Part shown: piece after piece, positions 1 to 61,871 of the stretch
How the letters are laid out: the number at the start of each line of letters is the position of its first letter
Numbering within the stretch: the first letter of the stretch is position 1
Source of the DNA: a virus
Virus record (IMG/VR): IMGVR_UViG_3300025131_009312
Span: 1-61,871 of that record
Length of the DNA: 61,871 bases
Direction: 5' to 3' (one strand)
Position numbers and translations under genes: made by a program
Notes under the pieces: generated by a model
What the model saw: only the letters and a program-made list of their open reading frames with translations
What the model was told of the DNA's origin: nothing
Databases searched by the model: none

Positions 1-1
1 A

Positions 2-304
2 ATAGAGATAGAAGCATTGACTTACATTCGTGGTCGCTCAATCTCAAATGCCTTTATCATAATAGATGAGGCACAAAACTTGACAACTCACGAATTAAAG
101 ACTATAATAACAAGAGTGGGTGAAGGAACGAAAATTGTGTTGACTGGAGACGTAGAACAGATTGATAATGTTTATATCGATGCAACGTCGAATGGTTTGA
201 CACATGCTGTAGAAAAGTTCAAGAAGTTTGAACTTGCTTCGCACGTTACCCTGATGAAGGGCGAACGTTCTAAGGTCGCCACCTTCGCCGCACAGAATTT
301 GTGA
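2..304 (+). CDS. phoH: PhoH-family ATPase, C-terminal part (5' truncated by window edge)
   Basis: The reading frame is open from base 2, so the gene begins upstream of the window; the TTG at 17 is internal. The fragment carries the Walker B-like strand 'AFIIIDEAQN' followed by 'KIVLTGDVEQID', the sensor region typical of PhoH proteins, and ends with 'GERSKVATFAA'. PhoH is a P-loop ATPase of the RecA/helicase type, often linked to phosphate starvation and very common in marine phages, where its role is unsettled. Only about 100 of the usual 200-250 residues are present, so the Walker A motif lies outside. The next gene starts 7 bases downstream. Confidence 0.93.
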   Translation: MEIEALTYIRGRSISNAFIIIDEAQNLTTHELKTIITRVGEGTKIVLTGDVEQIDNVYIDATSNGLTHAVEKFKKFELASHVTLMKGERSKVATFAAQNL

Positions 305-311
305 GATTAAA

Positions 312-557
312 ATGGAACCCCAAAACGAACAACTTAATACCCCCGTCGAAACAGAGACCGGCCTTCAACAGCTGGTTGTAAATTATATAGGCGAACGCCT
401 CATGGCAGAAGAGATAGTTACACTAGACATGGCTATCCAGGTGTTTGCTGCTGAATTCCCCGAGTTTCTCTTAGCGATCGCTGAGGAAAACTTCTTAAGA
501 GGATATCAGCAAGCCTTAGATGATATTGAGAGTACGATCCCAGAATCCCAGCAGTAA
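312..557 (+). CDS. Small acidic hypothetical protein
   Basis: This 81-residue acidic protein is predicted to be mostly helical (for example 'MAEEIVTLDMAIQVFAAEF'). It has no signal peptide, membrane segment or cysteine. It lies between PhoH and the metalloprotease gene, whose ATG overlaps this stop codon (TAATG), so the two are probably translationally coupled. I do not recognise a family. The reading frame is supported by tight packing and absence of a competing frame rather than by homology. Confidence 0.75.
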   Translation: MEPQNEQLNTPVETETGLQQLVVNYIGERLMAEEIVTLDMAIQVFAAEFPEFLLAIAEENFLRGYQQALDDIESTIPESQQ

Positions 558-1180
558 TGGAATATTATATCTATAATATACCTGTGTTCGTGGTTAATGA
601 ACCGTCCCCCGAAGAAGTGGACCTTCCTGCCTTTTGTGAGGAGGTCGAAAGCACTATCCCATTGCGCCTGTTATCTAATGTCGAAGTGGTGTACATCGGA
701 CAGTTTAAGGAATTAGCTGGTAGAAATGCCACGTATATAAATGGAGCCATCTATATGACGTCCGTCGAGCCTACTAACTTTGATATGCTGGAGAATTTTG
801 TTCATGAAGTAGCCCACTCTCTGGAAACGGAGTACGGGATGTTCATATATGAGGACAACCTTATTTCAGAGTTTAAAGGAAAGCGGCAACGCTTATATCA
901 CCTACTAACAGCCGAAGGATTTCATATTAATCCTCTTCTGTATTCATTTACCGAGTATAATGAGAAGTTTGATAACTTTTTAGCCAACGAGGTGGGATAT
1001 CCCACTCTCTTGACTCTAACTATGGGGCTTTTTGCATCACCATATGGTGCAACGTCCATACAAGAGTATTTTGCAAACGGATTTGAGAAGTACTTTCTCG
1101 ATAATCCACGAAGGGTGAGAGACATTTCGCCAGTTCTGTATAGAAAGATTGAAGAAATAATTAATGACGACGAAGCGTGA
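557..1180 (+). CDS. Zincin-like metallopeptidase (HEVAH motif)
   Basis: The 207-residue protein has a clear HExxH zinc site, V-H83-E84-V-A-H87, and about 80 residues later an 'EYFANGFEKYF' segment starting at E170. That downstream Glu followed by an alternating aromatic helix resembles the third zinc ligand region of gluzincins of the anthrax-lethal-factor-like type. No signal peptide is visible, so it is probably cytoplasmic. It is coupled to the upstream gene by TAATG and overlaps the downstream nuclease gene by 17 bases. The metal-site assignment is strong; the substrate is unknown. A role in processing phage or host proteins is only inference. Confidence 0.7.
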   Translation: MEYYIYNIPVFVVNEPSPEEVDLPAFCEEVESTIPLRLLSNVEVVYIGQFKELAGRNATYINGAIYMTSVEPTNFDMLENFVHEVAHSLETEYGMFIYEDNLISEFKGKRQRLYHLLTAEGFHINPLLYSFTEYNEKFDNFLANEVGYPTLLTLTMGLFASPYGATSIQEYFANGFEKYFLDNPRRVRDISPVLYRKIEEIINDDEA

Positions 1181-1946
1181 ACATATATCATATTCTGAAT
1201 TAAAAGACTGGGCACAATGCCCCCACTATCATAAGAAAGCCTGGGTTGAAAAAGTTGCCCCCTTTGAGGGAAACGAATACACGGCTTTTGGAAGCGCCAT
1301 CCATGATGTTTGTGAGAAAAAACTCCTCAAAGAACAAATTGATGAAGCAGAAGTCTTCCAGCTAGGTTTTGAAAAACGTCTGCAAAAGTTGCTAGAGAAG
1401 AATATTGAAGTTAATCCCAAAAATATTGAACAAATGCGCATCGCCGGTCCTGAGATCCTTGCAGAAGTTGAGGCAGGTTTGAAAGAATATTTTGGCGAGT
1501 ATGAAGTTTTTTCTTCGGAGGAAATGTTATATGTCCCAATTGAGGACTTTAATATTTACTTTAAGGGCTTCGTAGATGCTGTGGTCAAGGTTGGCGATAC
1601 CTATCATCTGTTTGACTGGAAAACTTGTTCCTGGGGTTGGGACTCACGAAAAAAGGCTGAGAAATTAGTTACTTATCAACTAACACTCTATAAGCATTTT
1701 TTCTGTCAAAAACACAAGATAGACCCTGAAAACGTCGAAACGCACTTTGCGCTGCTCAAAAGAACAGCTAAAAAAGATCGTGTAGAGATATTTAGAGTAA
1801 CGAGCGGCCCTAAAAAAACTGAGAACGCCCTTAAACTTCTTTACCAAGCGATTTATAATATTACAAAGCGCTTTACCATCAAGAACAGGCTAAACTGTCA
1901 CAAGCCGTACCCATGTAAATTGCTCAACACACCGCATTGCCGATAG
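1164..1946 (+). CDS. PD-(D/E)XK nuclease, RecB/Cas4-like
   Basis: The 260-residue protein shows the RecB-family nuclease core: an N-terminal 'SYSELKDWAQCP' motif, 'FGSAIHD' (helix with H), 'GFVDAV' with D138, 'LFDWKT' with D151 and K153, and a QxxxY motif at Q172-Y176. These are the metal-binding and catalytic residues of the family. One Cys in 'AQCP' and three in the C-terminal 'CHKPYPCKLLNTPHC' lie roughly where Cas4/AddB-type enzymes place iron-sulfur ligands, although the spacing is not canonical. It overlaps the metalloprotease gene by 17 bases. Likely roles are DNA end processing in recombination or host DNA breakdown. Confidence 0.85.
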   Translation: MTTKREHISYSELKDWAQCPHYHKKAWVEKVAPFEGNEYTAFGSAIHDVCEKKLLKEQIDEAEVFQLGFEKRLQKLLEKNIEVNPKNIEQMRIAGPEILAEVEAGLKEYFGEYEVFSSEEMLYVPIEDFNIYFKGFVDAVVKVGDTYHLFDWKTCSWGWDSRKKAEKLVTYQLTLYKHFFCQKHKIDPENVETHFALLKRTAKKDRVEIFRVTSGPKKTENALKLLYQAIYNITKRFTIKNRLNCHKPYPCKLLNTPHCR

Positions 1947-1954
1947 GATTTTTC

Positions 1955-3205
1955 ATGTCAGACAAAATTAAGATTTTTACGATTAGCGACCATCCCCTTT
2001 CCCCTTCAGGAGTGGGAACCCAAACAAAATATATGATTGAAGGGTTGCTAAAGACTGGGAAGTACCAGTTTATTTCCTTTGGGGGAGCCATCAAGCACCC
2101 CAATCACCAGCCTCAGAGCACCGAACAGTGGGGAGAGGACTGGATCATCTGGCCCGTTGACGGGTATGGAACACCGGACATGGTCCGAGCTATGATAAAT
2201 CAGCAAAAACCGGATATTCTTTGGTTTATGACAGATCCGAGATTCTTCCCGTGGCTTTGGGATATAGAGAATGAGATCCGAGTAAATGTCCCGATGGTTT
2301 ATTATCATGTATGGGACAACTACCCATACCCCAATTTCAACCGCGGCTCATACCTTAGCAACGACCACATTGCCTGTATCTCAAAACTTACTCATGACAT
2401 TGTGCAGACAGTGTCGCCAGAGGTGGGTGCTACATATCTTCCCCATGCGGTCGATCCTGGTCATTTTAAAAAGGTTGATGATGAAATTATCACGAAGTTT
2501 CGAGAGACAAGGGGTCTTGACGATAAGTTTGTATGCTTTTGGAACAGTCGGAACGCTCGACGTAAACAATCGGGAACACTAATTTTTTGGTTCAAGGAGT
2601 TCCTAGATCAGGTGGGCCACGATAATGCTAGATTAATCATGCACACGGATGTTAAAGATGTCCATGGTCAGGATCTGGAAGCTATTATTCATGAATTGGG
2701 ACTCACCAACGGAGAGGTACAGTTCTCACGTGATAAGGCCAGCGCTGACGATTTGGCGATGGTATATAATGTTGCCGATGTCACCATTGGGATCTCCGAT
2801 GCCGAAGGCTTCGGCCTCTCAACATTAGAATCTCTTTATTGTGGTACCCCAATAATTGTCACCATGACCGGCGGTTTGCAATTCCAGGTAACCGATGGAG
2901 AAGATTGGTTTGGGGTGGGTATTGAACCGGCCTCAAAGGCTGTAATTGGATCCCAGGATGTGCCCTATATCTATGAAGATAGGATCAGTAAGGAAGACTT
3001 CTTAGCAGCAATGACAAAACTGTATGAGATGACCCCGGACGATCGTGCTGAACTGGGACAAAAGGGGATGGAATATGCCCATAAAGAATTTAATTTTGAA
3101 AAGTATTCACAAAACTGGGATGACCTCTTCACGCAGATTAATGAAGAGTGTGGATCCTGGGATAGTCGTGAAAATTACAAGCCATATGGCGTGAGGGTTT
3201 TTTAA
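1955..3205 (+). CDS. Glycosyltransferase family 4 (GT-B fold)
   Basis: I start this at ATG 1955 rather than the TTG at 1937, because an AGGA at 1945-1948 sits at good distance. The 416-residue protein opens with 'KIFTISDHPLSPSGVGTQT', the N-terminal substrate loop of GT4 enzymes. It carries the retaining GT-B signature E284-x7-E292 in 'AEGFGLSTLE' followed by 'CGTPII'. It transfers a sugar from a nucleotide donor, probably in the cytoplasm; donor and acceptor cannot be read from the sequence. It is the first gene of the glycan island and is followed 3 bases later by another transferase. Confidence 0.88.
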   Translation: MSDKIKIFTISDHPLSPSGVGTQTKYMIEGLLKTGKYQFISFGGAIKHPNHQPQSTEQWGEDWIIWPVDGYGTPDMVRAMINQQKPDILWFMTDPRFFPWLWDIENEIRVNVPMVYYHVWDNYPYPNFNRGSYLSNDHIACISKLTHDIVQTVSPEVGATYLPHAVDPGHFKKVDDEIITKFRETRGLDDKFVCFWNSRNARRKQSGTLIFWFKEFLDQVGHDNARLIMHTDVKDVHGQDLEAIIHELGLTNGEVQFSRDKASADDLAMVYNVADVTIGISDAEGFGLSTLESLYCGTPIIVTMTGGLQFQVTDGEDWFGVGIEPASKAVIGSQDVPYIYEDRISKEDFLAAMTKLYEMTPDDRAELGQKGMEYAHKEFNFEKYSQNWDDLFTQINEECGSWDSRENYKPYGVRVF

Positions 3206-3208
3206 AGA

Positions 3209-5209
3209 ATGAAAAAAAGTATAGTAGTAAAAGGTCCAGCCCTTTCGAGGTCTGGCTATGGAGAGCAAACCCGGTTTGCGTTACGAGCTTTAAAGGCTTA
3301 CGAAGAATATTTTGACATCTATTTGGTGAACACAACCTGGGGCCGTACGGGACAAACTGCCGCCACCACGCCTGAAGTTGAATGGATCCACTCCGTGCTT
3401 CAAAAAACGGCACAGGCTGCACAAAATGGAACCCTTACCGAGCCCCAGCTATCATTGCAGGTTACTATTCCACCCGAATTCGAAAAGATCGCGTCCGTTA
3501 ACATTGGATATACTGCGGGCATAGAGACCACCAAGGTCTCACCCGGGTGGATTATCAAAACTAACGAAAATATGGATAAGGTGATCACTACATCTCAACA
3601 CGCAAAGAACGTATTTGAGCAAACCCGCGTGACTGTGACAGATCAAAACGGGACTGAACATCCAAATTACGGACTGCAGAGGCCCGTTGAAACAGTTAAT
3701 TATGCTATTAAAGAGCACGTGCCGGACCCCGCTGGTCTGGATATCGCGTTCGAGACTAATAAAAACTTTTTGTGTGTTGCACAGTGGGGCCCCCGAAAAA
3801 ATCTAGAGAATACCATCTCTTGGTTTATCGACGAGTTTAAGGACGATGCTGATGTGGGCTTGGTTCTTAAAACCAACACGATGAGCGACAGCTTAAAGGA
3901 TCGTGAACAGACGGTACGTCGCCTGGAAGGTCTCTTAAAAAGCCTCCCGGATGACAGGAAATGTAAGATATATCTTGTGCATGGAGAGGTGTCCCCTAAC
4001 CAACTAGCGTGGCTTTATGAGCATCCTACTATGAAAGCAATGATTAATATTGCTCATGGCGAAGGCTATGGTCTTCCGCTCTTCGAAGCAGCTACCCACG
4101 GGTTGCCCCTTGTGACGGTAACTTGGAGTGGCCAGCTCGACTTTATCTGTAAGCAGAATAAGAAAGGCAAGCGCGTCCCACGCGTGTGCCGAGTAGATTA
4201 TGAACTCAATAAGGTGCAGGACTTTGCGGTCTGGCCAGGGGTTATAGAAGCAGACTCCATGTGGTGCTATGCTAAAGAAGGATCCTATAAGCGCGCAATA
4301 CGAAGCATTCTAGATAAAGAAGTACATTATCGGCAGGAGGCTGAAGCCCTGCAATCACACATTCGCGAAACCTTCAACGAGGAAAAAATCTATAAGCAGT
4401 TTGCAGAGACTGTTTATGGGTCCGAATTGACGGTTGTGGAAGCCAAAGATTTACCTAAAGTCTCCCTGGTTACATCAGTTTATCGAGCCGACGATTATAT
4501 CGAGCAGCTTATGGAAGATATGACGCGGCAGACTATCTTTGAAGACAAGTGTGAGTGGATTATTCTAAATGCCAATGAAGAGGGTCACGACGTCGAAGAG
4601 GAAGTTATCCTCAAATATGTTGAGAAGTATCCTGATAACATTATTTATAAGCGCCTTGAAGAGGACCCTGGAATCTACGATACTTGGAATATGGGCATTA
4701 AGATGGCCACAGGCGAGTATGTTACCAATGTTAACTGCGACGACCGCCGGGCGCCGGATGGTCTAGAGAAACAAGCAAAACTCTTGTATGGTAATCCAGA
4801 CGTAGATTTGGCATACAATGATTCTTATATCACACACGAGCCCAATATAATGTGGGAAGACATTAACGCTTCGACGGCACAGAAATATAATTTTGAGCAG
4901 TTCTCCAAAGAGGCTATGTTGCGTGGAAATCTGCCCCATAATAACCCCATGTGGAAGAAAGACTTGCACGATAAGTTCGGCTACTTCAATCAGGACTACA
5001 AGTCCGCCGGCGATTGGGATTTTTGGTTGCGCTGCGCCTTCGGCGGTGCCACTTACATGAAGCACCCCGATGTGTTAGGGGTATATTATTTTAATCCCAC
5101 GGGCATGTCCACTAATCCCGAACACGATTCGTGGAAGAAAGAGCACGAAAGAGAAATTTTTCAGAACTATCTGCAAATGTATCAGCAGCAGCAAGCATCC
5201 CAGGGGTGA
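3209..5209 (+). CDS. Two-domain glycosyltransferase (GT4-like N-terminus, GT2 C-terminus)
   Basis: This 666-residue protein joins two transferase modules. Residues 1 to about 400 form a GT-B domain with E285-x7-E293 in 'HGEGYGLPLFE'. From about residue 415 ('PKVSLVTSVYRADDYIE') a GT2-type GT-A domain follows, with the metal-binding 'CDDR' at 510-513 and 'DWDFWLR' near residue 600, where GT2 enzymes place catalytic residues. Such fusions usually add two successive sugars to one growing chain; that use here is inference. The two domains lie in a single open frame with no sign of frameshift. The next gene begins 3 bases after the stop. Confidence 0.87.
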   Translation: MKKSIVVKGPALSRSGYGEQTRFALRALKAYEEYFDIYLVNTTWGRTGQTAATTPEVEWIHSVLQKTAQAAQNGTLTEPQLSLQVTIPPEFEKIASVNIGYTAGIETTKVSPGWIIKTNENMDKVITTSQHAKNVFEQTRVTVTDQNGTEHPNYGLQRPVETVNYAIKEHVPDPAGLDIAFETNKNFLCVAQWGPRKNLENTISWFIDEFKDDADVGLVLKTNTMSDSLKDREQTVRRLEGLLKSLPDDRKCKIYLVHGEVSPNQLAWLYEHPTMKAMINIAHGEGYGLPLFEAATHGLPLVTVTWSGQLDFICKQNKKGKRVPRVCRVDYELNKVQDFAVWPGVIEADSMWCYAKEGSYKRAIRSILDKEVHYRQEAEALQSHIRETFNEEKIYKQFAETVYGSELTVVEAKDLPKVSLVTSVYRADDYIEQLMEDMTRQTIFEDKCEWIILNANEEGHDVEEEVILKYVEKYPDNIIYKRLEEDPGIYDTWNMGIKMATGEYVTNVNCDDRRAPDGLEKQAKLLYGNPDVDLAYNDSYITHEPNIMWEDINASTAQKYNFEQFSKEAMLRGNLPHNNPMWKKDLHDKFGYFNQDYKSAGDWDFWLRCAFGGATYMKHPDVLGVYYFNPTGMSTNPEHDSWKKEHEREIFQNYLQMYQQQQASQG

Positions 5210-5212
5210 CAT

Positions 5213-6007
5213 ATGGACTTGTGCACGGTCGTAAGCCAGAGGTTTATACCGCAGGCTATCAACCTTATCCAGAGCTATAAGTTCAACTCCTTTGATAAAA
5301 AGGTCTATCTCTATTATTTTAATACCGAGCCAGACGCCTTAAAGATATTTGAAGAACTGTTTCCCCAACAGGTTGTTCCTATCGAGGTAAAGCCGGTTTG
5401 TGCGCATGCTCTAGAACCTAGAGTTTTCTTTTATAAGGTGTTCGCGATCAATGATTGCCTGAACAATCACTCTCAGGAAATGATATACTCAGACTCCGCA
5501 AATTGTTTTATACAGCCGACCTCGACCTTGGAAGATGATCTGGTCGACGAGGCACTATTTTTGGGGTATAATCATCCTAAATTAACCAACCAGTTTTGGA
5601 CCACTCGCGAGTGTTTCGCGGCGATGGCCGCTAGCGGGTCCGAAATAATGACCCAATATTGGGCAGGATTTCAAGTCTATAGAAAAACCGCAGACAACTT
5701 ACGCATGGTGACTGAAATGTATGATTTAATGTTAGACCCCCTTGTTGCCCTTCCGGATACTACAGTAAAGTATCCTAATGGCCCCCTGAAACCATGTATT
5801 GAACACAGGCAGGACCAGTCAGTATTCTCTATTCTCATTCACAAGCACAACAGACACCAGATGTACAACCCAGAGAAGACTCTAAAATACGGCGACTGGC
5901 AAACTATTGTAGAATTTGATAGATCTTATCGCGTCGATCTTAGCAAAAGAATCTTAGCTCCTCGTGAATCTAAGTTCGGCCAATTTAGGTTTTTAAAAAC
6001 ACAATGA
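5213..6007 (+). CDS. Putative GT-A-like glycosyltransferase
   Basis: The 264-residue protein starts 'MDLCTVVSQRFIPQAINL', a GT-A-like first strand, and has 'YSDSANCF' where a GT8-like enzyme would carry its DxD metal site (only D-S-A here). Later 'HRQDQSVFSILIHKH' resembles the acceptor/donor helix of GT8-like proteins. The degenerate DxD means activity is uncertain. Its position between two transferases and the ATGA overlap with the next gene support a role in glycan assembly. Family assignment is by general pattern only. Confidence 0.6.
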   Translation: MDLCTVVSQRFIPQAINLIQSYKFNSFDKKVYLYYFNTEPDALKIFEELFPQQVVPIEVKPVCAHALEPRVFFYKVFAINDCLNNHSQEMIYSDSANCFIQPTSTLEDDLVDEALFLGYNHPKLTNQFWTTRECFAAMAASGSEIMTQYWAGFQVYRKTADNLRMVTEMYDLMLDPLVALPDTTVKYPNGPLKPCIEHRQDQSVFSILIHKHNRHQMYNPEKTLKYGDWQTIVEFDRSYRVDLSKRILAPRESKFGQFRFLKTQ

Positions 6008-6753
6008 AGGTTTTGCTCTCGTGTGATGAAAATCCCTTTTACTATGATTTTTGGCCATATACCAAAGAGGTATGGACTAAACGAATTAATATTGATCCTC
6101 GACTAGTCGTCATTAGTAAAACTAAAAACTCTGATTCATTTGATTCTGAAGGGGTAATGTACGTCCGCGAATTGCCAGAATATCCGGTTCATCTGCAGGC
6201 TCAACTAGCAAGGATATATCATACGAAATATTTTCCAGATGAGATTTGTTTGGTATCAGATATAGATATGTTTCCAGCATCGCCTGAATTTTTTAATCCT
6301 GCAGAAATTGATTTGCATTGCGATAAAGACACTTTCTATCATTTAAACCCGGAACGTCGCGAGTTCGGGCAACTACCTTTATGTTATTATTGTGGGTACG
6401 GCTCTCTGTACATGAAATTATTCCATGATCTATCCTGGCCAGAGTTTGTTCGTAAGGTGGTGGAAATGGACTTTAATACCGACAAGTTCCGTTTTACACT
6501 CCCGGCCCACCTGGAAAATAAAAAATTGTGGTTTAGTGATGAGGTCTTTATGTTCTCGCAAATTAGTGAGAAAAACATAAAAATAAAGCTTAATAGCGAA
6601 CTGATTGGAAGCAGAAGGCTAGATCGAGAGGGTATTGTTAATTTCAATTTTTTGAAACTATTAGATGGATCCATTGTTGATATTCATCTGCCACGGCCAC
6701 CCCAAAAATATTTGACCGAGATAGAAAAATTATATTACACCCTAACACTATGA
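6004..6753 (+). CDS. Putative GT-A glycosyltransferase with DxD motif
   Basis: The 249-residue protein has the metal-binding D86-I-D88 in 'VSDIDMFP', preceded by a typical GT-A run ('HLQAQLARIYHTKYF'). Downstream 'YYCGYGSLYMKLF' resembles the acceptor-side region of nucleotide-diphospho-sugar transferases. It overlaps the previous gene by ATGA and the next gene by 4 bases. I cannot name a CAZy family. Its base composition looks somewhat more AT-rich than its neighbours by eye, which would fit separate acquisition, but I have not measured this. Confidence 0.65.
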   Translation: MKVLLSCDENPFYYDFWPYTKEVWTKRINIDPRLVVISKTKNSDSFDSEGVMYVRELPEYPVHLQAQLARIYHTKYFPDEICLVSDIDMFPASPEFFNPAEIDLHCDKDTFYHLNPERREFGQLPLCYYCGYGSLYMKLFHDLSWPEFVRKVVEMDFNTDKFRFTLPAHLENKKLWFSDEVFMFSQISEKNIKIKLNSELIGSRRLDREGIVNFNFLKLLDGSIVDIHLPRPPQKYLTEIEKLYYTLTL

Positions 6754-7562
6754 TGGAAAAATTCTTAGAACACCAAATTGGCATCGATGAATATATCACA
6801 GGCAACCGCTTTATTGATATATGTGAAGAGTCCGGCGCTACCTTTTGTAAAACCGATTTCATGATTCATTTTACTAAGAAGCCCATCAACCTGTTTGTCA
6901 CACACAACAGTGATTTTCACATCACCCCACAAATAGTGCGGAACTACGCGCCCCAAACGACTTGTTGGTTAGCCCAAAACAAAGACATAGATTCCCCGGG
7001 GATACATCCGATCCCGATCGGCTTAGAAAATATGATCCGGAGAACCACACCGGCAGCATGGGGAGGACAGTTCTCTTCCGAGGTTCCCGGTGCGCTCCAG
7101 AAGGCTGAATTGATTAATAGAATCAACTCTTTAGGTCTTGCTAAACCTGGCGACGCATATATGAACTTCAATATTAATACTTATCCCATAGAGCGACAGG
7201 AAGTCTGGGATAGATTCTCTACACAATCCTGGGTAACTGCCACGCAGAAGCTTACCCTGGAACAATTCTATTTTGATTTGGCCTCCCACAAGTTTGTAAT
7301 CTCGCCCCGGGGCAATGGCGTGGACTGTCATCGTACCTGGGAGGCTCTATACTTACGTACCATCCCGATTGTCAAAAGCAGCACACACATGAATGGGTTC
7401 TCGGATCTCCCTATCTATTACGTTAATAATTGGGAGGAACTGGAGTATAATAAATTACTGGATTTTTATGAAAAAGTCAAAACCGAATTATTTGATTTGA
7501 GTAAAATGAAAATTAGCGTCTGGAAGGAGATTATTTGTGAGCACCCCGAATTGCGTGGATAA
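6750..7562 (+). CDS. Exostosin-like glycosyltransferase
   Basis: The 270-residue protein carries 'FVISPRGNGVDCHRTWEA' in its C-terminal half, followed by 'RTIPIVKSS'. This matches the donor-binding region of exostosin/GT47-like transferases (R-G-x-G-x-D-x-x-R-x-W-E). The N-terminal half has no recognisable motif. Two ATG codons sit together at 6750 and 6753; the first overlaps the upstream stop codon and I use it. It overlaps the following GT25 gene by 26 bases. The sugar and acceptor are unknown. Confidence 0.72.
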   Translation: MMEKFLEHQIGIDEYITGNRFIDICEESGATFCKTDFMIHFTKKPINLFVTHNSDFHITPQIVRNYAPQTTCWLAQNKDIDSPGIHPIPIGLENMIRRTTPAAWGGQFSSEVPGALQKAELINRINSLGLAKPGDAYMNFNINTYPIERQEVWDRFSTQSWVTATQKLTLEQFYFDLASHKFVISPRGNGVDCHRTWEALYLRTIPIVKSSTHMNGFSDLPIYYVNNWEELEYNKLLDFYEKVKTELFDLSKMKISVWKEIICEHPELRG

Positions 7563-8232
7563 GATCTTTATTATTCATTATACTAAATTAGCTGCCCGTC
7601 GCGAACACATGGAACGCGAAACACAAAAGTGGTTTCCGGACACTCCCACAGAATTTGTGGAAGTCTACGATCAAGAAGACCTTGATCCCCTTCATATAAT
7701 TGATAATTTTGATATGCAAACTTTTCGCATGCGTTTTGGCCGAGAAATGAAATCCGGTGAAATCTCTCTGTCACTCAAATTTAAAGAGGTGTTCAGAAAA
7801 ATTGCTGAAGAAGAAGCGGGAGAGCATTTTTTGGTTCTAGAAGATGACGTGATATTCAAAGAAGATCCCGTTGTTTATATTACCAACTTACTCGATCGTT
7901 GTGAGCAGCAAAATATAGATTTTGACTGTATTTTTATGGGCGAAGCGGCAATAAGGGTTGGAGACAACCGTGATATTTTCATGAAAAAGGATCACCCGGC
8001 CACCAACGGCCTTTGCACGGTCCTATATAAGAAAGAAGCAGTCAGGCGTCTACATAAACATTTACAGGCAACGCGAAATACACAACCCATGGACTGGGAA
8101 CTTAACGATCGCTTTAAGGCCCTGGACTTCACGGTTTACTGGGCTAAAGCCATTACTGCGCACGGCAGTGTTTTAGCAGTTCATGATAAAAGCCTAGCCG
8201 GCCTTAGATCCACCCTAAGGAATAACTATTAA
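7537..8232 (+). CDS. Glycosyltransferase family 25 (LPS-type)
   Basis: The start is GTG 7537, preceded by an AAGGAGA ribosome-binding site at about 7523. The 231-residue protein begins with 'DKIFIIHYTKLAARREHM', the hallmark GT25 N-terminus (I-N/H-L-x-x-R-x-x-R). It then has 'SGEISLSLKF' (the G-E-x-G/S-C-x-x-S-H position, here modified) and the E102-D-D104 metal site in 'LVLEDDVIF'. GT25 enzymes add galactose or related sugars to lipooligosaccharide in many bacteria. It begins inside the upstream transferase gene (26-base overlap), so expression is probably coupled. Confidence 0.85.
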   Translation: MSTPNCVDKIFIIHYTKLAARREHMERETQKWFPDTPTEFVEVYDQEDLDPLHIIDNFDMQTFRMRFGREMKSGEISLSLKFKEVFRKIAEEEAGEHFLVLEDDVIFKEDPVVYITNLLDRCEQQNIDFDCIFMGEAAIRVGDNRDIFMKKDHPATNGLCTVLYKKEAVRRLHKHLQATRNTQPMDWELNDRFKALDFTVYWAKAITAHGSVLAVHDKSLAGLRSTLRNNY

Positions 8233-8233
8233 A

Positions 8234-9112
8234 ATGGAAAAAACAAAAATTTGGGTGGTTGCCAATTGGCACGAGATTTATGACCCCAGTGTCGGAATGA
8301 GGTGTTTTAGAAACTGGCCTAACAGCAACAGGTTTGAATTATCGAAGGATGATTATGAATATCTGATTGTGCTCGGGGGTTTCCGGGGCAACGATATGTC
8401 CTATTTTAAAGATAAGGAAAAAACTATTGGATTCCTATTAGAACCCGAATGGTCAACTAACTGGCAGCGCGATTTAGATAAATATTGCAAGTACATCGTG
8501 GCACAAGACGCTAGCATGTTTAGTGGAGAAAATATCATAGAGCATCCTTTGTTTATGCTTACCCAATCAACTGATTGGCATCATTTCTATATGTCTAGTA
8601 ACTTTCCTAAATTTAATCGTATGAGCATTATATCTTCCAATTACGGACATAAGCTTAATTATGTGAAGCGCCATGCGCTGTTTAAGGGTCTCCTAAACAC
8701 CGACCTAGACATACATTTTTACGGTCGCGACTGGGACTTAACTGACCCCCGATATAAGGGGAGCCCGTACAACAAGTCAGACGCTATTGTTGGCTATGAA
8801 TATTCTATAGCTATTGAAAATTCCAGTTATCCCAATTATCTTACAGAGAAATTCTTTGATCTTACTGTCTGCAATACGGTGCCTCTCTATTATGGGTGTC
8901 CCAATGTAGCAGACATATACCCAGCACAGTCATTTATAGAATTAGACTTCTCCGGACCTATTGAAAAGACGGTTGAACAGGTAAAAGAAGTCTATGAGAA
9001 GGATGATTATGCAGCCCGTCTGCCCTCTGTGCTGGAAGCGAAAGAGCTTTATTACACCAAGTACAATATTTTTAACTTTTTACAACAGCTGCTAGACGAG
9101 AAAAAAATATAA
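8234..9112 (+). CDS. Glycosyltransferase family 10 (fucosyltransferase-like)
   Basis: The 292-residue protein has the GT10 signature in its C-terminal half: 'IAIENSS' with E195-N196, then 'YLTEKFFD' with E205-K206, then 'VPLYYGCPNV'. These bind the GDP-sugar donor in alpha-1,3/4-fucosyltransferases. The island also encodes a GDP-mannose 3,5-epimerase-like protein, which could supply a GDP-L-sugar; that link is inference. The stop codon TAATG overlaps the start of the next gene. Confidence 0.86.
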   Translation: MEKTKIWVVANWHEIYDPSVGMRCFRNWPNSNRFELSKDDYEYLIVLGGFRGNDMSYFKDKEKTIGFLLEPEWSTNWQRDLDKYCKYIVAQDASMFSGENIIEHPLFMLTQSTDWHHFYMSSNFPKFNRMSIISSNYGHKLNYVKRHALFKGLLNTDLDIHFYGRDWDLTDPRYKGSPYNKSDAIVGYEYSIAIENSSYPNYLTEKFFDLTVCNTVPLYYGCPNVADIYPAQSFIELDFSGPIEKTVEQVKEVYEKDDYAARLPSVLEAKELYYTKYNIFNFLQQLLDEKKI

Positions 9113-9891
9113 TGAAAGTTTGTTTGATGGAACAGAGTTGTGGGTTAGGGGATATTCTTCTCTCTATAAAAATTGGTGCTCATTTCGCGTCGCAAGGGTA
9201 TAAAATCGTCTGGCCAGTAGAGCCCATCTATTCTAACCTAGCAAGCAACATATACACTGTCGCAGACATCGAGTTCCCGTGTGTAGAGGCAGATTACGAA
9301 TTAAAAGAAGTCTATCAAAAGTTAGCGGCGAGCGACATTTCAAACGTAACTCAAGTCGATGACATTTTATATGTGCCGTTGCGCCGGGGGTGGCACTCTA
9401 ATTATGGCCTTGAGATGAGAAAATCGGTTGGTTCCGACGAGGTGAATATGTTGGCTAAGTTTGGCATGTGCAACGTCGACTATAATAACTGGCAAAATTA
9501 TTTCTTTATTAACAGAAATCTTAAGAAAGAAAACGAGCTATTAAAAATTTTGGATATTGAACCTACCGACAGGATTCACTTAGTTAATAGAGAGTTTGGA
9601 ACTCCTCCTCGATGGCGCGAACTTTTGCAAAGACCCATTCCGACCCCTCCGGGCTTGAAGCGAATCGAAATGCGCGTGGTGGAGGGGTATGATCTCTTCG
9701 ACTGGATATCTATTTTCGAACGCGCCGCCCAAATTGACACTGTAACGACGTCCAATTTTTACATCTTTGAAAAAATAAACCTCCAATGTATCCCTACCAT
9801 TTATTCTAAAAACAATATGCATCGGTCTTTCGAAGATAATTGGGGGTGGATGCAAAAGCTAGCCGTTAAACAATATAGATATGTGAGTTAG
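9112..9891 (+). CDS. GT9/heptosyltransferase-like protein
   Basis: The 259-residue protein opens with 'CLMEQSCGLGDILLSIKI', close to the 'G-x-G-D-x-x-L-x-x-P' N-terminal loop of GT9 ADP-heptose transferases and of related GT-B transferases. It is shorter than typical GT9 enzymes (about 320-350 residues), and the C-terminal nucleotide-binding motif (D-S-x-x-x-H) is not clear; 'DTVTTSNFYIFEK' occupies that place. The assignment is therefore tentative. It lies two genes upstream of HldD- and HldE-like genes, which fits a heptose transfer role, but this is inference. Confidence 0.5.
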   Translation: MKVCLMEQSCGLGDILLSIKIGAHFASQGYKIVWPVEPIYSNLASNIYTVADIEFPCVEADYELKEVYQKLAASDISNVTQVDDILYVPLRRGWHSNYGLEMRKSVGSDEVNMLAKFGMCNVDYNNWQNYFFINRNLKKENELLKILDIEPTDRIHLVNREFGTPPRWRELLQRPIPTPPGLKRIEMRVVEGYDLFDWISIFERAAQIDTVTTSNFYIFEKINLQCIPTIYSKNNMHRSFEDNWGWMQKLAVKQYRYVS

Positions 9892-9903
9892 GGAGGGGAA
9901 AGT

Positions 9904-10566
9904 ATGAAGCACCTTACAAGTACAGAATTTTTAGCGGAAGCGCAAATTGAAGAAAAATACTTACCGAATTTGGTATACGAGGACGGGTTTATCTGGGGCG
10001 ATACCTCAAATGGAGATAAATTACGCTTCTTGATGACTCTGGTAAGGAATAAATTCCATGATAAGTCGCTTTTAGAAATTGGGACATATCGGGGAACTAC
10101 CACCTATAATCTGGTCACCAACCTAAGTACCGGTACGGTTCACACTGTGGATTGTGGGTATGAAGAATTGAAATCATTACTGGCAGCAGAACAACCAGAA
10201 CACGCCAACAAGATAAAATACTCAGCCTATGAGGTCGGAGAGGTCTATAAGAAGCATATTGGGGACACCCCAGCAATAAAACAGATTACAGGAAACACAA
10301 CAGATGACCAGATCGCCGCGCAGATAATTAACTCGGGTCCTTATGATCTAATCTATATAGACGCGGCCCATACGTACGAGGGCATTAAGAGCGACACGGA
10401 GCTGGTGCTTCAATGTTTGGGCCCGGGCACAGTAGTCATTTGGGACGACTACAACGGCTGGTGGACGGGCGTAAATCGCTATCTAGACGAACTCGACCAG
10501 ACGCATGCCTTAACTTACATCACTGATAATAGGTACGTTATTTATACGCATCCGGGTGAGAAATAG
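9904..10566 (+). CDS. Class I SAM-dependent methyltransferase (Methyltransf_24 type)
   Basis: A strong GGAGGGG ribosome-binding site precedes ATG 9904. The 220-residue protein contains motif I 'LLEIGTYRGTTT', the acidic strand 'VHTVDCG', and motif IV/V 'LIYIDAAHTYEGIKSD', the D-A/G-x-H-x-Y-E pattern of Methyltransf_24 enzymes found in polysaccharide clusters. A later 'VIWDDYNGW' gives metal-dependent family features. It probably O-methylates a sugar or an aglycone. It lies between transferases and the heptose genes. Confidence 0.82.
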   Translation: MKHLTSTEFLAEAQIEEKYLPNLVYEDGFIWGDTSNGDKLRFLMTLVRNKFHDKSLLEIGTYRGTTTYNLVTNLSTGTVHTVDCGYEELKSLLAAEQPEHANKIKYSAYEVGEVYKKHIGDTPAIKQITGNTTDDQIAAQIINSGPYDLIYIDAAHTYEGIKSDTELVLQCLGPGTVVIWDDYNGWWTGVNRYLDELDQTHALTYITDNRYVIYTHPGEK

Positions 10567-10568
10567 TC

Positions 10569-11432
10569 GTGATTCTAGTAACTGGGGCAGCAGGGTTTAT
10601 AGGGGGGTGTTTGGTCGACACTCTTTCTCCCCACGATGTATTACTTTGTGACGTTCGAGACGATTCCATGTTGAGTCCAGATGCGGCCTTAGGGGCCATT
10701 GGCGACGATGCAGTAACTTGTGTGTATCACCTCGGCGCCATCTCATCTACTACCGTCACCGACATCACTGCTATGACGGAGAATAATATTTTATTCCCAG
10801 CTCGCTTATTGCAAGTTGCCATGCATAAGGATATACCCTTTGTCTATGCCTCCTCGGCCTCAGTTTATGGAAGTGTTGAGGGTCCACATAAAGAATCTCA
10901 GCCAGCACGCCCGGTTAACTATTACGCGATTAGTAAAACTGCCTTTGACATGTTCGCGCAGGAGAAGATTAAAGATAATCCTGGAGCACGTATCGTAGGT
11001 CTGCGCTATTTTAATGTCTATGGACATAAAGAACACCGCAAGGATGATATGGCCAGCCCTGTTCACAAGTTTATCCATCAGGCCCGGACAACGGGCGAGA
11101 TTAAGGTATTCACCGGGAGCGAAGCCTACCAGCGAGATTTTATACATGTTGAGGATGTGGTGGATATTACTTTGGCAGCCAGCAAGTTCGGCCCGGAAGC
11201 CTCCGGGATTTATAATGTGGGGACAGGGGTAGCCCGCTCATTTCGCGATGTAGCGGATATTATCGCCTCCAACTGTGGGGCCGAAGTAGTGGAAATTCCT
11301 TTTCCAGAGCACCTACAAGGAAAATACCAGAATCATACCCAAAGTGACAACAGCAATCTGGAGAATGCCGGGTATACTGCCCCTCGAATTACGCTAGAAG
11401 ATGGTATCCAAAAGGTACTCACCGCAATATGA
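10569..11432 (+). CDS. hldD: ADP-heptose 6-epimerase-like SDR (HldD/RfaD-like)
   Basis: GTG start at 10569. The 287-residue protein is an extended SDR with 'VTGAAGFIGG' for NAD(P) binding, 'YHLGAISSTT' (an HldD-typical stretch), and the catalytic Y-x-x-x-K in 'NYYAISKTAFDMF'. It also has 'GLRYFNVYGHKEHRKDDMAS', which is characteristic of ADP-L-glycero-D-manno-heptose 6-epimerases. HldD converts ADP-D,D-heptose to ADP-L,D-heptose, an LPS core precursor. It overlaps the next gene, a heptose-phosphate adenylyltransferase, by ATGA, so pathway neighbours are adjacent. The exact substrate in the phage is unproven. Confidence 0.85.
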   Translation: MILVTGAAGFIGGCLVDTLSPHDVLLCDVRDDSMLSPDAALGAIGDDAVTCVYHLGAISSTTVTDITAMTENNILFPARLLQVAMHKDIPFVYASSASVYGSVEGPHKESQPARPVNYYAISKTAFDMFAQEKIKDNPGARIVGLRYFNVYGHKEHRKDDMASPVHKFIHQARTTGEIKVFTGSEAYQRDFIHVEDVVDITLAASKFGPEASGIYNVGTGVARSFRDVADIIASNCGAEVVEIPFPEHLQGKYQNHTQSDNSNLENAGYTAPRITLEDGIQKVLTAI

Positions 11433-11827
11433 CAGTCGTATTTGTTAATGGGTGTTTTGACGTCTTACATCGCGGTCACTTAGAATTGTTTGATTATGCA
11501 CAAAGTCTTGGTGATCATTTAATAGTCGCCATTGATGCGGACGAGAAGGTGCACCGCGACAAAGGCGCCGGCCGCCCTGTAAATGATTTAAAGGATAGAA
11601 AGTATTTTCTTTCATGTTTGGAGAGTGTGGATGAGGTTTTAGATTTTTCATCCGCTCAGGAGCTTGAAGACTTAATAAAGAGCCTTACACCGGATATAAT
11701 GGTGGTAGGTTCTGATTGGCGTGGGAAAACCATCGTGGGATCGCAATACGCCCAAGAAGTGAAATTTTTTGAGAGAATAGATGGATACTCAACTACAAAA
11801 ATCATTCAATATTCTAGTCATCGGTGA
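11429..11827 (+). CDS. hldE: HldE C-terminal-type cytidylyltransferase-fold adenylyltransferase
   Basis: The 132-residue protein starts 'VVFVNGCFDVLHRGHLEL', with the nucleotidyltransferase H14-x-G-H17 motif, and has the end motif 'RIDGYSTTKII' (family I-S-S-T-x-I). It matches the C-terminal half of HldE/RfaE, which transfers AMP to heptose-1-phosphate, and is a stand-alone enzyme here. In bacterial HldE the kinase domain comes first; here the order is reversed and the kinase is the next gene, overlapping by 47 bases in another frame. ADP-heptose is the expected product, but other sugar-phosphate or glycerol-phosphate substrates exist in this fold. Confidence 0.85.
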   Translation: MTVVFVNGCFDVLHRGHLELFDYAQSLGDHLIVAIDADEKVHRDKGAGRPVNDLKDRKYFLSCLESVDEVLDFSSAQELEDLIKSLTPDIMVVGSDWRGKTIVGSQYAQEVKFFERIDGYSTTKIIQYSSHR

Positions 11828-12575
11828 CGCGTGTATAGACAAGTATTCCTATGGTTTCTGTGAGCGCCTCAGCCCAGAAGCTCCGGTTCCGGTCTTGCGT
11901 CATTCGCATACCGAAGAGCGCGAGGGGATGTGCTTGAACGTGAGAAACAACCTCACGGCCTTCGGCGCAACTACGACCGTGAGGCACAATAAGTCTCTTT
12001 TGTCTAAAGAGAGATTTGTGGACCTTAAGACTAGACAACATATACTTCGTTTTGATATGGGCGAAGGGGGCATCACGGACTCTCCTTCACCAATGACTCT
12101 GGCGGCCATTAAAAAACTTAATATAAGCTCTTATAACGCAGTAGTTATCTCTGACTACAACAAGGGGTTTATCACACACGAAAATGGGGCAGTCATCGCA
12201 GAACTGTGTTCACTGGGAGAAGTCCCACTCTTTGTGGACTCAAAAAAGAAGGATCTGAGCTGCTTTTCTAAAGCCTACATTAAGATAAACCAGCAAGAGC
12301 ACAATTTAGTTCAAAAATTGCCTCTTCAATACGAACTGGTGGTTACTCTGGGCGCTAAAGGTGCCCGATGGCAAGGACAAACATACGAGACGCATCCTTG
12401 TGAGGTTTTCGATGTTTCCGGCGCCGGCGATACTTTTTTGGCTGCCATGGTGGCTGAATTTTTAAAAACGAGATCGCTGCCCAAAGCAATTGCTTTTGCG
12501 AATAATTGTGCGAGTATTGCCGTGCAGAAGTTCGGAACTTACGTAATACAGAAGGAAGATATAGATGGAGATTAA
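11781..12575 (+). CDS. hldE: PfkB-type heptose kinase (HldE N-terminal-like)
   Basis: The 264-residue protein begins with 'ILVIGDACIDKYSYG' and 'RLSPEAPVPV', the RfaE1/HldE kinase signature. It ends with the PfkB motif 'DVSGAGDTF', in which D217 is the catalytic base. It is about 50 residues shorter than typical HldE kinase domains, and the sugar-binding glycine pair (usually G-G-A-A-N-V-A) reads 'GMCLNVRNNL', a notable change. It should phosphorylate heptose-7-phosphate at C1 if functional. It starts within the adenylyltransferase gene (47-base overlap) and its end overlaps the cupin gene by 11 bases. Confidence 0.82.
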   Translation: MDTQLQKSFNILVIGDACIDKYSYGFCERLSPEAPVPVLRHSHTEEREGMCLNVRNNLTAFGATTTVRHNKSLLSKERFVDLKTRQHILRFDMGEGGITDSPSPMTLAAIKKLNISSYNAVVISDYNKGFITHENGAVIAELCSLGEVPLFVDSKKKDLSCFSKAYIKINQQEHNLVQKLPLQYELVVTLGAKGARWQGQTYETHPCEVFDVSGAGDTFLAAMVAEFLKTRSLPKAIAFANNCASIAVQKFGTYVIQKEDIDGD

Positions 12576-12912
12576 ATTTGTTCCCAAGGGCTGGGGGTTT
12601 GAAAAGTGGATTGTCAATAACGAAGAATATTGCGGAAAGCTCCTATATCTTGTTAAAGGTAAGTGTTGCTCTTGGCACTATCATAAACTAAAAGATGAGG
12701 TGTTCTATCTCCAATCAGGAAAGATATTGGTCAAATATTCCGATCGGGATGATTTGAATGCTGCGCAGGAGGTTGTCCTTACACCGGGAGATAATTTTCA
12801 TGTGTACCGAGGATTGAGACACAGGATGATTGCTTTAGAAGACTCGGAAGTATTTGAGTTCTCAACCCAACACTTTGATAGCGACAGTCATAGAATAATT
12901 AAAGGAGATTAA
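12565..12912 (+). CDS. Cupin-domain protein
   Basis: The 115-residue single-domain cupin has metal-binding motif 1 in 'CSWHYHKLKDEVFYLQSG' (H-x-H-x(5)-E) and motif 2 around 'PGDNFHVYRGLRHRM'. It resembles small cupins and the C-terminal cupin of type II mannose-6-phosphate isomerase/mannose-1-phosphate guanylyltransferase. It starts 11 bases before the end of the sugar-kinase gene and lies 2 bases before the next gene. A sugar-binding or sugar-phosphate isomerase/epimerase role is plausible, but the substrate is unknown. Confidence 0.82.
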   Translation: MEIKFVPKGWGFEKWIVNNEEYCGKLLYLVKGKCCSWHYHKLKDEVFYLQSGKILVKYSDRDDLNAAQEVVLTPGDNFHVYRGLRHRMIALEDSEVFEFSTQHFDSDSHRIIKGD

Positions 12913-12914
12913 CA

Positions 12915-13547
12915 ATGGGAAGATTAAACAATTTTAACTTAGATGAATTTAGGGAGGCCACCTGCTTTATAGAAACTGGCACTCAAAACGGCGTGGGGCT
13001 GGGGCATGCTCATGTAAATGGTGCCTTTTGGGAATTACACTCTGTTGAGATAAACGAGGGATATTATCGTGCCGCATGCGCTAAGACAGCACATGCGCCA
13101 AATATCCATCTCTGGCATGGCAGCTCTTTCGACAAGCTTCCGGAAATGATGAAAGAGGTGTCTGGCCACCGTTCTTGTCTGTTTTGGTTGGATGCCCACA
13201 TCCCCGAAGATACAGCAGAATATCCCTTTAGGACCGAAGATGAGGAAATTGTCTTTCCTTTAGAAAAGGAATTAGAGCTTATTGTTAACACTCGCGATAC
13301 GCGCAATGATTACTTTATAATAGATGATTTGAGGATTTATATAGAAGGGCCGTTCCAGTATCCTTTCAACTCTCACCCTGAAGCCGCGTCCTACAAGAAA
13401 CAATATCCTAACTATTTTCCTCACAAGGATGGTATTTCTTTTGTTGAAAATTTATTAGGAGACACTCACGATATAGAAAAAATTTGGGATCATGAGGGTT
13501 ACCTGATATTAAGACCTAAGAAACTAGACCTAGGACCACAGAGGTGA
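12915..13547 (+). CDS. Putative methyltransferase-like (Rossmann) protein
   Basis: The 210-residue protein reads like a class I methyltransferase fold. Motif I-like 'CFIETGTQNGVGLGHA' is followed by an acidic strand 'SVEINEGYY', then 'NIHLWHGSS', then 'LFWLDAHIP', which occupies the motif IV position. The glycine loop is not canonical (E-x-G-T-x-x-G), so SAM binding is inferred. It follows the cupin by 2 bases, and the next gene starts inside its last codons with a 4-base GTGA overlap. No named family was recognised. Confidence 0.55.
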   Translation: MGRLNNFNLDEFREATCFIETGTQNGVGLGHAHVNGAFWELHSVEINEGYYRAACAKTAHAPNIHLWHGSSFDKLPEMMKEVSGHRSCLFWLDAHIPEDTAEYPFRTEDEEIVFPLEKELELIVNTRDTRNDYFIIDDLRIYIEGPFQYPFNSHPEAASYKKQYPNYFPHKDGISFVENLLGDTHDIEKIWDHEGYLILRPKKLDLGPQR

Positions 13548-14341
13548 AAATTTCTATAGTAATACAGGGCGGCCTCTATGGAGAGTTTACTTTAAAAACG
13601 GCTTATGAGTATGCAAAAATCGATGATGTTAAGAAGGTTGTTATTTCTACCTGGACCACTGAGCCCATCACGGACGAGGATATTAAGAATGATAAAATAT
13701 GCATAGTCAAGAGCCAGAAGCCACAAAATCCAGGACCCGGGAATATGAATCTGCAGATTATTTCTTCTAGAAATGGGATCGAAGAGTGTGACGAGGGTTT
13801 GATAATGAAAACTAGGTCGGACCAGCATCTTTATGCCGCGAGCCTTCAGAAGTGGATGACCTTTTTTGAGAGAGATACAGCCATCAATCCTCAGCGACGA
13901 AAAAAATACACAGATGGCACCCCCCAACAGAGTAAAATTTATTTAATAGGCAATAATAAAAACTTCCCTTTTCACCCTCAAGATCATTTTTTTTGGGGAT
14001 ACAAACCGGACTTACAACGACTGTTTTCGCTGCCTCTGTGGGACGATGCATCTTGGGACTGGCGCACAAGCGATCTAAAATTTTCTGAGCTGCTTCGATG
14101 TCCTATATATTTGGGCACACATTACTACCGGCAGTTTTATCCGGAAGTTCAAAAGTTCATGGATAGCCCAGAAAAGTATCTCCTCGATGGGGCCCCCAAT
14201 TATCAAGAAGCCATGGACTACTACACCCCCATAAGAGACACCATCTTTGGAGTATTTCCCCGCATACAGTTAAGATGGGAAAAATATAATAGTGGATATT
14301 GGTATAGTTATGAAAAAGAGGGAGAATATTATGCCGATTGA
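13544..14341 (+). CDS. WavE-like LPS glycosyltransferase
   Basis: GTG start at 13544 with GAGG just upstream. The 265-residue protein begins 'KISIVIQGGLYGEFTLKTA' and has 'NLQIISSRNGIEECDEGL' followed by 'IMKTRSDQHLY'. This is the N-x-Q-I-x-S-x-x-G-L...K-x-R-S-D pattern of the WavE family named from a Vibrio cholerae LPS core gene. The R-S-D is likely the metal/donor site. The C-terminal region is aromatic-rich. It overlaps the downstream methyltransferase gene by 11 bases. Confidence 0.78.
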   Translation: MKISIVIQGGLYGEFTLKTAYEYAKIDDVKKVVISTWTTEPITDEDIKNDKICIVKSQKPQNPGPGNMNLQIISSRNGIEECDEGLIMKTRSDQHLYAASLQKWMTFFERDTAINPQRRKKYTDGTPQQSKIYLIGNNKNFPFHPQDHFFWGYKPDLQRLFSLPLWDDASWDWRTSDLKFSELLRCPIYLGTHYYRQFYPEVQKFMDSPEKYLLDGAPNYQEAMDYYTPIRDTIFGVFPRIQLRWEKYNSGYWYSYEKEGEYYAD

Positions 14342-15050
14342 GATCAAGAACACAGCGGTCTATAAGAATTATACCGGTTGGAACAAGAGCGTCGCCAAAG
14401 GCGCCTTCTCTCCCTCCGAGCAAAAAGTACAAGATTTCTTACAATCCTATTTTGGCGATAAAAATACCTCTGGCTTGATAGTCGATGTCGGTGCCAATGA
14501 TGGTGTTACCGACTCCCACTCGCTTCCTTTTATCGAGAAAGGATGGGAAGGGGTGTTGATAGAGCCCCACCCAAAGATGTATAATTTTATTCGCCTTCTC
14601 TATGAAAATACGCCGGGCGTTCATGTTCTCAATAAGGCGGTTCATAACAAGGAGGAAGCATGCGTGACTCTGTATGGAGGCGCCCCCCATTCGATCGGTC
14701 ATTCCACACTGCTCCCCCCGGACCGCCAATTTCAGGCAGATCAGGCCTACCTGGACCCCTTAATAACATATGAGGTGCCGGCGGCACCGCTTACTCATAT
14801 GCTTCAGGAGTGCGGGATAGAAAGAGAGATTGATATTCTACACGTGGATGCTGAAGGGCTGGGCTTGGAAGTCCTTCGCTCTTTAGATTACTCTATTTAT
14901 TCCCCCGCAGTTATTTCCGTTGACATTATGGGTCCGGACCACAAGGACGCAGAATGTGATCCCCTCATGGTCCCTCTCGCCGAATGGATGGAAAAAACTG
15001 GGTATGATCTTGTGATGACACATGCTCAGTCTGTATGGACGAGGAGATAA
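14331..15050 (+). CDS. FkbM-family methyltransferase
   Basis: I place the start at ATG 14331, which has an AGGGAG site 7 bases upstream, rather than GTG 14292. The roughly 239-residue protein has FkbM hallmarks: 'IVDVGANDGVTDSHS', 'GWEGVLIEPHPKMY', and 'LHVDAEGLGLEVLRSLD' (the H-V-D-x-E-G-x-x-x-x-V-L motif). FkbM enzymes O-methylate sugars or polyketides and are common in surface glycan clusters and in marine phages. It overlaps the WavE-like gene by 11 bases and lies 3 bases before the HAD phosphatase gene. Confidence 0.88.
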   Translation: MPIEIKNTAVYKNYTGWNKSVAKGAFSPSEQKVQDFLQSYFGDKNTSGLIVDVGANDGVTDSHSLPFIEKGWEGVLIEPHPKMYNFIRLLYENTPGVHVLNKAVHNKEEACVTLYGGAPHSIGHSTLLPPDRQFQADQAYLDPLITYEVPAAPLTHMLQECGIEREIDILHVDAEGLGLEVLRSLDYSIYSPAVISVDIMGPDHKDAECDPLMVPLAEWMEKTGYDLVMTHAQSVWTRR

Positions 15051-15053
15051 ATA

Positions 15054-15578
15054 ATGATAAAGTTAGTAGTTTTAGATATTGATGGGGTCATGACCGATGG
15101 AAGCAAGACTTATGGAATAGACGGATCGGTGGTGGCTAAGAGATATAATGATAAGGACTTTACTGCTATCAAGCGCCTCCGGGCCGGCGGCACCCCTGTG
15201 TGTTTTTTATCTGGAGACAATCGCATCAACGAAAAGATGGCCCAAAATCGCAATATTGATTTTTATTATGCGCGCGGGATTGATAAGGCTTCATTTGTAC
15301 CTGTTTTTGCTGATAAATATGGAGCCACTGCCTCCGAAATGTTGTATATCGGAGACGATTTATTTGACATTAGCATGTTGCGCGTAGTGGGGCACCCTTA
15401 TTGTACGGCCGACTCACCCAACGTTGTAAAAAAGGAGTGCGGGCCGATGGGTGTCGTCCCCCGTAAGGGGGGAGAAAACGTGGTCGCTGCACTCTATGAT
15501 ATTTTATTGGATAAAAACTTAGTAGAAGATGCTACAATGGAGGCAATCGAAGCCTTCGATAAAAAAGAGAGATTTTAG
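15054..15578 (+). CDS. kdsC: KdsC-like HAD phosphatase
   Basis: The 174-residue protein has the HAD motif I 'VLDIDGVMTDGSKTY' (DxDGVxTDG, specific to the KdsC/CMP-NeuNAc-phosphatase subfamily), motif II at 'FLSGDN' where KdsC has I-T/S-G-R, and motif IV 'YIGDDLFDISML'. KdsC removes the 8-phosphate of KDO-8-phosphate; relatives act on nonulosonate phosphates. No KdsA-like synthase or CMP-sugar synthetase is seen in the window, so it may serve another sugar phosphate. A GGAG site lies in front of ATG 15054. Confidence 0.85.
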   Translation: MIKLVVLDIDGVMTDGSKTYGIDGSVVAKRYNDKDFTAIKRLRAGGTPVCFLSGDNRINEKMAQNRNIDFYYARGIDKASFVPVFADKYGATASEMLYIGDDLFDISMLRVVGHPYCTADSPNVVKKECGPMGVVPRKGGENVVAALYDILLDKNLVEDATMEAIEAFDKKERF

Positions 15579-15591
15579 GAGAGAAATAAGT

Positions 15592-16290
15592 ATGAAATAT
15601 GACAAAAGTCTGTTAACCGACAAGCATGGGTGCTACGAGGGAATTCACAAAAACCTATATTCAGCAAATCCCCAAAAGCCCTTTCAGAAGGTCCACATGT
15701 CCGCGGAGGATGTAAAGATTATTAACCGTCGTTTTATGGGGGCGGGCATGTCTCAAAGCTATGCAGCCATCTATTGGTTTGAGTATTATTACGAAGCACA
15801 TCGCTTTGATTATGTAGTTGAGATAGGGAGCCAAAAGGGCGCCCTGAGCACATATTTCGCCAATATGGCGGCCATCACCGAAGCTTTTTATTTTGACACT
15901 TTTGAATTATATCCGGAAACTAGTTGGTATCAAAGACAACATGAAGGGGTAGGTCACTGGTTTGCAAAGCTTTGCGACATCTCTCCCCACATTAACTTTC
16001 ATTTCGGCGATATTTTCTCTGCCGACTCCCAACAGCACATTCAAGAGAATATGGAACAGTTGGATAAAACTTTCATCTTTTGTGACGGCGGAAACAAGAT
16101 AAAGGAATTTGCCATGTTTGCCCCTCTGTTGAAGTCCGGTGATCGAATAGCAGTCCATGATTGGAATCTCGAAATTGCTTATCCTCACATTCGCGGAGTC
16201 TGCGAACAATACGGGCTAGTTCCCGACGAGCCCTATGCCACTTCGGCCATGACTTTGGAAACCACCATTATGCCATTTAGGAAGCAATGA
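15592..16290 (+). CDS. SAM methyltransferase-like protein
   Basis: The start is ATG 15592, preceded by AGGAGAG; the in-frame TTG at 15529 lies in the previous gene. The 232-residue protein has motif I 'YVVEIGSQKGALSTYF', a strand 'FYFDTFEL', and 'TFIFCDGGNKIKEF' followed by 'LKSGDRIAVHDW', the layout of cephalosporin-hydroxylase or Methyltransf_24-like enzymes. Its target is probably a sugar. It sits between the HAD phosphatase and a PfkB kinase, inside the second sugar-activation group. Confidence 0.68.
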   Translation: MKYDKSLLTDKHGCYEGIHKNLYSANPQKPFQKVHMSAEDVKIINRRFMGAGMSQSYAAIYWFEYYYEAHRFDYVVEIGSQKGALSTYFANMAAITEAFYFDTFELYPETSWYQRQHEGVGHWFAKLCDISPHINFHFGDIFSADSQQHIQENMEQLDKTFIFCDGGNKIKEFAMFAPLLKSGDRIAVHDWNLEIAYPHIRGVCEQYGLVPDEPYATSAMTLETTIMPFRKQ

Positions 16291-16300
16291 TTTCCACCCC

Positions 16301-16969
16301 ATGCATGATGTAAGCTTATATGGGCACCTAACTTTCGACCGACTCTTTGTAAATGATAAAAAGGATGCTACCGTCGGGTCCATGGGCAATGTATGGAAAC
16401 ACCTGAACCGAATTAATCCTACTCTGGGGATTAATTTAGAGCCCACCTCTGTGGGAGAAGCCCTAATCATGATTGATACAAATAAGTGTGAGCGAGCATC
16501 GATTGCAAACTTAAATCTGCAACAACGAGCGCCCCTTGTGGAGCCATCACGCTGGAGTCATATTTTATATCTTAATGAACTCCCGGACACTTCTTTCATC
16601 TCGGAGATCACCACCGGAGTTATATCGGCCGATATTTGCCGGGGTAGGACACTAAGCGATCTAAGTATTTTAAAATATATAGATTTTCTATTCATCTCTG
16701 ATGAAGATCTATTTATGGAAGTTTCCGATCTACAACAATATGTGAAGGGGACTATAATATTACATTATAAAAGCGGCAGTCTTTGCTATACTAAGGGTGC
16801 AGATAGAGTAAAAACAACCACACCAGTAATCGAAGATGTTAACGTGTTAGGGTGTGGCGATATGTTCGCTGCAGCATTCATTAATGCATACATGATGCAT
16901 TCTAGTATAGAAAGCGCCGTCGCCTTTGCTCATGAAAGCGTTAGTCAACACTTGAGAGGTATAGAATGA
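16301..16969 (+). CDS. Second PfkB-family sugar kinase (short)
   Basis: The 222-residue protein has 'LYGHLTFDRLFVND' (PfkB N-terminal strand), 'GSMGNVWKHL' in place of the sugar-binding G-G-x-x-x-N, and 'LGCGDMFAAAF' in place of 'T-G-A-G-D-x-F'. It keeps the catalytic base D187 and the anion hole but has Cys185 where Ala is usual. It is far shorter than ordinary PfkB kinases (about 300). The start ATG 16301 has no clear ribosome-binding site, but no earlier start exists in frame. It overlaps the next gene by ATGA, so a kinase and a nucleotidyltransferase-isomerase are coupled. Confidence 0.75.
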   Translation: MHDVSLYGHLTFDRLFVNDKKDATVGSMGNVWKHLNRINPTLGINLEPTSVGEALIMIDTNKCERASIANLNLQQRAPLVEPSRWSHILYLNELPDTSFISEITTGVISADICRGRTLSDLSILKYIDFLFISDEDLFMEVSDLQQYVKGTIILHYKSGSLCYTKGADRVKTTTPVIEDVNVLGCGDMFAAAFINAYMMHSSIESAVAFAHESVSQHLRGIE

Positions 16970-18126
16970 AAAAATATAATTTGCTGATTCCCATGGCAGG
17001 CCGCGGCCAGAGATTTGTCGATGCCGGTTATAAGGTGCCCAAGCAGTTTATCCATGTTGGCGCCGTGCAGCTCCTGGATATTTCATTAAACTGTTTTGAT
17101 CTAGAACAGTGTAATCTGATCTTTGTAGTCCGCGACGATCAAATAAGTAACTACAATGTTGATCAAATTTTGAGGTATAAGTACGGAGACGATATCACCA
17201 TCGTAGTAACAGACGGGATGACAGAGGGTTCTACCTGCAGCTGTCTTTTGGCTCAGGACCACATTGATAACGATGCTCCTCTTTTTATTCATACGTTGGA
17301 TATTGAATTTGGCCCCCGGGTTAACCCAGCCGAACTCGTAGAAACCGATAGCGATGGTATTTTATTAACATTTAAATCTAATTCTTCCAACTATAGTTAC
17401 GTTGAACTAGGAGAGAACCAACAGGTAACCAAGACAGCCGAAAAGAAGGTGATCAGTGATAAAGCTTGTGTAGGAATTTACTACTTCAAGTCCGGCTCGG
17501 TGTTTTGCGCCAATGCCCGCGAAATGATATCGCGGAATTTAAGAACCAACAATGAGTTTTATATTACTCCGCTCTACAACCTATTGGTAGAGAAGGACCT
17601 TAAGGTGACAACCAAAGAGGTCTCCAAAATGCATATTTTCGGTACCCCCAAGGAGTTCGAGTTCTATAAGAACAATGTCGTCAAGCGATTCGGAACAAAA
17701 CCAGTTGCGCTGTGCTCAGATCATTCTGGGTTCGAGGCCAAAGAGAAGTTCAAGAAAACGCTGCAACAGCAGGGAATCGACTTTATCGACTTCGGCACCC
17801 ACGTAAAACAAGATTCTGACTATAAATATTTTATCGAACAAGCCGTAGGATCCAAAAATGATGGTACGTGCGACTTTATTTTAGGCTTTTGCCGCACGGG
17901 CCAAGGAGTTAATATGTGCGCCAACAAGTTCGAGGGCGTGAGATCAGCATTAATCTACGATGAGATGTCAGCAGAGATGGCAATTCGTCATAACTGTGCC
18001 AACTTTTTTGCTCTCCCTGGTCGCCACTGTGAGTCAGATGAATATGTGCACCGTATCGTACAGCTGCTCAAGGACCACACCTTTGATGGTGGTCGCCACC
18101 AGATGAGAATTCAGGAGTTAGAATAA
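16966..18126 (+). CDS. Nucleotidyltransferase fused to RpiB/LacAB-type isomerase
   Basis: The 386-residue protein has two domains. Residues 1-235 are a sugar-phosphate nucleotidyltransferase: 'LLIPMAGRGQRF' with 'GYKVPKQFI' (G-x-G-x-R and P-K), 'GSTCSCLLAQ', and 'NDAPLFIHTLD'. Residues 245-386 are an RpiB/LacA/LacB sugar-phosphate isomerase: 'CSDHSGFEAK', 'FCRTGQGVNMCANK' with the conserved active-site Cys309, 'GVRSAL', and the terminal 'GGRHQMRI'. The fusion would make an isomerised sugar phosphate and then activate a sugar-1-phosphate; a kinase/phosphatase step between them is likely supplied by neighbours. One open frame, no frameshift. The stop overlaps the next ATG (TAATG). Confidence 0.85.
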   Translation: MKKYNLLIPMAGRGQRFVDAGYKVPKQFIHVGAVQLLDISLNCFDLEQCNLIFVVRDDQISNYNVDQILRYKYGDDITIVVTDGMTEGSTCSCLLAQDHIDNDAPLFIHTLDIEFGPRVNPAELVETDSDGILLTFKSNSSNYSYVELGENQQVTKTAEKKVISDKACVGIYYFKSGSVFCANAREMISRNLRTNNEFYITPLYNLLVEKDLKVTTKEVSKMHIFGTPKEFEFYKNNVVKRFGTKPVALCSDHSGFEAKEKFKKTLQQQGIDFIDFGTHVKQDSDYKYFIEQAVGSKNDGTCDFILGFCRTGQGVNMCANKFEGVRSALIYDEMSAEMAIRHNCANFFALPGRHCESDEYVHRIVQLLKDHTFDGGRHQMRIQELE

Positions 18127-18467
18127 TGAAAACTTATAATATAAACGATATGGTAAAGGGGTGGTTCATTGGAGACTTTGAACCTTCAGTGTTCAAGAAT
18201 CCTTTTTTCGAAGTCGCCCATCATCAACATGAAGCCGGTTATGTCACCCCCCGCCATACTCACAAAATAGCCCAGGAGCTTACCTATATTGTGCGCGGGG
18301 CTCTGCTGGTGGACGGTCAACGACTTTCCGCCGGTGACATGTTTGTTTATGAGCCCAACGATGTGGCCAACGTAAGCGTTTTGGAAGATATTGATGTAAT
18401 AGTGGTAAAGTGGCCGTCGGTCCCATCCGATAAGTATATGGTGGAAGATGATACACATAGCACATAG
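18126..18467 (+). CDS. Second cupin-domain protein
   Basis: The 113-residue protein is a single cupin with 'RHTHKIAQELTYIVRGALLV' (motif 1: H-x-H-x(4)-E-x(6)-G) and 'LSAGDMFVYEPND' (motif 2). It is coupled to the fusion gene by TAATG and is overlapped by the next gene for 20 bases. It is different in sequence from the cupin at 12565. A role as sugar isomerase/epimerase or sugar sensor is possible, but the substrate cannot be read. Confidence 0.8.
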   Translation: MKTYNINDMVKGWFIGDFEPSVFKNPFFEVAHHQHEAGYVTPRHTHKIAQELTYIVRGALLVDGQRLSAGDMFVYEPNDVANVSVLEDIDVIVVKWPSVPSDKYMVEDDTHST

Positions 18468-18897
18468 AGGTAATTTGGAGGGCCCTAACCCTGGCAAAGA
18501 GAATCACCCAGACTATGTGACAGAGGCCATGACGAAGGGCTATAACGTGGAGGTGGACGTATGGTACGAAAACGATACGTGGCACCTCGGCCATGACCGC
18601 CCTACCTATGAAATAAAAAAAGACTTTTTTTACAATAATCTATTATGGTGTCATGCAAAAAATTTAGAGGCCCTTCATCAATTAGCCGTTTTAGGGGTGC
18701 ACTACTTTTGGCACGAAAGCGACGCAGTGTCAGTTACCTCGCGTGGCTATTTTTGGACCTACCCAGGCAACGAACTTACGACCAAGTCTATTGCCGTTAT
18801 GCCAGAGGTAGCTAGTTCCCCCACCATGCGCCTTTGTGCTGGCATATGCTCAGATTATATCGCGCTTTATGCGCGAGGAGAGATTGAATACAAATGA
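18448..18897 (+). CDS. Mini glycerophosphodiester phosphodiesterase-like protein
   Basis: The 149-residue protein retains the N-terminal GDPD catalytic set: H6-R7-G8 ('IAHRG'), E18-N19, E35-x-D37 ('NVEVDVWY') and H49-D50 ('LGHD'). Most GDPD enzymes are 240 residues or more, so the C-terminal half of the TIM barrel is short or altered; 'LWCHAKNLEAL' could be the 'N-x-E-x-K' position. Related mini forms occur in surface-glycan clusters. It overlaps its neighbours on both sides (20 and 4 bases). Confidence 0.68.
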   Translation: MIHIAHRGNLEGPNPGKENHPDYVTEAMTKGYNVEVDVWYENDTWHLGHDRPTYEIKKDFFYNNLLWCHAKNLEALHQLAVLGVHYFWHESDAVSVTSRGYFWTYPGNELTTKSIAVMPEVASSPTMRLCAGICSDYIALYARGEIEYK

Positions 18898-19781
18898 AAA
18901 AGATTAAAATAGCCCTTTGCTACTCCGGCGCGGTCCGGGGCCTCATCAACAATTTACCTCAGGTAAGAAAAGTTTTATTTAGCGACCCCGAAGTTGAGTA
19001 CGATGTAGATTATTATCTGTATGCCGACCCTAAGGGTGCATCCATTCGCGCTGAAGATATACAGCTTGGAGACCAAGAGCCCCAAGGACTAAAGGTGCAG
19101 CAAGAATTAGATTATTTTAAGTGCCTGTTCGAAGATGAGACGGGGGAGGATCACAATCAGCGTATGACTGAATTTGGGACGCGAATTAGGAATTATCATA
19201 TGCCCTATAAGGAGCAAGTGTTGCAGTGGTACGCTGTTAAGCGAGTTTTTGATTTCGTTTTCGACCAAGAAGAAACATATGATGTATATGTTAGATTACG
19301 TTGTGATATATTTCCGGCCGGCCGCCTAAAGTTTGATTGGAATCAATTTGATCAAAATACGGTGTATGTCCCTTTCAACTGTCCTTTCGGCGGGATCAAC
19401 GATAGATTCGCTTTTGGGAGCGCATCGACCATGAGAAAATATGCTAATTTTTATGGGACCGATATTTATTATGACGGAGATGACGTTGGCCCAGAGGTTA
19501 AGGCACGCGCCCAGGCCTGGTATGGCCGCAATTACGCTCATATCCCTACGGACAATTATGGCGGCGGCTCAAACAACTCGGAATATCGCATGCTTAATCA
19601 CTTATTGAGCGAGGGGCTTAACATTGAGCTTCTCCAAGGCCCTCCCGATGGTACAATTATCTGCTCCCCCCGTAACGCAGCCGGCATCATCCGTTACCCG
19701 GGCCCAGATTTAGAGGAGATGCTTCTGCGCCATGAAGATGCGACTCTGGATGAACTAAAATATGACAGGAAGTGGTGGTAA
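18894..19781 (+). CDS. Putative glycosyltransferase with R-x-D motif
   Basis: The 295-residue protein opens with 'IKIALCYSGAVRGLI', a first strand seen in a group of phage and bacterial glycan-cluster transferases. It has 'YDVYVRLRCDIFPAG', an R-x-R-x-D arrangement like that of WavE-type enzymes, followed by 'NDRFAFGSASTMRKY', which looks like an acceptor-side loop ('D-x-x-x-x-G'). It is linked to the upstream gene by ATGA and to the NadE gene by a TAATG overlap. The family call is by motif likeness only. Confidence 0.62.
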   Translation: MKKIKIALCYSGAVRGLINNLPQVRKVLFSDPEVEYDVDYYLYADPKGASIRAEDIQLGDQEPQGLKVQQELDYFKCLFEDETGEDHNQRMTEFGTRIRNYHMPYKEQVLQWYAVKRVFDFVFDQEETYDVYVRLRCDIFPAGRLKFDWNQFDQNTVYVPFNCPFGGINDRFAFGSASTMRKYANFYGTDIYYDGDDVGPEVKARAQAWYGRNYAHIPTDNYGGGSNNSEYRMLNHLLSEGLNIELLQGPPDGTIICSPRNAAGIIRYPGPDLEEMLLRHEDATLDELKYDRKWW

Positions 19782-20563
19782 TGAACAATAAGCTTTCGGA
19801 ATCTATATCCAATTGGCTTCTCGACTACTTGGATGCATCTGGTCTTTCCACTTTTATAGTGGGGATCTCCGGAGGTGTCGACTCAGCAGTTGTCTCAACT
19901 TTATGTGCCAACACGGGCCGCCCAGTAATCGTTCTAAACATTCCTATCCATTCGAAAGATAACAATACGGACCTCTCCCAAGCGCATTGCGACTGGCTTG
20001 TAGAGAACTATAAAAACGTAAGAGCAGAAACTGTAGATCTTACACCTGCTTACGATGCGTATGCCTCAACTGTTCTGTCTCATATAAACAAGAATGATTT
20101 AGCATTCGCCAATTCCAAATCGCGGTTGCGTATGGTTCTACTATATCAGTATGCCACCACGTTTCATGGCCTGGTGGTGGGGACCGGCAATAAAGTTGAA
20201 GATTTTGGAGTTGGGTTTTATACTAAATATGGTGATGGAGGAGTCGATCTAAGCCCGATCGCCGATCTGACTAAAACCGATGTCCGCGCGCTAGCCGAGA
20301 TTCTGAGAGTATCACAGGATATTTTAGATGCCCCTCCGACGGATGGGCTGTGGGAAGATAGTCGTACCGACGAGGCGCAAATCGGTGCCTCTTATGAAGA
20401 ATTAGAATGGGCTATGGCCTATATAGACAACGGCCTCGACGATGCTCTTACCGGCCGACAGGGCGAAGTATTAGATATTTTTCTGGGTTTTCGCAAGAAT
20501 AATTCCCACAAGATGCGTCCTATTCCCGTCTATCAATTAAAGGGTCCACAAAATGTTGATTGA
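19781..20563 (+). CDS. nadE: NH3-dependent NAD+ synthetase
   Basis: I choose ATG 19781 (TAATG overlap, AGGA upstream) over the GTG at 19772. The 260-residue protein has the PP-loop 'SGGVDSA' near residue 30 and 'GTGNKVEDFGVGFYTKYGDG', which binds deamido-NAD in NadE. It also has 'LSPIADLTKTDVRALA' and 'PPTDGLW', both NadE hallmarks. It has no glutaminase domain, so ammonia is the nitrogen donor. It makes NAD+ from deamido-NAD, ATP and NH3. It sits among sugar genes, several of which (UDP-glucose dehydrogenase, epimerases) use NAD; whether this explains its place is inference. Confidence 0.9.
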   Translation: MNNKLSESISNWLLDYLDASGLSTFIVGISGGVDSAVVSTLCANTGRPVIVLNIPIHSKDNNTDLSQAHCDWLVENYKNVRAETVDLTPAYDAYASTVLSHINKNDLAFANSKSRLRMVLLYQYATTFHGLVVGTGNKVEDFGVGFYTKYGDGGVDLSPIADLTKTDVRALAEILRVSQDILDAPPTDGLWEDSRTDEAQIGASYEELEWAMAYIDNGLDDALTGRQGEVLDIFLGFRKNNSHKMRPIPVYQLKGPQNVD

Positions 20564-21368
20564 AAAGATTCAAAAATACTGGGACGATCGTCCGTGTAAT
20601 ATTCGTCATTCCGACAAAGATATTGATGCGGCTGAATATTCTGCCGAAGTAGAAAAACGCAAATACTTTGTAGAACCTCATATTCCTTCTTTTGCTGACT
20701 TTCCTAGGTGGCGAGATAAAGATGTTTTGGAAATAGGGTGTGGTATTGGAACTGATAGTATTAATTTTCACCGCGCCGGGTCAAATCTGACCATGATTGA
20801 ATTGTCTCAAAAAAGTCTGGACGTATGCTTGAGACGCTTTGCGGCTCTGGACCTAGAGGCACCGGCAAGTTATTTAGAGAATGCAGAAGATATGGATGAT
20901 TTCCTGCCGGATGATGCAAAATATGATTTAATTTATTCATTCGGCGTAATTCATCACACGGAATCACCAGAAAAGATAATTGCTGCAGCCAAAAAACGTT
21001 TAAAAAAAGATGGTGAATTACGCATAATGTTATATTCTAAATATAGTTTTAAGTTGTTTGATTTTATGCACCAGGAAAATGTTTGGGATCTGGGCCGTAC
21101 GGACGAGATTATTCAGTACTATGCTGAGGCACAACTAAATTGTCCAAGAGCACTAACTTATACTTTTGGTGAAATTAGAAAATTACTTAAAGATTTTGAT
21201 ATCATAGAAATGAAGAAGGATCACCTTTTTAAATATTCAATTCCCGAGTATATTAAAGGAGAATATGTAGTGGCAGACGCTTTTAAAAATATGGAGGATG
21301 CCGATTTTAAGGAAATGTGCGAAGAAGTGGGATGGCATACTTTGGTAAGGGCATCGTTAAAAAAATGA
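20553..21368 (+). CDS. Class I SAM-dependent methyltransferase
   Basis: The 271-residue protein shows 'YWDDRPCNIRHS', a lead sequence common in one group of phage/bacterial methyltransferases, then motif I 'VLEIGCGIGTDS', 'LTMIELSQKS', and motif IV 'YDLIYSFGVIHHT' with 'LRIMLYSK'. This is a standard Methyltransf_11/25-type enzyme. The gene region is locally more AT-rich by eye than the NadE gene before it. It overlaps NadE by 11 bases and the dehydrogenase gene by ATGA. Target unknown, probably glycan or lipid-linked sugar. Confidence 0.88.
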   Translation: MLIEKIQKYWDDRPCNIRHSDKDIDAAEYSAEVEKRKYFVEPHIPSFADFPRWRDKDVLEIGCGIGTDSINFHRAGSNLTMIELSQKSLDVCLRRFAALDLEAPASYLENAEDMDDFLPDDAKYDLIYSFGVIHHTESPEKIIAAAKKRLKKDGELRIMLYSKYSFKLFDFMHQENVWDLGRTDEIIQYYAEAQLNCPRALTYTFGEIRKLLKDFDIIEMKKDHLFKYSIPEYIKGEYVVADAFKNMEDADFKEMCEEVGWHTLVRASLKK

Positions 21369-22468
21369 AAAATATTTCTGTTGTCGGCATTGGCAAGCTG
21401 GGCCTCGCATTCAGTTTAACCTTAGAAAAGGGGGGATACTCAGTGTGTGGGGTGGACATTGATAAAGAATATGTTCAGGCGCTTAATGATAAGACCTTTA
21501 TTTCCGAGGAGCCAGGTGTAACAGAATATTTGACGCAGGCTACCAATTTTGAGGCCACCACAAACCTGCAAGAAGCGGTGCTTCAATCGGATCTCTTATT
21601 TGTTATTGTTGCCACCCCGTCTCTACCCAACGGAAGGTACGATCACTCCCAGGTCGATAATTTAATAACGGCCCTTGAGGCTCTACCCCGCCATGGCCAA
21701 CACAAGCACTTTATTGTGTGCTGCACTACAATGCCCGGCTATTGTGAGGCTATCACTCCCCGCCTAAAAAACCTTAACTACACGGTGAGCTACAATCCAG
21801 AATTCATAGCGCAGGGAACAATCTTGAAAAATCAGGAGCAGCCCGATATGGTACTTATTGGTGAGGGCTCTGAGGCTGCCGGCGATATGTTGCAAGCAAT
21901 ATATGAAACCCATACTATTAATGCCCCTCGAATTTGTCGCATGACACCGACCGAAGCCGAACTAACAAAGCTCTCTCTCAATTGTTTTTTGACGACTAAG
22001 ATTGCATATGCAAACATGATTGGCGACATAGCACTCCGCAGCAGCTGCGACCCGGCTACTATATTAAATGCCATTGGCAGCGATAGCCGTATCGGAAATA
22101 AATACTTAGGATACGGCTTTGGTTATGGCGGCCCCTGTTTTCCAAGAGATAACCGGGCCCTAGCCCTTTATGCCGACGACTGTGGAGTGGAAGCATTAAT
22201 CAGCAAAGCATCAGATGAGAGCAATGCCCTTCACCTGGAATACCAGGTCGAAGAGTACATGAAAGAGAATACACCTAACGTACCCGTCCAGTTTGACTAC
22301 GTGACCTATAAACGGGCCTCTACTCTTTTGGTAGAGTCTCAACAGCTAGAATTTGCTAAAAAATTGGCAGAAAAGGGGTATAATATTATTATTAAAGAAA
22401 GAAGAACAGTTATAGACGAACTTAAGAGTCTATATGGAAACCTGTTTACTTACGTGGAGACAACATGA
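21365..22468 (+). CDS. ugd: UDP-glucose/GDP-mannose-type nucleotide-sugar 6-dehydrogenase
   Basis: I start at ATG 21365, which overlaps the previous stop as ATGA; the earlier TTG lies inside the methyltransferase gene. The 367-residue protein has 'VVGIGKLGLAF' for NAD binding, 'YNPEFIAQGTIL', 'PTEAELTKLSLNCFLTTKIA' with the catalytic Lys, and 'GFGYGGPCFPRD' with the catalytic Cys258. This family makes UDP-glucuronate (or GDP-mannuronate) with two NAD+. It is shorter than most (388-450), the C-terminal NAD-half domain being trimmed. UDP-glucose is the most likely substrate by resemblance. Confidence 0.88.
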   Translation: MKNISVVGIGKLGLAFSLTLEKGGYSVCGVDIDKEYVQALNDKTFISEEPGVTEYLTQATNFEATTNLQEAVLQSDLLFVIVATPSLPNGRYDHSQVDNLITALEALPRHGQHKHFIVCCTTMPGYCEAITPRLKNLNYTVSYNPEFIAQGTILKNQEQPDMVLIGEGSEAAGDMLQAIYETHTINAPRICRMTPTEAELTKLSLNCFLTTKIAYANMIGDIALRSSCDPATILNAIGSDSRIGNKYLGYGFGYGGPCFPRDNRALALYADDCGVEALISKASDESNALHLEYQVEEYMKENTPNVPVQFDYVTYKRASTLLVESQQLEFAKKLAEKGYNIIIKERRTVIDELKSLYGNLFTYVETT

Positions 22469-23475
22469 AAAGAATATTAGTTTGTGGAGCCGGCGGATTT
22501 ATCGGTGGCGCAATGGTTAAGAGGCTAAAGGAGGAAGGACATTGGGTCCGCGGAGTGGACCTTAAGTATCATGAGTTTTTCGATGTCACGCAAGTGGCAG
22601 ATGAGTTCGTACAGGGCGATCTACGGGATCCTGCTCTATGTGACCAAGTGGTTACCGATGACCTGGACGAAATCTATCAGTTTGCTGCCGATATGGGCGG
22701 CGCCGGATTTGTTTTTACTGGGGAGAATGACGCTGATATCATGCATAATTCTGCGATGATCAATCTTAATATTGCCGAACAGTGTGTTCGCAAAGATGTG
22801 ACTCGCATTTTCTATTCATCGTCAGCCTGTATGTATCCTGAACACAATCAGATGGACCCAGACAATCCCAATTGCACCGAAGACTCTGCATACCCCGCAC
22901 AGCCCGACTCAGAGTACGGATGGGAGAAACTTTTCAGTGAGCGACTTTGGTTCGCTTTTGCTCGCAACTACGGTCTCACAGTTCGGGTTGCCCGATATCA
23001 TAATATCTTTGGTCCTGAGGGCACGTGGGACGGCGGCCGAGAAAAAGCCCCAGCAGCGTTCTGTAGAAAGGTCGCTGTGGCCTCTGAGAGCGCCGAGATT
23101 GAAGTTTGGGGCGATGGCGCACAAACTAGGTCGTTCCTCTACATAGACGAGTGTATAGAGGCTACTAGACGCCTTATGGACCATCCCACTTTCGAGGGCC
23201 CTGTAAACATCGGCTCTGAAGAAATGATCGCAATCAATAAATTTGCTGAGATGGCAATTGACATTTCCGGAAAGAGTCTTACAATTGATAACATCGATGG
23301 TCAAAGATTCAAAGACAAGTATGGATTTCCTACGCCTGTGGGTGTCCGCGGTCGTAATTCCGACAACGCTCTGATTCGTGAGATGCTGGATTGGGATTAC
23401 GAACAGCCATTGCGCCTAGGGATGGAAAAGACCTACAGCTGGATCGCAGATCAGGTAGAAAAACAGGGAGAATAG
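22465..23475 (+). CDS. GDP-mannose 3,5-epimerase-like SDR
   Basis: The 336-residue extended SDR starts 'ILVCGAGGFIGGAMVKRL' (NAD site), and has 'QFAADMGGAGFV', 'YSSSACMYPEHNQ', 'SEYGWEKLFSERLW' with the Y-x-x-x-K pair, and 'NIFGPEGTWDGGREKAPAAF'. This set is nearly diagnostic of GDP-mannose 3,5-epimerase, which yields GDP-L-galactose and GDP-L-gulose. It overlaps the dehydrogenase gene by ATGA and is followed by a GalE-like epimerase. A GDP-L-sugar product could feed the GT10-like enzyme upstream (inference). Confidence 0.86.
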   Translation: MKRILVCGAGGFIGGAMVKRLKEEGHWVRGVDLKYHEFFDVTQVADEFVQGDLRDPALCDQVVTDDLDEIYQFAADMGGAGFVFTGENDADIMHNSAMINLNIAEQCVRKDVTRIFYSSSACMYPEHNQMDPDNPNCTEDSAYPAQPDSEYGWEKLFSERLWFAFARNYGLTVRVARYHNIFGPEGTWDGGREKAPAAFCRKVAVASESAEIEVWGDGAQTRSFLYIDECIEATRRLMDHPTFEGPVNIGSEEMIAINKFAEMAIDISGKSLTIDNIDGQRFKDKYGFPTPVGVRGRNSDNALIREMLDWDYEQPLRLGMEKTYSWIADQVEKQGE

Positions 23476-23476
23476 A

Positions 23477-24334
23477 ATGACTAGCGCATTAGTAACTGGC
23501 GGCTGCGGCTTTGTGGGCAGCAACCTTGTGGACAAATTATTGGACCTCGGATACACAGTTACCGTGATAGACGACCTATCGTCTGGCAAAAAAGAGTATT
23601 GTCGAGAAGAGGTTACCTATTACTTTGACGATTTTAGGAAGGTGTTGACACAGGGCGCCCTAGAACCGAGCATCGATGTGATATTTCATATTGCCGCAGA
23701 AGCGCGAATTCAGCCCAGCTTTGAAGACCCTCTTTATACTTGTTTAAACAATAGTTATGGCACCGCTGTAGTGTGTGAATATGCCCGCCAGCATGACTGT
23801 AAGGTTGTTTACGCGGGGTCTAGTTCTTTTTATGGCGGCGTTTATCTTAACCCTTATGCATTTGCTAAGTGGCAAGGGGAAGAGGTTTGCAAGATGTACT
23901 CTGAAGTTTACGGAGTGAAGACAGGCGTCGCGCGATTCTTCAATGTTTATGGGCCTCGTAATCCTTTGATAGGACAATATACGCCTGTAGTTGCTATTTT
24001 TGAGGAACAAAGTAAGCACCCCGGGCCTCTAACTATTGTAGGAGATGGGGAACAACGCCGAGACTTTACCCATGTTTATGACATCTGCGGAGGCCTCATA
24101 GCCATTTCTCAGGGCACCTGGAGCGGTGATATCTTTAACCTAGGGACAGGAACCAATCATTCGATTAATGAATTAGCGGATATGTTCGGAGGAGAAAAGA
24201 AATATATTGCGCAACGGCCCGGTGAAGCCCGCATTACACTCGCGGATATATCAAAGACTACAGAGTTGACAGGGTGGGAGCCGTGTCATAATTTACACGA
24301 TTATGTGGAAGGAATAAAAAATGAAGTTAACTAA
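23477..24334 (+). CDS. NAD-dependent sugar epimerase (GalE-like)
   Basis: The 285-residue extended SDR has 'LVTGGCGFVGSNLVDKL', 'FHIAAEARIQPS', a Y-x-x-x-K pair in 'LNPYAFAKWQGEE', 'ARFFNVYGPRNP', and 'QRRDFTHVYDICGG'. This is typical of UDP-glucose/UDP-N-acetylglucosamine 4-epimerase-like enzymes in surface polysaccharide clusters. It is the last sugar-nucleotide gene of the island. A small unknown gene starts 14 bases before its stop codon. Substrate between UDP-glucose, UDP-GlcNAc and UDP-glucuronate cannot be settled from motifs. Confidence 0.86.
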   Translation: MTSALVTGGCGFVGSNLVDKLLDLGYTVTVIDDLSSGKKEYCREEVTYYFDDFRKVLTQGALEPSIDVIFHIAAEARIQPSFEDPLYTCLNNSYGTAVVCEYARQHDCKVVYAGSSSFYGGVYLNPYAFAKWQGEEVCKMYSEVYGVKTGVARFFNVYGPRNPLIGQYTPVVAIFEEQSKHPGPLTIVGDGEQRRDFTHVYDICGGLIAISQGTWSGDIFNLGTGTNHSINELADMFGGEKKYIAQRPGEARITLADISKTTELTGWEPCHNLHDYVEGIKNEVN

Positions 24335-24545
24335 CCAAGCAATTGGAGCTGTGATGATGGCTCTTCAAAAATCATTGATGGAACAGAGTGATATCGTTCC
24401 CATGCTTAAAGAAATGAACTTTCAAGTAGATACTGAAGATTCTTCGCAATCTACCTTGACAGTTACTAATCCACCGGTGGTTTCTTTAGAAGGAGTTACG
24501 CCGGAATTTACTATTGAAGAAGAGGAGGGAGATACAAATGCCTAG
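24321..24545 (+). CDS. Small hypothetical protein
   Basis: This 74-residue acidic protein ('MKLTNQAIGAVMMALQKSLM...') has an amphipathic N-terminal helix and a Thr/Val/Glu-rich tail. It has no cysteine, signal or membrane segment. It begins inside the GalE-like gene and its last codons overlap the next gene, so it is in a coupled run. I recognise no function; small proteins of this look are frequent near late-regulator genes of marine T4-like phages. Confidence 0.68.
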   Translation: MKLTNQAIGAVMMALQKSLMEQSDIVPMLKEMNFQVDTEDSSQSTLTVTNPPVVSLEGVTPEFTIEEEEGDTNA

Positions 24546-24717
24546 AACAACAAAAGCAGCGAGGACGACAGGTCCTACATACCTTACGCGCTCGGACGCA
24601 AAAGAAATGGTTGAATCCATTGTCCGCGAAGCAAGTCGCGAACTAGCAAGAGATATGGAAAAGCATCTTACGAGCATCCATAATCGATTGGTAGAAATAG
24701 AGCGCTCCTCGCGCTAA
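24538..24717 (+). CDS. Small basic, coiled-coil-like hypothetical protein
   Basis: I start it at ATG 24538 with GAGGGA upstream, not at 24514. The 59-residue protein has a basic N-terminus ('MPRTTKAART') and then a charged helix rich in Glu, Arg and Ala ('EMVESIVREASRELARDMEK'), which looks like a short coiled coil. It overlaps the gene before by 8 bases and lies 3 bases before the zinc-ribbon gene. No family recognised. Confidence 0.62.
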   Translation: MPRTTKAARTTGPTYLTRSDAKEMVESIVREASRELARDMEKHLTSIHNRLVEIERSSR

Positions 24718-24720
24718 TTC

Positions 24721-24966
24721 ATGCCGCGGTATATGTATCGGTGCGCCGACTGCAGTGAGCAATTCTGCGTCCAGCATTTGTCTAACGAGTCGGCCACCGA
24801 ATGCGCTCAATGCAAATCGAAGCGTATAAAAAAAATCTTAACCTCTTTTAGTACACCCGCTGCCGCGGCACCCAAATTTAGAGTGGGGCAGCGTACAGAA
24901 GAATTTATTAAGGAGGCACGCAATGATTTGCAACAGCAAAAGAGTGAGTTGGATAAAAAACGATGA
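24721..24966 (+). CDS. FmdB-like zinc-ribbon protein
   Basis: The 81-residue protein starts 'MPRYMYRCADC' and carries a four-cysteine zinc ribbon: C8-x2-C11 and C28-x2-C31. This is the layout of FmdB/CxxC small zinc-ribbon proteins (typically 'M-P-x-Y-x-Y-x-C-x-x-C'). The rest is a charged helix ('EFIKEARNDLQQQKSE'). Such proteins occur in many phages with unknown function. Its stop codon overlaps the next ATG (ATGA). Confidence 0.78.
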   Translation: MPRYMYRCADCSEQFCVQHLSNESATECAQCKSKRIKKILTSFSTPAAAAPKFRVGQRTEEFIKEARNDLQQQKSELDKKR

Positions 24967-25319
24967 GTAATGTTTTCATAATTTTAGTTATTTCGTTAAT
25001 GCTTAACGCAGGCCTTTTGTGGTATGGATCAGCTCTTATTAAAAAGCTGTTCTATGTGTCAGAGAATATAGCCGACCTGTACTTACTGTTGAGGTCATTT
25101 CAGTTATTTCTTAAAACCATGTACGGCATGGATTCATATCACGGCGAACCGATGATACAGGAACTTATAGTGAGAGTGCGGGAAGTATCTGATGAAGTAG
25201 AAAACTTTAGAGAGGTTTTCTCAATAGCACTCGACGAAGAATTGGAGGAAGAACTAGATGCAGCCGAAGAAGAAGCGCAGAGCCCGGAAGAAGAACCATT
25301 ATTTCACATCGGTACATGA
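24963..25319 (+). CDS. Single-pass membrane hypothetical protein
   Basis: The 118-residue protein has one hydrophobic segment at about residues 5-25 ('VFIILVISLMLNAGLLWYG') followed by an amphipathic helical region and a very acidic C-terminal tail ('EELEEELDAAEEEAQ'). The short N-terminus suggests an N-out/C-in or signal-anchor topology. It resembles neither a canonical holin nor Rz. The 3' end overlaps the sigma factor gene by 62 bases. Function unknown. Confidence 0.72.
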   Translation: MSNVFIILVISLMLNAGLLWYGSALIKKLFYVSENIADLYLLLRSFQLFLKTMYGMDSYHGEPMIQELIVRVREVSDEVENFREVFSIALDEELEEELDAAEEEAQSPEEEPLFHIGT

Positions 25320-25956
25320 AGAGGCGATAATAAAATATGCTAACACTGAGGACAGAGAATTACGGTCCAAGCTTTATATAGAATATATCCAGCCAGCATT
25401 TGACCAGATGGTGGATAAGATTATTTACACTTATCGATTCACCACGCTGCCTAATATTGATTATCTTAAAGATGACTGCAAAGTCTGGCTGACGACAATT
25501 TTAAATAAGTATGATCCCAGCAAAGGATCAAAAGCCTTTTCGTATTTCTCGGTAGTCACAAAGAACTGGTTTATTCATAAAGTAAAGAGAACCCAAAAGA
25601 GAAATAGAACAGAAGTCTTCATGGAAGACATGCTGAATCAGCTTGAGGAAGACCTGGTCTCGGGAGAACCTACATATTTTGAAAAAAGATCCGAGATGGA
25701 GTTCTGGGGCTCTCTCAATCACGAGATAGACACCTGGAATTCGTTTATGTTAAAGGAAAACGAGAAAAAAGTCTTGATGGCCGTTAGAATTTTGCTCGAC
25801 TCTGCGGATACAATTGAAATTTTTAATAAAAAAGCTATTTATTTATACCTACGAGAAATTACCGGCTTGAATACCAAACAGGTCGTCAATAACTTGAACA
25901 AGCTAAGGAAGCGATATAGGGTGTTTAAAGACAAATGGGAAAACGGACAAATCTAA
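25258..25956 (+). CDS. gp55-like late-transcription sigma factor
   Basis: ATG 25258 follows GGAGGAAGAA; the 232-residue protein has a very basic N-terminus ('MQPKKKRRARKK'). The segment 'LKDDCKVWLTTILNKYDP' with 'SYFSVVTKNWFIHKVKRTQ' mirrors T4 gp55, where a helix is followed by 'N-F/Y-D-x-x-K...A-Y-I/F...F-x-x-x-V/I-K-x-x-K'. gp55 joins RNA polymerase with the sliding clamp to start late genes. It is longer than T4 gp55 (185), with an extra C-terminal helical part ('VNNLNKLRKRYRVFKDKW'). It is placed just before the virion genes, which fits its role. It begins 62 bases inside the previous gene. Confidence 0.76.
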   Translation: MQPKKKRRARKKNHYFTSVHEEAIIKYANTEDRELRSKLYIEYIQPAFDQMVDKIIYTYRFTTLPNIDYLKDDCKVWLTTILNKYDPSKGSKAFSYFSVVTKNWFIHKVKRTQKRNRTEVFMEDMLNQLEEDLVSGEPTYFEKRSEMEFWGSLNHEIDTWNSFMLKENEKKVLMAVRILLDSADTIEIFNKKAIYLYLREITGLNTKQVVNNLNKLRKRYRVFKDKWENGQI

Positions 25957-26243
25957 CGTTAAATGATTATCTAGAAGAAACGACTACAAATATCCGCGAA
26001 GACCGCGCGATGGCCAAGTCGCTTCTTATGGATGCCATCAATGACATGAAAGTTTCCGACGCATCTCGCAAGGAGCTAGGGCCCATTGCAGCCAAATACG
26101 TAGAAAACCTTCAGCGCTCCAATGAGCAGATGGTTAAATTGGCTGCACTCCTCCAAAAACAAAAGCATACCCAGATAGGACTTTCGGCCGATGACAAGGA
26201 TCAACTCTTTGATCTCTTAAACGACCACAAGGACGAGGAGTAA
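25935..26243 (+). CDS. Small helical hypothetical protein
   Basis: The 102-residue charged protein is predicted largely helical ('DRAMAKSLLMDAINDMK', 'ELGPIAAKYVENLQRSNEQM', 'SADDKDQLFDLLNDHKDE'). It starts inside the last codons of the sigma factor gene (22-base overlap) and its stop is followed at once by ATG of the peptidase gene. Position between the late sigma factor and virion genes might suit a late regulator or small packaging protein, but nothing in the sequence proves this. Confidence 0.66.
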   Translation: MGKRTNLTLNDYLEETTTNIREDRAMAKSLLMDAINDMKVSDASRKELGPIAAKYVENLQRSNEQMVKLAALLQKQKHTQIGLSADDKDQLFDLLNDHKDEE

Positions 26244-27974
26244 ATGGCACTCACAGTCAAGGACATAGGGGAAATCTACGGCTCCCTCAACGAGATCTCG
26301 GCAAATCCAGGCCCCTCTGCGGATCGTCGAGCCACTACTACCACCGAAGCGCTCTCTCGTGCTCTGGCAGACATATATACACCCGACGCGCTAGCGGATA
26401 AAACAACATTTTTGGGAATCGTACTTATAAGTTATCCTACCAAATTGCCCAGACAGGGCTCAAAGCAGGAACTTCTCCACACACCAACCCCTATTGAGGG
26501 GAAGGATGGGGAGCCCGGACACCGACTCTATCCTTATTACGACGTCTATAAAGTTTACATTCCAGAGCTGGAACCAATTCCTTTAAATTGGGATGATCCA
26601 AATCCTTCGGACAACCAAATGACGTTGCAACAGAGGGTTATGACTTTTGACGATATTATCCCCAGCAATGAGATTTTGCGCGATCTCCCGGGCCCTATTC
26701 CCGCCGGAACAATTGTTGCGGTCCAGTATGAAGACTTGTCTCAATTAAAAAACCCGCGTATTGTTGGAGTTAATGGGGGCGGCCCCGCATTTGACATAGA
26801 CCTTCAAGCCGGAGCGACAGGTCTTAAGCACGCCTGGCAACGCGGTGGCATTGAAACTAGCTTGTCGGGATTTCCTTGGTCCGATAAAAAGCTTCAAAAG
26901 ACCGCCATATGGAAGTCTACCAAGGCCAAATATGCGGCCTGGAACGGCACAATTCTCAGGAATGGGGAAATACAGGACGTTCCTGGATTGCTGAAGGAGC
27001 ATCGAAAGAATGATAAGGTTCACTGTCAACTGCTAGCACCAGCCTACGAGGACTGGCAACTCTTAACGTCGGCGTATAAAAACAAGTTTGGAGAAGAGCT
27101 ACATGGAAGCGGTTATAGGACATGGGCGGGCCAGGTTGCCGTACGAATGGAACGAGTTAAAGGTGATCAGGCCTGTGCGGGCCATGGCAAATGCCGTGAT
27201 CTGGATGGCACAGGCTCGGGAGTGTGCGACAAAAACTGTAACAATATTGGATACGCAGCGGTCCCGGGCACTTCTAATCATGGCTGGGCAGCAGCAGTTG
27301 ATATCTACCCTGGCTGGGCGTTTCCATGTAGGTCAGCCCCGGGCGGCAGAGACCAGGCTGGCTGTGATAAGGCGGGCGGTGTAGCGCTTATGGGCTCAGC
27401 AGCCTTCGAAAAGTGGAAGTGGTTGAACAAGTTTGGCAAGAAATTCAATTTTGTTTTTAATGTCGATGGGGAACATTGGCATCTTGGTTGGATCGCGATC
27501 AGTGAAGTCGCACCAGCAATCGTGGTCAATCAGAACGCCTGGGACCCCACCGGAATCGACGAAGAACTCGAGTTCGGCCCTGGACCTGACGCAGCCCTCC
27601 TTGCCCGCGCCGGGGAGACCCCCGAGGAGGCTGAAGCAAATCGGGCAGCGGAAAATGAAGCCGCACGAAAGGCTAAGGAAGCCGAAGCCAAGGCCGCGGA
27701 AAAGGCCGCGGCAGACAAAGAGAATGAAGAATTCCAGGCCGAGTTCCGCGCGATGCAGGAGGAAAAGCGCCTTGATGCCAAGGCCTTGTGCCAGGAATCG
27801 GCATTTCTTAATGAAGATGGCACCTCACCGGACGACCTTGCATACCAGATAAACGACTGCAGAACAGTCCGCTACGCTAGGTGCAAAGACTTCACTCCAC
27901 ACCAAGGCGGCCCCACTGGCCCGACGATAGATGGCAGGATTATAGATTGTACTGAGTTCGGGAGGAGTACATAA
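26244..27974 (+). CDS. M15 (VanY-type) peptidase, probable baseplate/tail cell-wall hydrolase
   Basis: The 576-residue protein has a C-terminal-central M15 zinc peptidase: S344-x-H346-x-x-G-x-A...D353 in 'GTSNHGWAAAVDI' and E410-H-W-H413 in 'GEHWHLGW'. These are the metal and catalytic residues of D-Ala-D-Ala carboxypeptidases and phage endolysins of that type. Residues 1-200 look like a gp5-type OB/virion domain ('LPGPIPAGTIVAVQYEDLS'). A cysteine-rich stretch at about 311-335 ('CAGHGKC...VCDKNC') is inserted before the catalytic part. An Ala/Glu/Lys-rich coiled-coil segment (about 470-520) follows. It likely cuts peptidoglycan during infection. Confidence 0.8.
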   Translation: MALTVKDIGEIYGSLNEISANPGPSADRRATTTTEALSRALADIYTPDALADKTTFLGIVLISYPTKLPRQGSKQELLHTPTPIEGKDGEPGHRLYPYYDVYKVYIPELEPIPLNWDDPNPSDNQMTLQQRVMTFDDIIPSNEILRDLPGPIPAGTIVAVQYEDLSQLKNPRIVGVNGGGPAFDIDLQAGATGLKHAWQRGGIETSLSGFPWSDKKLQKTAIWKSTKAKYAAWNGTILRNGEIQDVPGLLKEHRKNDKVHCQLLAPAYEDWQLLTSAYKNKFGEELHGSGYRTWAGQVAVRMERVKGDQACAGHGKCRDLDGTGSGVCDKNCNNIGYAAVPGTSNHGWAAAVDIYPGWAFPCRSAPGGRDQAGCDKAGGVALMGSAAFEKWKWLNKFGKKFNFVFNVDGEHWHLGWIAISEVAPAIVVNQNAWDPTGIDEELEFGPGPDAALLARAGETPEEAEANRAAENEAARKAKEAEAKAAEKAAADKENEEFQAEFRAMQEEKRLDAKALCQESAFLNEDGTSPDDLAYQINDCRTVRYARCKDFTPHQGGPTGPTIDGRIIDCTEFGRST

Positions 27975-27975
27975 A

Positions 27976-28977
27976 ATGGCCGATGGCGTAGACTTATCCA
28001 AGAAAAGATCCGTATCGGCTTTAAATCCCGACACTCTTCCCCCTTCAGAACTTGCCCGCTTTAGACTCCTCGGTCAAGACTTGCTTAGGCAGTCTAACTT
28101 TTTTGGCCTCTTTGGCCGCGGCCGCCGCCATTTTGATACGCCCAGGTTTTTATCCACAGGCGCCGAACGGGTGGTGTCCAATGGAAATGCTGAGATTGTA
28201 TTGGGCCTGGACAGACCGGGTAATAAATTCTCAGGCTTTGGGGGAAAGGGCAACACTCATTGCGCCGCGATTGATATAGTCGCCGGCCGAATGGGAACCT
28301 ATGCGACTTCAAAAACATCCACAGGTCAAGATGTCCTGGTGAATCCTAACTTTACAATTGACGCTGCGCGCGTTTATATCAGTCAAAAATCGAATGTAGA
28401 TGGTAATTTTTCCCTCGCTGCCGGCAAAGTAGGAAACACTTCCGAAGAAGATCCCCGCTCGACCGTCGCACTTAAGGCTGACACAGTGCGATTAATTGGA
28501 CGAGAGAATATCAAACTTATCACACGCACAGATATGAGAAACTCTCAGGGAGGGGAAACTGATAATACCTACAAAGCCCAATATGGTATTGATCTGATAG
28601 CGATGAATGACGACAGTGATATGCAGCCCCTGGTTAAGGGGGACAATCTAGTGGAATGCTTGAATGCAATTGTAGATGCTGTGGTCAGCTTAAGAACTAT
28701 TGTAGAAAATCAAACAACTTACACGCGAGATATAATTTCGGCGCTGATGATGCACACACACCCCTCCCCCTTTTATGGAATAGACAGTGCCCCTGATTTT
28801 AAAGCAGTACTACCGAAGAGCGCTAAATTTATCATCGAGAGTGTGCTCAATGTAGAAGTTCCCATGATGCTGCAGCACATGATGGAAACGAATGGCATAG
28901 TTAATGATTATTTATCAAACGAAGGGGGAATGGTGTCACCGCAATACGTCTGCAGCAAGTACAATAGCACCAACTAA
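27976..28977 (+). CDS. Baseplate spike-like structural protein
   Basis: The 333-residue protein has a beta-rich middle (alternating strands such as 'VALKADTVRLIGRENIKLIT') like the gp5/VgrG-type spike beta-prism. A later segment 'MMHTHPSPFYGIDSAP' resembles the end of such spikes. The C-terminal 80 residues are helical. It follows the peptidase gene by 1 base and precedes a very large protein by 2 bases, consistent with a baseplate hub group. I see no enzymatic motif. The spike role is inference from pattern and position. Confidence 0.55.
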   Translation: MADGVDLSKKRSVSALNPDTLPPSELARFRLLGQDLLRQSNFFGLFGRGRRHFDTPRFLSTGAERVVSNGNAEIVLGLDRPGNKFSGFGGKGNTHCAAIDIVAGRMGTYATSKTSTGQDVLVNPNFTIDAARVYISQKSNVDGNFSLAAGKVGNTSEEDPRSTVALKADTVRLIGRENIKLITRTDMRNSQGGETDNTYKAQYGIDLIAMNDDSDMQPLVKGDNLVECLNAIVDAVVSLRTIVENQTTYTRDIISALMMHTHPSPFYGIDSAPDFKAVLPKSAKFIIESVLNVEVPMMLQHMMETNGIVNDYLSNEGGMVSPQYVCSKYNSTN

Positions 28978-28979
28978 TT

Positions 28980-31900
28980 ATGAGCCCTCCACTACCACCA
29001 CCTCCGCTGCCCGGCTTTGCCGGAATCATACAGCAAAATGATCTGAAGAGCAAGCAACCTCGCTTGCCATGGCGTACCAAAAACGGGTTGTATCAGGTTA
29101 TAATATACACTGAGAAAGCGGGGATTAAAACCCCCGGCGATGTAATGGGTGATGCTGCCCTAATAAAAGCCGGTCTTGATAGTTACATGGAGCACTATTT
29201 TCCCGAATTTTATCCTTTTATAGCCAACAATAACGCCGTACAGATAGCAGACCATGAAGTTCAATACTATAATCTTAGAGGTGAGATAGAATCGTCCATG
29301 TCCGCGGCCACGGTTGAAACAACCAATATGGGATTCATGGGAACCCCTTTTACGTCGGCTACCAAAATCGTGTTCCAGACATTGTTCAACTTCGCCACGC
29401 GCCGAGAAGAAATGGTGGCCGCTTCCTCGTTGCCGCCCTTTGAGTTGGCTCTGGAGACCTTTAATATCACTCAAGACTATGGCGAAGCAGCTAAGTCTGT
29501 CAACTTCGACATGACCACAACCCCTGACCTAGTGGAGAGGCTATCGGGGCAGCTTAATTCCTTTGGCGATTTTATGCGTCAAATGGCCAATGATTTGGAA
29601 TATAATCTTAATTTTGGTTTTCTCGCACGTGAAGTCCGCGAAATCGTTAATGCCTTAATGACGATTATATATGATACCATTGACCCGGAGGGCTCACGCC
29701 CCGTAATGGAGGCGACAGATTATATTTCGGTGTACTTTGATGATCAGAATCACATTGTAAGAATTGAATACTTTTTTGTAACCATCACCGAGGGGAATAC
29801 CGAGACTTCGAAGGTAGGGTATATCACCAACATCAAGAACAATCTTTTGTTGCAAAACCCACTAAGTCGTAATATTTTGGCTAACTACGAAGAAATTCTG
29901 CGCGATATCGACAAAAACAAGGGTCTAGATCAACAAACCAATATAATAGATTTTCTCCAACAATATGCCGTGGCAGCCGAAAGCGGAAATCCTGGAAAGT
30001 TCGGCGCATTTGGAAACCCCTTTGGCCCCGATAGTCCAGTCCAGCCTCCTTTTAATAATATATTTGCCACATCTCCGATGGCCGGCGCCGGCGCAGGTTC
30101 CCGTGCAGTTGAACCAGATAGGATGCTTAATGCTCGGGACTTCGACGATCTGACCAAAAAGATAAAATCATTTATTAGTTATGAGGAAATTGCCAAGATT
30201 GATGAGGCTGCCAAAGATCCAGAGCTGCGCAGCCGTATGGTCCAAAAAGAGAAGGCCAAAAAAATCAACGCGGCGGTACAGGTTACTAAGATAATTGATA
30301 AAATAGCCACTTTTAATTTTCCTCTGGCCGGCCCCAATAAGAGTAAAGAGGCTCGTATTATCAACCAGGTGTTATCCCAGTTTGGAATTCAACAACTTGC
30401 CCGAGAAGCCCTGATCTGCTTGACCTTTGGCATTGGGGCGGCCACTCAGCGCATTACGGGTGCTGTCCGTGATTCTCTCACTAGCACTGACTTATATAAC
30501 CGGCCCCGTAATCCGTCGGACGAACTTAACCTAGAACGACCCAAATTGGGAGATTTTAAAGCATATTTTTCAATTACAGGAGATCCTCCACTCGGAAAGC
30601 AAATTTTAAATATTATTCTAAATGCTTTGGCGAATGCGGGCTTTGAGATTATCAAAGCCTTGGCCGATCTCATTAAACTAAATTGTAACGATGTCATCAG
30701 AGCCATGGTCGGCGCAGTGGATTGCGGAGAGGAATTGCGCGCGCTCAATGATCAAGCCCAAATACCAGATCTTGGAGACATATTATATAACATAGCCGCT
30801 GGTTACGGCTTTACCGGCATGCCACAAGCCTATGATTACCTCAGTGACGTTTCAAAAGTTTTGGATGTAGTAGAACTGTGTCGCTTGCTCAATGCGCCGG
30901 ATGAAGTCGAGGTGGCCACATTAAACAAGGTTATTGCATTTAACCGACAATATCATGTTACCGCTATCCAAACTAACCTGGTAACGGGAACCGAAGTGAT
31001 ATCATTTTTCGAGAGAGTCTCGGAGTACGTCGACACGGTGACCCTTTGTAACCGCGCGGTCAATAATCTGCTCGATGAGGTTAGAAAGTCTTGCAATGTT
31101 TGTTTGGACGAGGACTTTTATGACGGCCTAGAAAAAACTGCTGCCATTCAAGAGCTTACCAATCTTATAGAGCACGGCCCAATTATTGAGATTCCACCAT
31201 TTGACTTTATGTGCCCGGACTCGGAGTTCTTCATTAACAATCCAGTTTACTCGGTAACTCTTCCCAATGCGTTCAACGCGCTGGTAGACTCGATCCAATT
31301 GTATTTTGGCGGTTCTTTGGAAAGCGCGCGAGCCTCTCTACTCATGGAAGGGGTGACAAACGAGCCAAACCCCCAACAGGACGCCATCGACGAGTGCGGC
31401 CTTACTGAAGACCCTGTTGAAATCGACACCGCGGTCCTTAATATAATCAAGGATATTTTCAGTAAACTAGCCGAAGGAATTCAATTTATCGCCGATAATG
31501 CCAATTCACCTGTTTGCGCCGACCTCGACCTCTCCAAATTCCCAGACTTAGATAGCCTAATGATAGCATTAGAGGCAATCACCGCTGGTCTTGAGGCCTC
31601 GCCTGACGCAATCCAGGGAGTGGTAGACAACATCAATGCCGCGCAGTCCTCTATTACTGAGGGAAGTGCTGCCCCCGTCGCTCGTGTCGAACCGGTATTT
31701 CCTATTTTGTACAAACAAGCGTTCGCCAATGCTATAGGTTATTTGAACTTCAGCGCGCCTACTGATCTTACCGGCGCCACCACTAAATCCACCGGCGGAA
31801 TTCAAAGTGGCAGCATCATCAAGTCAGCAACGTCTTTTGAAATAGGCGCCCTCAACGCGGAGATGTATGAGGCCATGTCAATCAGCTATGACTTTAATAA

Positions 31901-34313
31901 GTCGAATGTAAATGTACACCAAACAGATGATATGATCATTACTTGGCCCCCCTATTCCACAGACGAGGCCCCCTATGTGGGCTTGAGTTATAATATTCCT
32001 TTTGATGTATATTCCTCCTCTCCGACCGCTCTCCCACTAAACGGGTCCTTTACTGAGACAGTCAATCCCGCGGCCTTGCCAATGAATGAGATATATAAAA
32101 CAAAACTTATAAACCCCCATGTTTACCGATTTATCGACGCCTATGGTCTTGGTGCCTTGGAAAATTCCGATTGGCTGCAAGTCGCAGCCCAGGAGTTTCC
32201 GCTGGTTCAGGCAGCATCGGCACGCAGGGTATTTGATTATTGTTTGCGAAAGGGTGCTTTTTCAGTTGCTCGTGTCCAGAATCTTAATCTCTTTAAGAAC
32301 AATGCCAATTGTTCACCGGCGGATATAGGTGATCTTCTCGATGCCGATGGAATCATTGATCAAATGAAGAAGAACTTTTTAGATGACATGTGTTCCACCA
32401 ATGCGGGTGTAAACATCAGCGAAGGCGTTCGTCGCACTCTAGAATTCGGAATAATAAATCTGCTTATTCAGGCGGTTTTGATACAATTTATCATCAAGAA
32501 TATTACTGTCTTCTCAGCGTTCAAAATGTCAGATATCTTTTCCATCAAATACCCCCTCCGGGATTACATCATTGCTCAGGTGGCCACAGAGGTCCGGCGC
32601 CACGCGACAGCAGGCACCGGAATGGGCCAGCTCCTTAGAAGCGCTATGATAGGATATTTTGAGAGCCGAAGTACGCGACAGTCTACCCAGAATGTGGGTG
32701 GTATTACTCACTCCTATGCTCCCACCGAACTGGTCACAGGCTTCACGGCACCGCAGTTTTCTTATATCGGAAACATGCAGCAGATGATTAGCTTTCTGGT
32801 TAACGAGAGAATTGGTTATACGTGGGGGCAAGAAATTGCTAGCGACTATGAAACTGGCACTCCAATCACAGAGACTCGATCAACCATGACTGCTATTGGC
32901 AACATTATGGACTCTGGTCCCAATAAAAAGCCTTACAGCAGAGTGTTTCTGGAGAATGCGGTAGGCGTCTATAACGGATTTAAACAAATGTGGACAGATA
33001 AGACCTCCGGAGGTCAGACTACCCAGGGTGATTACGCTTGGGGCCCCACCGCCGATAAGGGCGACTTTTCGGAAATCAACGGAAATATGGGAATTTTAAA
33101 AGAAGTTGTTGTTGATGCAGCCGCCTTAAGTTCGGCCTACCAAAACCTGTTCGCCGCCACGACCGGTACCGTGACTATGAGCGCGGAGATGTTTTCACAA
33201 GTGTTTTCAGACATGGTTGCCCCCTCCGATATTAGTGTTCAATATACCCTTTATTTGTTTGATCGCGGGACGGGTATTTATGTAGACCAGGTGTGGAATT
33301 GGGAAACCCTTCCCGAAAGCAACGTCGGCATGATGCAGAATGCTGCGTATCTGGCCTCGAACCCCGCGCTTCGCCTCCCGAAGGCCCTTGTAACCATTCC
33401 CGTTGCGTCGACGGTCGATACTCCGACCGGTGGACCATGGGCCTCAGTCCCCCCCGCCATCACAGGCTTCCTGGGCAATATATCGTCAGCCACTGGTAAT
33501 CTTATAATGGGCATAACAACTACAGACTATCAGACTCTTGGCGCAAACTCTGAACTGCAACTGTTCTTAGATCAGTGTGCGAGCCAAAACACCGCAATTA
33601 TGGCGCCTCTCTTATACAACTTATACTTAAGCGATAAATATTTTACCACTACGGTAGGAAGCTTTGATACAACTATCATCGCCATCTTAAATCTTTTGAA
33701 GGCTACTGACGACAGTCGCCGACCACCCACAGCATCTGATAGATCGGCAGCCCAAGACTTCAACAATAGTATGGCAGATTCAGATAATAATCTAGAATCC
33801 CTCGCCCGGGAGATATTCTTAAAATTCTTGAAAGAAACTCCTCTACAAATTTTGAAGGGTCTTGTCGAACTCATCGACCCTCATGTGGCAATTTCTAAAT
33901 TTATTAGAGATGTGACAGCCGAGGGCTTCGGCATGGCTGCTAAGGGTATCACAACCGTGATTGATGCGATGCCCGACGAGCCCCCTAACCCCCTTAAAGA
34001 AAATGGCGCGACCGGGGAAGACATCTTGGCATTGGCGTTCTGCGGCTATAATTTGGGAAATCAGTTTGCATCTGAGGCCGCGAATCTACCGACCGCACCA
34101 TGGGACGCCGAAAGCGACGAGGGCAGTTTATTTGGACCAAGAATATCTTTAAACGGAGTCGACTTCACGGGCACCGTGACTGGGATGTTTATGTTGCCCC
34201 CGTCTCCGCTCGGGATAATCTATCTTTTGCTTAAATTTCTACTCGATCAGATAGAATTACCAGATGGGTCTGAGGAAGAGGGAGAGCCTACCGACACATC
34301 AGCTGAATGTTAA
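28980..34313 (+). CDS. Very large virion-associated protein of unknown function
   Basis: The 1777-residue protein begins with a Pro-rich leader ('MSPPLPPPPLPGFAG') and is otherwise a long mix of helical and beta segments. It is rich in Ala, Asn, Ile and acidic residues, with scattered cysteines (for example 'SCNVCLDEDFYDGL' near residue 710 and 'NNANCSPADIGDLL' near 1110). A hydrophobic helix run at about residues 1155-1185 ('NLLIQAVLIQFIIKNI') may be buried or membrane-contacting. I recognise no family. It lies between the spike-like protein and gp25, so a baseplate hub or tail-tip role is likely but unproven. Confidence 0.7.
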   Translation: MSPPLPPPPLPGFAGIIQQNDLKSKQPRLPWRTKNGLYQVIIYTEKAGIKTPGDVMGDAALIKAGLDSYMEHYFPEFYPFIANNNAVQIADHEVQYYNLRGEIESSMSAATVETTNMGFMGTPFTSATKIVFQTLFNFATRREEMVAASSLPPFELALETFNITQDYGEAAKSVNFDMTTTPDLVERLSGQLNSFGDFMRQMANDLEYNLNFGFLAREVREIVNALMTIIYDTIDPEGSRPVMEATDYISVYFDDQNHIVRIEYFFVTITEGNTETSKVGYITNIKNNLLLQNPLSRNILANYEEILRDIDKNKGLDQQTNIIDFLQQYAVAAESGNPGKFGAFGNPFGPDSPVQPPFNNIFATSPMAGAGAGSRAVEPDRMLNARDFDDLTKKIKSFISYEEIAKIDEAAKDPELRSRMVQKEKAKKINAAVQVTKIIDKIATFNFPLAGPNKSKEARIINQVLSQFGIQQLAREALICLTFGIGAATQRITGAVRDSLTSTDLYNRPRNPSDELNLERPKLGDFKAYFSITGDPPLGKQILNIILNALANAGFEIIKALADLIKLNCNDVIRAMVGAVDCGEELRALNDQAQIPDLGDILYNIAAGYGFTGMPQAYDYLSDVSKVLDVVELCRLLNAPDEVEVATLNKVIAFNRQYHVTAIQTNLVTGTEVISFFERVSEYVDTVTLCNRAVNNLLDEVRKSCNVCLDEDFYDGLEKTAAIQELTNLIEHGPIIEIPPFDFMCPDSEFFINNPVYSVTLPNAFNALVDSIQLYFGGSLESARASLLMEGVTNEPNPQQDAIDECGLTEDPVEIDTAVLNIIKDIFSKLAEGIQFIADNANSPVCADLDLSKFPDLDSLMIALEAITAGLEASPDAIQGVVDNINAAQSSITEGSAAPVARVEPVFPILYKQAFANAIGYLNFSAPTDLTGATTKSTGGIQSGSIIKSATSFEIGALNAEMYEAMSISYDFNKSNVNVHQTDDMIITWPPYSTDEAPYVGLSYNIPFDVYSSSPTALPLNGSFTETVNPAALPMNEIYKTKLINPHVYRFIDAYGLGALENSDWLQVAAQEFPLVQAASARRVFDYCLRKGAFSVARVQNLNLFKNNANCSPADIGDLLDADGIIDQMKKNFLDDMCSTNAGVNISEGVRRTLEFGIINLLIQAVLIQFIIKNITVFSAFKMSDIFSIKYPLRDYIIAQVATEVRRHATAGTGMGQLLRSAMIGYFESRSTRQSTQNVGGITHSYAPTELVTGFTAPQFSYIGNMQQMISFLVNERIGYTWGQEIASDYETGTPITETRSTMTAIGNIMDSGPNKKPYSRVFLENAVGVYNGFKQMWTDKTSGGQTTQGDYAWGPTADKGDFSEINGNMGILKEVVVDAAALSSAYQNLFAATTGTVTMSAEMFSQVFSDMVAPSDISVQYTLYLFDRGTGIYVDQVWNWETLPESNVGMMQNAAYLASNPALRLPKALVTIPVASTVDTPTGGPWASVPPAITGFLGNISSATGNLIMGITTTDYQTLGANSELQLFLDQCASQNTAIMAPLLYNLYLSDKYFTTTVGSFDTTIIAILNLLKATDDSRRPPTASDRSAAQDFNNSMADSDNNLESLAREIFLKFLKETPLQILKGLVELIDPHVAISKFIRDVTAEGFGMAAKGITTVIDAMPDEPPNPLKENGATGEDILALAFCGYNLGNQFASEAANLPTAPWDAESDEGSLFGPRISLNGVDFTGTVTGMFMLPPSPLGIIYLLLKFLLDQIELPDGSEEEGEPTDTSAEC

Positions 34314-34321
34314 CCGGTTAA
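34310..34321. other. Perfect 12-base palindrome (TTAACCGGTTAA)
   Basis: The bases TTAACCGGTTAA form a perfect inverted repeat with no loop and overlap the stop codon of the 1777-residue gene. It sits at the head of a 45-base intergenic gap before gp25, one of the longest gaps in the window. Without a loop and without a T-run it is not a convincing terminator. It could be a protein binding site or chance. Confidence 0.3.
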
Positions 34322-34358
34322 AAACCATAATGATAGGTATTTATTAAGAGGTATTAAT

Positions 34359-34760
34359 ATGTCATCAGGATTAGCGCCAAGATTGCCCCTGGAAGTGGAC
34401 GACACATTTGGGGCATACAATCTAATAACGGATTTTGAAACGCTAGCAAACCAGAATCTCAAAATGCTTTTGTTTACATCTCCTGGGGAGAAAGTAATGG
34501 ATGTAGAGTTTGGAGTTGGTGTGCGTCAATTTTTGTTTGAACCTAATCGGACCGATACGTATTCTCGGCTCGATAGCAAGATAAGGGAGCAGGTCAACAT
34601 GTATTTGCCTTTTATTGGAATCGAGCGTATTGATTTTATTGTACCAGAAGGAAATCCTGATCTGTTTCCCCACACGATTAACTTAAAGCTATACTACCAG
34701 ATAAAACCATTGAGTTCTTTTGGTATGCTGGAAGTTGATGTTGCGGGAGCGGGCGTCTAA
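34359..34760 (+). CDS. Baseplate wedge protein, GPW/gp25 family
   Basis: The 133-residue protein matches gp25-like proteins: 'NLITDFETLANQNLKMLLFT' followed by 'SPGEKVMDVEFGVGVRQFLF' (the P-G-E/S-R-x-x-x-x-x-G-x-G-x-x-x-x-L motif), then 'IREQVNMYLPFI'. gp25 forms the inner collar of the T4 baseplate wedge and is conserved across contractile-tail systems, so the phage almost certainly has a contractile tail. An AGAGG ribosome-binding site precedes ATG 34359. The gp6-like gene follows after 21 bases. Confidence 0.93.
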   Translation: MSSGLAPRLPLEVDDTFGAYNLITDFETLANQNLKMLLFTSPGEKVMDVEFGVGVRQFLFEPNRTDTYSRLDSKIREQVNMYLPFIGIERIDFIVPEGNPDLFPHTINLKLYYQIKPLSSFGMLEVDVAGAGV

Positions 34761-34781
34761 TTATTCATAGGTTTAAACGAC

Positions 34782-36575
34782 ATGCAGAAAAAAATAATAC
34801 CCATTAACTATACTAGCCGCGACTTCGAGTCCATCCGCCAAGAGCTGGAGAATTTCGCTCGTCGCTATTATCCCAACACTTATCAAGACTTTAATGAAGC
34901 CTCTTTCGGTTCCCTGATGTTAGATACCGTGGCGTATGTGGGAGACATCTTATCGTTTTACTTAGACTATCAGACTAACGAAAGCTTCCTAGATAGCGCT
35001 GTCGAGTATTCCAACGTTTTGCGACTAGCCCGGCAGCTGGGATATAAGCAAACAACTAGTCCTGCATCTTACGGCCTTTTAACTTTTTATATTGAGGTAC
35101 CTGCCGCAACCACGGGTCTCGGTCCCGACCCTGCTTTAACACCAATTTTAGAGGCCGGCTCCACCTTCAACTCGGTGGGTGGCGGTACCTATACCCTACT
35201 TGGCGATGTCGATTTTAATAATTCCGCTGTAGAAACGGTAGTGGGTCAAGTGAACCCACTTAACGGTCAGCCAACCACTTATGTTCTTAGACTGAAAGGA
35301 CGGGCCGTCTCGGGCCGCGGCAACGTTGCAACCATTCCCATGGGAGACTTTCAGAGATTTCAGGTGGTTAAGATACCAGCGCCAAATATCAGTGACGTTA
35401 TAAGAGTGTTGGATACGGACGGTAATGAGTACTATGAAGTAGACAATTTATCTCAGAACATAGTTTACAAAGCCATCCGGAATACTGGAGAAAACAGAAG
35501 AACAGTTCCAAATATTTTGAAGGCCGTTCCAGTGGCTCGTCGCTTCGCTCTCGAAACTATTAATGGAGAAACATATTTACAGTTTGGATATGGTTCTGCT
35601 AACAATAGGCTCACCAACCCGGTTGTCGACCCAACTGAGGTCATATTAGATCTTAATGGCCGAACCTACAGTACAGAGATTGACTTTGACCCGACCAGGC
35701 TCATAAGCACTGACAAATTTGGAATTGCGCCGGCGAATACTACCCTTACGGTAGAATATCGCTACAATACCACCACTGACGTAAATGCCGGCGTGGACAC
35801 TATAACCCAGATCGCCGACGCGCGCCTAAGGTTTAAATCACAGGGTTCCCTATCAACAGCCTCTCGTGCCACAGTTAGAAATTCACTAGAAGTCTCCAAT
35901 GAGCAGTCGTTTGTGGGGGACGTATCGCTACCTTCAACTGAAGAGGTGCGGCAGCGCACCTATAGTCATTTTGCCACTCAGAATCGAGCGGTAACTGGAC
36001 GCGACTATCAGGCTCTGTGCTACAGTATGCCACCCAAATATGGCATGATTAAGCGCGCAGCTGTTCTTAAGGATACTGACGAGTTCAAAAGGAATGTGAA
36101 TATTTTGGTCATCTCCGAGTCTTCGACCGGCAAATTAATCAAATCTAACGCAACTCTTAAGAATAATTTAAAAAATTGGTTACTTCACTATAAAATGATT
36201 AGTGATACAATTGATATTCTTGATCCTTTGATTGTGAACTATGCTGTGGAGTATGAAGTTATGACGGACCTGGGAGCAAATAGATTTGAGGTGATTAATC
36301 GCTGCACAGATGCACTGGCCTCCCAATTATCATTTGTGCAGGACATCGGCGAGAGACTTTCTCTTACCGAGATGTATAGAGTCCTCCAGAAAGTGGAGGG
36401 CGTGGTGGATGTGAGTTCGCTAGAAGTCAAACTCCGCTCGGGTAATCTCTATTCCGAGTCTAACTATAACTTTGAGGGCGCCCTTTCTGCCGATGGTAAG
36501 AACGTTTTAGCAGCTTCGAATGTTATATTTGAATTGAAATATCCAAACCTTGATTTAATTGGGTCAGTTCGATAA
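34782..36575 (+). CDS. Baseplate wedge protein gp6-like (BaseplateJ family)
   Basis: The 597-residue protein has the gp6 N-terminus 'INYTSRDFESIRQELENFAR', 'FNEASFGSLMLDTVAYVGD', 'LSFYLDYQTNESFLDSA', and 'RLARQLGYKQTTSPAS'. It also has the characteristic 'ATQNRAVTGRDYQALCYSMP' part in its C-terminal half. gp6 forms the wedge dimer that makes the baseplate ring in T4. It directly follows gp25 and ends in a TAATG overlap with the next gene. T4 gp6 is 660 residues. Confidence 0.93.
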   Translation: MQKKIIPINYTSRDFESIRQELENFARRYYPNTYQDFNEASFGSLMLDTVAYVGDILSFYLDYQTNESFLDSAVEYSNVLRLARQLGYKQTTSPASYGLLTFYIEVPAATTGLGPDPALTPILEAGSTFNSVGGGTYTLLGDVDFNNSAVETVVGQVNPLNGQPTTYVLRLKGRAVSGRGNVATIPMGDFQRFQVVKIPAPNISDVIRVLDTDGNEYYEVDNLSQNIVYKAIRNTGENRRTVPNILKAVPVARRFALETINGETYLQFGYGSANNRLTNPVVDPTEVILDLNGRTYSTEIDFDPTRLISTDKFGIAPANTTLTVEYRYNTTTDVNAGVDTITQIADARLRFKSQGSLSTASRATVRNSLEVSNEQSFVGDVSLPSTEEVRQRTYSHFATQNRAVTGRDYQALCYSMPPKYGMIKRAAVLKDTDEFKRNVNILVISESSTGKLIKSNATLKNNLKNWLLHYKMISDTIDILDPLIVNYAVEYEVMTDLGANRFEVINRCTDALASQLSFVQDIGERLSLTEMYRVLQKVEGVVDVSSLEVKLRSGNLYSESNYNFEGALSADGKNVLAASNVIFELKYPNLDLIGSVR

Positions 36576-38107
36576 TGGGACTTCTTCGTTATACAGCTAG
36601 CGCTGATACTACAATTACAAATGCTTACGAAGCCGGCCTGAGCACCCGGGGTACAGGCTCCAATATGGGCTATGCCGACGCCCTAGAGGTATTTTCGCTC
36701 TATGGGCAGTCCTCCGGTTCGGCTACTGGTCAATCTCAAGAACTTTCCCGTATTTTGGTAAAGTTCCCAATCAGTCAGATCTCTGCCGATCGCACCTCCG
36801 GCCAATTAGCGGCCTCGGGAAGTGTTTCCTTCTATCTCAAGATGTATAATGCCCGAACTCCCTGGACATTACCGCAAGACTTTAATTTGGTAGTGGCTCC
36901 GGTTTCCCGCTCGTGGGCCGAAGGATCAGGCTTGGATATGGATGAATATCAAGACTTGGGGGCATCTAACTGGATTAAATCCGACAACACCACCGACTGG
37001 ACGTCTATCGGTGGAGACTATCATACTGCTTCGAACTACAACGTACCTTTCGCCCTAGGATACGAAGATCTTGAATTAGATGTCAGTGATGTAATAGAAC
37101 AGTGGATCGCCGGCGACGACCCAGAGTTTGCCAATAACTATGGATTTGGTATTCGTCTTACTGCCAGCCAAGAGGCTTTTTTCTCTAGTTCAACAGGCCA
37201 AGATACCTCTGTATTAATTAATAATCCGGCCGGCGCAACCGAATCTTATTATACTAAACAGTTCTTTGCGCGCTCAACTGAGTTCTTCTTTAAGCGCCCC
37301 ACTTTGGAGGCGCGCTGGAACTCTAGCATCAAGGATAACAGAGAGAACTTTTACTACTCTAGCTCTTTGGCTCCGGCTGCTGACAATCTGAATACTTTAT
37401 ACTTTTATAACTATATCCGCGGCCGCCTTGTCGATATTCCCGGCAACCCGGCAATACGCGTCTCGTTGCTATCTGGTGCCACTGCACCATCCACAGGAAG
37501 CGCTGTGCAACTGTATGGAGAAAGCGGCGGTGACGGAACCACATCTCACTCAGCCTCCGCCGGCCGAGTATCCACCGGCCTATATTCCGCCTCGATGGCA
37601 GTGACAGCAGCCGCCTCTCCGCTAACGGTTCTGTATGACGTATGGTCTAGCGCTGCTGATACAGCCGTTCAATATTTTACTGGATCAATTTATCCCCAAA
37701 AGATGCCCACCTATATGGGCGCCCCTACATTTAACAGGGTAACGAACATTAAATATATGAAGAAATCATACTCCCCATTCGAAACAGCACGATTTAGACT
37801 GTTCGTTAGAGATAAAAATTGGAGCCCCACGATTTATACACGGGCGACTAGTATTAATCCGACGGACATTATTGAAAGCGGAGCGTTTTCAATCCGTCGC
37901 GTCATTGGTGACCTAAATGTGGTACCTTTCGGAACGGGGAGCGATCTTCATACTATGATGTCTTACGACGTCAGCGGCAACTATTTTGATTTGAATATGT
38001 CTCTTTTGGAAAGTGGCTACATGTACGAAATACATTTGGCGTACTATAATGATTCGATTTCTTCCTGGATAGAGCAACCCTACACCTTTAAATTTAGGGT
38101 AGATTGA
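36575..38107 (+). CDS. DNRLRE-like beta-rich tail/baseplate protein
   Basis: The 510-residue protein opens 'GLLRYTASADTTITNAYE', followed by 'NMGYADALEVFSLYG' and 'SRILVKFPIS', which resembles DNRLRE beta-sandwich domains (polymer D-T-x-I...G...L-L-K-F). Residues 1-235 are thus a likely carbohydrate- or protein-binding module. The rest is beta-rich with Ser/Thr/Gly-rich stretches ('SAVQLYGESGGDGTTSHSAS') and ends in a further sandwich-like part. It sits between gp6 and the 3668-residue giant, so it is probably part of the baseplate periphery. Function is inferred from fold resemblance. Confidence 0.62.
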   Translation: MGLLRYTASADTTITNAYEAGLSTRGTGSNMGYADALEVFSLYGQSSGSATGQSQELSRILVKFPISQISADRTSGQLAASGSVSFYLKMYNARTPWTLPQDFNLVVAPVSRSWAEGSGLDMDEYQDLGASNWIKSDNTTDWTSIGGDYHTASNYNVPFALGYEDLELDVSDVIEQWIAGDDPEFANNYGFGIRLTASQEAFFSSSTGQDTSVLINNPAGATESYYTKQFFARSTEFFFKRPTLEARWNSSIKDNRENFYYSSSLAPAADNLNTLYFYNYIRGRLVDIPGNPAIRVSLLSGATAPSTGSAVQLYGESGGDGTTSHSASAGRVSTGLYSASMAVTAAASPLTVLYDVWSSAADTAVQYFTGSIYPQKMPTYMGAPTFNRVTNIKYMKKSYSPFETARFRLFVRDKNWSPTIYTRATSINPTDIIESGAFSIRRVIGDLNVVPFGTGSDLHTMMSYDVSGNYFDLNMSLLESGYMYEIHLAYYNDSISSWIEQPYTFKFRVD

Positions 38108-38120
38108 TAATTAATAAGAC

Positions 38121-41100
38121 ATGAGCTTTAAAACGTTATTCGATAAAGCTACGGCGGTCACCGCCTTAGCAAATAAGAATTCTAAACAGATCGGCGGAGA
38201 AGTTGAATCTCGTCAGTATCATACACAGGATATTATTCACGAAAAGCGGTTTATTCCTCGGATTGATTACTCTGATCCTAAGAATTTTGCTAGGTATGGT
38301 TCCGCAGAAGAGTATTATGCTCAATCGATTGGGAGAATCCTAGACAATTATCCTTATGACGGCTCACTTAAGGAAAGAATACAGTGGGAGAATGAGTCCA
38401 CATATGTAGACCTGCACATTCTCGATAATCTGTATCCCCGTACCAACGGCTTTATTCACCTATCTCAGGGCGGCTGGGGAACCGCGGCTTCGATTTCGAG
38501 TGACGGCTATGGCCTTCCCAATACTCTAGAATATATCTATCTAGAGGGCGGCCCTCACGGAAACCCAACCGGCCCGACTCCCTATGCTCAACAGTTTACT
38601 GGATCTAACTATTATGATCCTGATACCAACCGCGAGAGCAATTTAAAGTTCGACCTCCAAAATCAAGGCGCCACTATAGAGTTTTGGTTAAAGAAGGATG
38701 CCTGGGCTTCTTCTCTTACCACTAACGAAGTCTTGTTTGATATGGAGGCCAGCAATACTGGCACTGAGCAGAATCGCTTCCGGGTGGCTCTTAATTCGAC
38801 CAGCTCATCGCCGTTCTACATCACTGCGTTATCAGGCGGAGTTGGAATTACTGACGAAGCATTGGGTTCCTCTGTAACCATAGCAGATGGTTTATGGCAT
38901 CACTATGCGGTCACCTTAAAATCAGTCGCTGCTGGTATTCAAACAAAACTGTATATTGACGGGGGCCTGAACGTATCCTCGGTGCTCGGGTCTACTGGAA
39001 TTAACGAAGTGACAGGAGCGCTAGTGGCTACCGTTGGTTCCCTCGTTGCAGCAACGGCTGCCGGCGGAGCACAGTACGCAGGAAAACTCTCGGGATCTTT
39101 AGATGAATTGCGTTACTGGAAGACGCGTCGAACCGGTGAAAAGATCGGCCGCTATTGGTTTGACCAGGTGGGCGGCGGCACCAACACCGATCCGCAGGCC
39201 TTTACCGACACACAAGAAGAGGTAAACACAACCCTTGGTGTTTACTACAAATTTAACGAAGGCATCACCGGCGATACAAGTATCGATAGCACTGTGCTCG
39301 ACTACTCTGGCCGGGTTTCTAATGGAACCTGGACGGGGTATACAACCGAGTCCCGAGCCACCGGATCAGCCATTGTTATTTCCAAAGCAGCCATAAAAGA
39401 ATTCAAAGACCCCATCATTTACGGACAACACCCTGATGTCATAATGCTCCAGAGTAGTTTGCAGGTCACCGGCTCGAATCATGATACTGAAAATGCAGCC
39501 ATGGTTTACAAGAGTATTCCCGGCTGGATCACAGAAGATGACGAGGAAACCACCGGAAACCTCAAGAAACTTACTCAGATTATGGGCAGCTACTTTGACA
39601 CTCTCCAATTGCAGACTGAATCACTCAATCTGTTAAAAGATGTGGAGTATGTTTCTGGGAGTAATAAGCCTATACCGTTTGCAGATCGGCTTCTTAATTC
39701 TCACGGCCTAGTTGCACCCGAAATCTTTTTGGATGCAGATATTTTGGAGAAGTTGGCAGATCGCAGTGAAGACAAGCTCTACGAAAAGACTCTTAATGAT
39801 TTAAAGAACATTATTTATCAAAATATCTACAATAACCTGACCTATATTTATAAGTCTAAGGGAACTGAAAAGTCTTTTAGAAACCTTATTCGTTGTTTCG
39901 GCATTGATGATGAGTTGATAAAACTAAAATTATATGCGAAAAATACCCAGTATGAATTTAGGGAAAACCGGCGAACCCTCATACTCCCGACCAAGTATGT
40001 TAATTTTAATGCGACCAATGCTACCGAAGCCACTGTATTCGGCTTTAAAGATCCGTCGGGCAGCTACGAGAACACCACAGGCTATTTGACTTCTAGTGTT
40101 GAACTGACCGGAGGCTTTGCATACACGTTCGAAACAGATGTGTTTTTTCCTGAGAAAAAGGACATAACCAACCCTACATACGCGGATACCAATACGCTTT
40201 CTGCTTCGTTGTTTGGTATTCATGGCACTATAGGATCTGAGACCGATACTGCGTGGCCCGAAGTTGCGGGCTCTGTGGTTGACGACAAAGTTAATTTCCA
40301 GGTGTATGCGTGCCGTGATGAGTTAGACTCTAAAAATGTTAAGTTTGTATTAACCGGCACCCAAGGTGGTGTAGTTCCTCTTATGGAAAGCTCCTTATAT
40401 GAGGACACCTATTCAGATGTAACATGGAACTTATCAGTTCGGGTTAAACCAGAGCGATATCCATTGGCTGCCTTTTCGACAGGGGCTGACACTGGCGCTT
40501 ATACGATCGAATTGCACGGAATTAAAGTTCAAGCCGGAGAAATAACGGATAGTTTTAATATTTCTGATACCATTAGCGCAGCATCCAACCCCGACGGTGG
40601 ATTCATGACAGGCAGTAAGCGCCCCTATGTGGGAGCGCATCGTACCAACTTCACTGGTACTATACTCCAGCCTACCGATGTTAGAATTGAAGCCTCGCGA
40701 TTCTGGGTGAATTATGTTGAAGACGAAGCACTCCGCGCGCACGCCTTAGATTCCGAGAACCATGGTGCGTTTCAGCCACACCAATATGCATACCCATTTG
40801 CTAGTGATGGTCATTATGGAGACGTTGTTGAGTTTGATACCCTGGCCTTTAATTGGGAGTTCAGCCAAAATACGGGCTCGAACGCTTTAGGTCAGATGGT
40901 GGTGGCAGATGAATCTTCGGGTTCCAATGTTACAACGGCGTATCAGGGCCTAGGAGAACTACTCAACAAACAGTATACCGCCCTAGGGTATGGATTCCCT
41001 CAGTCTTCGACCGAGCCAATTGTTAAGGACTTTGTCGTTATCTCACGCCTAAATGACGTTGAGACCATCGGCCCCGCCGAAACTATTAATGTCTTAAGCG

Positions 41101-44100
41101 CCCAAGATCAGCACGTTTTCAAGATCGACTCGCGCCCTATTAATTATTATTTCTCTTTTGAAAAAAGTATGTATAACACCATCAGTGAAGAAATGGTCAA
41201 TTATTTTGGAACATTAAAAGATTTTAATACTCTTGTTGGTGCCCCAGTCAATCGCTATCGTCCTGATTATAAACAACTGGCCTTTTTAAAGCAAAAGTTT
41301 TTTGAGAACGTTGCCAATGATGAGATAGACTTTGATAAGTTTTATGAGTTATACAAATGGTTTGACTCTACCCTGTCATTCCTGTTAGGCCAGCTCGTCC
41401 CGGCCTCCGCCGATTTTGCGGATAATATTCGAACCATGGTGGAAAGCCACGCTTTGGAGAGAAACAAGTATAATAATATTTTGCCCTTTGTCGACAAGGA
41501 AAACACGGTTTTTGAAGCAACTATGTCGAGCAGTGTAGACTACGGTGATGCTATTTCATCCCCGGACGATGAGCCCCAAGGAACCGGGTTTTATCCTGCG
41601 CATGCCCCTACCAAGCGCGCAACTGGGTTGTCGAACCGCGGTATGGTTAAAAAGTGGAAATATGTACACGCCCCGGTTTCCGACGACCCGACTGAAAAAT
41701 ATCTCTGGTGGAAGAACAAGGCAGAGCGTAACACACCAACCATTGATGTCCCAGCCGGTGTACTTACCAGTAGGGCCCAAATTTTGCGATCTATTAGGAT
41801 GGCAGACCAACGCGAAGAAGGAAAGCCTTACCGATTTAACGTTGCCGGTTCATACGACCTACAGGGTGTGGGTACAGGTTATAACTTTAAGCCCTATATG
41901 CTATATCCGTCGATTGCTCCATTTGGTGGAAACGCAGCAGGCACAAATGCCCCAAGAGATATAGCCTTTATTAGTGGAAGTACAGTGGAGACGCTCCTGA
42001 ATACCACGGACGAGTTTTACCCAACATACAAGCAGCGCCTAGGCTTCGCTGTTGATCTAGACAAGAATAAAAATGATAGCATCGCGGACCCCGAACCTGG
42101 AGGTCACATCGCTCCGTTTAGTCTTTATAACGCTACACTGACCAACACTCCATCATCTTTCCGACCCAATACCGCCATTACTAATTTGCATCACGATTAC
42201 GTCGCTGACAATTCTATTCCAGCCCAAGGGCCGTTTACGGAGAAATATGTCGGAGGTCGCCGATTCAGGCACGTAGAACTTAATACCGGAACAGATACTG
42301 CTTTAACTCGACCAGAAGGTTTCAAGTTACAGTTCTCTGAGGTCTCTTCCTCGGCCGGAGGCAAGTTTTCTGGTTCACTGGCAATCTTGCCCCCTAATTC
42401 TACGGGCTTGATCACCCGTGCCGAAATCCCCACAGCGCAACGATTAAGAGATGAGACCGCAAAGCGCCCTGTAAACATCAAGAACATCTTTATGACGACG
42501 GCTTCTGCCGGAGAGCGCCTGAGCAATATTGCCACACATGGTAAAATAGGAAATTACCAGAAGAACTATCAAGTTATTCAAACATCGGGCCGCTCACAGA
42601 ACGATCCATACTTTGTCGAGCAGTCTTTTAACTTTGCCCTCAACCCCCAGAATCCTTACCCAAGAAGTACATTTAATAATCGTTTCCCTCTGCAGAACCC
42701 TTTGAGCGCCACCCAAGCCTCGGGCGAAACTCTTCGGGTTGCAAATACGAAGGCCATTGTACTCTGGGACGGCCCTAACATACACTATCAGTTTACAGCC
42801 CCAGCCGGCCTGAATTCAAATGAGGCTGAAACTATCGCTTTCTGGGTGAAGGCAGACTCCTCCGACCTAGGCGGCTACATCATTTACAATGCTGATGGTG
42901 GTACTCGAAGACTTGTCACCATCGAGGCCACGGGCCAAGTTGCTTTCTTGGTCGGCCTCGCCAGTGGCAACCACACTTGGATCACTAACGACTCAGCTAC
43001 AGCCGGCGACGAATGGATACATATAGCAATTTCTTATGATGCATCCTCGGATGCGACAACGCCGAACATCTATGTTAATGGTACCGCTGTGGCTATATAC
43101 GAATCCGGCACACCCGGTTCAGGCGATCCTGATGACTGGAGTAGCACTGTTTTAGTTGGTAACACTACCAGCGTAAACTTTCAGGGTTATATTTCGGACA
43201 TGGCTTTTTGGAATACTGCGCTAGACGCCCCAACGATTGCAAGCCTCTATGCGCGCTCAACTGCTAATTTGATTAACGCTTCATGGGTTGCATCCCCCCT
43301 CATGTGGTACCGCTGCGGTAATGGTGCTACGGACACCGCCGCCACCATTGTGGATCAAATGGGCACCGCCAATTTGACGTCAACCTCGGGTCTCAAGGAA
43401 ATTGTTGATATACCTCCCGGAAGTTGTCTTGGAACGTCCCTAGATAATTTTGCACTCCCTAATCGCGACGGCATAAATTCAAATCAGACGGTTTTTGTAA
43501 ACCACTTTAGCGCGCCCGGGGGTTACAAGACCCTTTCCCGTGGTTATCTCGACCCAGCCCACGAAGAACTTTCAGTCTATAATGCGCTTCCTTATCGAAA
43601 CCGAGGCGTGATTGATTACGGCTTATCTGGCTCCGCGTCGGCTGATCCCTCTATTGCTCAAGCAGAGCATGTTGTCGGTCAGCTTCTTCGCACGCGCGGC
43701 CTTAACCAGCGCGCTTCACTTCATTGCGGACAGTATGGCATCGATGCGGCTTATGGATCCATAACTGCGCAGAGCACTCGTGTCGACGGTGGCACGGGAT
43801 ATTCGTCTACTCCTTCGTGGCACAAGACCAATCGGAACACATTACGGCGAATGGAGTCCGGCTCCACAGGGTATGCTGCAGCTTCCACCTATGACAACTT
43901 GTATGTACAGCACCAGATCCCTCAGTCGGCACAGCAATATGCGTGGATCACCGCGTCTCTCGCACCCGGAGAATCCATCATGGTCCTCCAGCCGCCTACG
44001 TGTATCTCTGCTTCTTCCTTAACCCAACTCCTGACCGCGAGCGCTGTAGGTTATAGTCGGTACTGGTCATATAATTCTGCTCTGATGTATGGGGCCACAG

Positions 44101-47100
44101 GCCGCGGCGGATTTAATGCAAGTTCACAAGGACTTCAGTTCCTCCCAGTAGATTTTCTCGGCCTGTCAACTATTGTTGTCGACCCTGTGAGTGCCTCTAC
44201 TCATACGCTTGGGTACTCTCTAGATCTTCCGCTCTACACTAAACTAACTACTTACTACGCCAAGTCAGACTATATTAATCCTTCTACCATGCCGCCCCAG
44301 GCTTTCGCGGCGGGCGGCAATATAATTACCAACCTCGCCAATGGTGCCCCAGGCCATGCAAGTATTTTAAACTCTATTCTGCTTAACCGTAACGGACCAT
44401 ACGGATATCCTACGTGGAAGCAGATTCGTACTGGCGAAACGCGTACTGCGCGTGCGCTCCGTCGCCAAAATAAAATAGGCACAGTTAAAGTTCCCCCCCT
44501 CGTAAAAAATGTAGTAGCGTCCACCGGCGTAGAACTAGGGTTTGTGAGAGCCAAACAACCTGTTGGTTTTGTTGACTTTGTGGAACAGCCTTTAAGTAGT
44601 CGTTATTCGCCTATCTTCGTGGCCACAGAGGATAACACAGCGAACTCAAACGTTAGAAATAACATTCAACTTAATGTTGCTTATGGAAATCGATTTGACA
44701 ATTTCTCTAACGAGGGACTCAACAATCTGCTGAATATCCCGCCACCGGACATCTACAACAACCCGTTTACCAATATCGCTGACTCCATTGTGCGTAGCCA
44801 GTTGAGTACTATGATGATTTATTCCGAAAGAATTTATCCGGCTGAAATAAATGCATACAAAAATATAGTTCGCAACAGAACCACATTTACCATCTCAAAT
44901 GTTTGGAACGCCGATAGAGGAGTCCGCAGCGCCACGCAGACTCGATCCAACTCCCAAGGAGATATAGTTGACTACCAGAGTATATGGGCTTTAGACCCGC
45001 AATTAAATTTCTCAACAGTGGCCCCTGCTTTAAGCAATATAACGGACGGATCCGGTGAACTGCAAAATATGTATAATCGTTTCGGGGTTCAGTCTACGGG
45101 CTATACTGATGGCTCGATAACAGCCAGCGCTATATATGCATCCCGGGTCCCTGTGGGCTATAGCGAAGGTGCTACATCAAGCGCGAATCTGGTTTATGGA
45201 GGTGCTGCATCTTTTGTCACTCCGATGGACGCCGACAAGATGCCATATGAGCGCTATGAGGATTGGGTCCAGCATCTGCGCCTGATCGGCAAGGATTATT
45301 CTATAGTTCCGGAATTCCGCCTGAGTGAGTTGATGGAGACTTATCTCGAAACTTATGATGGCAATTTCTTGGCTGAAGTTACGGGCGCCTTAACATTAAC
45401 GGGATCCTCGGCCGAAATTTCCAATAACCAAGAGCAGTTTTACAAGACTTATACTAATGCAGATTTCATGAAGTATTTTGAGGTGGTGGATAATATGCTG
45501 GACAACCAGCGCTCTGGCGACTTAAAAATACAGAGAGAGAAGTTGGCCCTGAGATGCACAGCCTTGTTGAAGTTTTTGCCTTATAAGGGCTTCTATCCTT
45601 CAGAACGTATTATGGAGTTGGCTAGCCTTTTCTCCAGCTCGTATGGCGATAATTTTGAAACCATCGCCGCGGCAGCCGATGGGTCTACAACCACCAATCC
45701 TACAACCTATAGAGCTATTGTGGAGCCACTTTTTGCACCAGGAATCTGGTTTAACAGTGTAAAATCTGGAGTGGGTGTGGGAAGTTGGGTCACTGTCAAT
45801 ACCGCGCCAGACAGCGTGTCATCTCAAGATGACATTAGCAGATCCGGCCAGCAGAAGGATGCTGGTATTACTGTTTTACCGGAGGGGTCTGTATGCTATG
45901 GTCAAGGCAGTCTGTTCTCAGCATCACTTTCTCGTAACGCCAATACCTATCATTTAGAGCGCGTCCCCTTTGAGGCCTCATATCGACCTGAGGAATTCCT
46001 CAGTCAAAAGTCTGTGACGGGTTCCTATATTTGGGATAGTGGGATGGGGACTGCCAGCCTCGCCTTTAATAATGGAAATAAATATACCAAGAATAGGGTA
46101 AAATGGAACGGCGCCGGCAAGGATCTCTATCGTTTAGCGGCCGATAACTTTTTATGTGAAACGACAAACTTTTTCATGGATGACATGGTAAGTTTTATCT
46201 CCAGCCCAGAAAACCAGTTTTCCGAAAAAACTCAAGAAGGGGAGGTTTTCGCCCTAACTCTTAATTTCAATCGGCCGATGACTCGACAGCTTGGAATTAC
46301 TGCCGGCGGCGACCCCGATCGAACCCGTTTTGAGTTGTATAATCGAGCCTCGGCCTTCGGGTCGCCATTTATTTTGGATGAGGGTTATCCGATGACCACC
46401 ACAGGTGAGACAGCCTCTGGCTCAATTGAACTTACCAGTAGCCTTGTTTCATCGGGCATCCAGGCCCAGGGTTATATTGAGTTAACCGGTGCGATGGTTG
46501 GCGGAGTAGCTGCTTCGGGTAATATTAAGGTGGATTCCTGGGCCGACAATATTACTGGCCAGGGCATCCGCTTATATAACGCCGAGGGCACTGAATACTA
46601 TACTTACACCTTTAGTTCAACCAGTCCCACTAGTGCGGATACAATAAATACCACCAACTCAAATTCCGACCAGCTCAAGGAAATCCAATTGGCCGTTGAA
46701 CTATCCGCTTGGGATGGGACAACCCGGATCAACACAGTTGACATTACCGTGCTCGAATTGACTCAGAGCGCCACGGGCACAGCCGGCAACACCGCTATTG
46801 GCGAAGATGGGGGCGGTTTAAGCTCAACTGACTTCATCAATGGCGCCAACGCCACAGGGTGGTCCATTACCACCGGCGACAGGTGGACAATTAGCGATGG
46901 TGGCACCAACTCCTACAACTACCTACAGCCCGGTACCGTCCGTACAGCAACGTTCGCAGCCACTAGCTCGGGAGACCCATGCGCTTATGATGGATGTTTC
47001 GAAATTGTTAACACGGGGGATGCAAACGCTGACATTTTGGCCACCATACAGAGTTTCTACGACACAGTTAATACATACCAAGCCGCCAACCCAGACTATA

Positions 47101-49127
47101 AAGTAACGTCTTCAACCATCAGTACCGCGGAGGGCGCGACCGACGTCGGCGTTGTATATTTTAGGAACTGTCATACTGGCGCCTATGGTAACGTGGGAAT
47201 AATTGCCACTACCAGTTCCAACGGAGACTACTACCAAAGGGTGGCTGGAATGGGCTCGGCGACTGGCGTCGGCCCCGGCGCACAACAGAGGGCGCCCTCT
47301 GTTGCTGGTGTGGACCCAGTTTACACGCTAGCGGACCAGGATCGATTTGTTATTAGTGACGGCGCCTGCGATGGCGCCCTGCAGTGGATCCCATTCTATT
47401 TAACCGGTGCGGTGAGCGGATCCACAGCCTGGAATTCAGCAGTGGCATCTACTCCATTTGCAGAGTTGACTGCTTCTGATGCCCAGTCGACCGCCACTAA
47501 CCTTGTAAATGCCATCAATGCCATGGCAAACTACGGCACCTTCCCAATGACAGCCCAATTAGCAGCAGGTGGGAGCCCATCGGCCGCCAACGCTCGAATT
47601 GATATTGTAAACGATGATGACGGCGCGTGCGGCAACCAAGCCATTACTAGTGTTCTATCCTCCGAAGCCTCTGGTTATATAAACATCCTCGGCCTCGCCG
47701 GCGGGAATGATAGCTTTGACACTACTGAATACACTGCATCTTTGGCTCCCAATCTACCTTCTTACTTCTATGGTACTAGCTCGGTCACCATTATTACTAG
47801 CGCTTCATACGGCGGCCGGCAAACAATTGGAGAGTTGTTTGGTAATGCCGAGTATATCTATGACCGGTCCTATGAAACAGGAGACTTTGATACTGCAGCA
47901 GTTGGATACTGGTTTGCTCAACAGGTCTCTGAGAGTGTAAACTTAAATGAGGTTTTCGCTGAAGGCCGCTCTTTCCGGTGGGCAATCCAAAGCAAATTCG
48001 AAACACCAGTGCTAAATTTTGCAGATATATCGCCCCCTCGTCCTGCCGCGGCCCTCTATCCTGTAAAGGCAGGGTGCGACGCAGACATCACCAGCAAAGG
48101 TATGTGGCATCAGTATGGAACAGATTTCTCTAAGGGTGATGGCATTTATTTGAATATTACTACCCCCAAACTAGTAGATTCTACCCGATATGGTACGGTA
48201 CATAATCCCTCATCATTAGCCCAGATGGTTGGTTTTGAAGAGGGAGTAAATAAAGAAATTGGCCAAGTGAGGTCTAATCAAGCACTGGAAGAGGCTGTGG
48301 TGGCAGTGCCCTTTGTGGTAAAAGCAAACCGTAGACAGTTTATAAGCTTTCCCCGTAAACGTCCGGCATCTTATGCTAGGCTTGAGGCAGCCATGGACAA
48401 ATATATTTTCCCACCGAAGTTTGATTTCCTCCAGTTTGATTCCGTCAAACCGATAATCATGTATGTTTTCGAATTTAGCATGGATTTGAAAAAGAAGGAT
48501 CTCACCGACATGTGGCAAAACCTGGCCCCTGGTGGAACAACGCCGAAAATGGCAGTAGATGAGGTAATAATTGAAGACAAGAAATTGATCAACAAAATGT
48601 TGACGGATAATGAGAATCTCCAATGGATGGTATTTAAAGTGAAGAGACGCGCCACGAAGGACTTTGAAATTCAGCGTAGGTTACAATTGGTCGATTCCAC
48701 TAACCAAATTACTCCCTCTATCGGGCATTATACATACAATTGGCCTTATGACTATTTCTCCTTAGTCGAGTTGGTAAAGATGGACGAATCAGTACAGTAC
48801 GCATCAACGGATATTATTGTTGCAGATGGTGAACCTATCGCGACCGCTGAGGCGGCGTCAGGACGCACGAGGCTCCCAACCTCTATCTCGGCTCGTGAAC
48901 TCACCGCCGGCGCCACTGGTACCCCCATAGCGGGCGTCACAGAGGGCTCCTTCGATGTCGCGACCCCAATCGTTCCCGTAAATCTAGTCGACCCCGATAC
49001 TGTGGGCGCCCAAAAGAGCGATACAAAGACTCAAAGATCTACAAAGAGCACCGTGAAAAAGTCTTCCGCGAAGACAGTCAAAAAGCAAAAGAGAAGTTAT
49101 AGCACCAAAAGTAGGTCTAAGAAGTAA
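38121..49127 (+). CDS. Giant virion protein (3668 residues) with two LamG-like domains
   Basis: One uninterrupted 11-kb frame. The N-terminal 130 residues are polar. Residues about 170-345 form a laminin-G/concanavalin-like fold ('ATIEFWLKKD...DGLWHHYAVTL...KLYIDGG'), and a second lies at about 1553-1718 ('ETIAFWVKADSS...WIHIAISYDA...NIYVNGTAV'). Residues about 430-1200 contain helical stretches ('LTQIMGSYFDTLQLQTESLN'). About 2770-3200 holds three short A-x-G-x-I-E-L-T repeats and three larger repeats ending in 'T/D-x-x-G-x-x-G-N-x-x-I'. The last 40 residues are Lys/Ser-rich. It occupies the place where T4-like phages carry gp7, suggesting a giant baseplate/fibre protein. Host-glycan binding by LamG is possible. 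Confidence 0.8.
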   Translation: MSFKTLFDKATAVTALANKNSKQIGGEVESRQYHTQDIIHEKRFIPRIDYSDPKNFARYGSAEEYYAQSIGRILDNYPYDGSLKERIQWENESTYVDLHILDNLYPRTNGFIHLSQGGWGTAASISSDGYGLPNTLEYIYLEGGPHGNPTGPTPYAQQFTGSNYYDPDTNRESNLKFDLQNQGATIEFWLKKDAWASSLTTNEVLFDMEASNTGTEQNRFRVALNSTSSSPFYITALSGGVGITDEALGSSVTIADGLWHHYAVTLKSVAAGIQTKLYIDGGLNVSSVLGSTGINEVTGALVATVGSLVAATAAGGAQYAGKLSGSLDELRYWKTRRTGEKIGRYWFDQVGGGTNTDPQAFTDTQEEVNTTLGVYYKFNEGITGDTSIDSTVLDYSGRVSNGTWTGYTTESRATGSAIVISKAAIKEFKDPIIYGQHPDVIMLQSSLQVTGSNHDTENAAMVYKSIPGWITEDDEETTGNLKKLTQIMGSYFDTLQLQTESLNLLKDVEYVSGSNKPIPFADRLLNSHGLVAPEIFLDADILEKLADRSEDKLYEKTLNDLKNIIYQNIYNNLTYIYKSKGTEKSFRNLIRCFGIDDELIKLKLYAKNTQYEFRENRRTLILPTKYVNFNATNATEATVFGFKDPSGSYENTTGYLTSSVELTGGFAYTFETDVFFPEKKDITNPTYADTNTLSASLFGIHGTIGSETDTAWPEVAGSVVDDKVNFQVYACRDELDSKNVKFVLTGTQGGVVPLMESSLYEDTYSDVTWNLSVRVKPERYPLAAFSTGADTGAYTIELHGIKVQAGEITDSFNISDTISAASNPDGGFMTGSKRPYVGAHRTNFTGTILQPTDVRIEASRFWVNYVEDEALRAHALDSENHGAFQPHQYAYPFASDGHYGDVVEFDTLAFNWEFSQNTGSNALGQMVVADESSGSNVTTAYQGLGELLNKQYTALGYGFPQSSTEPIVKDFVVISRLNDVETIGPAETINVLSAQDQHVFKIDSRPINYYFSFEKSMYNTISEEMVNYFGTLKDFNTLVGAPVNRYRPDYKQLAFLKQKFFENVANDEIDFDKFYELYKWFDSTLSFLLGQLVPASADFADNIRTMVESHALERNKYNNILPFVDKENTVFEATMSSSVDYGDAISSPDDEPQGTGFYPAHAPTKRATGLSNRGMVKKWKYVHAPVSDDPTEKYLWWKNKAERNTPTIDVPAGVLTSRAQILRSIRMADQREEGKPYRFNVAGSYDLQGVGTGYNFKPYMLYPSIAPFGGNAAGTNAPRDIAFISGSTVETLLNTTDEFYPTYKQRLGFAVDLDKNKNDSIADPEPGGHIAPFSLYNATLTNTPSSFRPNTAITNLHHDYVADNSIPAQGPFTEKYVGGRRFRHVELNTGTDTALTRPEGFKLQFSEVSSSAGGKFSGSLAILPPNSTGLITRAEIPTAQRLRDETAKRPVNIKNIFMTTASAGERLSNIATHGKIGNYQKNYQVIQTSGRSQNDPYFVEQSFNFALNPQNPYPRSTFNNRFPLQNPLSATQASGETLRVANTKAIVLWDGPNIHYQFTAPAGLNSNEAETIAFWVKADSSDLGGYIIYNADGGTRRLVTIEATGQVAFLVGLASGNHTWITNDSATAGDEWIHIAISYDASSDATTPNIYVNGTAVAIYESGTPGSGDPDDWSSTVLVGNTTSVNFQGYISDMAFWNTALDAPTIASLYARSTANLINASWVASPLMWYRCGNGATDTAATIVDQMGTANLTSTSGLKEIVDIPPGSCLGTSLDNFALPNRDGINSNQTVFVNHFSAPGGYKTLSRGYLDPAHEELSVYNALPYRNRGVIDYGLSGSASADPSIAQAEHVVGQLLRTRGLNQRASLHCGQYGIDAAYGSITAQSTRVDGGTGYSSTPSWHKTNRNTLRRMESGSTGYAAASTYDNLYVQHQIPQSAQQYAWITASLAPGESIMVLQPPTCISASSLTQLLTASAVGYSRYWSYNSALMYGATGRGGFNASSQGLQFLPVDFLGLSTIVVDPVSASTHTLGYSLDLPLYTKLTTYYAKSDYINPSTMPPQAFAAGGNIITNLANGAPGHASILNSILLNRNGPYGYPTWKQIRTGETRTARALRRQNKIGTVKVPPLVKNVVASTGVELGFVRAKQPVGFVDFVEQPLSSRYSPIFVATEDNTANSNVRNNIQLNVAYGNRFDNFSNEGLNNLLNIPPPDIYNNPFTNIADSIVRSQLSTMMIYSERIYPAEINAYKNIVRNRTTFTISNVWNADRGVRSATQTRSNSQGDIVDYQSIWALDPQLNFSTVAPALSNITDGSGELQNMYNRFGVQSTGYTDGSITASAIYASRVPVGYSEGATSSANLVYGGAASFVTPMDADKMPYERYEDWVQHLRLIGKDYSIVPEFRLSELMETYLETYDGNFLAEVTGALTLTGSSAEISNNQEQFYKTYTNADFMKYFEVVDNMLDNQRSGDLKIQREKLALRCTALLKFLPYKGFYPSERIMELASLFSSSYGDNFETIAAAADGSTTTNPTTYRAIVEPLFAPGIWFNSVKSGVGVGSWVTVNTAPDSVSSQDDISRSGQQKDAGITVLPEGSVCYGQGSLFSASLSRNANTYHLERVPFEASYRPEEFLSQKSVTGSYIWDSGMGTASLAFNNGNKYTKNRVKWNGAGKDLYRLAADNFLCETTNFFMDDMVSFISSPENQFSEKTQEGEVFALTLNFNRPMTRQLGITAGGDPDRTRFELYNRASAFGSPFILDEGYPMTTTGETASGSIELTSSLVSSGIQAQGYIELTGAMVGGVAASGNIKVDSWADNITGQGIRLYNAEGTEYYTYTFSSTSPTSADTINTTNSNSDQLKEIQLAVELSAWDGTTRINTVDITVLELTQSATGTAGNTAIGEDGGGLSSTDFINGANATGWSITTGDRWTISDGGTNSYNYLQPGTVRTATFAATSSGDPCAYDGCFEIVNTGDANADILATIQSFYDTVNTYQAANPDYKVTSSTISTAEGATDVGVVYFRNCHTGAYGNVGIIATTSSNGDYYQRVAGMGSATGVGPGAQQRAPSVAGVDPVYTLADQDRFVISDGACDGALQWIPFYLTGAVSGSTAWNSAVASTPFAELTASDAQSTATNLVNAINAMANYGTFPMTAQLAAGGSPSAANARIDIVNDDDGACGNQAITSVLSSEASGYINILGLAGGNDSFDTTEYTASLAPNLPSYFYGTSSVTIITSASYGGRQTIGELFGNAEYIYDRSYETGDFDTAAVGYWFAQQVSESVNLNEVFAEGRSFRWAIQSKFETPVLNFADISPPRPAAALYPVKAGCDADITSKGMWHQYGTDFSKGDGIYLNITTPKLVDSTRYGTVHNPSSLAQMVGFEEGVNKEIGQVRSNQALEEAVVAVPFVVKANRRQFISFPRKRPASYARLEAAMDKYIFPPKFDFLQFDSVKPIIMYVFEFSMDLKKKDLTDMWQNLAPGGTTPKMAVDEVIIEDKKLINKMLTDNENLQWMVFKVKRRATKDFEIQRRLQLVDSTNQITPSIGHYTYNWPYDYFSLVELVKMDESVQYASTDIIVADGEPIATAEAASGRTRLPTSISARELTAGATGTPIAGVTEGSFDVATPIVPVNLVDPDTVGAQKSDTKTQRSTKSTVKKSSAKTVKKQKRSYSTKSRSKK
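46403..47730 (+). repeat. Tandem divergent repeats inside the giant virion protein
   Basis: Within the 3668-residue protein, three short units of about 16 residues with the pattern A-x-G-x-I-x-L-T-x-x-x-V-x-x-x (starting near 'ASGSIELTSSLV', 'AQGYIELTGAMV', 'ASGNIKVDSW') are followed by three larger units of about 85-130 residues. Each large unit starts with a strand such as 'DRWTISDGG' or 'DRFVISDGA', passes a helical or strand part, and ends in a shared signature: 'ATGTAGNTAIG', 'HTGAYGNVGIIAT', 'DDGACGNQAITSV'. They are divergent in DNA sequence, so the duplications are old. Confidence 0.6.
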
Positions 49128-49134
49128 TTAAGGT

Positions 49135-50148
49135 ATGGGATTTTTTAACAAAAAAGACGATGTGTTAGGCCTAGAATTGACAGCCTATGGCCGTTATCTT
49201 CTTTCACAAGGAGAGCTTGAGCCAGTCTATTATGCTTTTTTTGACGATGATATCTTGTATGATCTTGAGGCCGCCGGCGCAGCAGAATTTCAGAACGATG
49301 CAGAGCGCCGTATCAAGTACAATACACCTTCCATCAGGACGCAGCCCAATCGAACGGGGGCCGAAACTCGCACAAATGAATTTTTATTAAATGTTACGGA
49401 AAGTGGTAATTTTACCACCATTTCTGATAACTCCGTGAAGTTTGTAAATCGGTTCAATAACGCTCCTAATCCGTTTGAGTCACAGTCCGATGAGGTTTAC
49501 ATTGCTCCTTTGGGGAACAGCGATCTCAAGACAGATTACGCACCGGCGTGGCATATTAACATGCTTCACGGAGAAATCACTAGCAGTCTAGACTATAGAA
49601 CATCCAACCTGACGTCCAGTAACCCGGGCCTCGCGACCGGGTTTGTGCAAAACATTCCTCAACTTGATATTACGTTAGATTATAAAACTTTTTTCACAAC
49701 GGATGAGGAGGTAGGTTTTTTGACCGCAGGGCCCATCATCGAAGTCTCGACTGGCACACCAGTAAATTATACTAAAGTTGCCGGCCCCCTGAATATGGAT
49801 AGTATTGCTTTATATATGGAGGAAGATTATTTATTGGTAGATATTGAAGAAATAAACGGAGTATTTGGAAAGGAAAACTTTGATGTGCAGGTTTTTCTCA
49901 CTAGTAGTACTGAAACCCCCGGCAACAAATTACTGCCTCTAGACTACGTGGATCAGTCTTCTCAGTTAACGGCCTTAGAGAGCAGTACAGTAGAATATCA
50001 CTTAAATGTACTGGTAGATAGGGAAATCCCAATGCAAGTTCAAGAAACACACGACATCAAGAAGTATATTAATCAGAACCCAGGCGCCCGGTTGCGCCTA
50101 GGCCGCGACCTCTATGGGACCACACCCAACGAGGAGCCTTGCGAATGA
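49135..50148 (+). CDS. Virion protein with 'GDD/DDD' N-terminal module
   Basis: The 337-residue protein opens 'MGFFNKKDDVLGLELTAYGR' and 'YYAFFDDDILYD'. This resembles the N-terminal module of the protein at 57807 ('MGFLDNSGDIILDAVLTDTG', 'FALGDDEIDYGLYD'), and may dock to the same baseplate site. The remainder is beta-rich. No catalytic motif is visible. It directly follows the giant gene by 7 bases and overlaps the next gene by ATGA. A baseplate/fibre-adaptor role is inference. Confidence 0.6.
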   Translation: MGFFNKKDDVLGLELTAYGRYLLSQGELEPVYYAFFDDDILYDLEAAGAAEFQNDAERRIKYNTPSIRTQPNRTGAETRTNEFLLNVTESGNFTTISDNSVKFVNRFNNAPNPFESQSDEVYIAPLGNSDLKTDYAPAWHINMLHGEITSSLDYRTSNLTSSNPGLATGFVQNIPQLDITLDYKTFFTTDEEVGFLTAGPIIEVSTGTPVNYTKVAGPLNMDSIALYMEEDYLLVDIEEINGVFGKENFDVQVFLTSSTETPGNKLLPLDYVDQSSQLTALESSTVEYHLNVLVDREIPMQVQETHDIKKYINQNPGARLRLGRDLYGTTPNEEPCE

Positions 50149-53072
50149 TTTATTCTGTTGCCGCTGGGTCCTTCAGGTGGACGTCCGCCTTTCCTCCTGT
50201 GTTGGTGAAGTCGGTTGATATCCTTTCCGACCCAGCCGAGCGGTTCAAATTTAAAGTGGACCTTTTAATCCAAGATACAAGGCCGCCAGAAGATACCACA
50301 CCGTTTGGTATACTGGTGGCCGCAGTCTTGGACGACAGCTATTTGGGCCTCCTCAAGTCCAAGAAATCACGTATTACGGGCCTTATTAAGATGGTTAAAA
50401 ACCAGAGGACCTCAACCTCTATCTTAGATCACGCCTTCGGTCGCGAGCCAATCGAACTGGCATCTGCGCAATTACTTTCCTACCGGGGTTTTGGTGAGGC
50501 CGATGGGGGTTCTGTAGTTTATTCTAGTGGCGACACCCCCGCGGCACAAAACAATCTCATCAGTGCTGCCTTTGAGTTCGACGCGATGCCCCCTAATGTT
50601 AGGTTGGTGGTAGTGCCTTATGGCATAAACGCTTCGGCCGACGCGCCCTCGGGTGCATCCTACGGAATCGCTGCCGACAACAGCCCTTTGGTAGTAGGTC
50701 GCCCTGTCATTGAGGCTGTTGTGGTCAATAGGTCCATCCGGCCAACAAGCAGACTTTTTCGCCTGTTAGAAAATAGCAAAGTTGGAAAAGCTGGCCAACT
50801 GTGGGTAGGGCCCGTACACCGGGCCCCAGGCGCCCGCAGTCTGATGGCCGGCGCAACCCATACCGATGAACCTCACCCTCGCGTTGGAACTGTGGCTGTC
50901 ATAAACCAAAAGATTAAAGACTATCGTCTTGCAGAGGCCATCGCGCAGTTGCCAATGACTTCGTTATGGGAAGAACCCAATCCGCAATCGCCAATGGTTT
51001 CGCACTGGCAGACCACCGCCCCCCAATCTCATTTTGGTCAGGTTATCTATAGTCGCAGCTTTAATAATCAAGTTGGAGTTATGATTCCTTTTAATATTCA
51101 ATCCTATGTCCGAGAAAATTTTGCTTTCGGTAAATTGATTAGGGACCCCGATTCTCTTATCTCGTGCGCCAAAATCGAAGATATAAAAGTATTTCGTACA
51201 AGAGTGCAAGAAAATCACTTGGGGTCGAAGCTTACCCCGGATAAGAATGGCGCCTGTAATGATTGTTATAAGATTCCCCCCACTTTGATAGGTACTCTTA
51301 AAAATGGGCAGGTAAAGCTCTTGGATCTGCAGGTTCCTACTGAAATGATTCATCATATTTTTGTAAAAGACACTTATATGGCCGACGCGGCGCAAAGTCA
51401 TTTTGAGTATCAGGTTGAGATTGACATGGTGGATGATACTCCGAGTGCCCTATCACTCCTTCTTCAGGGTCTCGATACGGCTCTGCATAATTATGAGGCT
51501 TATTTAAGAGCCCTCCAGGGTGACGGTAATGTACCAGAGAACTATCAGACCTTTCTTAATGCCAATGCCCAGACCTTGTCAACGCGAAAAGAGTGGAAAG
51601 CCCTAATAGTGGAGTTTTTAAAGGTTGTTGGTTTTATTTATGGGTTTCAGAGGACTCACTACAAAGATCCAATTCTCTGGGCCCTTAAGATGCTTCCACT
51701 CGCTAGTCCATATTCGGCATCGATTGAGTCAGCCTCCATACTTAAAGAGTTGATATTTAAATATCGCCGGCGACTGGGTGATATGTTTGGGAAAACATCG
51801 GTTCAAAAGTCCGAAGCACCGCCGAACCTTAATCAACAAATTGGCCAGGCGCGCCCATCCCGCCGTCGATTAAAAATAGTACACGCCATAAAAGAGGCCT
51901 ATTATAACGAACTGGCGCCTCACGTCGGGTTCGATTACCTGGGAGAGTTTGTCTCTCAAGGCGCGACCTTTGACAACATCACCCACCAGAAATATATTCA
52001 GCGTACCACTGCTGAAATGGACAAATATGGACTGACAAATCCATCCTCTCAGGGAGTTAACAAGTATGGATTCTTGTCTCCCCGTGTAATCCGTACCGCG
52101 GCCCAACACCTGCAGACGGCCCGCGAAATGCCCCTCCCGAGTTCCTATGATCTTTATCAGGCTAACTTGCTGCCTTCGACGACAGAAAAGAATTTCATTA
52201 GTAATACAGGGAACCCTCTCGACAGTGAATCTTTCCTGGTTAATCGAATATTAAATTATGAGGGTGTTTCTTATGGACGTCTTCCAAAGCCGATATCCCA
52301 GATAGCCGAAGAATATATATCACCCCCCAGTGCCGATAGAGATACTTCGGATTATTTTGGCGAAGACTCCTCTATTGTTTTTGATAATAGAGCCTCTGAG
52401 ACTGCCATTTATGGAAGTGATGTGCCATCTTATCTTAAAAGTCTTAAAAACGCCGCTGATTTAGTGGATAATCCAATTGTTCGGATGACTCTTAATGGTA
52501 TAATTGGGAACTCTAGAGAGGTAAGAACAACAGACATAGAAAAAATCAATGGCTCGTTTGCGCACAAACAACTTTTATTTGACGAAGAATCCCTAGCCGG
52601 CATGAATTTATTCGAGATAGAGATAAATTTTAATTCTGTAGTTAAGATAGAATACTTCGCCGGGTACAATGGTTCTCTGCGCAACCAGGTGTGGAACATC
52701 TTGACGCCCACACAACTGACATCGCTAAACAGTGGAGAGAGAAGCACGTTTTTGTGTCGAATAACAGACCTAGGCTCAGTACTCAACGAGCCTAATATTT
52801 TCAAATTGCCCGGATTTAGTCAGTATTTTATTTTAGGATCTCCGCCCGCGACCAGCGGCCTGGCTCTTCAGAGTCGGTACGCCAATCGTTATAAGGATAT
52901 CGGTTCTACTGTGAAGTCTTTAATGCTCGAACCCATAATAAACACGAATACTGCTGAAGCATCGGTCTTCCCGCAGTACACGGTTTCGGCCGAAATGATT
53001 TATGAGCCTCAGCCGGGCCTTACTGGGCTGGGCGTCTCCTCGGCAATGACGACAACAGGAGATTCATACTAG
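50145..53072 (+). CDS. Large virion-associated protein of unknown function
   Basis: I start at ATG 50145 (ATGA overlap) rather than the TTG at 50139. The 975-residue protein begins 'MIYSVAAGSFRWTSAFPPVL' and is mixed alpha/beta, with a basic helical patch ('RPSRRRLKIVHAIKEAYYNE') near residue 575. A pair of Cys in 'NGACNDCYKIPP' near residue 370 could bind metal or be structural. No family recognised. Position after the giant and before a 1053-residue protein suggests a tail/baseplate assembly; codon overlap with both neighbours supports co-expression. Confidence 0.65.
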   Translation: MIYSVAAGSFRWTSAFPPVLVKSVDILSDPAERFKFKVDLLIQDTRPPEDTTPFGILVAAVLDDSYLGLLKSKKSRITGLIKMVKNQRTSTSILDHAFGREPIELASAQLLSYRGFGEADGGSVVYSSGDTPAAQNNLISAAFEFDAMPPNVRLVVVPYGINASADAPSGASYGIAADNSPLVVGRPVIEAVVVNRSIRPTSRLFRLLENSKVGKAGQLWVGPVHRAPGARSLMAGATHTDEPHPRVGTVAVINQKIKDYRLAEAIAQLPMTSLWEEPNPQSPMVSHWQTTAPQSHFGQVIYSRSFNNQVGVMIPFNIQSYVRENFAFGKLIRDPDSLISCAKIEDIKVFRTRVQENHLGSKLTPDKNGACNDCYKIPPTLIGTLKNGQVKLLDLQVPTEMIHHIFVKDTYMADAAQSHFEYQVEIDMVDDTPSALSLLLQGLDTALHNYEAYLRALQGDGNVPENYQTFLNANAQTLSTRKEWKALIVEFLKVVGFIYGFQRTHYKDPILWALKMLPLASPYSASIESASILKELIFKYRRRLGDMFGKTSVQKSEAPPNLNQQIGQARPSRRRLKIVHAIKEAYYNELAPHVGFDYLGEFVSQGATFDNITHQKYIQRTTAEMDKYGLTNPSSQGVNKYGFLSPRVIRTAAQHLQTAREMPLPSSYDLYQANLLPSTTEKNFISNTGNPLDSESFLVNRILNYEGVSYGRLPKPISQIAEEYISPPSADRDTSDYFGEDSSIVFDNRASETAIYGSDVPSYLKSLKNAADLVDNPIVRMTLNGIIGNSREVRTTDIEKINGSFAHKQLLFDEESLAGMNLFEIEINFNSVVKIEYFAGYNGSLRNQVWNILTPTQLTSLNSGERSTFLCRITDLGSVLNEPNIFKLPGFSQYFILGSPPATSGLALQSRYANRYKDIGSTVKSLMLEPIINTNTAEASVFPQYTVSAEMIYEPQPGLTGLGVSSAMTTTGDSY

Positions 53073-56000
53073 TGTCTATTCCTGTGTTAAATATGAAGGC
53101 TTATGTTGATAAAACAACATTAGTTCTAGGCCCCCAAGAGCGTCTGCTGGGCAATTTTCAGATTCATCCCCTCATCCGAGAGGATTGGAGTTCTAAGGAT
53201 TGGTTCTGCGACGCGATGAATCTGGGGCACACACTTACGGCTTATGATCCTTATTATAATGAGACAGCCGGATCATATGACCCGCTCCCTGCGAACGAAT
53301 TGTTTTATGTGGCCACTACCGGAAAACGCCACAGCGGCCCTTATAATATGTTTCACACAGATCCAGATGTAACAATAGCGCACGATGCCGATTGGGGCAC
53401 ACTCGAACAGGCCCATTGGATTTACCCCCCTTCGGGATGGCCTTTCTCCTTGGGGACTCATCAATCGGTTGGAGCCAATCCGGCCTCAGCCCTTGAAATA
53501 TGGGCCCAACCCCAGCACACCCTTAACCAACCGGGAGTCAAGAGTGCCTTTAACGTCCATCCTCGAAATGCTGCCTGGAACGAGGGGATCCTCGGCAATC
53601 CCACCGGCAGCATGGAAAACTTTCTATCACAAGAAGGTTATGGTACCGCGTGGGCCGGTGATCCCTATTTTGTAAGTTATACTACTCGGCCCGGAGGCCT
53701 GGAGCCCACGGATGATCGGATGGCCGGCGCCACAACCTCCAACGAAAGTATCTTCAATCATATGGTGAATAACACGGACTGGATCCACGATCACACCTTT
53801 ATAATGCCGGAGAACCAAGAGGTCAGTTCTCAGGCGAGTATTGGTTTAACCGTTCAGCCTGTTTATAATTATTTTATTGACTCAGATCCTGATTATGAGT
53901 CTATAATCGCACAGTTACCCGAGCCAATGATTCCCAACTACTATATGGTGGAATCGTCTCTCCAGGAAGGCAGAGATGCCACCTCTGTGTACCCGGCTAA
54001 TTTTACCTACATGGAGGGAGCTACCGAGAACGGCTCTTCCTATCCTTTGCGCTTTGGGTTTGATGCAACTCAAGGCGCCTCCCAGCTTGGTTCGTTAAAA
54101 GCTCTCTTCGAGGGAGACTCATCAACTGGTCCATCTGCCCCCTATGATAACCGTCAAGGCTTTTATCAACTCTATGCATCTATAATGGAAGATATTATTA
54201 AAGGTAATTCCGACATGGATCTCGCCACTGCCACAGAACGCGCAAACGCCCAGTTTAGGGATATTGCAGTTTTGACAGCCGATTTACAATATATTAGAGG
54301 TGGTGTCGACATTATTGCTGACAATCGTGGCAACAACGATACAACTGATGATATGATGGCAATCGACGGATATCCGTTTTATAATATGGTCACCATCTCT
54401 CCGGCCCTTCCTCCCAACTTTTACGATAACAGCCAGTACAAGATTAGTGGATTTCAGCACGGAACCGGCCTCGGCGCGCCAGGCTCCCAGATGGGCTCCA
54501 TATTTGATTCTCTTCTCAAAAATCTCTCGGCCCCTCTGAAGCCCGGAGACTTCGATACATTGATTAATACACTCCAACTGATTGTATGTAAAAGCTTGTC
54601 GGCCGCCAGCGACCTCCCCCCGGTGTTGGCTACTGGAATCTCCGGCTCCACATCCACTACTTTCGTTAGAGGCGACAACGAGGCTACCACTTGGCCCCGC
54701 GTCGCCGCCCCGGTGCGCACTGCCGGCGATGCCAACTATAATCTACCAGTGGCCTTCGAACTGGAGAGGCTTCTGTCTTATATGAGCCCAAGCTATGATC
54801 AAAGTGTGATCGACCCGGCAATTCCCGCGTGGGATTCTCCGGCTAGCCAAAAAGACGAAGAATTGGCCAGGCATTTGCATGTTTCTTGGGAGATGAATAA
54901 CAACATAGGAAATGAAAATAAGAATTTTACCATCCTACGAAATCCGGCTCACGTCTCGACCTGGCACCAAAATCTCTGGGGGACCGACCCTGGAATGCGG
55001 CTCCCGGCCCTGGATAACATCGTCCCCCCGAGCATGGTCCGCGCCCTTCTAGACCAAATCGCCATCCGCGCGCGCCCACTAGGGGATGTTTGGAACGGCA
55101 CACCAAGTTTCTCAGAAACGTTTATGTATGTGGTCGAGAAGCGCGCCATCCCCGCCGGATCAACTACCGCAGATCTGTCGCAACCCCCGGTACAAAAATT
55201 TTATTTTGGCATCCCATATGGTGCCCCACAAGACACCATTCAATATATTGATACCCAGATCAAATATGGTGTACGATATCAGTATGACCTAAAAGAAGTG
55301 CGGGTAGTTGTAGGCAGCCGATATCGCTATACGGCAGCAGAGTCCACTTTAAATCTTGAAGACCCCGGCCAGGGTCGAGCCCTAGCAAATGCTTTAGGGT
55401 TCTACAAGGAGGAGGGCCCCCGCGAAGCCCAGCTCGTACCATTGGAAATCAAGCTGCGTGAGGCGCTGTTCATGAACAACAACAACACCTGGCCCTACCC
55501 TCCCTATGCTGAAGAGGATGAAAATGTGCACTCCCTTTCCGCATCCATCGGGACCCCCGGCCATATGACCCTGAATAGCACCGGTTCCACCGGCTTCGGG
55601 TGGGGCCAGGGGCATCTTATTGGCTATTATTGTTATAGTCTGCCCGGTAACACGACCATTTTTGATCTCGTCGGCGGCCCATCAAACCCGGCGAACTGGG
55701 GGCCATATATATTCAATATCTTAGATCCCACTTTAGCCGCGAACTACGGTCACCCCAACGATTATATGCTTTCGGTCGACTGGTCAAAACTTAATATTAA
55801 AATTAAGCCCGGCGCCGGAATGGGAGGAAATGAAACTGGTGGCGCCATACCGGCTGAGCCAGGCGCCATTGACCCCGCGCCGCCGGCGGATCCGCCTGAT
55901 GTCTCTGGGGAACCACCCGTCTCCATTCCCAGCTGGCTCCCCCCGGCCACGGGGGTGGGGGTAATAGATCAGCAAGATCTTCTCAGCGTAGTCGAGACTG

Positions 56001-56233
56001 TTAACATAATCTCCCAGCATCTCGGAGCACAAATTGCAGATGAAGTCGAGGGGTGGGTCGCCAATGGTGGGCCGCTCGGGGACGTTTTGGACGTAGTTTA
56101 CGCAGCGGGCGCTGCAGGTACGGGGCCCCTCGATGGCGATCAACATGGCCAGCCTGCCCCCCTGCAGATAGCAGCAGATCTCTATACAGGATTCCAGGAC
56201 CTGGGAGTTAACCCTCTGAGTGCTTGGCCATGA
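53072..56233 (+). CDS. Large virion-associated protein of unknown function
   Basis: GTG start at 53072 overlaps the previous stop (TAGTG). The 1053-residue protein begins 'MSIPVLNMKAYVDKTTLVLG' and is rich in Pro, Asn, Gly and Tyr. Near residues 925-955 there is a Pro/Ala-rich linker ('IPAEPGAIDPAPPADPPDV'), after which a small helical C-terminal domain follows ('LLSVVETVNIISQHLGAQI'). I see no enzymatic motif and recognise no family. It probably forms part of the tail or fibre complex. A 52-base gap separates it from the next gene. Confidence 0.65.
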   Translation: MSIPVLNMKAYVDKTTLVLGPQERLLGNFQIHPLIREDWSSKDWFCDAMNLGHTLTAYDPYYNETAGSYDPLPANELFYVATTGKRHSGPYNMFHTDPDVTIAHDADWGTLEQAHWIYPPSGWPFSLGTHQSVGANPASALEIWAQPQHTLNQPGVKSAFNVHPRNAAWNEGILGNPTGSMENFLSQEGYGTAWAGDPYFVSYTTRPGGLEPTDDRMAGATTSNESIFNHMVNNTDWIHDHTFIMPENQEVSSQASIGLTVQPVYNYFIDSDPDYESIIAQLPEPMIPNYYMVESSLQEGRDATSVYPANFTYMEGATENGSSYPLRFGFDATQGASQLGSLKALFEGDSSTGPSAPYDNRQGFYQLYASIMEDIIKGNSDMDLATATERANAQFRDIAVLTADLQYIRGGVDIIADNRGNNDTTDDMMAIDGYPFYNMVTISPALPPNFYDNSQYKISGFQHGTGLGAPGSQMGSIFDSLLKNLSAPLKPGDFDTLINTLQLIVCKSLSAASDLPPVLATGISGSTSTTFVRGDNEATTWPRVAAPVRTAGDANYNLPVAFELERLLSYMSPSYDQSVIDPAIPAWDSPASQKDEELARHLHVSWEMNNNIGNENKNFTILRNPAHVSTWHQNLWGTDPGMRLPALDNIVPPSMVRALLDQIAIRARPLGDVWNGTPSFSETFMYVVEKRAIPAGSTTADLSQPPVQKFYFGIPYGAPQDTIQYIDTQIKYGVRYQYDLKEVRVVVGSRYRYTAAESTLNLEDPGQGRALANALGFYKEEGPREAQLVPLEIKLREALFMNNNNTWPYPPYAEEDENVHSLSASIGTPGHMTLNSTGSTGFGWGQGHLIGYYCYSLPGNTTIFDLVGGPSNPANWGPYIFNILDPTLAANYGHPNDYMLSVDWSKLNIKIKPGAGMGGNETGGAIPAEPGAIDPAPPADPPDVSGEPPVSIPSWLPPATGVGVIDQQDLLSVVETVNIISQHLGAQIADEVEGWVANGGPLGDVLDVVYAAGAAGTGPLDGDQHGQPAPLQIAADLYTGFQDLGVNPLSAWP

Positions 56234-56285
56234 TAACATCTAATTGGCCATTTGGTCCACAACAACTGATAAGGAGTAGCAACAG
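56234..56285. other. Longest intergenic gap (52 bases) with ribosome-binding site
   Basis: The gap holds an AAGGAG ribosome-binding site at about 56271-56276 before ATG 56286. The 8-mer TTGGCCAT occurs near 56226 and again near 56248. I see no hairpin with a T-run and no sequence like the T4 late promoter TATAAATA. It may be a processing or regulatory spacer. Confidence 0.3.
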
Positions 56286-57761
56286 ATGACAGCGCCTAGC
56301 TCAAATGTTAACTGGTGGCTCGACTGTAGGGAAACTCTTCTTAACTCCAGTGGACAAGAAATTCAGAATACTTTCTATGTTCAAGTCCTTGGCGTGGCGC
56401 CCGATTTCATATTGTCAATCAAAGACTTCCGGGATCAAGTCAATCAGCAATTTCTAACCGTTATGGCCCCCGGACAGGCCGAGCTGGACTCCGCGCCCTC
56501 GGAGGATCATCCGCATGGCCTGACTATGAATCAGTATATATTGTCGATGAAAGTTTTGACGACCACAGGCGCCGGCCCAGGGACCTGGAGGCCAGTTGTC
56601 AATCAGACTCATGCTGGCCCCGAGGGTGTCCTTAATAGTATCTTCGGCACGAATCCCCAAACCGCGGATTTTGTTATTGAATATAGAATTCAACCAATCG
56701 GGGATGGCTATCAGGGTACTGATTATACTCTACAGGACATTTCTATTCAAACCGTTGATGGCATTCATGGAACGCAAACGCCAGCCAACGGCGCCACCCC
56801 GGGCCCCACGGGAATCCCCGGCGAGGGATCTACAGTGGATGCTGAGACCCCTTACGCTACTGTAACTTACCACAACGCTTCGAATACCGTCTTTTATGAA
56901 GTTCCGAGTACATCTACTCAAGCCATCATGCTGGACTCCCCGCCATTGCCTCCCAATTTGGTTATAGCGCCCTATCAAGGGGTTAATAACCGTTTAATGC
57001 TGATGCTTAATTCTAATACCGGAGAATACTTGGCGAGACCAGAAATCATAAAAGCCACCGACGCAGCCATGATTGCCGACCTCTATATGTATCAAAGCAA
57101 TATAGCGGTGTCTCCCAATGAGGTAGTAGATATGCTGGACGACCCGGCCAACCCTCTGAAGCTTCGATACAAAAATGATGATCCGCTGAAGAGGTATGAG
57201 ATTTTTAGAACAACGTCTCGCCCCCAGAAGTACTCAGACTTTGGTTCGACTGGTACACATGCAATTGCAGAGAGTAGAGTTTTTGTCGACAAAGAATCAT
57301 CCGCAGCATCGTTTATAGATAACGTTTCTCCAAATACTAAATATTATTATTGTGTCCGTGCTTTGGACGTACATAACAACTTTTCTAACCCGACTCATGT
57401 TTTCGAAGCAGAGTTGGTAGATAATGAGGGACAGGTATACTTAATATTAAAGACAATATCCCTTACAATTGAAAAGAGAAAGGTCTATAATAAAGCAGGG
57501 AAAAGATATTTATATTTAGAACCTGCGATACGAAATCTTCAAGTAGAAGAAAGTTATATTGAGGATCACTACGGAAATGCAACCATTGAGACCCTCCCGG
57601 GCCAAGATATTTTGGGCCTACCGAATGCGCCGACCGCTGGCCAAGCAATTGGACCGGATGTATGGAATAAAACTTTTAAGATTAGGCTGACGAGTAAGGA
57701 AAGTAACAAGAAGATAGATTTAAATATCACCTTTAAGAATACGGGAGTTGATTATCCGTAG
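56286..57761 (+). CDS. Virion protein with fibronectin-III-like domain
   Basis: The 491-residue protein has an N-terminal 'NVNWWLDCRETLLNSSGQEI' and a beta-rich body. At about residues 300-385 it carries an FN3-like domain: 'DPLKRYEIFRTTSRP' (strand B region), then 'PNTKYYYCVRALDVHNNFSN' (the Y-x-Y/F-x-V-R-A motif of strand F). FN3 modules in phage tails often act as spacers or sugar-binding modules. The final 100 residues form another sandwich with many charged residues. No catalytic motif. Confidence 0.68.
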   Translation: MTAPSSNVNWWLDCRETLLNSSGQEIQNTFYVQVLGVAPDFILSIKDFRDQVNQQFLTVMAPGQAELDSAPSEDHPHGLTMNQYILSMKVLTTTGAGPGTWRPVVNQTHAGPEGVLNSIFGTNPQTADFVIEYRIQPIGDGYQGTDYTLQDISIQTVDGIHGTQTPANGATPGPTGIPGEGSTVDAETPYATVTYHNASNTVFYEVPSTSTQAIMLDSPPLPPNLVIAPYQGVNNRLMLMLNSNTGEYLARPEIIKATDAAMIADLYMYQSNIAVSPNEVVDMLDDPANPLKLRYKNDDPLKRYEIFRTTSRPQKYSDFGSTGTHAIAESRVFVDKESSAASFIDNVSPNTKYYYCVRALDVHNNFSNPTHVFEAELVDNEGQVYLILKTISLTIEKRKVYNKAGKRYLYLEPAIRNLQVEESYIEDHYGNATIETLPGQDILGLPNAPTAGQAIGPDVWNKTFKIRLTSKESNKKIDLNITFKNTGVDYP

Positions 57762-57806
57762 GAATAATAGTTATTTATTTACTACTTATATAGAGAGGAA
57801 AAGGAT
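57762..57806. other. AT-rich intergenic gap with TATTTATT
   Basis: A 45-base AT-rich gap with TATTTATT near 57772 and a GAGAGGAAAAGG ribosome-binding region before ATG 57807. The same 8-mer occurs at 34338 in the gap before the gp25 gene. It resembles the reverse complement of the T4 late promoter (TATAAATA) but with a changed end, so I do not call a promoter. Confidence 0.2.
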
Positions 57807-58787
57807 ATGGGATTTTTAGATAATTCAGGCGACATCATTCTGGACGCTGTTTTGACAGATACAGGGAGGATGCGTCTAGCCAAAGCAGACGGCAGTTTTA
57901 AAATTTCGAAATTCGCTTTGGGCGATGATGAAATTGATTACGGCCTCTATGATAAGAATAACGCGAGTGGGTCCGCCTACTACGACATTACGGTTTTACA
58001 GACGCCTGTTCTGGAAGCTTTTACCAACAACACATCGTTATTAAAATCTAAACTGATGTCATTAAACCGTAATGATGTCCTATACTTACCCGTTGTAAAT
58101 CTGTTTACGACCGCTGGGAAGGGGTCCGCCAAGCACTCCTCGGGCACCTTTGTTGTGCCTGTAGACAAGACAACAGTGGATAACCTCAAAGGTGGAAACG
58201 ATGGCAACGGATCACTTGGAGCAGGGTTACTAAATGGATATCAGCCCAATACTGACATTTCCCATATTTCCTGCCACCAGGGGCTCAATACCAACGAGAT
58301 TAGCCCGAACGAGGTACTCGCCCGAGACTTGGTGGAGACCCAGTACATTGTGGAAGTAGATAATCGATTAGGTCGTATTTTCCCTCCACCTACTGCACCT
58401 CAGGCTACAAACACTAATTTAACCACAGACACCCAAATTGCATCGGCAACTCCTTCGTTCGTCGACGACGATAACATTGCCTCCTACATTTTCTCTTTCT
58501 CTAGGAACAGCGGATATGTAAGCAATCTCGGAGGAGACACAGAGTCTTCGATTTTGGGCCCTCGCGGAACAAGACTGCAATTTAGAATCGGCGCGAGCTT
58601 GGACACGCGCACCAGCACCTACCTGTTTACTCAGATAGGTAGTCTTTCTACAACTGCGCTGGCTAATGCAGCCGGCTCGGAATTAGCAGCAAGTCAGTGG
58701 AGATTTATAGATTCCACCGTTCGCGTAACTGGAGTCAACACTGGTTATCGATTAGACATTCCTGTTAGGTTTGCTAAATCACTATAA
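57807..58787 (+). CDS. Conserved-looking phage virion protein with 'LTDTGR / GDDEIDY' N-terminus
   Basis: The 326-residue protein starts 'MGFLDNSGDIILDAVLTDTG' with 'FALGDDEIDYGLYD', a module I associate with a family of large-phage virion proteins. The rest is beta-rich with Ser/Thr/Asn. It resembles the N-terminus of the protein at 49135. It is followed after 12 bases by a protein whose C-terminus is paralogous to the next one, so it belongs to a distal tail or fibre set. The name 'virion protein' is inference. Confidence 0.68.
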   Translation: MGFLDNSGDIILDAVLTDTGRMRLAKADGSFKISKFALGDDEIDYGLYDKNNASGSAYYDITVLQTPVLEAFTNNTSLLKSKLMSLNRNDVLYLPVVNLFTTAGKGSAKHSSGTFVVPVDKTTVDNLKGGNDGNGSLGAGLLNGYQPNTDISHISCHQGLNTNEISPNEVLARDLVETQYIVEVDNRLGRIFPPPTAPQATNTNLTTDTQIASATPSFVDDDNIASYIFSFSRNSGYVSNLGGDTESSILGPRGTRLQFRIGASLDTRTSTYLFTQIGSLSTTALANAAGSELAASQWRFIDSTVRVTGVNTGYRLDIPVRFAKSL

Positions 58788-58799
58788 GGATTATGATAC

Positions 58800-59897
58800 A
58801 TGGCTACTACATTTAAAATATTAACCCAAAAAGACGTTGTTTCTACACGAAACCTTCTTCACGAGTCCATTCCCATAACAGGAACAATAGTTTCCGGAAC
58901 ATACGATGAACCACCGGCAGGTGGCGGCTTGGGGAGCAGTAACATCAAAAATTATTCTCATGGACTTTTTCAGTCAGTTTATGACTATTCTGCTCTCAGT
59001 TCTTCTGCGAACCATATTTTTGACCTCACGGCCGGGTACTCTAATTCCTCGGCACTCTCTGCTTCTTCTAATACCCAAAATGCTAAAAAGATCAACATCT
59101 ATAACGAGATGGCCCAGGTCCTTGTGGGATTTGACGAAAACAACGATTTGCGTAGATTTGACGAAGATGGTGACTTTGTCAATACAGCCACGAAGATTGA
59201 TGATGCATATTTTATTAACTTGACTCGCCTTTTAACCAAGGACGAGGTGAAGAAAGGAAGCTTTACGTTGGAACTTGGGGTTTCCCATATCCATAATAAT
59301 GCCAATACGGCTAGCGTCCTTCTACAGGATAGCGATGGAAATACCTCTTACAAGGTAAACTCCCCCGCCGGCGAGTATGGCATTTTATATGCCACCAATG
59401 GCAGTGGGACAGAGTTAATCGATAATGGCACTCCATGGAAGGCCGGGTTACTTTACTATCAAGCCGGCATCGCTGTCGTAACCGCATCGCTTTTTGAATC
59501 TACTACCACCGGTGGAATGCTTTCTGGTTCCTGTAAAATGGACGAGGGCGGCAACGATATCGACCAGTCCCTTACGGGCTCCTCGATTTCTGGCAACTGT
59601 GATAACTTCCGAAATCGTATGCGCGATCTTTCGTTTAATAACACGACCGAACTTAATTCTACTGTATACTTCTGTCGGGCCAACCATAACGAGTTTAATT
59701 ACTCCGCCAACCCAACGTACTTGAGTGCCAGTAAACTGGTTGTGAAGAATAACTCATCAGATATTCCGGTTTCTTATGCTACCACTGTCGGGCTTTACTC
59801 GCCAGACAATGAGTTGCTTGCGGTTGCAAAGGTTTCAGAGCCTCTTAAGAAGGATCCTACTAACGAGTTTACACTACGAGTCCGACTAGATTACTAA
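58800..59897 (+). CDS. Virion protein, paralog A
   Basis: The 365-residue protein is beta-rich with a middle part 'VKKGSFTLELGV' and a C-terminal part from about residue 290 onward that ends 'VGLYSPDNELLAVAKVS' then 'EFTLRVRLDY'. The same design recurs in the next gene ('IKKGTVKLDIYY', 'VGIYDKNKNLIAVAKPA', 'DFTFKLKLDI'), so the two are paralogs sharing a C-terminal domain. The N-terminus ('MATTFKILTQKDVVSTRNLL') is different. Possibly a baseplate or whisker/fibre component. Confidence 0.68.
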   Translation: MATTFKILTQKDVVSTRNLLHESIPITGTIVSGTYDEPPAGGGLGSSNIKNYSHGLFQSVYDYSALSSSANHIFDLTAGYSNSSALSASSNTQNAKKINIYNEMAQVLVGFDENNDLRRFDEDGDFVNTATKIDDAYFINLTRLLTKDEVKKGSFTLELGVSHIHNNANTASVLLQDSDGNTSYKVNSPAGEYGILYATNGSGTELIDNGTPWKAGLLYYQAGIAVVTASLFESTTTGGMLSGSCKMDEGGNDIDQSLTGSSISGNCDNFRNRMRDLSFNNTTELNSTVYFCRANHNEFNYSANPTYLSASKLVVKNNSSDIPVSYATTVGLYSPDNELLAVAKVSEPLKKDPTNEFTLRVRLDY

Positions 59898-59909
59898 AGT
59901 GGGGGTCGT

Positions 59910-61193
59910 ATGGCTTATTATAGATTTACACGAAATGAAAAGTTCGTCAACACTTTAAAGCTCTATCCAGAACTAAAGTTTACAATCTATAATGGCTCTG
60001 CTTATTATAATGACATTCCGAACTTTGCCGGCTCCTTTACGGGTTCTATTGTTTCGCCTCAAGGTTCCCTAAGTCTATACGAACTCAACGTCGACCGTGC
60101 TGAGGTTCCAATCACAGACACTACACCCGTAGGTACAGATCAGATTGAGAATAACGGGCTGATCCGCCCTTGGATCGTCAAAGATGGTAGCCGGATGAAT
60201 TTCCGAACATCTACCTCTGAGGCGTTCGTCGGGACTGATATTGGCGAGGTAATCATGGGGTCTTATCCCTTGACAGCTTCTATTTCCAAAGAATATTACG
60301 GCACCACAACTACCCGATCCGAGGCCGCCCAAATTAATACGGATAATAATGGACTCCTAACCATCGATAGTGTCGGGTACGTGACCCATCTACGCGCTCT
60401 CAAAAACACTATTAATTATTACGAGTATTTATCTCCGCAGTTTCAATATTCTTCTACTCCTGATATGATCTCCGCAGGAATCCATAATAGAAATTTTGAC
60501 ACTAATGAATTGGGCCTTGTGTCAATACCTAGTATGTTCTATGGTAACCAAATTAAGAAGGGAACTGTTAAGCTAGACATTTATTATACTGGGTCTTTGG
60601 TCGCTACTGCCGAGGACACCCGAAGAAATGGCGAACTAATAGAAACCTACAATGCATACGCAGGCTTCACAGGATCCTGCGTGGGCCTCGTACTTTATAA
60701 CGAAGGCTTTTTAATCCTTACGGGTGCCTCAGATCTTAATGGACAAACTGAAGTGTATGTAACGGGCGAGTCTGCCGATAATCCTAAGTGGGTCTATTTT
60801 GCACAATCCATCTCCGGCTCGGTTACCGCTCCTAATACTACCTTTACAATGGCCATGAGTGGTACGACAAATACTCAGGTGATGACAATGTTTGCGACTG
60901 CTCCAAAGGGCCAGCTTAATCACTCTAATAACCCTTCCTATTTGAAGAGCGTAACAAAGAGAGATGTTTCAACAGGCTCCTATGGTTACATTGAGGGCGA
61001 AGAAATGCGTATTAAAAATATTGTCAGTTCGTCGTATAATACACCTACAGGATCTTTTGAGAAAATGACGTATATCTCCAAAGTGGGAATCTATGATAAG
61101 AATAAAAACCTTATTGCTGTCGCAAAGCCGGCTACTCCCATCAAGAAATCTATCAATAAAGATTTTACTTTTAAATTGAAGTTAGACATTTAA
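59910..61193 (+). CDS. Virion protein, paralog B
   Basis: The 427-residue protein starts 'MAYYRFTRNEKFVNTLKLYP' and has a beta-rich body. Its middle ('IKKGTVKLDI', 'GLVLYNEGFLILTGA') and C-terminus ('VGIYDKNKNLIAVAKPA', 'DFTFKLKLDI') correspond to those of the preceding protein, showing an old duplication. It is about 60 residues longer, mostly in its N-terminal half. A GTG start of the next gene follows its stop codon directly. No enzyme motif; probably a tail/fibre subunit. Confidence 0.68.
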   Translation: MAYYRFTRNEKFVNTLKLYPELKFTIYNGSAYYNDIPNFAGSFTGSIVSPQGSLSLYELNVDRAEVPITDTTPVGTDQIENNGLIRPWIVKDGSRMNFRTSTSEAFVGTDIGEVIMGSYPLTASISKEYYGTTTTRSEAAQINTDNNGLLTIDSVGYVTHLRALKNTINYYEYLSPQFQYSSTPDMISAGIHNRNFDTNELGLVSIPSMFYGNQIKKGTVKLDIYYTGSLVATAEDTRRNGELIETYNAYAGFTGSCVGLVLYNEGFLILTGASDLNGQTEVYVTGESADNPKWVYFAQSISGSVTAPNTTFTMAMSGTTNTQVMTMFATAPKGQLNHSNNPSYLKSVTKRDVSTGSYGYIEGEEMRIKNIVSSSYNTPTGSFEKMTYISKVGIYDKNKNLIAVAKPATPIKKSINKDFTFKLKLDI

Positions 61194-61727
61194 GTGATTT
61201 TAGGACTCGACATATCAACCAGCATCACTGGTTATACGGTACTGGATTACGAAGGTAATATTCTAGCATGCGATCATATCGACTTACGAAAAGAAAAAGA
61301 TTTCTTTAAGAAAATACAAATTGTAAAGTCTCGTCTGGAAGTAATAAACGATGAGTACGATATAGAGCAAGTGTATGTCGAACAGTCCCTGCAGTCGTTC
61401 CGCTCCGGATTTTCCTCGGCACAAACTTTGTCGCTCCTATCGAAAATTAATGGTATTATTTCGTGGTTATGTTATAATATGTTCTATGGTGAGCCAAAAT
61501 ATCTCGCTGCTACATCTGCCCGCAAACTCTGTGGTATCAGGGTCCCCAAAGGACAAAAGGCAAAAGCCGTTTCTTTGCAATTTGTTGTTGACAATGTGCC
61601 TGGTTTTGAGGTAGAATATACTAGACATGGAAATCCCAAGGCTGGTTATGCTGACCGGTCCGATAGCTATGTGATCGCAAAGGCAGGCTGGATCCGTGAA
61701 AGAGAAGAAGTTAAAGATACTGACTAA
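61194..61727 (+). CDS. RuvC-like (RNase H-fold) nuclease
   Basis: GTG start at 61194, directly after the previous stop. The 177-residue protein has 'ILGLDISTSITGYTVL' with catalytic D6, then 'VYVEQSLQSF' with E63, and a C-terminal 'YADRSDSYVIAKAG' with D154/D157. These are the metal-binding acidic residues of RuvC resolvases. A phage RuvC-like enzyme is expected to resolve branched DNA before packaging. It overlaps the primase gene by 32 bases, so this is the start of a DNA replication gene group. Confidence 0.85.
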   Translation: MILGLDISTSITGYTVLDYEGNILACDHIDLRKEKDFFKKIQIVKSRLEVINDEYDIEQVYVEQSLQSFRSGFSSAQTLSLLSKINGIISWLCYNMFYGEPKYLAATSARKLCGIRVPKGQKAKAVSLQFVVDNVPGFEVEYTRHGNPKAGYADRSDSYVIAKAGWIREREEVKDTD

Positions 61728-61871
61728 TGTGTTGGGGCCCGGCTACCGGACCAACAATGAGTATCTTTTTAAATGCCCCTACTGCGAACATCACAAGCGC
61801 AAATTCTCTGTAAATCTAGATAAGGGCTACTATAAATGCTGGGTGTGCGACACCCGTGGCAAGAATATCTA
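61696..61871 (+). CDS. DNA primase, N-terminal zinc finger (3' truncated by window edge)
   Basis: A frame open from GTG 61696 to the window end encodes 'KEKKLKILTNVLGPGYR' followed by a zinc ribbon: C27-P-Y-C30 and C48-W-V-C51 in 'FKCPYCEHHKRKF' and 'YYKCWVCDTRGKNI'. This matches the N-terminus of T4/cyanophage-type primases (gp61-like), where the ribbon contacts single-stranded DNA and the primer template. It starts 32 bases inside the RuvC-like gene. A GTG at 61729 in the same frame is an alternative but would lose the 'KEKKLKILTN' segment. Only about 58 residues are present. Confidence 0.85.
   Translation, partial: MKEKKLKILTNVLGPGYRTNNEYLFKCPYCEHHKRKFSVNLDKGYYKCWVCDTRGKNI

Follow-up and report, generated by a model that had tools for sequence, protein, structure and literature searches.

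A viral fusion of a sugar nucleotidyltransferase with an RpiB-type isomerase recurs within a conserved gene cassette

Analysis of a 61,871-nucleotide stretch of viral DNA (IMG/VR record IMGVR_UViG_3300025131_009312; the whole stretch is hereafter the window) identified a gene whose product joins a sugar nucleotidyltransferase (NT) to an RpiB/LacAB-type isomerase. The presence of the same fusion with the same neighbours in dozens of aquatic viruses, and its absence from the bacterial genomes searched, points to an activated-sugar pathway that is virus-owned. The protein is probably a virus-specific bifunctional enzyme of the first and last steps of NDP-sugar synthesis, with a neighbouring kinase and HAD phosphatase acting between them. 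The features concerned are as follows.

15054..15578, + strand: KdsC-like HAD phosphatase (Pfam Hydrolase_3; TIGR01670 71 bits, cut-off 107)
15529..16290, + strand: methyltransferase-like gene between the HAD and the kinase (Methyltransf_24, weak)
16301..16969, + strand: short PfkB/ribokinase-family kinase, 222 amino acids (PF00294 28.8 bits, cut-off 25.8)
16966..17670, + strand: sugar NT domain, RmlA/GlmU-like fold, residues 1-235 of the fusion; closest solved relative 4evw
17701..18123, + strand: RpiB/LacAB isomerase domain, residues 246-386 of the fusion; full-length PF02502
18126..18467, + strand: small cupin (Cupin_2/Cupin_7, weak; phrog_24762, E 2e-43)
18448..18897, + strand: GDPD-like small protein (phrog_34507, E 9e-24; HRGN...ENHP and EVDVW...HD motifs)

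Architecture of the fusion protein

The fusion is encoded by a single open reading frame (ORF) at 16966-18126 on the plus strand, which runs for 386 codons from ATG to stop without an internal stop and specifies 386 amino acids. Each half matched its own family: NTP_transferase (Pfam PF00483) at residues 11-182 (E 1.1e-5; 25.6 bits, cut-off 21.2) and LacAB_rpiB (PF02502) at residues 247-385 (E 4e-33; 114.7 bits against 24.7), the latter over profile positions 1-138 of 138. Sequence searches of the Protein Data Bank returned 4evw as the best solved relative of the NT (phmmer; residues 6-232, E 1e-16) and 1o1x as that of the isomerase (residues 246-385, E 2.5e-24). An alignment of 24 representatives revealed the NT motifs GxGxRF, PKQ, D112, E159-K160 and GTP to be nearly invariant, and Cys309 and the DHSG motif (residues 252-255) to be invariant. 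The AlphaFold model of the fusion (24 sequences) comprises two confident folds (mean pLDDT 90, pTM 0.84), of which the NT half was matched by Foldseek to 4evw_A (E 1.1e-17, TMt 0.83) and the RpiB half to 1o1x, the RpiB of T. maritima (TMt 0.89, rmsd 1.8). The initial annotation had placed an NT (residues 1-235) and a complete-looking RpiB-type isomerase with Cys309 and a CSDHSG motif in one frame; the ORF, the Pfam matches and the conserved residues agree with this, as does the structure prediction, a check it had proposed.

The PF00483 score above cut-off, the GxGxR and PK motifs, the catalytic Asp and the fold match assign the N-terminal half to the RmlA/GlmU type, and 4evw, a nucleoside-diphosphate-sugar pyrophosphorylase of V. 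cholerae, is closest to it in both fold and sequence. Among the named NT equivalogs, RmlA, GlmU, HddC, IspD and KdsB were all either far below their curated NCBIfam cut-offs or absent.

The loci examined contained 87 intact single-frame fusion ORFs, 55 of them non-redundant at 98% identity, and all 87 are open through the domain junction. With both domains in one frame in 87 ORFs, a split or frameshifted gene was ruled out. The linker is nearly constant in length in the 24 representatives (...FGTPxEFxFYKxNVxKxxGxKPIALCSDHSG...). Median dN/dS values (Nei-Gojobori) were 0.073 for the NT (177 pairs) and 0.091 for the RpiB domain (157 pairs), indicating that both halves are under purifying selection. 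The fusion was thereby confirmed as a genuine two-domain protein, far above chance. As each half forms a complete fold in its own right, internal initiation or cleavage might be imagined to yield two separate proteins, but this is exceedingly improbable: in the window copy, Met is missing from residues 223-316, M222 lying inside the NT and M317 deep in the isomerase, so that no ATG start (the only start codon considered) occurs near the domain boundary, and in the 87 ORFs the short linker is both conserved and uninterrupted.

The cassette and its distribution

The genes are ordered KdsC-like HAD, short PfkB kinase, NT-RpiB, cupin and GDPD-like gene. The kinase that the initial annotation had noted just upstream proved to be of the PfkB type and overlaps the fusion by 4 bases; the first base of the cupin gene is also the final base of the stop codon of the fusion, and from the kinase through to the GDPD-like gene successive window genes share 1 to 20 bases. 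At non-redundant loci with enough flanking sequence, the kinase was present in 45/45, the HAD in 44/45, the cupin in 49/49 and the GDPD-like gene in 45/49, where entries scored by the script as 'elsewhere', mostly ORF start extensions, were taken as present. At one locus (L003) the kinase is kept but relocated downstream of the fusion. The methyltransferase-like gene, found in the window and a few relatives only, is probably not a core member of the cassette.

Membership of the kinase in the PfkB family follows from its PF00294 score above cut-off and a G-x-GD motif (G184, G186, D187); D13, G26 and N30, together with these three residues, are invariant. Its AlphaFold model, for which one row from an annotated phage record was left out of the input, has a pLDDT of 91 and is ribokinase-like (best PDB match by Foldseek 3h49, E 6e-13). 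The HAD was matched best by KdsC and KDN-9-phosphate phosphatase models, all below their cut-offs, and not by GmhB. The GDPD-like gene gave no Pfam match and was named from its motifs alone. The surrounding cluster in the window is rich in epimerases, glycosyltransferases and methyltransferases. It also holds an NAD-synthetase-like protein (19772-20563; SGGVDSA motif, GTGNK), seen in L003 and L069 as well. Elsewhere in the window, positions 11429-12575 encode an HldE-like nucleotidyltransferase and an HldE-like kinase as separate overlapping genes in reversed order, with an adjoining epimerase and no SIS-type GmhA noticed in the surroundings, and a single ORF of 3668 amino acids occupies 38121-49127 in the tail region.

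A tblastn search of phage records yielded three full-length matches of ~59% identity, two in records of Synechococcus phage Bellamy and one in SynMITS9220M01; in both phages the gene is annotated 'phosphatase'. In IMG/VR, 102 stretches encode relatives, and near-whole coverage of the query was seen in all of the matches listed (80). PHROG 3980 ('unknown function') matches the SynMITS9220M01 fusion end to end (E 7e-120); the family thus already lies inside this PHROG, which groups the fusion together with NT proteins of tandem or extended form, such as Bellamy gene 209 (L007:14223-15797) and that of S-SKS1 (L115:3998-5425). The S-SKS1 label '3,4-dihydroxy-2-butanone 4-phosphate synthase' is unsupported, the protein being of the NT family and not a Ru5P enzyme. 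Three other candidates were rejected: 'Listeria' phage NT-plus-RpiB matches (137-386) are stand-alone RpiB following triosephosphate isomerase, that of a 'Staphylococcus' phage corresponds to LacA plus LacB, and a phage from human faeces supplied just a stand-alone RpiB. The fusion, which the initial annotation had called unusual in a phage, is not the oddity of a single one but a recurring viral family, with 87 ORFs, at least two sequenced cyanophages and PHROG 3980; NT-RpiB apparently constitutes a viral enzyme architecture undescribed so far. The baseplate wedge protein of the window shares no more than ~32% identity with phage records, and its nearest listed counterparts belong to a Microcystis phage and to Flavobacterium phages; movement of the cassette among distant viruses is therefore probable.

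A pattern-based scan of 84,980 bacterial and archaeal species genomes, of a kind that can miss diverged fusions, detected one full fusion, on a contig (PACT01000001.1; L088) binned as a Crocinitomicaceae MAG. This contig appears viral, as it shares both its size (15998) and its viral cassette order with IMG/VR contig 2825980227_000005 (L044), and it was rejected as a bacterial example. When 399 Bacillota and 396 Bacteroidota genomes were searched with an HMM, no further fusion emerged; the threshold was reached by stand-alone NTs alone, in open frames of 243-274 amino acids. The whole-protein search for ordinary bacterial fusions, which the initial annotation had recognized as capable of overturning its view, thus returned none that was genuine among the bacterial genomes searched. 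Stand-alone RpiB is common in Bacteroidota (268/297 genomes with a match), and in a small tree of RpiB domains, for which the bacterial sample was mostly Bacteroidota, the viral domains are monophyletic (support 0.88) and adjoin Bacteroidota RpiB of the CGSGQG type. A locus in a Crocinitomicaceae MAG (L102:1495-3414) has an RpiB domain in frame with a large C-terminal, secreted M28-type peptidase-like stretch, reflecting either a fusion or a sequencing error.

Bacterial relatives of the NT (154-224 bits in L124, L125, L126 and L128), like 4evw, are single-domain proteins, and are often accompanied by a HAD of a different type, a GDPD-like gene and a cupin. Within bacterial polysaccharide clusters, a conserved module was observed in which a GDPD-like gene, a HAD, the NT, a cupin and a further NT occur in slightly variable order (L090:5659-8732, L124:8226-11277, L126:7350-10541), L128 (7890-9896) having only the first three; the match to the GDPD-like gene is weak in these modules. 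Neither RpiB nor PfkB was found with the profiles applied beside these stand-alone NTs. Fusion of a related NT (~36-42% identity) takes a second form in the HAD-NT protein encoded in glycan clusters of cyanophages S-CAM9 and B23 and of IMG/VR locus L004. The same GDPD-like gene again follows, immediately or nearly so, but this protein carries an N-terminal HAD instead of a C-terminal RpiB, and the kinase of the NT-RpiB cassette was not found beside it. In other genomes of the cyanophage type, longer NT proteins with the same GDPD-like gene nearby were noted at L004:4347-5729, L133:4347-5720 and L134:5347-6732, the N-terminal HAD having been checked with Pfam for L004 and with NCBIfam for L134. 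Given the bacterial modules without RpiB or PfkB, coupled with the cyanophage HAD-NT fusions, the association of NT, HAD, cupin and GDPD-like gene looks older, and the isomerase and kinase would be the viral addition.

The isomerase active site

The C-terminal half belongs to the RpiB/LacAB superfamily, subfamily TIGR00689 (102.3 against a cut-off of 88.3), and scored below the ribose-5-phosphate isomerase B equivalogs (TIGR01120, 93.8 against 138.65; PRK05571, 104 against 135). In this family, the Cys serves as base and the Thr in proton transfer, the backbone NH groups of Gly70-Gly74 stabilize the intermediate, His102 functions in ring opening, and phosphate is bound by His11, Arg113, Arg137 and Arg141 (PMC4783025, PMC3755991). 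The window copy keeps D252, H253, C309, T311, H342, N343, R377, H378 and R381, and the Asp-His, Cys, His-Asn and GGRHxxR elements are invariant or nearly so in the 24 representatives. The full-length domain, fold and catalytic residues are thus held in common with RpiB/LacAB proteins (PF02502), including 1o1x and the C. thermocellum RpiB 3he8. Unlike these, the fusion has, besides its attached NT, three alterations of the pocket. At the Gly70 position (R310), Arg is present in 24/24, creating a CR[T/S]GQG loop instead of CG[T/S]GxG, whereas 15 sampled stand-alone family members have Gly (14) or Thr (1) and never Arg. The Pro following Asp-Tyr is replaced by Lys or Arg in 21/24 (K287 in the window copy). 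The Arg113-type phosphate ligand (position 353) is not conserved, being Arg in 7/24, the window copy among them, and Lys in 12/24. The combination of a CG[T/S]GxG oxyanion loop with an Arg113-type ligand, by which ribose-5-phosphate isomerase B is recognized, was not found across the 24 representatives.

The active site is therefore non-canonical and, as judged from these residues, the substrate may not be ribose-5-phosphate. In LacAB, Arg113 is replaced by an Arg elsewhere, accompanied by a hexose-phosphate substrate (PMC3755991); this precedent, together with the changed pocket residues, makes an altered substrate plausible. Of the identity suggested by the initial annotation, the RpiB/LacAB fold and catalytic residues stand, while ribulose-5-phosphate as substrate was not established, the pocket differing from that of ordinary RpiB. 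The same changes, namely Gly to Arg at 310 in the active-site loop and the altered residue after Asp-Tyr, could also signify a domain that has lost catalysis and serves the NT as a dimerization or sugar-sensing module. Moreover, D285 is Asn in 5/24 relatives, and at this position D45N inactivated the Leishmania enzyme (PMC4783025). Such a loss is nevertheless quite unlikely, as little or no variation is seen at D252, H253, C309, T/S311, H342, N343, R377 and R381, dN/dS is low, and the window copy has Asp at 285.

Proposed pathway and alternatives

As proposed, the C-terminal RpiB-type domain would isomerize a ketose-phosphate into an aldose-phosphate, the PfkB-type kinase whose gene overlaps that of the fusion would phosphorylate the anomeric carbon, the KdsC-like HAD phosphatase would take off the other phosphate, and the N-terminal NT would combine the sugar-1-phosphate with an NTP, giving an NDP-sugar for the viral glycan cluster. 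The order of steps, the participation of both domains in one pathway, the sugar, the nucleotide and the benefit of fusing both ends are matters that we infer. In heptose activation, the isomerase GmhA has a SIS fold, and the phosphatase GmhB is a HAD of another kind than that of the cassette. The order of steps in that pathway, GmhA, HldE (kinase), GmhB and HldE (NT), provides a precedent, and because its set of isomerase, kinase, phosphatase and NT equals that of the cassette, the fusion is read as supplying the first and last reactions (PMC5387315). The reaction types of GmhA, HldE or HddA (1-kinase), GmhB and HldE or HddC are shared with the cassette, but HldE fuses kinase with NT whereas the viral protein fuses isomerase with NT (PMC5387315). 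With an isomerase of RpiB fold and a HAD matching KdsC-like and other HAD models instead of GmhB, the cassette lacks the isomerase and phosphatase types that mark the ADP/GDP-heptose pathway; Bellamy and SynMITS9220M01 each hold a separate gene annotated phosphoheptose isomerase.

The near-invariant cassette, the kept catalytic residues, the confident folds, the low dN/dS and the retention of the kinase in L003 would be best explained by this pathway. Against it stand the HAD, which matches KdsC and KDN-phosphatase models below their cut-offs and not GmhB, the altered isomerase pocket, and the consideration that a shared neighbourhood is no proof of a shared substrate. Bacterial modules combining a related NT with a cupin and another type of HAD, but showing no RpiB or PfkB match, indicate that the NT is able to function when no isomerase accompanies it. 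The suggestion of the initial annotation that a single protein performs both the first and the last activation step of one sugar is retained as the best reading, and one that we infer; the near-invariant presence of the HAD and kinase alongside the fusion strengthens it.

The two domains might instead have unrelated jobs, with RpiB supplying ribose-5-phosphate for nucleotide synthesis during infection, the NT activating another compound, and the fusion being a convenience of co-expression. RpiB is classically a ribose-5-phosphate isomerase, and cyanophages hold pentose-phosphate genes, SynMITS9220M01 having 6PGDH and G6PDH some 6-9 kb upstream; yet the fusion is tied to kinase, HAD and cupin in glycan clusters and not to nucleotide genes, and its unconserved Arg113-type ligand and new R310 and K/R287 depart from ordinary RpiB, making this rather unlikely. 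In the established Kdo pathway, Ru5P is converted through A5P, Kdo8P and Kdo to CMP-Kdo. A similar logic, in which the isomerase makes an aldose-5-phosphate that condenses with PEP, the KdsC-like HAD dephosphorylates the product and the NT forms a CMP-ulosonate (the KdsB step; PMC12409901), would suit a HAD most like KdsC and KDN-9-phosphate phosphatase. It is very doubtful, however, as the cassette has no synthase (KdsA/NeuB), the window NT is outside the KdsB family (CTP_transf_3 and kdsB unmatched), and the invariant kinase would be left without a role.

The preferred reading thus remains an NDP-sugar pathway beginning and ending with the fusion. A more specific form of it is advanced only tentatively: the virus-owned pathway may be entered through an RpiB-type enzyme that has a rebuilt phosphate pocket, uses a sugar-phosphate other than ribulose-5-phosphate and is physically joined to the last enzyme. 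To our knowledge, no described nucleotide-sugar pathway begins with an RpiB-fold enzyme, and a literature search on RpiB, sugar nucleotide and PfkB found nothing. The 'phosphatase' label on the Bellamy and SynMITS9220M01 genomes is corrected by the present analysis. If the proposed pathway is true, the cassette would be a compact viral module of four activities (isomerase, kinase, phosphatase and NT), two of them in one chain, that turns a ketose-phosphate of central metabolism into an activated sugar, and its recurrence across aquatic phage contigs would offer a handle on the products of cyanophage glycan clusters.

Follow-up and report, generated by a model that had tools for sequence, protein, structure and literature searches.

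A 3,668-residue LamG-bearing viral protein as a probable gp7-like wedge subunit of a contractile-tail baseplate

The viral DNA analysed here, a stretch of 61,871 nucleotides that we call the window, carries a frame of 11 kb close behind a gp25-gp6 gene pair. Wedge subunits of the gp7 type rank with the best-conserved components of contractile tails, and in phage T4 the gene for the baseplate wedge protein gp7 (1,032 amino acids) adjoins gp6. The locus raises the question whether its giant product is a fibre or arm reaching for the host surface, as the sequence-only reading had proposed, or a subunit of the baseplate wedge itself.

The giant frame and its gene neighbourhood

The frame opens with an ATG and runs without internal stop to its stop codon (38121-49127, plus strand), encoding 3,668 amino acids in one piece as the sequence-only reading had it. 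With relatives of its first 960 residues encoded in 423 IMG/VR stretches, the giant represents a widespread family, and because hundreds of relatives keep the frame open its length is far beyond chance. The source samples of these relatives are probably mostly marine. The genes that matter for the assignment are:

34359..34760, + strand, gp25-like baseplate wedge protein or sheath initiator, 133 amino acids (PHROG 261, E 8.9e-12)
34782..36575, + strand, gp6-like baseplate wedge subunit, 597 amino acids (PHROG 219, E 2.2e-22)
36575..38107, + strand, virion-block protein of 510 amino acids between gp6 and the giant (from its slot)
38121..49127, + strand, giant protein, 3,668 amino acids (open reading frame)

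The PHROGs matches confirm the upstream gp25-gp6 pair. The giant gene is thus encoded beside gp25 and gp6, as expected of a wedge subunit, and its proposed gp7 position is supported, with the 510-residue gene intervening after gp6. The same order, gp25, gp6, an intermediate slot and then the giant gene or a more compact one, is kept in Flavobacterium phage immuto and Microcystis phage Mel-JY01, where two further genes stand between gp6 and the compact one. The gp6-like protein aligns over its full length with its immuto and Mel-JY01 counterparts (29-32% identity), and the 510-residue protein is 26-29% identical to the Mel-JY01 gene product of the corresponding slot; Pfam and PHROGs gave no match for the latter protein. 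A DNA-level search with the window found no relatives among named phages. The large frame given earlier as 975 residues measures 977 amino acids from its first start codon.

Domain architecture and family

The features of the giant protein, with the evidence for each in brackets, are as follows:

38505..39377, + strand, LamG1, residues ~129-419 (Pfam LamG_3, family profile, predicted model)
39426..39950, + strand, putative wedge core segment 1, residues 436-610 (profile alignment to the immuto type, conservation)
39984..41048, + strand, cryptic LamG/concanavalin-like sandwich, residues 622-976 (predicted model)
41073..41477, + strand, putative wedge core segment 2, residues 985-1119, terminating in 'WFDSTLSFLLGQLVPASADFADNIRTMVESHALERNK' (profile alignment to the immuto type)
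42687..43421, + strand, optional insert with LamG2, residues 1523-1767, domain at 1565-1712 (relatives, family profile)
43422..46379, + strand, C-terminal chassis part 1, residues 1768-2753 (conserved in 27 relatives)
46380..47738, + strand, window-only insert of 453 amino acids, residues 2754-3206 (in 0 of 27 complete relatives)
47739..48863, + strand, C-terminal chassis part 2, residues 3207-3581 (alignment)
48864..49127, + strand, variable Lys/Arg/Ser-rich C-terminal tail, residues 3582-3668 (sequence, low occupancy)

The two LamG-like segments noticed earlier are borne out by Pfam, in which Laminin_G_3 (PF13385) matches two stretches of the giant above its curated cut-off (89.5 bits against 27.6; whole-protein E 3.2e-25); a LamG profile of the family places the domains at residues 179-345 and 1565-1712. 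Structure modelling, which had been suggested together with the claim, adds a third sandwich. The model of residues 1-1190 (mean pLDDT 49, mostly 60-87 in the strands of 622-976) shows LamG1 and, between the two core segments, a sandwich at about 622-976 that Pfam and sequence searches miss. In VIA comparisons, the LamG1 model superimposes on pentraxins with Z 15.3 (178 aa, 3.1 Å) and the cryptic sandwich on a PAPP-A chain with Z 14.4 (215 aa, 3.9 Å). Neither Pfam nor PHROGs matched any fibre or receptor-binding family (trimeric stalk, beta-helix, tip domain) in the giant; PHROGs returned nothing for the giant and nothing clear for the core.

The 28 complete non-redundant members of the family have 2,782-4,019 amino acids (median 3,133), and one further member, completed from its contig, reaches 4,325 amino acids with five LamG domains. 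Common to the 28 complete members is a chassis of about 2,750 amino acids, corresponding to window residues 1-1522, 1764-1978, 2007-2051, 2073-2753 and 3207-3581. It is interrupted at about five insertion sites, near residues 1188, 1390, 1526-1767, 1912-1922 and 2033-2070. C-terminal chassis part 1 is 35-59% identical per 100-residue block among 27 relatives, and its residues 2280-2753 gave just chance matches to HCN channels among PDB sequences (E at least 0.08). Part 2 contains, near the C-terminus, the motif 'YNWPYDYFSLVEL' (48735-48773), which is near-invariant in all aligned giants; this part, motif included, has no match in the PDB, Pfam or phage proteins.

Both inserts are richer in GC (0.518 and 0.530) than the flanking parts (0.459-0.480). 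The LamG2 insert (0.518, compared with 0.459 for residues 1-1522) is missing from about half of the homologues. The window-only insert (GC3 0.541) has weak internal repeats and several Cys residues, and no relatives of it were found in IMG/VR or phages; the closest relative of the giant (L003, 96%) ends before residue 2754. A perfect 22-bp palindrome, CAACAGAGGGCGCCCTCTGTTG, lies in the coding sequence of this insert at 47283-47304.

Relatives in the public sets of predicted structures are mostly uncharacterised proteins, and the literature searched holds no description of this giant protein family. Matches of any strength to the giant among named-phage proteins were to immuto (residues 438-609, 25% identity) and Mel-JY01, both in the core; two Synechococcus phages gave weak LamG matches at the protein level. 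Two homologues are broken by frameshifts (L029 around 19390; L044 around 15500-16950). Introns or inteins were considered and rejected for these breaks, which look like single frameshifts and are probably sequencing errors, of a kind that would hide the protein from automatic annotation. A Flavobacteriales MAG contig with a relative (L087) was rejected as a host clue, being 4 kb and too short.

The conserved core and its counterparts

The best-conserved blocks of the whole giant, by identity to relatives, are residues 501-600 (78%) and 1001-1100 (69%), one in each core segment. Segment 1 begins with helices followed by the 'YKSKGTEKSFRNLIRCFGID' stretch, and the core contains the pattern "KGT...GI ... 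PA". When the profile of 85 giants was aligned with that of 64 immuto-type sequences, two segments of the window protein matched, residues 435-609 (E 8e-16) and about 939-1123 (E 3e-10). Residues 622-976, between the segments, fall in a span that is missing from the immuto type. With the Mel type the alignment runs across both core segments (E 1.3e-18). The compact proteins concerned, immuto gp109 (1,265 aa) and Mel-JY01 WWT39511.1 (1,336 aa), are both annotated as hypothetical. Like the giant they occupy the slot after gp25 and gp6 and align in both core segments, and the Mel-JY01 protein has residues spanning the sandwich slot. They differ in having about one third of its length, another N-terminus and no C-terminal chassis, and the LamG profile gave no match in them. 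Since both phages are in culture, immuto on Flavobacterium sp. LMO8, the core assignment is directly testable there.

Several comparisons connect this core with wedge subunits of the gp7/gpI type. The arrangement 'KGTEKSFRNLIRCFGI ... strand ... helix ... PA' resembles 'KGTIGAIRRVVEPLGY ... KPASRH' of P2 gpI, and the KGT regions of P2 gpI and of the core are in register. In hhalign, the KGT stretch of gpI fell on that of the family as the top match in all three subfamilies (E 0.0015-0.026, compared with 0.36-0.86 for reversed controls; scores 24.0-33.1 against 11-16 for reversed profiles). The gpI comparison is not decisive on its own, because the unrelated 510-residue window protein, used as a negative control, scored 24.2 over 21 residues. 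Weak matches to TIGR02242 ('phage tail protein domain') occur in 23 of 90 members and to Tail_P2_I in 6 of 90, and a Mel-type frame in the record of L124 matches Tail_P2_I with E 0.0014; the window giant has no Tail_P2_I match even at E 10. The curated Pfam and NCBIfam cut-offs of these two models are not reached by the giant, and the relatives stay below them, so we do not file the giant as a member of PF09684 but speak of a gp7-like counterpart. A search of PDB sequences with the core gave nothing.

The core of the giant itself was modelled poorly (pLDDT 22-50), and the fold comparison therefore rests on the immuto homologue, for which an AlphaFold model from 90 sequences reached pLDDT 69. 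It has helices at 11-36 and 47-75, followed by helices and strands at 193-197, 250-258 and 344-349. Among 350,542 PDB chains, its top three Foldseek matches, weak at E 0.16-2.2, come from the baseplates of cyanophage A-1(L), a Streptomyces contractile injection system and P1; the VIA list adds those of phiKZ, T4 and phi812, and the VIA scores overall lie at Z 3.8-5.4. The best match in both programs, 8kea_c (Z 5.4, 117 aa, 4.3 Å), is 'wedge protein gp32' of A-1(L), whose wedges are (gp31)2-gp32 heterotrimers (PMC10966104). The T4 match covers residues 702-896 of 5iv5_BJ (94 aa, 3.8 Å, Z 3.8); 5iv5 contains gp7, as checked by sequence, and chain BJ is assigned to gp7 from its 1,004 resolved residues.

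Each of these scores is weak, but the gene position, the motif, the curated models and several independent structures all point the same way, which makes it likely that the core is of the gp7/gpI wedge type. The sequence-only reading had named a full alignment of segments to known gp7 as the outcome that would speak against it. What was found is a correspondence of about 300 of the 3,668 residues, or about 8% of the giant. T4 gp7 has no significant sequence match to it, also when used as a single sequence against the profile of the giants, and is 3.5 times shorter; we know of no LamG modules in T4 gp7. The other counterparts of the giant are minimal, at ~180-240 amino acids for A-1(L) gp32 (about 190) and the P2 gpI/pyocin PA0619 type. 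Each wedge of XM1, T4 and the type VI secretion system (T6SS) is built from a (gp6)2-gp7 type trimer; its gp7 counterpart measures 242 amino acids in XM1 and 1,032 in T4, and flexible parts of the XM1 protein bind the spikes (PMC10457771; PMC6300606).

LamG modules and the probable place of the giant in the baseplate

According to the family LamG profile, LamG1 (~179-345) is found in all 28 complete members, whereas zero to four further LamG domains per member occur at the five or so insertion sites. A tree of 49 LamG domains places all 28 LamG1 copies in one clade (support 100/100) and, judged from these sequences, LamG1 is the resident domain of the family. The LamG domains of site 1526-1570 do not form one clade, and their grouping was rejected (AU p 0.0006); several long branches make single placements unsure. 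That the extra domains do not group by site points to acquired or exchanged modules, and gain or exchange between sites would be the simplest reading of the tree. The LamG2 span is 24-37% identical among relatives, as compared with 50-78% across much of the N-terminal chassis. Lectin-like modules thus appear to have been inserted into a wedge-type protein at several points, giving modular growth. Insertions are also seen in some members of the compact type, where segments of 120-252 residues interrupt the protein at two different points. In two of these compact proteins (L340 and L328) an insert of 120 amino acids in the core has a weak CBM35-like match, with E 0.001-0.003 and below the cut-off. 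Modules of carbohydrate-binding type may enter this kind of subunit repeatedly.

Taken together, we consider it probable that the giant is a gp7/gpI-type wedge subunit of a contractile-tail baseplate that has become very large through inserted lectin-like modules. By analogy with XM1, A-1(L), T6SS and T4, each of six wedges would be a bundle of this core (~436-610 and 985-1119), two copies of gp6 and gp25. A collar of domains for glycan or protein binding would then face outwards, made up of LamG1 ahead of the core, the sandwich within the core and the optional LamG domains that follow at fixed sites. With about two to six sandwiches per subunit, six copies would place a dozen or more around the tail tip. 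Domains that meet host-surface glycans or fibres could shift the wedge directly: as sensor and scaffold would be united in one chain, surface contact would pass straight to the wedge. Turnover of modules at the insertion sites may tune binding specificity, as the mosaic pattern leads us to infer. A wedge subunit and LamG modules are each known; what is new is the size, the insertion into the core and the modular exchange, with Laminin_G_3/pentraxin-like domains sitting inside a wedge-type protein. Judging from this arrangement, domains that touch the host may be borne by the very protein that builds the structural core of the tail tip.

The earlier proposal of a fibre or baseplate arm holds in so far as gene order and core alignments argue for a baseplate part with a wedge-like core, probably facing the host; a free-standing fibre has become less likely. 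A giant fibre or receptor-binding arm on the baseplate, for which gp7 would have to be absent or lie at another locus, would account for the LamG folds, the great length, the fibre-like mosaic of optional domains and a C-terminal half of no known fold. We hold it to be quite improbable, as the best-conserved part is a compact core next to gp6 and not a tip or stalk domain, no other open reading frame of the window has the wedge core, and separate fibre-like genes lie further downstream (58800-59897 and 59910-61193). Another possibility is that the giant is a virion protein cleaved, in the manner of a polyprotein, into mature wedge, LamG and C-terminal pieces. Length and mosaic architecture would fit, but one frame is kept in the 28 complete relatives and each of the two broken copies looks like the result of one frameshift error, which leaves little probability for this idea.

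A variant of the wedge reading, compatible with its structural half, concerns the partner of the LamG domains. LamG folds often bind proteins, and those of the giant could bind other virion parts such as fibres or phage-made glycans, or act as spacers, and not touch the host. The window has a cluster of sugar-nucleotide and glycosyltransferase genes at 1.9-24.3 kb that would suit such a role, and A-1(L) gp32 anchors the long tail fibre through its own C-terminal loop (PMC10966104). We find this variant unlikely, since for optional and divergent modules a fixed partner in the virion is less plausible than an external target that changes; the low conservation in the LamG2 span likewise suits an external partner that changes. 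On our reading, the LamG domains of the probable wedge subunit may bind glycans.

A further-reaching proposal, which we put forward tentatively and regard as doubtful, makes the wedge scaffold the main adsorption surface. Six gp7-like proteins, each of an estimated ~390 kDa, would present a swappable lectin array, and host range would shift by LamG cassettes moving among fixed core loops and not by changes at a fibre tip. Should the wedge assignment be true, hundreds of viral contigs would encode such a subunit, enlarged to 3,700-4,300 residues and bearing lectin-like modules at set positions. This would account for much of the 'unknown' content of virion blocks, and new host specificity might then arise by domain insertion into a scaffold as well as by fibre swapping.

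Some other genes of the window deserve mention. The sugar-gene cluster (1937-24334) is large and includes GT1, GT2 and GT10 glycosyltransferases, a UDP-glucose/GDP-mannose dehydrogenase, two epimerase/dehydratases and an RpiB domain together with a nucleotidyl transferase domain; its products may modify a surface glycan or the virion of the phage itself. Shortly 5' of the virion block, a late sigma factor-like protein is encoded at 25258-25956; immuto and Mel-JY01 have its conserved counterpart a few kb ahead of gp6. A virion-block protein of 576 amino acids (26244-27974) has a VanY-type D-Ala-D-Ala carboxypeptidase domain and is a possible peptidoglycan enzyme of the tail tip. The proteins encoded at 58800-59897 and 59910-61193 have C-terminal ends in common with a row of proteins encoded downstream in Mel-JY01 and immuto, annotated in part as tail proteins and in part as hypothetical; in their sequences they behave like a fibre series, as if one fibre-end cassette had been reused.
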